Virus record (IMG/VR): IMGVR_UViG_3300042516_005060
Coordinates: 1 to 21,224 of that record
Direction: 5' to 3' (one strand)
DNA: 21,224 bases
Origin: a virus
In this document: positions 1 through 21,224 of the stretch, piece by piece
Layout of the letters: each line of letters begins with the position of its first letter
Position numbering within the stretch: the first letter of the stretch is position 1
The notes under the pieces: generated by a model
What the model saw: only the letters and a program-made list of their open reading frames with translations
What the model was told of the DNA's origin: nothing
Database searches by the model: none
Made by a program: the position numbers and the translations under genes

Positions 1-48
1 TATGCTTGTTTTCAAGACAAGTCCGTTCAACCGCTCCGGCATCTCTCC
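1..48 (-). tRNA. tRNA-Ser(UGA), 3' part cut by window edge
   Basis: The minus strand from 48 begins GGAGAGATGCCGGAG, the usual 5' end of a bacterial tRNA-Ser, followed by a D-arm (GCGGTTGAACGG) and a five-pair anticodon stem CTTGT/ACAAG around the loop CTTGAAA. The anticodon TGA (complement of 12-14) reads UCA codons. The variable arm, T-arm and acceptor 3' strand lie beyond position 1. Phage tRNA genes commonly sit in clusters, so more may follow to the left. The identity is clear from sequence; whether the tRNA is functional cannot be judged from the half seen. Confidence 0.85.
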
Positions 49-54
49 ATTACA

Positions 55-100
55 GTGGTGTGAGTATTGGAGGCTGCAGTCATCAATACTCATCTACCAC
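55..100. repeat. inverted repeat / hairpin upstream of tRNA-Ser
   Basis: TGAGTATTG (61-69) pairs perfectly with CAATACTCA (84-92) around a 14-nt loop. GTGGT (55-59) and ACCAC (96-100) extend it beyond a 1x3 internal loop, giving about 14 pairs. It lies just before the tRNA in the direction of transcription, so it could fold in the tRNA precursor. Confidence 0.7.
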
Positions 101-102
101 CA

Positions 103-133
103 ACCATTAGCTTTTGATATCAATACTAATGGT
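103..133. repeat. inverted repeat ACCATTAG/CTAATGGT
   Basis: An 8-bp perfect inverted repeat (103-110 with 126-133) encloses the 10-bp palindrome TTGATATCAA (114-123). It follows the 55-100 hairpin closely. No function is recognised. Confidence 0.6.
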
Positions 134-147
134 CCTGTTTATATTAG

Positions 148-171
148 AGACGTTTTTTACAGCTAACGTCT
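148..171. repeat. inverted repeat AGACGTT/AACGTCT
   Basis: A 7-bp perfect inverted repeat with a 10-nt loop. On the minus strand it is followed by CTAATATAAAC, not a run of T, so it is a weak candidate for a terminator. Confidence 0.5.
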
Positions 172-314
172 TTAAGGTGCCGGATGAGGGATTGATTACC
201 CACACGATGTCCATTTTGGATACATCTCCTTCTAGAATACGGCGCGTCTCAATGTTGATACAAACTCGTCAGTCTGCATTGTTTATTCCGCCAATCCAGC
301 ATATTAAATTTAGG

Positions 315-347
315 AAAGTAGAAGATGGGTGCGTGGACATCTACTTT
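315..347. repeat. inverted repeat AAAGTAGA/TCTACTTT
   Basis: An 8-bp perfect inverted repeat (315-322 with 340-347) with a 17-nt loop. A second register, GTAG-ATG with CAT-CTAC, is also possible. It overlaps the 249-359 short reading frame. Confidence 0.5.
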
Positions 348-403
348 TACGACTGGCATTTCTAACCGATTTATGCACACATGATGCTTATCCCAATCAA
401 CCT

Positions 404-439
404 AATGTATCCGCCCTTCCTACAGTTAAAGGATACATT
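404..439. repeat. inverted repeat AATGTATCC/GGATACATT below groEL
   Basis: A 9-bp perfect inverted repeat with an 18-nt loop begins 16 nt after the groEL stop codon in the transcribed direction. It has no T-run after it. It may protect the 3' end of the groEL message or act in attenuation; neither is proved. Confidence 0.6.
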
Positions 440-455
440 CTAATTAATCTTTATA

Positions 456-2105
456 TTACATTCCTAGACCAGACATATCAAATCCCTCGTCTTTCTTTTT
501 ATCATCACGTTTTTCAAATACTACACTTTCTGTTGTTAAGATAGTACCTGCAACTGATGCCGCATTTTCTAACGCTGTACGAGTTACTTTAACTGGATCT
601 AATAATCCTTCACTAATTGCATTTGCAATAGTATTTGTTTTTACATTGTATATTAAGAAGTTATCATTATCTCCACCGTTTAATACTTCATGTAAAATTT
701 CATACCAATTATCTTTACCTGCGTTGTCTAATATCTTAATGAATGGAGCATAACATGCTTTCTTAAGAATTTTAAATCCACGGATTGTATTATCATCATC
801 AGCATCTGCACCATCTAAAGCAGCTAAAAACGCTCTAATTAATGATAAACCACCACCAGGTACAATACCTTGTTCTAAAGCGGCTTTAGTAGCGAATAAA
901 GCATCTTCAACACGATCCTTTTTCTCTTTCATTTCAATCTCACTATTACCACCTACTGACACAATAGCTACTCCTCCAATTAATTTACCTAATCTTTCTT
1001 GTAACTTCTCTTTCTCGTAGAATGATTGTGCTTTATCAATTTGATCCTTTAATTGTTCAGCTCTTGCTTCAATTGCTACTTCATCTCCTCTACCATCAAC
1101 AATAGTTGTTTTATCTTTAGTTACAGTTACTGTTCTTGCTTTACCTAAGAATGAATGTAGTTGTTGTGGAACTAACTTATCTAACTTATATCCTTTATCT
1201 TTAGATATTACTTCACCACCTGTAATGGTAGCTAAGTCTTCTAAAATTAAAGTTTTACGTTCACCAAAGTCAGGCGCTTTAACTGCTGCTACCTTAACAA
1301 TACCTCTCATTTTATTAACAATAAGTGTTGCTAATGCTTCACCATCAATATCTTCAGCTACAATTAATAATGATTTGTTTTCAGTATTAGCTTTAGTAAG
1401 TACAGGTACTAATTCAGCCGCTGTAGTTATTCTACCGTCATATATCAATACATACGGATCTTCTAAAACACTCTGCATTGTATTATTATTAGTAACAAAG
1501 TAAGGTGATTTATAACCTCTCTCAAACTGCATACCTTCAACTATCTCAAGTTGTGTTTCACCTGTTTTACTTTCCTCAATTGATACTACTCCATCTCTAC
1601 CTACTTTATCTAACGCGGTAGCAATTAAATTACCAATTTCTGGGTCATTATTACCTGAAATAGTAGCTACATGAGCAATTTGTTCTTCAGTTGTAATGTC
1701 TTGAGCTAATTCTTTTAATTTATTAACTATAATACTAACTGCGTTATCAATACCTCTTTTTACTTCAACTGGATTAGCGCCTTCAGAAATGTTCTTTAAT
1801 CCTTCTTTTACTATGGTAGCTGCTAATAAAGTAGATGTGGTTGTACCATCACCTACCTCAGAAGCAGACTTAATCGAAACTTGTTTAACAAGTTGAGCAC
1901 CTAAATCTTCAATTTGGTCTTCTAACTCACTAAATGCTTTTGCTACTGTAACTCCATCCTTTGTAACACGGATTGCTCCTTCTTTGTCTTTAATCAAAAC
2001 TGTTCTACCTCCTGGTCCTAATGTTGAGGAGACACTTGTATTTAGTTTCTCAATACCTGAGAGTAACTTATTTTTTAAATCTATACCTGATGTTGTTTCT
2101 GTCAT
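456..2105 (-). CDS. groEL: GroEL-type 60-kDa chaperonin
   Basis: Group I chaperonin subunit of 549 residues, full family length; it would form the ring that folds proteins by ATP hydrolysis. Seen: nucleotide site TLGPGGR (about 29-35), VGDGTTTST with the catalytic Asp (about 86), apical-domain [12 protein letters not shown] (about 196-207), and the second ATPase region [13 protein letters not shown] followed by GIVPGGGLS. The tail FDMSGLGM is short and lacks the usual repeated GGM run. The start at 2105 is 5 nt after the groES stop and has an A/T-rich leader without a Shine-Dalgarno sequence. GroES lies directly upstream, so both are probably co-transcribed. The protein is clearly diverged from bacterial GroEL, which fits a long-held phage gene. 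Its likely clients are capsid, tail or replication proteins of the phage; that is inference. Confidence 0.97.
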
Positions 2106-2110
2106 TTTAA

Positions 2111-2476
2111 TTATAATTTTAATGGTTCTGTTTCAGCTAAAATTTCTTTAATAGCCTCAATGTTTACTTTTATTTCTTCTACTTCTTTTACGGTACCATA
2201 TACATCTGATTCTTTACAGATATAATAGTCTTTACTATCAAATGATACTTTAACAGCACCCATTTTAGGTACTAATACTATATCACCTTCTTTTAATGTT
2301 GATGGCAGTTGTGTACCTGTATAGAAATTATAACCTACGCTCACAGATTCAACTGTAGCGATTTCAGGACGTTCTTTACCTAGATCAGGTAAGATAATGT
2401 TTCCTGCTAATACCTCTTGTTCCTCAATTGGCTTAAGAATGATGTAACCATTCTTTGGTTCAATGTATTTACTCAT
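2111..2476 (-). CDS. groES: GroES-type 10-kDa co-chaperonin
   Basis: Cpn10 family lid for the GroEL ring, 121 residues against the usual 95-100. The N-terminal strand YIEPKNGYIILKPI and the mobile-loop region EEQEVLAGNIILPD (about 18-31, compare the usual GGI.LP) are recognisable. So is the roof and barrel part GDIVLVPKMGAVKV...YYICKESDVYGTV. The last 25 or so residues (VEEIKVNIEAIKEILAETE) are an extension with helical, charged character that standard GroES lacks. The start overlaps the stop of the upstream 79-residue gene by 8 nt and groEL follows 5 nt after the stop. Pairing with the phage GroEL is expected from position. The mobile loop differs from the bacterial one, which may tune it to that partner. 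Confidence 0.93.
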   Translation of the reverse strand: MSKYIEPKNGYIILKPIEEQEVLAGNIILPDLGKERPEIATVESVSVGYNFYTGTQLPSTLKEGDIVLVPKMGAVKVSFDSKDYYICKESDVYGTVKEVEEIKVNIEAIKEILAETEPLKL

Positions 2477-2708
2477 GTTTTGTTTTTATATTTAAATTTA
2501 ACTCATTTTCTTTAGGGAGCCAAGCAATTACCTCAGCGTCTTCTATTTTTTGTAGAAAGTATAGTTTACCTTCTTTACGTAATACTTTATCTGCGTCATA
2601 ATCAGAGCATAACAAATCAACGCTATTCTTAACGCTGTCAGTTTCAACTCTAATTTTCTGTACTAGGTAAATGTTGTCCTCGAATCTAATCGGTTCGTGT
2701 AGCATCAT
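2469..2708 (-). CDS. hypothetical protein, 79 aa, in chaperone operon
   Basis: No family is recognised. The 79-residue product is mixed alpha/beta, acidic, soluble, without membrane segments or signal peptide. It contains IYLVQKIRVETDS and KLYFLQKIEDAEVIAWL, two similar short segments that may be paired beta-strands. Two adjacent ATG codons begin it (2708 or 2705). It overlaps groES by 8 nt, suggesting translational coupling, and lies downstream of hsp20 across a 47-nt gap that carries one arm of a 13-bp inverted repeat. Its place between three chaperone genes makes a role in protein quality control possible, but nothing in the sequence shows it. Confidence 0.75.
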   Translation of the reverse strand: MMLHEPIRFEDNIYLVQKIRVETDSVKNSVDLLCSDYDADKVLRKEGKLYFLQKIEDAEVIAWLPKENELNLNIKTKHE

Positions 2709-2714
2709 AACTTA

Positions 2715-2727
2715 ACTTGGTAGGTCT
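2715..2727. repeat. left arm of 13-bp inverted repeat flanking hsp20
   Basis: ACTTGGTAGGTCT on the plus strand; its exact reverse complement is at 3251-3263. It lies 7 nt before the ATG of the 79-residue gene. Confidence 0.8.
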
Positions 2728-2755
2728 ATTTAATGTAAACTTTATTAATTGTAAC

Positions 2756-3190
2756 TTATTTTAAATGTAACGGTGCCTTAATTTCAATTTTCTTAAGTGC
2801 TTTCTCGGCCGAGTACGGTATATGAATAATTAACAAACCTTTGTCCATCATGGCTTCTAGTTTATTTAATTCAAATTTGGATGCGATTTTCCAAGCTAAG
2901 TCAAAAGAACGACGTGCTATACCCTTTTGGATATAAGGACGATTTTCTTCTCCTTCTGCTGCTTTTCTGTCGTGTGTAATTCTAAGTGTATCCCCTTCTA
3001 TTAGGATATTAAGATCTTCTTGATTAAGACCTACTACGGCTAATTCAAATATTAAGCCTGATTCTACTTCGTAGATATCAACTGGGTAGTTGATTTTGTG
3101 TTCGTGTGTGCTGAATTGTGCGTTTTGGTCGAATAGATTCTTCCAAACAATGTCAAATGGGTCCATTGCCCCTAGACGGAATTGTGTCAT
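2756..3190 (-). CDS. Hsp20 / alpha-crystallin small heat-shock protein
   Basis: ATP-independent holdase chaperone of 144 residues, the normal size. The alpha-crystallin domain covers about 33-136: it opens with YPVDIYEVESGLIFELAVVG, continues with DTLRITHDRK and a charged loop with PYIQKGIARRSFDLAW, and closes with GLLIIHIPY (the G-L-L/V motif), followed by a basic tail ending in LHLK. The start at 3190 is fixed by a strong AGGAGGT 5 nt upstream (3196-3202), rare in this window. A 13-bp perfect inverted repeat brackets the gene (2715-2727 and 3251-3263). Both traits suggest the gene was acquired or is regulated separately. T4-type phages and cyanophages often carry a small heat-shock protein; it would guard phage proteins against aggregation. 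Confidence 0.92.
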   Translation of the reverse strand: MTQFRLGAMDPFDIVWKNLFDQNAQFSTHEHKINYPVDIYEVESGLIFELAVVGLNQEDLNILIEGDTLRITHDRKAAEGEENRPYIQKGIARRSFDLAWKIASKFELNKLEAMMDKGLLIIHIPYSAEKALKKIEIKAPLHLK

Positions 3191-3195
3191 TTTAA

Positions 3196-3202
3196 ACCTC
3201 CT
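3196..3202 (-). promoter_or_regulatory. strong Shine-Dalgarno of hsp20
   Basis: AGGAGGT, a near-complete match to the 3' end of 16S rRNA, 5 nt before the hsp20 ATG. Most other starts in the window have A/T-rich leaders with no such motif. Confidence 0.75.
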
Positions 3203-3250
3203 GTGTTTTTGTTGCTGTCCTAAGATCAGCGGTTAAATAATCAAAACTTA

Positions 3251-3263
3251 AGACCTACCAAGT
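3251..3263. repeat. right arm of 13-bp inverted repeat flanking hsp20
   Basis: AGACCTACCAAGT on the plus strand, exact reverse complement of 2715-2727. It lies about 60 nt upstream of the hsp20 start, between the clamp stop and the Shine-Dalgarno sequence. In a read-through transcript both arms could pair around the whole hsp20 gene. Confidence 0.8.
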
Positions 3264-3281
3264 ATCTTTACAATAAATATA

Positions 3282-4013
3282 TTAAGATTCATTTAGGCAT
3301 ACAAGATAATATGTAGCTGTTATATCTTTTTCTTTAAAACTAGCTTTCAATATACCATGTTCACTTATTTCTATTTTACCTGTATTACCAACATTTACTT
3401 TAAGTATATCATTAAATAGATCAGCTGGGAATGCTAATTGGTTTAGTCCTAACATAGCTTCACCTAACACATTAAATTTGATTTTATTGGCATGGTTGGC
3501 ATTATCACCTATTTCAAATACAATATACATGCCTTCATCCTGTACGTACTCAGCGTTAACTGTAAAACGATTTACATCACCTAATGCTTTCTTTGCTTTA
3601 AGATACTTGTCAGTGAACTCATTATCAATTAAAAAATTAGCATCATATGCATCAGGTTCATTTACTGTTTTAACTCGTTCAATTAAATCTAAATTAGACA
3701 ATACATACTTTAAATCATATTGGTTATCTGATATTGCTAGTTCAACTGCTTGTTGTGATGTATTTTTATTTAGTTTTAATTCTAAGTATGAATCAGTGAT
3801 ACGAACAAACTTAAGAAATTGAGATGTATTGTATATTCCTATCTCACAATCATCTAAATCAAAATTATCACTAGTAATAATACCAACTAAGTTTTTATAT
3901 TGTGTAGTGAACTTAATAGTTGCTTTATTGTCCTTGATATTCCAGATAGCGGATTCTACAGTACCATCTAAATAATATTTTTCTATTAACGAAACTAAAT
4001 TATTTTTTTCCAT
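3282..4013 (-). CDS. sliding clamp, T4 gp45-like DNA polymerase processivity factor
   Basis: The 243-residue protein fits the T4 gp45 clamp (228 residues), a trimeric ring that tethers the polymerase to DNA. Similarity is weak but patterned: an N-terminal helix with NLVSLIEKYYLDG, beta strands such as KATIKFTT and CEIGIYNTSQFLKFVRI (compare gp45 FDVAIYDLNGFLGIL), and a C-terminal half ending FPADLFNDILKVNVGNTGKIEISEHG...YYLVCLNES. It sits 18 nt below the gp43-like polymerase, the partner it would load with. In T4 the clamp also activates late transcription; no gp33/gp55 homologue is visible here to support that. The call leans on position as much as on sequence. Confidence 0.78.
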   Translation of the reverse strand: MEKNNLVSLIEKYYLDGTVESAIWNIKDNKATIKFTTQYKNLVGIITSDNFDLDDCEIGIYNTSQFLKFVRITDSYLELKLNKNTSQQAVELAISDNQYDLKYVLSNLDLIERVKTVNEPDAYDANFLIDNEFTDKYLKAKKALGDVNRFTVNAEYVQDEGMYIVFEIGDNANHANKIKFNVLGEAMLGLNQLAFPADLFNDILKVNVGNTGKIEISEHGILKASFKEKDITATYYLVCLNES

Positions 4014-4031
4014 ATTTTAAATATAACGATT

Positions 4032-6614
4032 TTATCCGAATGAGAAAAATTTATTTGTAAAAGGATTAAGTGATGGGAATGACCAACCAATATCACCATA
4101 TAAGTTCTCTAACTTGTTTAATAATATACTATCAAATGTTTTGTCTCTATCAATATATGAATTAATAAATGACATAATCTCATCTGGGTCATTGCTAGCT
4201 GTGAATGCTATGACATCAATTTTGTATGGGTTGTCTTTTAAATACACCCAATATATTTTGTCATATTCTTGTATAATGGAGTATTTCTTATCTAATTTCT
4301 TAAATTTAAGTAAATCATTATAATGTATAGCCGCTTTTGTATTTACAGGAGCACCTTTAGTTATTTGACTAAAGATAGAACCAGCTGTGTTCTTAGTGTC
4401 AAGATATTTCTTAATCTCCTTTACTCCAGTTGGTTTAGCTAATTCAACAATTGGTCTTGATTTCATTGAATTCCTAAAATCAATAATAATTTTATCAATG
4501 TCAGGTTTAGTTTTACCAAACATAATGTCTTGAAGTAAAGTATTACTAAACTTTCTAAATACAGGTGGGAAATTAGATTTCATCAGATCCAATCCCATGA
4601 TTACTAATTCATCAGTTGTAACACCTTCCTTGTTAACAATATACATTGCGTAACGACGTTTGCCTGAAAAATATCCTCGCTCAATAATTACTTCTTGTTT
4701 TAAGTCAAAGTAATGTTCATCATGTATGTTAAATAAATCCTTAACTAGATGGTTTAGATGATCATTAGCTGCTGTTTGTATTTCAGTAGCAATATTTAAA
4801 ATAGTTTTAATCCATTCTTCTTTACTAGCAGTAGCTAATTCAGGATTACGTTGTAATGCTAAATCTTTAACCTGAATGAATAATGAGTCAGTGTCACTAG
4901 TAATGATATAGTCTTTATCTTTAGTACTTAATTTATCATTTAACCATTCATTAACAAACTTAATTGATTCTTGTAGCAAACGTTGTCCAGTTAATGTGAT
5001 AGCCTTAGATATCACCTTATAACCGTCAGTATAACGCCATCCATTTTGAGCATAGCAACCATATAAGTCATTTAACTTAATTTTATAAGCATGTTGTCTT
5101 TTATCATAAAACGCATACAAATCTTTATCACCTGCTTTACCTGCTTTCTTCATTAGGTTCTTATATTCCTTTCGTTTAGCAAACCAATCAGTTAATACTT
5201 CAGCAGATACACTACCAACACTTGTTTTAAATAAAGCACCACTAGCGGCTAATTTTAAATTTTTCTTTTCAACCATATCAGCTAAATCACCTGCTTTAAT
5301 TATAGTACGTTGACGTTTCTTATTTTCAAGATACACCTCAGCATCAGGTTTAGCTCTTAAATCTTGTAATGTATAGTTGTTATCATATTTGTCTCTAATC
5401 AAAACATTACCTACTAATGTTTCAACACCAATATTGAGTGAACGAATAATAGATGGATATAGTGAAGTAAAGTCTAAGTCAATAACCCACTCATATAAAC
5501 CTGGTATTGGATCTTTTAAATAACCACCTGCATATTCTTCAACTATGGTTTTTAATTCTGGACTGAATGTAGTTGGTTTGTTTGGTGAGACTATATTTTT
5601 TCGTTTCAGGTAAGTAAATATAGCTCCTTCATTTAATGAAGTTGAATAATAAATGTTTTCATATGGTGTATGACATAAGTGACATATGTTAACTGTTAAA
5701 TCAATAAACTGTAATTTTTCATCTAAAGCAACTAATATTTCTACATCTCGAATATTGTACTCAATAAACTTAGCGACATCCTCTTTAAACAACTTATCCA
5801 AGTTACCCTTATATTCTATCTTACCTAGATTAACATATTTCTCTCCAATGTCACCTAGTTTGTAAGATGGTTCTTGTTTCATAATGAACTTCTGATGAAG
5901 TAACATATAGTCAAGATGATTGATACCTCTAATACTAGTATGAGTTACATTTTGTTGTTTCTTCTTATCAAAGTATGTTGTAGTATCTACTCGTCTAATA
6001 GGTGATAAACGAGATGCTTGATCAAATCCTAATTGATTCTTAATACGATTGAATAAAAATGGAATATCAAAATATTCACTATTCCATCCTGTAATAATAG
6101 TAGGATCTAATTCCTCCCACTTATCTAAAAACTTACTTAACAACTCATTCTCAGTATAGCAAGCGATTACTTCCTTACCTGGTTCAGTTGATAATGTAAT
6201 TGATTTAGTTTCATCTAATATAAAACAATAGTATGTTGCTGTTTGCTTATCATATAAAGCAATAGCGGTAATTTTTGTACCTGCGCTTTGAACATTTTCA
6301 GGTGTTAATGCTCCTCCAATTACACACTCAATATCTAAAAATACTACATTGTGGTACTTAGGAGCGTCATCTTCATCTTTGAATAAATCAACTAATATTC
6401 TTGTTTCAGCAGGAACATCTACCTCATACATGGTTGGATCTTCTCTATTTAGTTTTTTAGTAGGAGATACTGTTTTACCATCTAATGTTTGGAATTGACC
6501 GTTTGGGTCTAATTTAAAGTAGGTAGGAAAATATTCAAAATGACACCATCCTTCTTTATCATCACGTAAGTGACATTTTTTCTCTTTATTATCGTAGAAT
6601 ATGGCTTGATACAT
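4032..6614 (-). CDS. family B DNA polymerase, T4 gp43-like
   Basis: Replicative DNA polymerase with proofreading, 860 residues (T4 gp43 has 898). Exonuclease motifs are complete: Exo I FLDIECV (D94, E96), Exo II GWNSEYFDIPF (N178, D183), Exo III YNIRDVEIL (Y286, D290). Polymerase motifs are complete: A DLDFTSLYPSII (D381), B KIKLNDLYGCY (K513), C TSDTDSLFI (D574, D576). GYFSGKRRYAMYI marks the thumb-side KKRY-like element. The C-terminal end NPFTNKFFSFG resembles the clamp-binding peptide at the end of RB69/T4 polymerase. No intein or frameshift is seen. A terminator hairpin lies 18 nt upstream of the ATG, so the gene probably has its own start of transcription. The sliding clamp follows. Confidence 0.97.
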   Translation of the reverse strand: MYQAIFYDNKEKKCHLRDDKEGWCHFEYFPTYFKLDPNGQFQTLDGKTVSPTKKLNREDPTMYEVDVPAETRILVDLFKDEDDAPKYHNVVFLDIECVIGGALTPENVQSAGTKITAIALYDKQTATYYCFILDETKSITLSTEPGKEVIACYTENELLSKFLDKWEELDPTIITGWNSEYFDIPFLFNRIKNQLGFDQASRLSPIRRVDTTTYFDKKKQQNVTHTSIRGINHLDYMLLHQKFIMKQEPSYKLGDIGEKYVNLGKIEYKGNLDKLFKEDVAKFIEYNIRDVEILVALDEKLQFIDLTVNICHLCHTPYENIYYSTSLNEGAIFTYLKRKNIVSPNKPTTFSPELKTIVEEYAGGYLKDPIPGLYEWVIDLDFTSLYPSIIRSLNIGVETLVGNVLIRDKYDNNYTLQDLRAKPDAEVYLENKKRQRTIIKAGDLADMVEKKNLKLAASGALFKTSVGSVSAEVLTDWFAKRKEYKNLMKKAGKAGDKDLYAFYDKRQHAYKIKLNDLYGCYAQNGWRYTDGYKVISKAITLTGQRLLQESIKFVNEWLNDKLSTKDKDYIITSDTDSLFIQVKDLALQRNPELATASKEEWIKTILNIATEIQTAANDHLNHLVKDLFNIHDEHYFDLKQEVIIERGYFSGKRRYAMYIVNKEGVTTDELVIMGLDLMKSNFPPVFRKFSNTLLQDIMFGKTKPDIDKIIIDFRNSMKSRPIVELAKPTGVKEIKKYLDTKNTAGSIFSQITKGAPVNTKAAIHYNDLLKFKKLDKKYSIIQEYDKIYWVYLKDNPYKIDVIAFTASNDPDEIMSFINSYIDRDKTFDSILLNKLENLYGDIGWSFPSLNPFTNKFFSFG

Positions 6615-6631
6615 GCTATAAAGATAGCAAA

Positions 6632-6655
6632 GAGGACTTGGTTTCCCAAGCCCTC
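6632..6655 (-). terminator. factor-independent terminator hairpin between tail-fibre gene and polymerase
   Basis: On the minus strand GAGGGCTTGG-GAAA-CCAAGTCCTC forms ten pairs (one G-T) closed by a GNRA tetraloop, followed by TTTGCTATCTTTAT. It starts 23 nt after the stop of the gene ending at 6678. The T-run is weak, so termination may be partial. Confidence 0.8.
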
Positions 6656-6677
6656 AAAGTATATATTAGTTGTAAAC

Positions 6678-7469
6678 TTAAGCGAAATTACCAGTAACGA
6701 AATAGATAAATCTATTACCGTTGAATCCCCACCATGAACCACTATCTGTATTCCAAAATATTGATCCAGTCTCGTATGATCTAGAGCTAGTAACAGATGA
6801 ACCGGTTGGTCCAAATACTATTCCGCTACCACTAGCCATTCTTAAACTACCAGTCACATTTAATGAACCTGTAATTGTTTGGCTACCTGAAAATATGTTT
6901 GATCCTGTTGTTGAGTATGATCCTGATACTAAAGTATATGAACTTGAAAGAGCATATAAACTAGCACTTAATGATGCTGATGCTAATGTGTATGAGCTTG
7001 ATAGATCGTATAGGCTAGCACTTAATGAAGCAGAAGCAATTGTGTATGAGCTTGATAATATAGCAATACTAGCACTTAATGATGCTGATGCTATAAGATA
7101 TGAACTTGATAATGCTGCTATACTAGCACTTAATGATGCTGTAGCTGAAGCTAATTGAGTATCTGTAGCGTAAGTTGCATCCAATGATGCACTAAATGAT
7201 TCTTGAGCTGCTATTCTACCTGCTAATGAACCACTTAATGTAGTTCTAACAGTTGAAATACTAGCGCTTAATGACGCGGTAGCTGTGTTTACTTGGGCGT
7301 CTGTAGCGTAAGTTGCGTCAAGTGATGAACTAAATGCTTCTTGATTTGTTACTCTTGATGCTAAACTAGCGGATACAGTATCAATAGAACCAGTTAAGGT
7401 TATAAAGTTGTTATCTAATTCAGTGTATGTTAAGGCACTACCTTTGACATTTCTTAATGTAATGGACAT
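6678..7469 (-). CDS. tail-fibre-like structural protein with 18-residue repeats
   Basis: Protein of 263 residues, very rich in Ser, Ala, Leu and Thr. The N-terminus SITLRNVKGSALTYTELDNNF matches the opening of many phage tail-fibre or baseplate-linked proteins. Residues 43-71 and 89-117 are two copies of a QE(A/S)FS(S/A)SLDATYATD block. Residues 109-180 are four tandem 18-residue units of the form ASASLSAS..xLSSSYxx, likely a trimeric shaft. A GSxxxTGS beta-repeat zone (about 190-235) leads to a C-terminal WNTDSGSWWGFNGNRF domain like those closing other phage fibres. It is the first gene above the terminator and so ends its transcript. Together with the PA14 protein it suggests a virion-adhesin patch inside the metabolic genes. 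Confidence 0.75.
   Translation of the reverse strand: MSITLRNVKGSALTYTELDNNFITLTGSIDTVSASLASRVTNQEAFSSSLDATYATDAQVNTATASLSASISTVRTTLSGSLAGRIAAQESFSASLDATYATDTQLASATASLSASIAALSSSYLIASASLSASIAILSSSYTIASASLSASLYDLSSSYTLASASLSASLYALSSSYTLVSGSYSTTGSNIFSGSQTITGSLNVTGSLRMASGSGIVFGPTGSSVTSSRSYETGSIFWNTDSGSWWGFNGNRFIYFVTGNFA
6930..7145. repeat. four tandem 54-bp coding repeats in the fibre gene
   Basis: Four imperfect 54-bp units, each encoding 18 residues (ASASLSAS, two variable residues, LSSSY, two variable residues). Such tandem repeats allow fibre-length change by recombination. Confidence 0.8.
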
Positions 7470-7499
7470 GGTTTGTTATAATTTTATATGCAGTCTTAG

Positions 7500-7522
7500 T
7501 ATAAATATGCTGTATATAAATA
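7500..7522. repeat. two TATAAATA octamers in the gap before the fibre gene
   Basis: TATAAATA occurs on the plus strand at 7500-7507 and 7515-7522, inside a direct repeat (CATATTTATA on the coding strand). The 55-nt gap between the 339-residue gene and the fibre gene is otherwise plain A/T-rich DNA. The octamer equals the T4 late-promoter consensus but points away from the fibre gene, so a promoter role is uncertain. Confidence 0.4.
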
Positions 7523-7524
7523 TG

Positions 7525-8544
7525 TTACAACATTTCCTGAGATTCAAGTAATTCTTTTGCTTTTTCGTACGGTATTGCGTATTCTTTAGTTCTCTTGTTA
7601 ACTGCTTTAACTATATCTAATTCAGTGCATAATGTTACAAAATCACGTATATCCTTTTGATAACATTGTAATTTTTGATTTCTCGCCAATGATTCCAACT
7701 TACTGAATGCTATTGTTTGGTCACCCTCTTTCTTACGTCCATTCTGGTAATATAACTTAAGTAACTTAATATTCAGGTCTAGTTGTTTAAATTTCGGTGT
7801 GGTTAGCAATTGCTTCATCTCTTTGTATGAACCCACAATATAGAAGGCATCAAACCCAACACCTATTAAAATAATAACCTCTAAAAAGAATGTCATGAAT
7901 ATAAACGCTATATCATTTTGTTTATTTTTCTCAAGTTGAGTAGACGTTTTATTTTGTGTTTTGGTTTCAATTACTTTAATTTTCTCATCTTTTTGCTGTT
8001 GTAACACATTAACAATAGAATCTCTATATATTCTGTCTGCTTTTCTACGAGCTGGTTGATTTCTATAGTATAGTATTTCTTTATCATAATACTTTGCTAT
8101 TGAGTCTGTTTTAAGTGATATAGTTTGATCAATAGTAGTTTCAATTTTATCTGATGTATCTACTAATCTATGAGCACCATTTAACGATAGATAAAATGAA
8201 CCTGCAACTAATCCTAAACATAATATAGTACCTAAAGCATTAGAAACAGTTGCTTTACCGGCTTGTATAAATGATACAATTAATTGTTCAAATGAGAAAC
8301 GTTTAAATAACTCATAACCAGACATAAACAAGATAATGAATATACTAAAAAATATATCTTGTCCTGGAAATAAGGGTGGTATTGTGTTTGTTATATCTTT
8401 AATAAAGAAATAAGAGAACAATACTAAGAATATATTTCCCAAAAATGAGAAATAATACAATACTTTATCAAGTGTAAAGAAGTTGTTTTCAAATGAGAAC
8501 AATTCGAATTTTGCTCTCAACTTATTATACTTATCTAATTTCAT
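7525..8544 (-). CDS. predicted membrane protein with four transmembrane segments
   Basis: No family is recognised. The 339-residue product has hydrophobic segments at about 28-48, 64-80, 102-121 and 212-238. Between the third and fourth lies a charged, probably coiled-coil region (about 125-210, with the Gln/Lys-rich run VLQQQKDEKIKVIE). The last 100 residues are soluble and mixed helical, opening GSYKEMKQLLTTPKFKQL. There is no signal peptide. It lies between a CGC-motif small protein (3 nt gap) and the fibre gene. An inner-membrane role is likely (lysis timing, superinfection exclusion or an entry channel), but nothing selects among these. Confidence 0.8.
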   Translation of the reverse strand: MKLDKYNKLRAKFELFSFENNFFTLDKVLYYFSFLGNIFLVLFSYFFIKDITNTIPPLFPGQDIFFSIFIILFMSGYELFKRFSFEQLIVSFIQAGKATVSNALGTILCLGLVAGSFYLSLNGAHRLVDTSDKIETTIDQTISLKTDSIAKYYDKEILYYRNQPARRKADRIYRDSIVNVLQQQKDEKIKVIETKTQNKTSTQLEKNKQNDIAFIFMTFFLEVIILIGVGFDAFYIVGSYKEMKQLLTTPKFKQLDLNIKLLKLYYQNGRKKEGDQTIAFSKLESLARNQKLQCYQKDIRDFVTLCTELDIVKAVNKRTKEYAIPYEKAKELLESQEML

Positions 8545-8547
8545 AAC

Positions 8548-8733
8548 CTATTTTTTCTTTTTGTATGGAACTATTTTGTTTAATTTTTCTCTACGTTCAT
8601 TACAACCACAGTCTTTCTTACCTACAGCTTTAATTAATAGATCAGTTAAATCATCTAAACTCAAAGCATGAGTTAACTTAGCAATTGTGTCGCCAAGTCC
8701 CTCAGATTTTTTATTATGGTCAAAATTTTTCAT
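8548..8733 (-). CDS. small CGC-motif phage protein, 61 aa
   Basis: A 61-residue protein with the pattern GLGDTIAKLTHALSLDDL, then GKKDCGCNERREKLNKIVPYKKKK. I recall similar short proteins (a GDTIAK..T helix followed by CGC..R..KLN) in tailed phages, without an assigned function. The paired Cys in CGC could bind metal or form a disulphide, and the basic tail could bind nucleic acid. It lies 3 nt upstream of the membrane protein and 8 nt below the PA14 gene, so it is part of the same transcript. Confidence 0.75.
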   Translation of the reverse strand: MKNFDHNKKSEGLGDTIAKLTHALSLDDLTDLLIKAVGKKDCGCNERREKLNKIVPYKKKK

Positions 8734-8741
8734 TCTAAATA

Positions 8742-9338
8742 TTAAAATCCATTTGTTGCTGGATTATAGAATACTAAGCCTGTTACATTTGTTGTTTTTG
8801 TTATAGTTGGTGTTGAATAGTTAAAACCAAATACATCACCACCACCTTGTTCACCAAATTGCATTCTAACTGGGTAATATACTCCTGCTGTTAATGCTGA
8901 TGTACCACTTCGTTCCTGATTACCATGTGCTCCACCATTATTTACAGTTGAGTTTGCAGTTGAAAATCCTGATAATGCATTTGCTCCAATCCACATATAA
9001 GAAGCATCATCTGAGTTTGTAAAAAATGTATATGTTTCTGTTGTTGTTGGTTTAAAGTATCCTAACCATTGAACACTAAAATTAGAACCATCATCAGTTG
9101 CAGGTTCACTAATAACAGTAGTTTGTACGGAAGTTGCTGGGTTTCCTCCAAAAGAAGCTGATGTTGCTGTTGCAAAGAAACTAACATTATCTGCAAAATA
9201 TCCTGTATATGTTGTTTTAAATAGTCCAGCACTATATTGAATACTTAATGATAATGACATAGCAAGATTACCTTTATTAGTATTATTTACTAATGTAAAG
9301 TTACCTTTTCCGCTTGTATTTGATAATGTTATAGGCAT
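8742..9338 (-). CDS. PA14-domain protein, probable virion adhesin
   Basis: The 198-residue product carries a PA14-type beta-barrel, a carbohydrate-binding fold found in adhesins and glycosidases. It spans about 41-175: YTGYFADNVSFF, then FSVQWLGYFKPTTTETYTFFTNSDDASYMWIG, and AGVYYPVRMQFGEQGGGDVFGF near its end. The first 34 residues (MPITLSNTSGKGNFTLVNN...) resemble short phage structural N-termini, and the last 20 form a tail. The ATG at 9338 was chosen because it comes one base after the upstream stop (9340); a longer reading back to 9407 would overlap the dUTPase-like gene. No signal peptide is seen, as expected for a virion part. It would recognise host-surface glycans; this role is inferred. 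Confidence 0.75.
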   Translation of the reverse strand: MPITLSNTSGKGNFTLVNNTNKGNLAMSLSLSIQYSAGLFKTTYTGYFADNVSFFATATSASFGGNPATSVQTTVISEPATDDGSNFSVQWLGYFKPTTTETYTFFTNSDDASYMWIGANALSGFSTANSTVNNGGAHGNQERSGTSALTAGVYYPVRMQFGEQGGGDVFGFNYSTPTITKTTNVTGLVFYNPATNGF

Positions 9339-9339
9339 T

Positions 9340-9867
9340 CTATAATGAACTTCTTTGTTTATCGTTCTGCCACTGACCATTATATTTTTCAGCATCACTA
9401 CACTCATGGAAATATATTTGTGCTACACGAGCATCTTTCTCAATGAATAATGGTTCATGAACATATAATAATGTACCCATAAATTCTGTTTCAAATCCTG
9501 GATCAAACACTGGTGAGTTAATTATTGCTCCGTTTCTATATAATGAAGAGCGTTGTTTAATGAACGCTACTCTGTTTTCAGGTAACTTACATCCTTCCCA
9601 AAACGTGATATCATAAACACCATCATGTAACAAATATCCTTCATTACCATCTAACATTATAGTACTAACAGGAGTATATGTGGTTAATACCGTTTTATCC
9701 TTTAATACTTTGCCTATCTGTCCTTCTTTGAACATATTGTAACCAATACGATTACCAACTTTATTTACGGCTTTAAGAGACAAGTCATAACCAACTTGCG
9801 CTGCTTTACCTTTAGTCTCATCTAGTTTTAATAATCCTTCGTCTAATATTTGTTTTGCACTTAGCAT
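9340..9867 (-). CDS. dUTPase / dCTP deaminase superfamily protein
   Basis: The 175-residue protein matches the trimeric dUTPase/dCTP deaminase fold. Seen: FIKQRSSLYRNGAIINSPVFDPGFETEFMGTL (about 112-143, holding the R.SLxR.G and DPGF motifs), then EKDARVAQIYFHEC and the C-terminal YNGQWQNDKQRSS. dUTPases keep uracil out of DNA by hydrolysing dUTP; dCTP deaminases make dUTP from dCTP. Which activity this protein has cannot be told by eye, since the catalytic positions that separate the two are not clear. It lies 3 nt below rpsU and one base above the PA14 gene. It fits a nucleotide-supply role together with the class II reductase at 17305-19158. Confidence 0.8.
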   Translation of the reverse strand: MLSAKQILDEGLLKLDETKGKAAQVGYDLSLKAVNKVGNRIGYNMFKEGQIGKVLKDKTVLTTYTPVSTIMLDGNEGYLLHDGVYDITFWEGCKLPENRVAFIKQRSSLYRNGAIINSPVFDPGFETEFMGTLLYVHEPLFIEKDARVAQIYFHECSDAEKYNGQWQNDKQRSSL

Positions 9868-9870
9868 AAA

Positions 9871-10056
9871 TTACTTTGTTCGTTTAGATTCTATATATTT
9901 TGCCTTCAATATTTCCAGTCTACGTTCTACTGATGGCTTAGTGAATGTTTGTCTGTTACGTAATTCTTTTACAGTACCTATCTTGTTGTGTTTTTGTTTA
10001 TACACCTTCAAGGCATGTTCAATTGATTTGTGTTTCTGTACGTCTATTATGATCAT
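9871..10056 (-). CDS. rpsU: ribosomal protein bS21
   Basis: Small-subunit ribosomal protein S21, 61 residues, the usual length. The whole protein aligns by eye with bacterial bS21: MIIIDVQKHKSIEHALKVYK, then GTVKELRNRQTFTKPSVERR, then LEILKAKYIESKRTK. Tyr54 is present. bS21 sits by the anti-Shine-Dalgarno end of 16S rRNA and influences start selection. In Flavobacterium it helps hide that end, and I recall an aromatic residue at this position being involved. The start overlaps the ferredoxin stop (TAATG) and has no Shine-Dalgarno sequence. Phage-borne bS21 is known and is thought to replace the host copy on ribosomes. Its presence supports a Bacteroidetes-type host and a translation take-over role. 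Confidence 0.93.
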   Translation of the reverse strand: MIIIDVQKHKSIEHALKVYKQKHNKIGTVKELRNRQTFTKPSVERRLEILKAKYIESKRTK

Positions 10057-10364
10057 TAATTATATTTTAATCCGAAAAATTGATAATTCTTATGTACTGA
10101 CTCTTCCTCACCTGCTTTAATTGCTAAGTCCTCATCTTCATAAATTGCACTAACAGGACATTCAGGTACACATGCTCCACAGTTAATACAAGTATCTGGG
10201 TCTATATATAATTGTCCGCCTGGAAATGCTTCTTTGCCTTGAGCAGCTACTTCACCACCAGAACCTCCAACATTTATAGGTCCGTGAATACAATCAACAG
10301 GACAAGCGTTAGCACAAGCTGTGTCCATACAATCAACACAACTTTTTCCGATAATAAAACTCAT
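10056..10364 (-). CDS. bacterial-type ferredoxin with two Fe-S cluster motifs
   Basis: Low-potential electron carrier of 102 residues. The first cluster set is C9, C17, C21 with C25 (CVDCMDTACANACPVDC, with an extra C12). The second is a classic CINCGACVPECP. The spacing C-x7-C-x3-C-P resembles FdxA-like 7Fe/8Fe ferredoxins. A Gly-rich insert (NVGGSGGEVAAQGKEAFPGG) separates the two halves, and the C-terminal 25 residues form a short acidic-to-basic tail. It is joined to rpsU by a 1-nt overlap and lies 11 nt below the A-type carrier gene. Possible electron acceptors in the phage set are QueE (radical SAM) and the reductase system; both are inferences. Confidence 0.93.
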   Translation of the reverse strand: MSFIIGKSCVDCMDTACANACPVDCIHGPINVGGSGGEVAAQGKEAFPGGQLYIDPDTCINCGACVPECPVSAIYEDEDLAIKAGEEESVHKNYQFFGLKYN

Positions 10365-10375
10365 AATTTATCTTT

Positions 10376-10699
10376 TTATACTGCAAATGATTCACCACAA
10401 CCACAGGTTCGTGAAGCATTTGGATTAATGAATTGAAATCCTTTACCATTTAACCCACCACTAAACTCTAATTCAGTGCCGTAAAGATACAATAGAGATT
10501 TCATATCTACAAGTATTTTTACACCTTTATCTTCTGCTAATGTATCAGATGGGAGTTGTTCTGTATCAAAGGATAAATCATAAGATAATCCACTGCATCC
10601 ACCTCCTTTAACTGATACTCTAACAAATGGAGTTTGAAATCCACTTTCTTCGATTAGTGAATTTAATTTTATTGCTGCTGTTTCTGATACTGTTACCAT
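10376..10699 (-). CDS. A-type Fe-S cluster carrier (IscA/ErpA/SufA family)
   Basis: Carrier that passes Fe-S clusters from a scaffold to apo-enzymes; 107 residues, full length. The three invariant cysteines are present: C35 in GGGCSGLSY, and C99 and C101 in RTCGCGESF near the C-terminus. Other family marks are AAIKLNSLI at the start, VDMKSLLYLYGTELEFSGGLNGKGFQFINPN in the middle. It overlaps the iscU stop by one base (TAATG) and is followed by the ferredoxin, so scaffold, carrier and ferredoxin are translated in order. No cysteine desulphurase (IscS/SufS) is seen in the window, so sulphur would have to come from the host enzyme. Confidence 0.95.
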   Translation of the reverse strand: MVTVSETAAIKLNSLIEESGFQTPFVRVSVKGGGCSGLSYDLSFDTEQLPSDTLAEDKGVKILVDMKSLLYLYGTELEFSGGLNGKGFQFINPNASRTCGCGESFAV

Positions 10700-11109
10700 T
10701 ATATATGTGATTCTTCAAATACAATTGCCTCCAATCCCTGTTTTACTCGATAATCATTGATAGCTGCTTTAATAGCATCTTCTGCTAAAACCGAGCAGTG
10801 AATTTTAACAGGAGGTAAATTTAATTCCTCTACTAAATCCATATTATCTATAGTAATGGCTTCGTCTAATGATTTACCTTTCAACCATTCAGTAGCTACT
10901 GAAGAAGAAGCAATTGCTGAGCCGCATCCAAATGTTTTGAATTTAGCATCAACAATTATATTATTTTCTACTTCTATTTGTAAACGCATTACATCTCCAC
11001 ATTCCGGAGCCCCGACTAGTCCTGTACCAACATTTGCTTTAGATTTATCTAATGTGCCAATGTTACGTGGGTTTTCGTAATGTGCTATTACTTTATCTGA
11101 GTATGACAT
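10699..11109 (-). CDS. iscU: IscU-type Fe-S cluster scaffold
   Basis: Scaffold on which [2Fe-2S]/[4Fe-4S] clusters are built, 136 residues. Ligands are in place: C37 in GAPECGDVM with D39, C62 in FGCGSAIASSS, and C105 in KIHCSVLAEDAI. LPPVK (98-102), the chaperone-recognition motif of IscU, is intact. The start is placed at 11109 (MSYSDKVIAHYENPRN) because the family begins exactly there; a frame reading back to 11169 adds 20 residues that run into the upstream gene. The last 15 residues are an added tail. The gene leads the iscU-carrier-ferredoxin-rpsU run. A phage-borne IscU is uncommon. Its most plausible client in this window is the radical SAM enzyme QueE. Confidence 0.96.
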   Translation of the reverse strand: MSYSDKVIAHYENPRNIGTLDKSKANVGTGLVGAPECGDVMRLQIEVENNIIVDAKFKTFGCGSAIASSSVATEWLKGKSLDEAITIDNMDLVEELNLPPVKIHCSVLAEDAIKAAINDYRVKQGLEAIVFEESHI

Positions 11110-11120
11110 ATATATAAATA

Positions 11121-11282
11121 TTAAAATTCTTCTAGTATTCCTAATACCTCTGCGACAATTAGGAAACAACCCGCAGCTTCAAATATACCAAACGCTAAAG
11201 CAGTACCCGCTGTTATACGGAATACTGATTTAATCATACTATAGGTAAAATGTTTATTTGTTTTACTTTCTTTTTCTTGCAT
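11121..11282 (-). CDS. small membrane protein, 53 aa
   Basis: The chosen start at 11282 gives 53 residues: a polar N-terminus (MQEKESKTNKHF), then one or two hydrophobic stretches (SVFRITAGTALAFGIFEAAG and CFLIVAEVLGILEEF). It begins 4 nt after the folE stop; an alternative ATG at 11303 would overlap folE by 17 nt. The closing AEVLGILEEF pattern is one I recall from short membrane proteins of Bacteroidetes and their phages, without known function. It lies between folE and iscU. Confidence 0.6.
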   Translation of the reverse strand: MQEKESKTNKHFTYSMIKSVFRITAGTALAFGIFEAAGCFLIVAEVLGILEEF

Positions 11283-11286
11283 ATTA

Positions 11287-11919
11287 TTAAAATTTAGTTC
11301 CATTAACCTCTATCGCGTGTAAGAATTCCTCTCTAATTAAATTTTCTTTTTCCATAAACACACCACTAAATTTATTTGTAGTCATTACAGAACCATGCTT
11401 AATACCTCTATGTGAGCAACATGTATGCTTACAAGCAATACTAACTGCTACTGATTGACATATCATTTTATCAGCAATATAATCATGAATTTGTGTTGTT
11501 AATGATTCTTGCATTTGTGGTCTACGTCCAAACCATTCAACAATACGATTTAATTTAGATAAACCGATAACATTTTCTGCTGGTACATAGGCTACTGTAG
11601 CATAACCTGTAAATGCTAAGTTATGATGAGCACACATACTAACAATAGGAATACCTGATTGGATTACTAACCCATCGTATCCTTCATCGTTAGGAAATAC
11701 TGTAATATTTGGTTCATTAGTAACTGAGCCTACAATTAAATCTTTTAACCATGCTTTAGCTACTCTACGCGGTGTATCAACTGTTTGTCTGTCTGCTGTA
11801 TAATCAAAACCTACTGCATTTAAGAAACCAGCATAAGCATCAGCCGCTTTATCAATCATTTGCTCTATTTCTTCTGGTGTACGAGCTAAATTACCATTAG
11901 ATTTTTTTAGTAGTTCCAT
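11287..11919 (-). CDS. folE: GTP cyclohydrolase I
   Basis: Makes 7,8-dihydroneopterin triphosphate from GTP, the first step of both folate and 7-deazaguanine synthesis; 210 residues, normal length. Seen: TPRRVAKAW (about 49-57), the zinc site with C96 and H99 in SMCAHHNLAF and C167 in CKHTCCSHRG, and GLSKLNRIVEWFGRRPQMQESLTTQI (119-144). The start overlaps the end of the upstream small membrane gene by 23 nt. In this phage, with queD, queE, queC and dpdA nearby, its product is expected to go to preQ0 rather than folate. The Cys-rich CKHTCC segment has one Cys more than usual next to the ligand. Confidence 0.96.
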   Translation of the reverse strand: MELLKKSNGNLARTPEEIEQMIDKAADAYAGFLNAVGFDYTADRQTVDTPRRVAKAWLKDLIVGSVTNEPNITVFPNDEGYDGLVIQSGIPIVSMCAHHNLAFTGYATVAYVPAENVIGLSKLNRIVEWFGRRPQMQESLTTQIHDYIADKMICQSVAVSIACKHTCCSHRGIKHGSVMTTNKFSGVFMEKENLIREEFLHAIEVNGTKF

Positions 11920-12103
11920 TTTTCTTATTTTTTTCTTTTAAATTAGTTAATTCTCTGTCAGTCTCCAAAAATTTAGTTAAAGTGGCTGCAAATAAAGCAT
12001 CCATTTTGGAGTCAATGTCTTGTTTAGCATTATCAATCATTCTCCACATTATGCCTTGTACGGCAACTAATGCTAAACATAAAATAATAAGAGCATTGAT
12101 CAT
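11897..12103 (-). CDS. single-pass membrane protein with cytoplasmic coiled coil, 68 aa
   Basis: No family is recognised. MINALIILCLALVAVQGIMW is one membrane segment, followed by a charged helical tail (IDNAKQDIDSKMDALF, then ETDRELTNLKEKNKK). The start at 12103 is preferred because it lies one base after the upstream stop, as at several junctions here; an ATG at 12121 adds six residues and overlaps that gene by 17 nt. Its 3' end overlaps folE by 23 nt, implying coupled translation. Confidence 0.6.
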   Translation of the reverse strand: MINALIILCLALVAVQGIMWRMIDNAKQDIDSKMDALFAATLTKFLETDRELTNLKEKNKKNGTTKKI

Positions 12104-12104
12104 A

Positions 12105-12455
12105 TTAGTCTCTGTTATCATAATAAAATTTTCTTATTTTAGCTCCTAACTCTTGATCATTTGGAGTATCTGTAATTAAGTAAGTAGGAATAGCTAAATG
12201 TTCTCGACTAGTTCCTCTATTATAACATGATTGACATAATTGACCAGCACCTTCAATATAGTGGTTTCTAAAATCAATATGAGTACCTTTAACATACGGA
12301 GTGTCTTTACCACACAACACACATGTTTCTACTTCATTTACTTTAGCTTTACCTTCAGCCTCTAAAGCGCATGATAAATGATCATAACCTACTAAATAAT
12401 CAAAGTCTACATCACCTGTATCCTTATCACAATATTGACATTTAAATTTACTCAT
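12105..12455 (-). CDS. zinc-ribbon-like protein, 116 aa
   Basis: The protein has three CxxC pairs: C6-C9 (FKCQYCDK), CVLCGKDTPYV, and LCQSCYNRG, plus a single Cys near His in YDHLSCALEAEG. The two later pairs, about 30 residues apart with HIDFRNHYIEGAG between, look like a treble-clef or zinc ribbon of the HNH-like or recombination-endonuclease VII type. The expected catalytic His/Asn are not clear, so a plain metal-binding role is as likely. The C-terminal 25 residues are mixed. It sits 4 nt below the gene ending at 12460, inside the pterin/preQ0 block, with no visible link to that pathway. Confidence 0.7.
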   Translation of the reverse strand: MSKFKCQYCDKDTGDVDFDYLVGYDHLSCALEAEGKAKVNEVETCVLCGKDTPYVKGTHIDFRNHYIEGAGQLCQSCYNRGTSREHLAIPTYLITDTPNDQELGAKIRKFYYDNRD

Positions 12456-12459
12456 ATTA

Positions 12460-12666
12460 TTAGTTTTTGTTTTCGTATGTTAATCCTCCTACTAATTGAT
12501 AAGCATCCCATAAATTAGTTATAGCATCTTCAACTAGTGATTGAATTTCTTTTTGTTGTTCAGCTAATGGATGTTCTAGAATATGATCATTTATAGTACT
12601 CATAGCAACATGAAGTCTATCCATTAGTTCTAAGTAGTGACCACTATTTATTTTTACTTTTTCCAT
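12460..12666 (-). CDS. hypothetical protein, 68 aa
   Basis: No family is recognised. The start at 12666 (MEKVKINSGHYLELMDRLHVAM) is preferred; a reading from 12732 would add a Lys/Arg-rich stretch that is only the shadow of the lysine-rich tail of the gene it overlaps. The product is mostly helical (AMSTINDHILEHPLAEQQ, then EIQSLVEDAITNLWDAYQ) and soluble. It overlaps the upstream gene by 23 nt. Confidence 0.6.
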   Translation of the reverse strand: MEKVKINSGHYLELMDRLHVAMSTINDHILEHPLAEQQKEIQSLVEDAITNLWDAYQLVGGLTYENKN

Positions 12667-12922
12667 TCTTTTTCTTTGGCGCAGCTTTCTTTTTAGGTAC
12701 TGCTTTTTTAGCTTTTGGTTTTTCCTCAACAATCTCTTCTAATACTGAAAACTCAGTATCGTCTTGATAGCATTGATCATCTTGAAGGCGAGTAACATCA
12801 TCACACATTCCATCAGGACAATTTTCAACTAACTCAATTGCTTCATCTTCATTATCAGCTGTGACAATGTAAGTCCAAGCTTCTACTAAGGTGCGTTCAC
12901 CCATAATTTTATACTTTGGCAT
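12644..12922 (-). CDS. hypothetical protein with lysine-rich tail, 92 aa
   Basis: No family is recognised with certainty. Residues 1-55 form a compact alpha/beta part (YKIMGERTLVEAWTYIVTADNEDEAIELV) whose Y.V.A.NEDEA pattern occurs in many small phage and bacterial proteins of unknown role. It has three Cys (CPDGMC, QCYQ). Residues 66-92 are a Lys/Pro/Ala run (KPKAKKAVPKKKAAPKKK), typical of non-specific nucleic-acid binding. It lies 1 nt below the gene ending at 12924. Confidence 0.65.
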   Translation of the reverse strand: MPKYKIMGERTLVEAWTYIVTADNEDEAIELVENCPDGMCDDVTRLQDDQCYQDDTEFSVLEEIVEEKPKAKKAVPKKKAAPKKKNGKSKNK

Positions 12923-12923
12923 A

Positions 12924-13163
12924 TTAACTAGTTTGTTTATCTATTTCTCTTTGTCTTGCTTCTTTAAGAAATTTAACCCATGAATCTGCTGCTTCAACAC
13001 CTGCTTTTTCACTAATGTTTTTATGAATTTCAGCTAAAGAGACATCTGTTACTTCCATCATTTCAGCTAATGCTAATTTTTCAGCTTCAAGTCGGGTTTG
13101 TTCGTCTTTCCAAAACTGTTTTCTTTCATCTTCAGAAAGTGTTTTCCATGTTTCTAATGTCAT
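12924..13163 (-). CDS. hypothetical protein, 79 aa, helical
   Basis: No family is recognised. The product is highly charged and almost all helix (TWKTLSEDERKQFWKDEQTR, EKLALAEMMEVTDVSLAEIH, ADSWVKFLKEARQREIDKQ), soluble, without Cys. It begins 3 nt after the queE stop at 13167, so it is probably co-translated with queE. It could be a small accessory factor or an anti-host peptide; nothing selects between these. Confidence 0.65.
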   Translation of the reverse strand: MTLETWKTLSEDERKQFWKDEQTRLEAEKLALAEMMEVTDVSLAEIHKNISEKAGVEAADSWVKFLKEARQREIDKQTS

Positions 13164-13166
13164 ATA

Positions 13167-14006
13167 TTATACGTTTAATGTTTTATTCCAAGCTGCAATA
13201 TGTAATCTAGTTAATCCACGGAATCTATACTTCTTAGCCATTTCTAAACAGAATTGAGTACGCTCTTCAAAATCAGCAACATCATCTAAACCAGGCATAC
13301 AAACAACATTTTTAAGAGGTATATTGAATGGTACTACAAAGTCACGAAATACTTCCTTAACATCATCTTCTGTACTAATAACAAACTTAAATTGATAGTT
13401 TTTATGTTCCATAATACGTTTGATAGCATCTGGTACTAAACGTTGCTTTTCAGTCATACCTGAGTTGGCTAACTTAGGTGAGCAGTTAATTTGTTCTAAA
13501 TGGTCAAATAAAGGTTGATCAATTACTACAGTACCATTAGTCTCAATTTCATTATACAAATTATTTAAATCATAGGGTCCTATAAGAGTCCTCCAGTAAT
13601 TGTGAAAATTAACAATTGCTTCTTGATGACCTTTAATTGTTGGTTCACCACCAGTCCAGATAACATGGACATCACCTTTTAAAATATCTTCATATACACC
13701 TTCTTCTTTCCAACGATTAATTAAATAATCGAATTCTTTATCTTCACCTCTCCATAACCATTGGCTTGTTGAGTCACAAGTCCAAGTAGCTTTACCTTCA
13801 GCATGCAAATCACCAACAAATATTTCTCCATCTTCTAGTGATGCTTCTTTCATTAAGTTATTAGTGAATGCTCTAGACATACCGCAAGTTAGGTTACAAA
13901 TACCTAAGCGAACGAAGTATGACGGAATACCTGATGAAATACCTTCACCTTGTACACTGTAAAAATCACTACTGATTAGTAGTTTGTTTGGGTCTATTTT
14001 GTTCAT
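13167..14006 (-). CDS. queE: 7-carboxy-7-deazaguanine synthase, radical SAM (QueE)
   Basis: Radical SAM enzyme that converts 6-carboxytetrahydropterin to 7-carboxy-7-deazaguanine; 279 residues, longer than the usual 210-240. Seen: the opening FYSVQGEGISSGIPSYFVRLG, the cluster cysteines C37 and C41 (CNLTCGMSR) and C77 (WTCDS), WTGGEPTI for SAM binding, and EIETNGT. Normal radical SAM enzymes have CX3CX2C; here the third Cys is 36 residues after the second, because of an insertion (SRAFTNN...GKAT). Some QueE groups are known to carry insertions in this motif, so activity is expected. It is coupled to the small gene 13969-14145, which overlaps its start by 38 nt. Its need for an Fe-S cluster and a reductant may explain the phage IscU, carrier and ferredoxin. 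Confidence 0.93.
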   Translation of the reverse strand: MNKIDPNKLLISSDFYSVQGEGISSGIPSYFVRLGICNLTCGMSRAFTNNLMKEASLEDGEIFVGDLHAEGKATWTCDSTSQWLWRGEDKEFDYLINRWKEEGVYEDILKGDVHVIWTGGEPTIKGHQEAIVNFHNYWRTLIGPYDLNNLYNEIETNGTVVIDQPLFDHLEQINCSPKLANSGMTEKQRLVPDAIKRIMEHKNYQFKFVISTEDDVKEVFRDFVVPFNIPLKNVVCMPGLDDVADFEERTQFCLEMAKKYRFRGLTRLHIAAWNKTLNV

Positions 14007-14145
14007 ATTTTTTTAGTTTTTTTATTTCTTTCTCATATAATTTTTGGTAGTGTTCTTGTGTCCATCCATCATTATAAGGACTTAAAGCGTGGATTCTATA
14101 TTTTCCAGCATTAAGTTCAATTTCAGATTTTTTATCTAACTTCAC
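13969..14145 (-). CDS. small GTG-start protein, 58 aa
   Basis: A short open frame beginning GTG at 14145, which overlaps the stop of the gene above in GTGA, and ending TAG inside queE. The product has SEIELNAGKYRIHALSPYND, then TQEHYQKLYEKEIKKLKKYE, a folded start and a basic coiled-coil end. The region would otherwise be an unexplained 135-nt gap in a tightly packed operon. No family is recognised. The non-ATG start lowers confidence. Confidence 0.5.
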   Translation of the reverse strand: MKLDKKSEIELNAGKYRIHALSPYNDGWTQEHYQKLYEKEIKKLKKYEQNRPKQTTNQ

Positions 14146-14279
14146 CATTTGAATATTGTTTTTATATAATTAAATATAGGACTAAAATTGTGCCACTCAG
14201 AGATTATGGCAACAATACTAATATGTCTTTCACCACATAATCCTAAAGTATGTTCTAATATATGTAATATTTCATGCAT
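14142..14279 (-). CDS. small protein, 45 aa
   Basis: The product begins MHEILHILEHTLGLCGERH and ends FSPIFNYIKTIFKW. The His-rich opening with HILEHTLGLCGE resembles short hypothetical proteins I recall from Bacteroidetes and their phages; no function is known. The start at 14279 is one base after the upstream stop (TAACATG). A reading from 14393 exists in the same frame, but it would lie wholly over the 53-residue gene, so the shorter form is preferred. Confidence 0.55.
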   Translation of the reverse strand: MHEILHILEHTLGLCGERHISIVAIISEWHNFSPIFNYIKTIFKW

Positions 14280-14280
14280 G

Positions 14281-14442
14281 TTATTTTGTTTCTTCTGTTT
14301 TAGGAGCAGGACGCTCTTGATTTTTCCACTCAGACTTAGGAACGTAAGACCATTGTCTGCCAGCCATTTGATTTGCTTGAACATCAGCAACACGAATGAT
14401 GTTGCCTGTTTTTGTATTTTTTAAACACTTCATATTGTCCAT
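14281..14442 (-). CDS. small protein, 53 aa
   Basis: An ATG at 14442 opens a 53-residue frame: MDNMKCLKNTKTGNIIRVAD, then QMAGRQWSYVPKSEWKNQ and a Pro/Lys tail ending TEETK. The pattern (short beta hairpin K..TG.I.RV.D, then W.YV.KSEWK) is coherent and suggests a real small phage protein. It is the first gene below the terminator at 14466-14485 and starts the queE-side transcript. No family is recognised. Confidence 0.65.
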   Translation of the reverse strand: MDNMKCLKNTKTGNIIRVADVQANQMAGRQWSYVPKSEWKNQERPAPKTEETK

Positions 14443-14465
14443 GTTTTAGATTGTTAATAGTAAAA

Positions 14466-14485
14466 CATCCCCCTTTCGGGGGATG
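14466..14485 (-). terminator. factor-independent terminator below the HTH gene
   Basis: On the minus strand CATCCCCC-GAAA-GGGGGATG gives eight perfect pairs with a GNRA loop (ten with the flanking A-T pairs), followed by TTTTACTATT. It starts 26 nt after the HTH stop. It divides queC/dpdA/queD and the HTH gene from the queE-folE side. Confidence 0.85.
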
Positions 14486-14511
14486 TTGGTGGGGGTTGAT
14501 GAATTAACGTT

Positions 14512-14721
14512 TTAAGCTAACTCACTGTTTTTAACACGACGACGAGCTACATTGTACATCTCGTTCGCTAATGTGTCGTTAATACTTCTTTCACCTGCTT
14601 TTACATAGTTGATAAAGCGTGTAGTGAATCCTGTGGTTTCTGCTAAACGAGCAGTGTCACCTTGGCGTTCGCGGGCTGTGTAAAAAGCCAACTTTGCGGT
14701 TTTGTTCAATCTTCTTGACAT
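14512..14721 (-). CDS. small helix-turn-helix protein, 69 aa
   Basis: Probable DNA-binding regulator. After a basic start (MSRRLNKTAKLAFYTARERQ) comes an HTH of Cro/XRE type at about 22-50: DTARLAETTGFTTRFINYV followed by KAGERSINDTLANEMYNVARRR. The order (LA..TGFT..F...V..GERS.N..LA...Y..ARRR) fits small phage or plasmid regulators. Base use differs slightly from its neighbours (more G+C). It lies between queC (37-nt A/T-rich gap) and a strong terminator, so it can be expressed as the end of the queC operon or on its own. Its targets are unknown. Confidence 0.8.
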   Translation of the reverse strand: MSRRLNKTAKLAFYTARERQGDTARLAETTGFTTRFINYVKAGERSINDTLANEMYNVARRRVKNSELA

Positions 14722-14758
14722 AACTGTATTTTGATTTATAATTAAAGATAACTAATTT

Positions 14759-15604
14759 TTATTGGGAGGCCAAATGATCTGCCAATACTTTTTCAACAGA
14801 TGATTTTGCTACTTCCCAACTAACAGGACCTGTTTCATCTTCATATTGTACAGGATCAGGACGTCCTAATTTAATAAACGCTTCAATACGTTCTACTGAC
14901 GCTGCTGATTTATAATCACTATTTCCTGATGGATATGGTTTGTAGGAAGTATTGGTACGTTTATATACTTCATTAAAGTCTAAACCTAACTTATTACATG
15001 ATTCTGCTCCATCTTGTAATATGTCATATTTCATAACTTCTAAGTATGGAGTATAATAACTTACTAATTCACTATCCCAGTTACCTACTTTAAAAGCGTG
15101 TAAATCAGCATCACGGAACTCAGCACGACAATCAGGATAAACAGCTTCATCACCTTTATGAATACCCATTGCAATTTCTACTTCACTTTTTTCACCTCTA
15201 GTAGCAATTGATAACGCTACAGCTTGAATCAATGAAGCAAATATTTTGTTTCTGTTAGGTACAACTGTTTCTTTCATATTGTCTTGCTCATAATGTCCTT
15301 CAGGAACATCAGCGCCACCAGTTACTAAAGCTGAGTTTAATAATTGAGATAAACCATCTAATTTAATAATTTGGTGTGTTACTGGATGCCATTGATAATT
15401 TTTGTCATTATCAAATGGTGGATGAGTAGCGCTCCAAATATCATTAATATACTCAACTAATGCTGTTGCGCGTTCTAATTCTACTTTGTGCTTTTGACCA
15501 TAATCAAAACCTAATGCTGTTACTTGATAGCCATTAGCTAATAGGTGTAACAATAATGAACTAGAGTCCATTCCCCCTGACAGTGATAATACTGCTTTTT
15601 TCAT
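14759..15604 (-). CDS. queC: 7-cyano-7-deazaguanine (preQ0) synthase, QueC-like, lacking zinc cysteines
   Basis: ATP-dependent enzyme that turns 7-carboxy-7-deazaguanine into preQ0; 281 residues. Seen: PP-loop SGGMDS (9-14), FDYGQKH (33-39), TVVPNRNKIFASLIQ (113-127), GIHKGDEAVYPDCRAEF (148-163), and a C-terminal ERIEAFIKLGRPDP (238-251). The usual zinc-binding cysteine set before that last motif is gone: where QueC normally has SCY...CGxCxxC, this protein reads NTSYKPYPSGNSDYKSAASVE. Only C159 and C203 remain in the protein. It may have lost zinc but kept the fold, or have a changed reaction; amide-forming QueC relatives are known. The gene is followed by the HTH gene and lies 7 nt below dpdA. 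Confidence 0.9.
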   Translation of the reverse strand: MKKAVLSLSGGMDSSSLLLHLLANGYQVTALGFDYGQKHKVELERATALVEYINDIWSATHPPFDNDKNYQWHPVTHQIIKLDGLSQLLNSALVTGGADVPEGHYEQDNMKETVVPNRNKIFASLIQAVALSIATRGEKSEVEIAMGIHKGDEAVYPDCRAEFRDADLHAFKVGNWDSELVSYYTPYLEVMKYDILQDGAESCNKLGLDFNEVYKRTNTSYKPYPSGNSDYKSAASVERIEAFIKLGRPDPVQYEDETGPVSWEVAKSSVEKVLADHLASQ

Positions 15605-15611
15605 AACTTTA

Positions 15612-16418
15612 TTATTTTATAAACGATTTAAACTTATTCAAATTAAAGATAATGTCTTCTAACTTGTCATCCAAGTTTTTCTCAAAATAATACTCTAATT
15701 TTTCTTTTGGTTTCCAATCAATACCATTATCATCATATCTTTTACCTTCAGCACCAACTAATATTGGATTAGATGTGTCTACTGATTGGATAAATTTCCA
15801 ATCATCATATGACATAAATTCTTGTGGTAATGAGCATCCTAATAAATGATGATAAACATCTTTTCTAATTATACTACGTTCTACTAGTCGTCTAATGAAT
15901 TCCATTCTACCATACATTGCCATTTCTAATGGAGTATAATTTGTATCTCCACCTGTAGCTGAATAAAAATATTCTTGATATGCTATACTGGAATGATTAA
16001 ATGCAATATGAGTGTATCCTAAATCAACTAGTGTTTGGTATGTTGTAATTAACTCACCCATATCTTTACCTTGGCATACAGCCATTAGGTTAACACCTTC
16101 AGGTAAACCTTCCTTATAGTTTATCATCCAACTCTTAGCATTGCGAAGTGTAGCGGCTGCGTCATTCCATTCATCAGGAACAACAAATATATTAGGACGA
16201 ACTAAATTAATTTTATCTAATAAATCTTCTGTTGTATGAGTTACTCCTTCAAATAGACCATTATCCATGATAATGAAACGTCCATGTGTTTTAGAATACT
16301 CAAAAAATTCTTTGTACTCTGTGTATTTGTCAATTAAATGTGGTAAACAATAATCATAGTCGTTCCACTTATATGCAAATTTCATTAAGCCCAAAGGCAA
16401 CTCATGACTAACCTTCAT
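15612..16418 (-). CDS. dpdA: DpdA-like DNA 7-deazaguanine transglycosylase
   Basis: TGT-fold enzyme related to tRNA-guanine transglycosylase that exchanges guanine in DNA for a 7-deazaguanine base. The 268-residue product is shorter than cellular DpdA. Seen: MDNGLFEG (51-58, the substrate-binding Asp region), VVPDEW (79-84), LMAVCQGKDMGEL, YTHIAFNHSS, HHLLGCSLPQEF and SVDTSNP (about 202-208, place of the nucleophilic Asp). No zinc motif like that of bacterial TGT is obvious. The start at 16418 overlaps the queD stop by 11 nt; a longer frame to 16448 runs into queD. The link with FolE, QueD, QueE and QueC strongly supports the call. Archaeal-type or queuosine TGT for tRNA is the alternative. 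Confidence 0.85.
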   Translation of the reverse strand: MKVSHELPLGLMKFAYKWNDYDYCLPHLIDKYTEYKEFFEYSKTHGRFIIMDNGLFEGVTHTTEDLLDKINLVRPNIFVVPDEWNDAAATLRNAKSWMINYKEGLPEGVNLMAVCQGKDMGELITTYQTLVDLGYTHIAFNHSSIAYQEYFYSATGGDTNYTPLEMAMYGRMEFIRRLVERSIIRKDVYHHLLGCSLPQEFMSYDDWKFIQSVDTSNPILVGAEGKRYDDNGIDWKPKEKLEYYFEKNLDDKLEDIIFNLNKFKSFIK

Positions 16419-16872
16419 ATACAGCTGTATTTTTATTATGTTCAGCAAATTCTACTCTCACAACACTAACTCTACCATTGGTTTCTTCCTGAACAAATGT
16501 ATTAATTTTTTCAAATACATACTTAGCAAATTGTTCAGCACCTACACTTGGTAATTCTCTTAATTGAATAATACCTAATTCATTCATTGTTCTAAATCCA
16601 CCAATACCTGGATCATCTTCAGCTACAAGTGTAGTGTGGTCAAACATATAGTCCATCCATTCTTTAGGATTTTTATTATCAATAGTACCTTTAGCACGTT
16701 TCATACCTCCAAAATCCCAAACCCAATTTCTTTCATCTAATTCACCTTCAAACCATACTTTAAATGAAACACCATAACCATGAAGGTATTTACAATGAGT
16801 ACCTTCTGCTCTCCATTGACGGAATACTGTACTAAAACCATCAAATATTTTTGTTGATTGAAACTTTCCCAT
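16408..16872 (-). CDS. queD: 6-carboxy-5,6,7,8-tetrahydropterin synthase, QueD-like
   Basis: Converts dihydroneopterin triphosphate to 6-carboxytetrahydropterin in preQ0 synthesis; 154 residues. Seen: STVFRQWRAEGTHCKYLHGYGVSF (about 14-37) with the catalytic C27, WDFGGMK, the catalytic FDHTTLVAEDDPG (77-89), and E144 in EFAEHNKNTAVY. Standard QueD has three zinc His (near 16, 31 and 33 in the HGH motif). Here H31 is kept, but HGH reads HGY and no His lies near 16. H26 may substitute. I recall a FxxxFRQWRA/HGYA subgroup of QueD-like proteins, so this could be a family variant rather than decay. It leads the queD-dpdA-queC run, 1 nt below a membrane-protein gene. Confidence 0.88.
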   Translation of the reverse strand: MGKFQSTKIFDGFSTVFRQWRAEGTHCKYLHGYGVSFKVWFEGELDERNWVWDFGGMKRAKGTIDNKNPKEWMDYMFDHTTLVAEDDPGIGGFRTMNELGIIQLRELPSVGAEQFAKYVFEKINTFVQEETNGRVSVVRVEFAEHNKNTAVYEG

Positions 16873-16873
16873 A

Positions 16874-17092
16874 TTATTTTTTATTTTGATTTTGATTTGT
16901 ACTTGAGAACAATAAATGACTTAAAAACGTTAAGCCTAACGCTTGATAAAACGTTATAGTTTTTAACCCAAATATATCGGGCATCAACCAGTTCCACAGT
17001 AATTGCACGGGTAAAGCCAGTATAACACACACTAAAGCAATTATTAATACTATACCAACAATAGCGGTAAGTGTTGCTTCTAATTTTTGCAT
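16874..17092 (-). CDS. small membrane protein, 72 aa, two TM segments
   Basis: Hydrophobic segments at about 8-34 (LTAIVGIVLIIALVCVILAL) and 45-63 (TITFYQALGLTFLSHLLF), separated by LLWNWLMPDIFGL. Short proteins with this LLWNW(L)MP.IFGL..I.F.QALGL pattern are common in bacteria and phages; no function is known. It begins 10 nt after the stop of the Cys-rich gene and ends 1 nt before queD. Confidence 0.75.
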   Translation of the reverse strand: MQKLEATLTAIVGIVLIIALVCVILALPVQLLWNWLMPDIFGLKTITFYQALGLTFLSHLLFSSTNQNQNKK

Positions 17093-17102
17093 AACAAATA
17101 TT

Positions 17103-17303
17103 TTAATTAAAGTTATCTAATTTTTCCTTAGTAGCCAAATGTTTTTCTTGAAGTGTTATTTTTCCTTTAGTATGTTTAGGAGTATAAGGACAATGTCGAC
17201 ACCCATTACCACAACACTGTCCTCTTTTAATGTGGAAGAGCGCAGTGAATATCACGCGCTCTCCCTCCATATAATAATCAATTCCTTCTTTTATTTGATC
17301 CAT
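17103..17303 (-). CDS. small Cys-rich protein of the GQCCGNGCRHCPY type, 66 aa
   Basis: A 66-residue protein whose core IKRGQCCGNGCRHCPYTPK contains four Cys in CCxxxCxxC, suited to metal binding. Before it lies DYYMEGERVIFTALFH. The pattern corresponds to a small domain (I believe DUF5522) widespread in Bacteroidetes; function unknown. It is 1 nt below the reductase stop, so it is probably co-translated with it, and a role in reductase or Fe-S chemistry is possible. It is one of the better host hints in the window. Confidence 0.82.
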   Translation of the reverse strand: MDQIKEGIDYYMEGERVIFTALFHIKRGQCCGNGCRHCPYTPKHTKGKITLQEKHLATKEKLDNFN

Positions 17304-17304
17304 A

Positions 17305-19158
17305 CTACACTATTTCACAAGCGCCTCCAGCACACGCTGCTTGATCCATTAATGCTGTTTCATCACTGAACTCAACTACTTTACTTAAGTCAATATTATG
17401 TAAGTGAGTAGCCATTTCATTAAATTGTTCTTCAGTAATATCCTCGAATGGAGCTTGTTTATATGTTCCTCCGAAATAAGGTAATACTGATAAGCCATTA
17501 AATGTATTTCTATTCTCCCACATCCACTTACCTACTGCTTCCCATTCACCTTCGTTAATTGATACAGTAGCAGAAACATTATTTGTATTAGCACCTTTAC
17601 GATGTCCTTTCTTAACCCATTGTGTGTTGAATCTCTTAGTACGTTCAAGCATATCCATTACATTCTCTGTTCTTAAAATAGAACCAACAGGTGCTTTTTG
17701 TGGTACTGAAATAACTGCTTGAATTGTTGGTTTGAAAAAATCATCTTCAACTAATTCTGGATGGTTAGTAGCTAAGTGTGAGTATATAGCTTCATTCTTA
17801 CCTACTCTAATTCTTCTAACATAGTAATCATTATGCCAAGCGTGAATACCACTTGATGTACCTAACACTAATGAACTAGTACCTGATGGTTTAACTGTAG
17901 TTACACGAGCTGCTTTATTTACACCTATAATATCAGCTACACGAGCGTTTTCTTCTTTAGCTAAGTCGGCTGCTTTTTTCAAGTCATAGTTCAAAATAAC
18001 TCCTGAACCAATACCTGTCATACCAACACCTAACAAAGCATCTTTCTCTGTTGTTTTACGCCAAATATCTCTTAAGTAATGAAAATCAGTATATGCTGCT
18101 TGTAATGTTCCAATAAATGCACCTACACGTACTCTTTCATTTAAATCATCTTGTGATTCAATATTTGACACATTTACTTCACATAAGTTACAGAATTGAT
18201 AAGAACGTAATGCTATTTCACAGCATGGATTAGTACCCCAATCTTTATCATTACTGAAGTAAATACCTGGTTCACCAGATCCACTTAACTCAATTTTCTT
18301 CCATAGTTTAAAAAATTCCTCCTCATCAATTTTATGACGCATAACAACTGCTGAGTTATTTGCTCTTCCACGTTGTGGATTTTGTTCCCACCATTCACCA
18401 AACTTACATGTTAACATTGCCTCATCATCCAAGTTAAACAATGAAATTAACGCTGCTCTTCTAATACCACCACTCAATACTGCATCTGCAATATGACAAG
18501 CCATATCATGTACTTCAACTGATGATAATTTATCACCATTTTGTTTACGTTCAAATATCTTTTGTAAGTTGAATAAGCATTCTTTTAATGGTTCAGGACC
18601 AGGTGCTTTACCTCCTACAGTAATTAGTTGTGCTCCTTTAGGACGAATATCTCTAAAGTCAAACAATGGTAATGGTGCGCCTGTAAAATATGCTTTACAT
18701 AACATACGAACAGCATCAGCCCATCCTTCAATACTGTCACCAATCAAATAACGTTTATGTTTAGTTGGTACTTTAATTTCAGGTAATTGCTCAATGTGAT
18801 GTAGTTGTACTGAATATCCCACTCCACATCCTGATAATAATAGGAACATTATTTCACTAAAAGATCTCCAATCATCAATAGGTAAAAAAGAACAATTAAA
18901 TATACGAGCATTATTAAGTTCAATGGGACGACCAGAGAATTGTAAACTTCTCATAGACGGTAATACCTTTTTATCATACACCAACCGGTAGGCGTTTTCT
19001 ATCTCATCACTCAGTTGGGGAAATTTCTTTTGGTGCATTTCCTTGTTTCTTGTTACTAACTCGTCCCATGTCTCTCTACGCTTAAGTTCAGGAACATATC
19101 GACTATACTTCATATAAGTAGTAATGTCCGATAAAATTGATTGTGTTATGTTCATCAT
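17305..19158 (-). CDS. nrdJ: class II (adenosylcobalamin-dependent) ribonucleotide reductase
   Basis: Reduces ribonucleotides to deoxyribonucleotides with coenzyme B12; monomeric RTPR-like type, 617 residues (Lactobacillus enzyme 739). The Cys set fits RTPR: C89 (FNCS) and C323 (FCNLCEVN) as the reducing pair, C312 (NPCCEI) as the thiyl-radical Cys, 11 residues before C323 as in the Lactobacillus enzyme, and the C-terminal pair C609/C614 in ACAGGACEIV. Other marks: SGCGVGYSVQ, SGGIRRAALI, TTVKPSGTSSLVLGTSSGIH. No intein is seen. It needs no partner subunit and works with or without oxygen. A GIY-YIG endonuclease gene ends 2 nt upstream. It would supply dNTPs for the phage polymerase; the host must obtain cobalamin. 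Confidence 0.96.
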   Translation of the reverse strand: MMNITQSILSDITTYMKYSRYVPELKRRETWDELVTRNKEMHQKKFPQLSDEIENAYRLVYDKKVLPSMRSLQFSGRPIELNNARIFNCSFLPIDDWRSFSEIMFLLLSGCGVGYSVQLHHIEQLPEIKVPTKHKRYLIGDSIEGWADAVRMLCKAYFTGAPLPLFDFRDIRPKGAQLITVGGKAPGPEPLKECLFNLQKIFERKQNGDKLSSVEVHDMACHIADAVLSGGIRRAALISLFNLDDEAMLTCKFGEWWEQNPQRGRANNSAVVMRHKIDEEEFFKLWKKIELSGSGEPGIYFSNDKDWGTNPCCEIALRSYQFCNLCEVNVSNIESQDDLNERVRVGAFIGTLQAAYTDFHYLRDIWRKTTEKDALLGVGMTGIGSGVILNYDLKKAADLAKEENARVADIIGVNKAARVTTVKPSGTSSLVLGTSSGIHAWHNDYYVRRIRVGKNEAIYSHLATNHPELVEDDFFKPTIQAVISVPQKAPVGSILRTENVMDMLERTKRFNTQWVKKGHRKGANTNNVSATVSINEGEWEAVGKWMWENRNTFNGLSVLPYFGGTYKQAPFEDITEEQFNEMATHLHNIDLSKVVEFSDETALMDQAACAGGACEIV

Positions 19159-19160
19159 TG

Positions 19161-19769
19161 TTATTTGTTTTTATATTTCCATATGAATCTTCCAGCTGTT
19201 TTAGCTCTGCCTCTCAAAACATTAGATATACCTTTAATGTTTAGTTGTCTTAAAGCATCATCTACAGATGTAAATTCATTAATTATTGCTCCTGATATTG
19301 GGTCTATTTGGTATATAGGTTTACGTATTTTTAATAGAGATTCAGTTTTGTGTTTTTTGCCTGTGAACCCACCTCCTTTATGTTTACCTATAGCAGATAT
19401 AGATTGTTGTTGTTTTGTTTTGTCAGTATGTTTTCTTCCTTTCATTGGAGATTTTCTACCTTTTAACTTTTCAGATACACTATTCCCTATTTTTTGTTTA
19501 GCAGCATCTGTATGAGACATAGGTCCTCCACCTCCTTTGTTTTTATTAATAACATTATATCCTATATTTTTATAATATTGTATCCATTTTGTTTCTAATA
19601 ATTTCCATTCTTCTTTATCAATACTATCTATTTCATCAATAATATTATAGGAAATTTGTTTACCCAAATCATGTCTATGATCAGCCTCTCTACTATTTTT
19701 AGTTTTACCTATATATACTTTATTAGGATCATTATCTATATTAGTAATAAGATATATTTTAGTTTTCAT
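19161..19769 (-). CDS. GIY-YIG homing endonuclease with NUMOD-type DNA-binding repeats
   Basis: Free-standing homing endonuclease of 202 residues. The GIY-YIG part is at the N-terminus: IYLITN (5-10), VYIGKTKNSREADHR (18-32), and the metal-binding Glu in LLETKWIQYY (E59). Then come basic NUMOD3-like motifs (GRKSPMKGRKHTDKTK, FTGKKHKTESLLKIRKPIY) and a NUMOD1-like end (FTSVDDALRQLNIKGISNVL, then GRFIWKYKNK). It ends 2 nt before the class II reductase start. Such genes often cut a phage-lacking allele near their own position, so the reductase region is a likely target. Base use is more A+T-rich than its neighbours, as for other mobile endonucleases. It is a likely later insertion between the 85-residue gene and nrdJ. 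Confidence 0.92.
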   Translation of the reverse strand: MKTKIYLITNIDNDPNKVYIGKTKNSREADHRHDLGKQISYNIIDEIDSIDKEEWKLLETKWIQYYKNIGYNVINKNKGGGGPMSHTDAAKQKIGNSVSEKLKGRKSPMKGRKHTDKTKQQQSISAIGKHKGGGFTGKKHKTESLLKIRKPIYQIDPISGAIINEFTSVDDALRQLNIKGISNVLRGRAKTAGRFIWKYKNK

Positions 19770-19869
19770 ATTTGTTATTTATAATAAATATACGCAAACT
19801 GGCGCTTTCTCATCTTTAAGTAAACAATTCCACTCATGCTTTCACATGTTAAAAAATCCTAAATCCTAG
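19770..19869. other. 100-bp gap upstream of the GIY-YIG gene, with TATAAATA box
   Basis: No gene is seen. On the coding strand TATAAATA (complement of 19776-19783) lies 6 nt before the endonuclease ATG; it matches the T4 late-promoter consensus, though so close a box would give a nearly leaderless message. A TAGGATTTAGGATTTTTT direct repeat follows the stop of the upstream gene, and two CATG tetramers (ACATGTGAAAGCATG) lie between. The gap may be the flank of the endonuclease insertion. Confidence 0.35.
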
Positions 19870-20127
19870 TTAAACTAATTTATTATCCTCGTCCGCGAAT
19901 GCGTATAAGATAAAGTCGTCAAAGATATCTTTTGGGACACCTTGTAACGTGTTGGAGTACTCTTGTAGCTTTGATTCGTTAATCAATTGTAAGTTACTCT
20001 CTAATAGAACCGGTTTGAAACTCAATAATGTTTCTTGAATGATATCTGTGTCGTCATCTCCGTAAGCAATACTCTCATCTAAGTATTCTTTCATTAACTT
20101 GTCTAAATTTGCCTTTGAATACTCCAT
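19870..20127 (-). CDS. hypothetical protein, 85 aa
   Basis: No family is recognised. The product is strongly acidic and helical (SKANLDKLMKEYLDESIAYG, then IIQETLLSFKPVLLESNLQL, and a C-terminal PKDIFDDFILYAFADEDNK), soluble, without Cys. Its ATG overlaps the upstream stop in TAATG, so it is translationally coupled to the 158-residue gene. Acidic small phage proteins are often inhibitors or DNA mimics; this is only a possibility. Confidence 0.7.
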   Translation of the reverse strand: MEYSKANLDKLMKEYLDESIAYGDDDTDIIQETLLSFKPVLLESNLQLINESKLQEYSNTLQGVPKDIFDDFILYAFADEDNKLV

Positions 20128-20603
20128 TATTTAAAACGTTTTTTTATTTCAGAAATAATATATTTGGAGATACGACTAATCGTTTCTTTCAATTTATCTT
20201 TTAATGCTTTCTTTTGTTGCCCTATACGTAATCCCTTAAATGGTACCTCAACACTCTTCATATGGGGTTCTAAATATTCACGATAGGCAGTACCTGCTAA
20301 AAATACGAAATTATCTTTGTCAAGATCATACTTTCTTGACGCTAGTTGATTTAAAACAGTATCTGCCCAATCTTTTCTAGCATCTGATGGCATTTCTTTC
20401 AATGTCTTATTATAAGGCTCAATAGTCTTATGTAATGGTACTAAATGATGTTTAGCAGATAATATATATATATCTTTATCATCAGTTAATTTCTTAGCAT
20501 ATGCCAATTGCTTATTAAACAAATCAGAATTATATAGCTTTTCAGCTGGTGCTGGCTTGTTTAATTTGCCTGCGGAACATGATACGAATACTACTGTTGA
20601 CAT
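20127..20603 (-). CDS. DUF6884-like protein, 158 aa
   Basis: The product opens VVFVSCSAGKLNKPAPAEKLYNSDLF and continues DIYILSAKHHLVPLHKTIEPYNKTL, a pattern I associate with the DUF6884 group: an N-terminal strand ending in SC..K, a PAPA.LY.S..F motif, and an LSA.H.LV....EPY..TL motif. The order suggests a nucleoside- or base-binding alpha/beta fold with active-site Cys and His, but no reaction is established to my knowledge. The C-terminal 35 residues are basic and helical. It lies 27 nt below the helicase and is coupled to the 85-residue gene. A link with the 7-deazaguanine system of this phage is possible but unproved. Confidence 0.72.
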   Translation of the reverse strand: MSTVVFVSCSAGKLNKPAPAEKLYNSDLFNKQLAYAKKLTDDKDIYILSAKHHLVPLHKTIEPYNKTLKEMPSDARKDWADTVLNQLASRKYDLDKDNFVFLAGTAYREYLEPHMKSVEVPFKGLRIGQQKKALKDKLKETISRISKYIISEIKKRFK

Positions 20604-20630
20604 TAATTATATATGTGTTTGATATAAATA

Positions 20631-21224
20631 TTATTTTGAGGCATTTAATTCAAAGAATTTGTTCCTTAAGTTGTCTCTATCAAAAGTATTAAAGTTCTCG
20701 TTCAATTTTATTGGTTTGTCAATTACTATGTCATCTTCTTCAATTTCATTATCATCAATAACAATATTACCTGTTGATGTATCTATACTTGCATTATACG
20801 TAAATCCATCCATTCCGTATCGATTCTTCATAATATGAAAACGACCTGTACTGTTTACCTTATCTGCTTTTAAACGTGATAATGATATAGCGAAATCTGT
20901 AATCATCATTTTACTATATGAACCTGCGGCTTTATCACCTTCAATAATGTCATCTTTAGCACCTGCTCTGTTTACCTGAGATACACTCCATATTGGTAAA
21001 TTTAATTCACGCGCTAATCCTTTAGTGGCAATATATACATCATCAATTTCATCTTTACGATCTTTACTAACACGATTAGGTCTTAATAAGTCAACGTAAT
21101 CAATTAATATTAAGTCAGGTCTGTTACCTAAGTCATTACATTTTTGAATATGCGCCTCAATTGTACTTATAGTTGCTTTACCCATCGGAAACTCTTTAAT
21201 CACTAATTTACCAGGTAACTTAGT
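20631..21224 (-). CDS. replicative DNA helicase, DnaB / T4 gp41-like (C-terminal part)
   Basis: The reading frame is open to the window edge, so the N-terminal part, including Walker A, is missing; 197 residues are seen. The RecA-like C-terminal domain is clear: Walker B LILIDYVDLL (38-47 of the part seen), the DnaB motif H3 WSVSQVNRAGA (79-89) followed by IIEGDKAAGSYSKMMITDFAISLSR, and the arginine-finger region MKNRYGMDGFTYNASID (132-148). The last 45 residues are acidic then mixed. It unwinds DNA ahead of the gp43-like polymerase. A GTG in frame at 21203 is an internal codon, not the start. Confidence 0.92.
   Translation of the reverse strand, partial: TKLPGKLVIKEFPMGKATISTIEAHIQKCNDLGNRPDLILIDYVDLLRPNRVSKDRKDEIDDVYIATKGLARELNLPIWSVSQVNRAGAKDDIIEGDKAAGSYSKMMITDFAISLSRLKADKVNSTGRFHIMKNRYGMDGFTYNASIDTSTGNIVIDDNEIEEDDIVIDKPIKLNENFNTFDRDNLRNKFFELNASK

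Follow-up and report, generated by a model that had tools for sequence, protein, structure and literature searches.

A predicted preQ0-to-DNA cassette with a zinc-less QueC and a DpdA of the CP220/immuto lineage on a virus genome fragment

Five genes predicted to make and place a 7-deazaguanine

The window analysed here is the whole of IMG/VR record IMGVR_UViG_3300042516_005060, a virus genome fragment of 21,224 bp. Positions 11287-16872 of its minus strand hold intact open reading frames for FolE, QueE, QueC, DpdA and QueD. FolE (GTP cyclohydrolase I, 11287-11919) matches PF01227 (E = 1.4e-46) and phrog_2197 (3.7e-58). QueE, the radical SAM CDG synthase (13167-14006), matches phrog_2076 (4.3e-37) and had no match in a Pfam search, and QueC, the preQ0 synthase (14759-15604), matches PF06508 (1.7e-36). 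The frame at 15612-16418 encodes a DpdA-type DNA guanine transglycosylase, which matches phrog_19058 (6e-31) and found nothing in Pfam and NCBIfam searches. Its ATG lies at 16418, so that it overlaps by 11 bases with the gene for QueD (6-carboxytetrahydropterin synthase, 16408-16872), which matches phrog_2389 (1e-39) and PF01242 (1.4e-14). A first-pass annotation had placed FolE, QueD, QueE, QueC and DpdA on one strand within 5.6 kb, and the intact frames, the profile matches and the DpdA fold bear this out.

The cassette neighbourhood is conserved across dozens of independent IMG/VR contigs of up to 173 kb, and QueD is 75-100% identical across relatives. Because five pathway enzymes lie within 5.6 kb, with strong E-values and in a neighbourhood kept in many contigs, the set cannot have arisen by chance. 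Megablast of the window against sequenced phages found no close DNA relative, and the window contains no Rfam match and no tRNA.

The first-pass annotation was also correct that the window holds no queF and no amidotransferase fusion. The only match to a QueF model is a weak one to the T-fold of FolE, and we rejected it as a QueF. QueC matches phrog_1550 only over positions 145-362 of 418 and starts at the P-loop, and thus has no amidotransferase domain; the N-terminal glutamine amidotransferase domain of the Gat-QueC/dG+ pathway was not found in it. As the record is a fragment, the absence of QueF and an amidotransferase from the window alone is weakly informative.

By alignment, the cluster motif of QueE is expanded to CX3CX35C (C37, C41 and C77). 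We considered whether the insertion breaks the enzyme and ruled this out: it is in frame and conserved in all relatives, and the QueE of the halovirus HVTV-1, whose DNA carries dPreQ1 at about 30% of G (PMC6884629), has a related expanded motif, CX3CX22C.

A QueC without its zinc site

QueC takes an acid to a nitrile, and zinc binding has so far been regarded as one of its hallmarks. In the QueC of the window all four zinc cysteines of C(x)8CxxCxxC are gone and every catalytic motif is present: it keeps SGGxDS, YGQKHxxE, VPNRN and YPDC, and the equivalents of Tyr189 and Lys165, all of them essential or conserved features of QueC (PMC13329287). It shares these with canonical QueC (PF06508 cluster 1, PMC13329287), but it is about 50 residues longer, with insertions, and has TSYKP...SDYKSA[AS]SVER where the canonical enzyme has C(x)8CxxCxxC, the cysteines being replaced by an invariant Ser/Asp/Ser/Ser patch. 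Its model (pLDDT 88.6) has the QueC structures 2pg3 and 3bl5 as best PDB matches. The zinc motif was missing from all 67 resolvable QueC genes at loci retrieved by DpdA alone. We found no literature report of a large virus lineage of QueC in which the zinc-binding site is lost; systems of this kind are already known, and the variant with a zinc-less QueC is new.

Loss of C(x)8CxxCxxC has been counted as divergence (Libby 2026, PMC13329287), and a QueC with all the other canonical motifs and no zinc motif lies outside the clusters described there. This could mean that the protein is a repurposed relative, like QatC or Cap9, rather than a preQ0 synthase. We consider this very doubtful, as the remaining canonical motifs (SGGxDS, YxQxHxxE, VPxRN and YPDC) occur in 125 of 125 QueC sequences, barring single changes in YPDC, which is unlike QatC, LarE and GMPS. 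Additionally, nine bacterial genomes that encode QueF and TGT have no full-length QueC other than the zinc-less form, which in most of these genomes is found with QueD/QueE. This gene content suggests, indirectly, that the zinc-less enzyme very probably still makes preQ0. QueF also adjoins a zinc-less QueC at 16 of 119 viral loci, nine of which have a formyltransferase as well, and the immuto genome has zinc-less QueC and QueF together. We therefore demoted the idea that QueC halts at the amide through the loss of zinc. If this is correct, a natural zinc-free class with the other catalytic residues in place would show that zinc is dispensable for QueC chemistry.

A transglycosylase of the CP220/immuto lineage

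The AlphaFold model of the DpdA (pLDDT 96.4) has the TGT family fold. Foldseek placed TGT 2pot first (1.4e-8) and bacterial DpdA 7ui4 second (6.9e-8), and distant profile comparison gave E = 0.03 for the DpdA of VpKK5 versus 0.0056 for E. coli TGT; phmmer against the PDB returned nothing useful. Thus, of the structural comparison with DpdA and TGT that had been proposed earlier, the family assignment stands, while the preference between the two is a tie in both fold and profiles. What decides the identity of the protein is that it belongs to a virus family whose partner genes are conserved. It shares phrog_19058 with the CP220/immuto family, is 36% identical to gp056 of CP220 (hhalign profile E = 8e-55) and 33% identical to the DpdA annotated in Flavobacterium phage immuto, and its catalytic residues D52, D82, Q116 and D214 are invariant across 66 sequences. 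Similarity to experimentally tested DpdA1 proteins is barely detectable (hhalign E = 0.2 for Godines and 0.03 for VpKK5). By these alignments we assign it to the CP220/immuto/phiST lineage, not to the CAjan/Rosebush (DpdA1) type. This lineage was reportedly named DpdA3 by Cui in 2023, and its members are reported to be associated with complete replacement of G. The end products of the lineage vary, dADG being documented for CP220.

A transglycosylase that acts on tRNA, in a phage whose preQ0 genes raise host queuosine and whose DNA is unmodified, would fit the best single fold match, which is a tRNA TGT, and such a role was raised by Hutinet 2019 for phages with preQ0 genes and without DpdA. 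We give this almost no weight here, because the family includes gp056 of CP220, a phage with fully substituted DNA, because the protein has 268 aa, some 100 fewer than E. coli TGT, and because the gene is fixed next to QueD and QueC in phage genomes.

The closest known systems each share part of this arrangement. Flavobacterium phage vB_FspM_immuto (Immutovirus) has a QueC that is 60% identical and also zinc-less, and it shares a DpdA of the same family, QueD, QueE, FolE and GroEL/GroES. Unlike the window and its closest relatives, it encodes QueF and, near DpdA, a formyltransferase, which would probably lead to a preQ1-derived base; it also has a phosphoribosyltransferase and DNA polymerase A, and its QueE spacing is CX3CX7C versus CX3CX35C. 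In the Campylobacter Firehammerviruses (CP220, CPt10) the modification genes are scattered, and gp056, of the same family as the window's DpdA, is annotated merely as hypothetical. The CAjan/Rosebush type has the same minimal gene set, with a zinc-type QueC in the relatives Skure and Godines and about 30% of G replaced. The bacterial DpdA (7ui4) would be expected to use the same chemistry, but it has 413 residues and the partners DpdB and DpdC, whereas in the window there is only a remote relative of the DpdC superfamily and no DpdB was seen.

Proposed pathway, product and neighbouring genes

From the genes, folds, catalytic residues and co-occurrence described above we infer the catalysis, the product, the extent of replacement and the purpose. 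We propose that FolE starts from GTP, that QueD and QueE carry the pathway to CDG, and that QueC makes ADG and goes on to preQ0 (7-cyano-7-deazaguanine). Asp214, which the alignment points to as the nucleophile of DpdA, would then form a covalent intermediate through which the enzyme excises guanine from replicated phage DNA and sets preQ0 in its place. We are confident, though not certain, that such a post-replicative exchange takes place in virion DNA with a zinc-free QueC, and it is possibly complete. Homology, the fold, the catalytic residues and the conserved gene order thus back the earlier proposal of a phage that synthesises preQ0 and inserts it into its own DNA. As preQ0 synthesis followed by DpdA exchange leads to dPreQ0, this is the most likely base in virion DNA, where it may take the place of every guanine, as in the CP220 lineage. 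The substituted DNA may be shielded from host nucleases that depend on guanine, and, going by precedent, evasion of restriction is probably the purpose; reported protection by dPreQ0 is partial, since Rosebush DNA is still cut by HaeIII, MluI and PciI (PMC6884629).

On the identity of the final base our confidence in dPreQ0 is modest. It had been put forward as the simplest product, and this has a precedent in CAjan and Rosebush, where the minimal set FolE/QueD/QueE/QueC/DpdA yields dPreQ0 (PMC6884629). However, the same cassette could lead to dADG if QueC stopped at the amide, or if a DUF6884 protein hydrated dPreQ0 as DpdC does in Dpd islands. The gene for this protein (20127-20603, minus strand; PF21818, 1.4e-43), which the first-pass annotation had passed over, shares the strand of QueD, from which it lies 3.3 kb upstream, and several relatives retain it. 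DpdC, the enzyme that turns dPreQ0 into dADG, belongs to DUF328/PF03883 (PMC12839542), and four of eight DUF6884 family members from these phages reach PF03883, the best at E = 1e-4, below the cut-off; the protein of the window itself matches DUF6884 only. Its C9, S10, K13, Y24 and S26, among other residues, are invariant. We rejected it as an ArcS-like archaeosine synthase, since it has no PF17884 match and has instead a remote link to YaaA/DUF328; phmmer against the PDB gave nothing useful for it. CP220 and CPt10, the closest phages whose product has been measured, carry 100% dADG (PMC8306585), which speaks against dPreQ0, though the CP220 relative CP21 has a QueC that keeps its zinc cysteines, unlike that of the window. 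Against dADG, of the 20 large relatives that share the cassette five have DUF6884 and 15 lack it, it is widespread in phages for which we report no Que genes, such as many Mycobacterium and Caulobacter phages, and a QueC stopping at the amide misfits the company of zinc-less QueC and QueF in phages and bacteria. We therefore regard dADG as the final base as rather unlikely, and a role of the DUF6884 protein in making it as a weak possibility suggested by these remote matches. Genes beyond the fragment could also produce a further base (dPreQ1, formyl- or methyl-preQ1, or dG+). The viral loci with QueF and formyltransferase beside a zinc-less QueC point this way, and the QueC rows nearest by tree path include QueF-bearing loci. 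We think this improbable, because QueF and ArcS (PF17884) were absent from the 20 larger relatives (55-173 kb) nearest by DpdA, and QueF and formyltransferase from 13 nearer ones.

Returning to dPreQ0 exchange, in many relatives a phosphoribosyltransferase of the guanine/xanthine type is encoded against FolE. This suggests a guanine-recycling loop, as replacement across a full genome would need; we found no report of such a loop in the literature. We tentatively propose that DpdA3 and a zinc-independent, preQ0-making QueC form a pair in a large virus lineage, that this QueC became, or came from, the sole full-length QueC of some gammaproteobacteria (Cysteiniphilum, Facilibium, Fangia and a Legionella), and that the FolE-linked phosphoribosyltransferase in many of the viruses recycles ejected guanine to GMP and GTP. 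The cultured members of the lineage are Flavobacterium phages. The strict pairing of QueC and DpdA lineages would mark a large and mostly uncultured virus group with predicted heavy or full guanine substitution, which bears on restriction, sequencing and annotation.

Beside FolE, on the same strand, lie three Fe-S helper genes, for ferredoxin (10056-10364), IscA (10376-10699) and IscU (10699-11103, with a likely ATG at 11103). It is possible that they support QueE, a [4Fe-4S] enzyme. We rejected the idea that they form a cassette dedicated to QueE: IscU occurs in at least 589 viral contigs and Que genes are nearby at only five of the 80 closest IscU loci, which makes the link no more than suggestive. 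IscU is found at the same position in three relative loci (L007, L008 and L236).

The preQ0 cassette and its DpdA

The window is 21,224 bases long and makes up an entire IMG/VR virus record. All of its identified genes are on the minus strand, and a tRNA search found none. Along that strand the cassette begins with QueD (16872-16408), followed by DpdA (16418-15612, ATG at 16418), QueC (15604-14759), a small protein without an assigned function (14721-14512), QueE (14006-13167), a few further small proteins and, last, FolE (11919-11287). FolE, QueE, QueC and QueD were recognised by family searches (E-values 1e-14 to 4e-58), and DpdA by its fold and family; these results confirm the preQ0 gene set plus DpdA that the first-pass annotation placed at 11287-16872. 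The cassette is an already known kind of system. Its established role, by precedent, would be protection against restriction. The DNA of CAjan without dpdA is fully digestible, and dPreQ0 shields against some enzymes only: Rosebush DNA withstands BamHI, BstXI, EcoRV and NdeI, yet is still cut by HaeIII, MluI and PciI (PMC6884629).

DpdA had no match in Pfam or NCBIfam. It matches an unannotated PHROG, phrog_19058, which is shared by gp056 of Campylobacter phage CP220 and by the DpdA of Flavobacterium phage immuto. A model built from an alignment of 66 viral relatives had a mean pLDDT of 96.4. Its top PDB matches were a tRNA-guanine transglycosylase, TGT (2pot, 1.4e-8), and bacterial DpdA, which inserts preQ0 into DNA (7ui4, 6.9e-8); all of the 50 PDB matches listed were TGT or DpdA. 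Residues D52, D82, Q116 and D214 are invariant in the 66-relative alignment and align with TGT catalytic and binding positions, and hhalign placed AVCQG opposite GIIQG of Escherichia coli TGT. In sequence, its close relatives are confined to one phage family, that of immuto (annotated DpdA, 33%), CP220 (gp056, 36%; profile E 8e-55) and, more distantly, Cellulophaga phiST; DpdA1-type proteins show marginal similarity (E 0.03-0.2). The question of whether this protein is nearer to tRNA TGT than to DpdA was therefore a tie by fold, and was settled for DpdA by membership of the phage DpdA lineage and by gene context. With qualifications, the earlier interpretation that the phage makes preQ0 for exchange into its DNA is upheld.

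Cui 2023 reportedly gave this lineage the name DpdA3 and tied it to complete replacement of G. Before that, Hutinet 2019 had counted Campylobacter phages as lacking DpdA (PMC6884629). The DNA of CP220 and CPt10 was reported to contain 100% dADG (PMC8306585). CP220 gp056 (12001-12777 of locus L003) is annotated as hypothetical, yet clearly belongs to the same transglycosylase family as the window DpdA. It may be the enzyme responsible for the full dADG substitution of that phage.

A QueC without zinc cysteines

The motifs SGGxDS, YxQxHxxE, VPxRN and YPDC, together with a zinc site, C(x)8CxxCxxC, define canonical QueC, and in E. coli QueC Tyr35, Arg99, Tyr131 and Tyr189 are essential (PMC13329287). 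Every catalytic motif is present in the window QueC, including the equivalents of Tyr189 and Lys165, and its model has the QueC fold (pLDDT 88.6; top PDB matches 2pg3 and 3bl5). The four zinc cysteines are replaced by Ser, Asp, Ser and Ser, within TSYKP...SDYKSAASVER. As a guard against circularity, zinc motifs were counted only in loci fetched by DpdA alone; all 67 resolvable QueC genes there were zinc-less and none had the motif. Conversely, a search with the zinc-less motif retrieved 119 viral loci, many of them incomplete, of which 81 carried DpdA3 and none a DpdA1-type gene. Loss of the zinc site with otherwise canonical motifs is absent among the QueC clusters described in PMC13329287, and, as far as the papers searched show, zinc-less QueC paired with DpdA3 is a variant not described before.

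Two natural tests, both genomic, suggest that zinc-less QueC makes preQ0. QueF, the enzyme that has preQ0 as its substrate, accompanies zinc-less QueC in 16 of those 119 loci, as it does in immuto; these QueC genes are dispersed over the QueC tree, some of them near the window QueC. A scan of bacterial genomes found the zinc-less type in Cysteiniphilum, Facilibium, Fangia, Legionella gresilensis and two Thiotrichales genomes. The nine genomes examined (L314, L316-L319, L321, L323, L326 and L328) all have it as their only full-length QueC and all encode QueF and TGT, and in seven of them QueD and QueE adjoin it.

QueE, its neighbours and possible guanine recycling

The radical-SAM cysteine motif of the window QueE is expanded, CX3CX35C instead of CX3CX2C; the expansion is in frame and kept in relatives. 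Spacing also varies elsewhere (halovirus HVTV-1, CX3CX22C; immuto, CX3CX7C; phiSM, CX3CX6C). As dPreQ1 occupies about 30% of G positions in HVTV-1 DNA (PMC6884629), wide spacing of this kind is compatible with an active QueE. Ferredoxin, IscA and IscU lie in a row at 10056-11103, directly downstream of FolE, and could serve QueE, although viral IscU genes mostly lack Que neighbours. In several relatives a phosphoribosyltransferase occupies the place of these three genes.

This phosphoribosyltransferase, most like xanthine/guanine phosphoribosyltransferase (PRK09177), lies less than 500 bp from FolE in 40 of 44 cases with both genes, always on the same strand as FolE (for example, L009:14278-14676, L017:13863-14252 and L241:13631-14053, among others). 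In Vibrio phage VpKK5 (L023:5230-6132) it is fused to FolE (match E 2e-11, residues 1-122). We propose that it could return DpdA-released guanine to the pool, because for each GTP consumed by FolE, DpdA would eject one guanine. The gene is absent from the window's 21 kb.

The predicted modified base and other genes

CAjan and Rosebush make dPreQ0 with this minimal enzyme set (PMC6884629), and we somewhat favour dPreQ0 as the base of the window virus. dADG is a less likely candidate. A DUF6884 protein is encoded at 20127-20603, and members of its family in these phages show remote similarity to YaaA/DUF328 (PF03883; best E 1e-4); DpdC, which converts dPreQ0 to dADG, is a DUF328 protein (PMC12839542). 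However, DUF6884 is missing from 15 of the 20 large relatives and is common in other phages, most of which are not among the QueC-bearing records. Another derivative is improbable, as 13 near relatives yielded neither QueF nor formyltransferase, and 20 larger records of up to 173 kb neither QueF nor ArcS.

The window also encodes an AdoCbl-dependent ribonucleoside-triphosphate reductase (TIGR02505; 17305-19158), followed at 19161-19769 by a protein that by eye resembles GIY-YIG homing endonucleases; a related ORF sits between QueD and DpdA in another viral locus (L005, 9391-9981). GroEL, GroES and an Hsp20 protein are consecutive phage genes at 456-3190, and a GLEYA/PA14-domain protein (8742-9407; PF10528 1e-19, PF07691 1e-13) lies amid replication and metabolic genes. 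The DNA polymerase (4032-6614) belongs to family B, whereas that of immuto belongs to family A; its nearest relative among sequenced phages is in Microcystis phage Mel-JY01 (36%).
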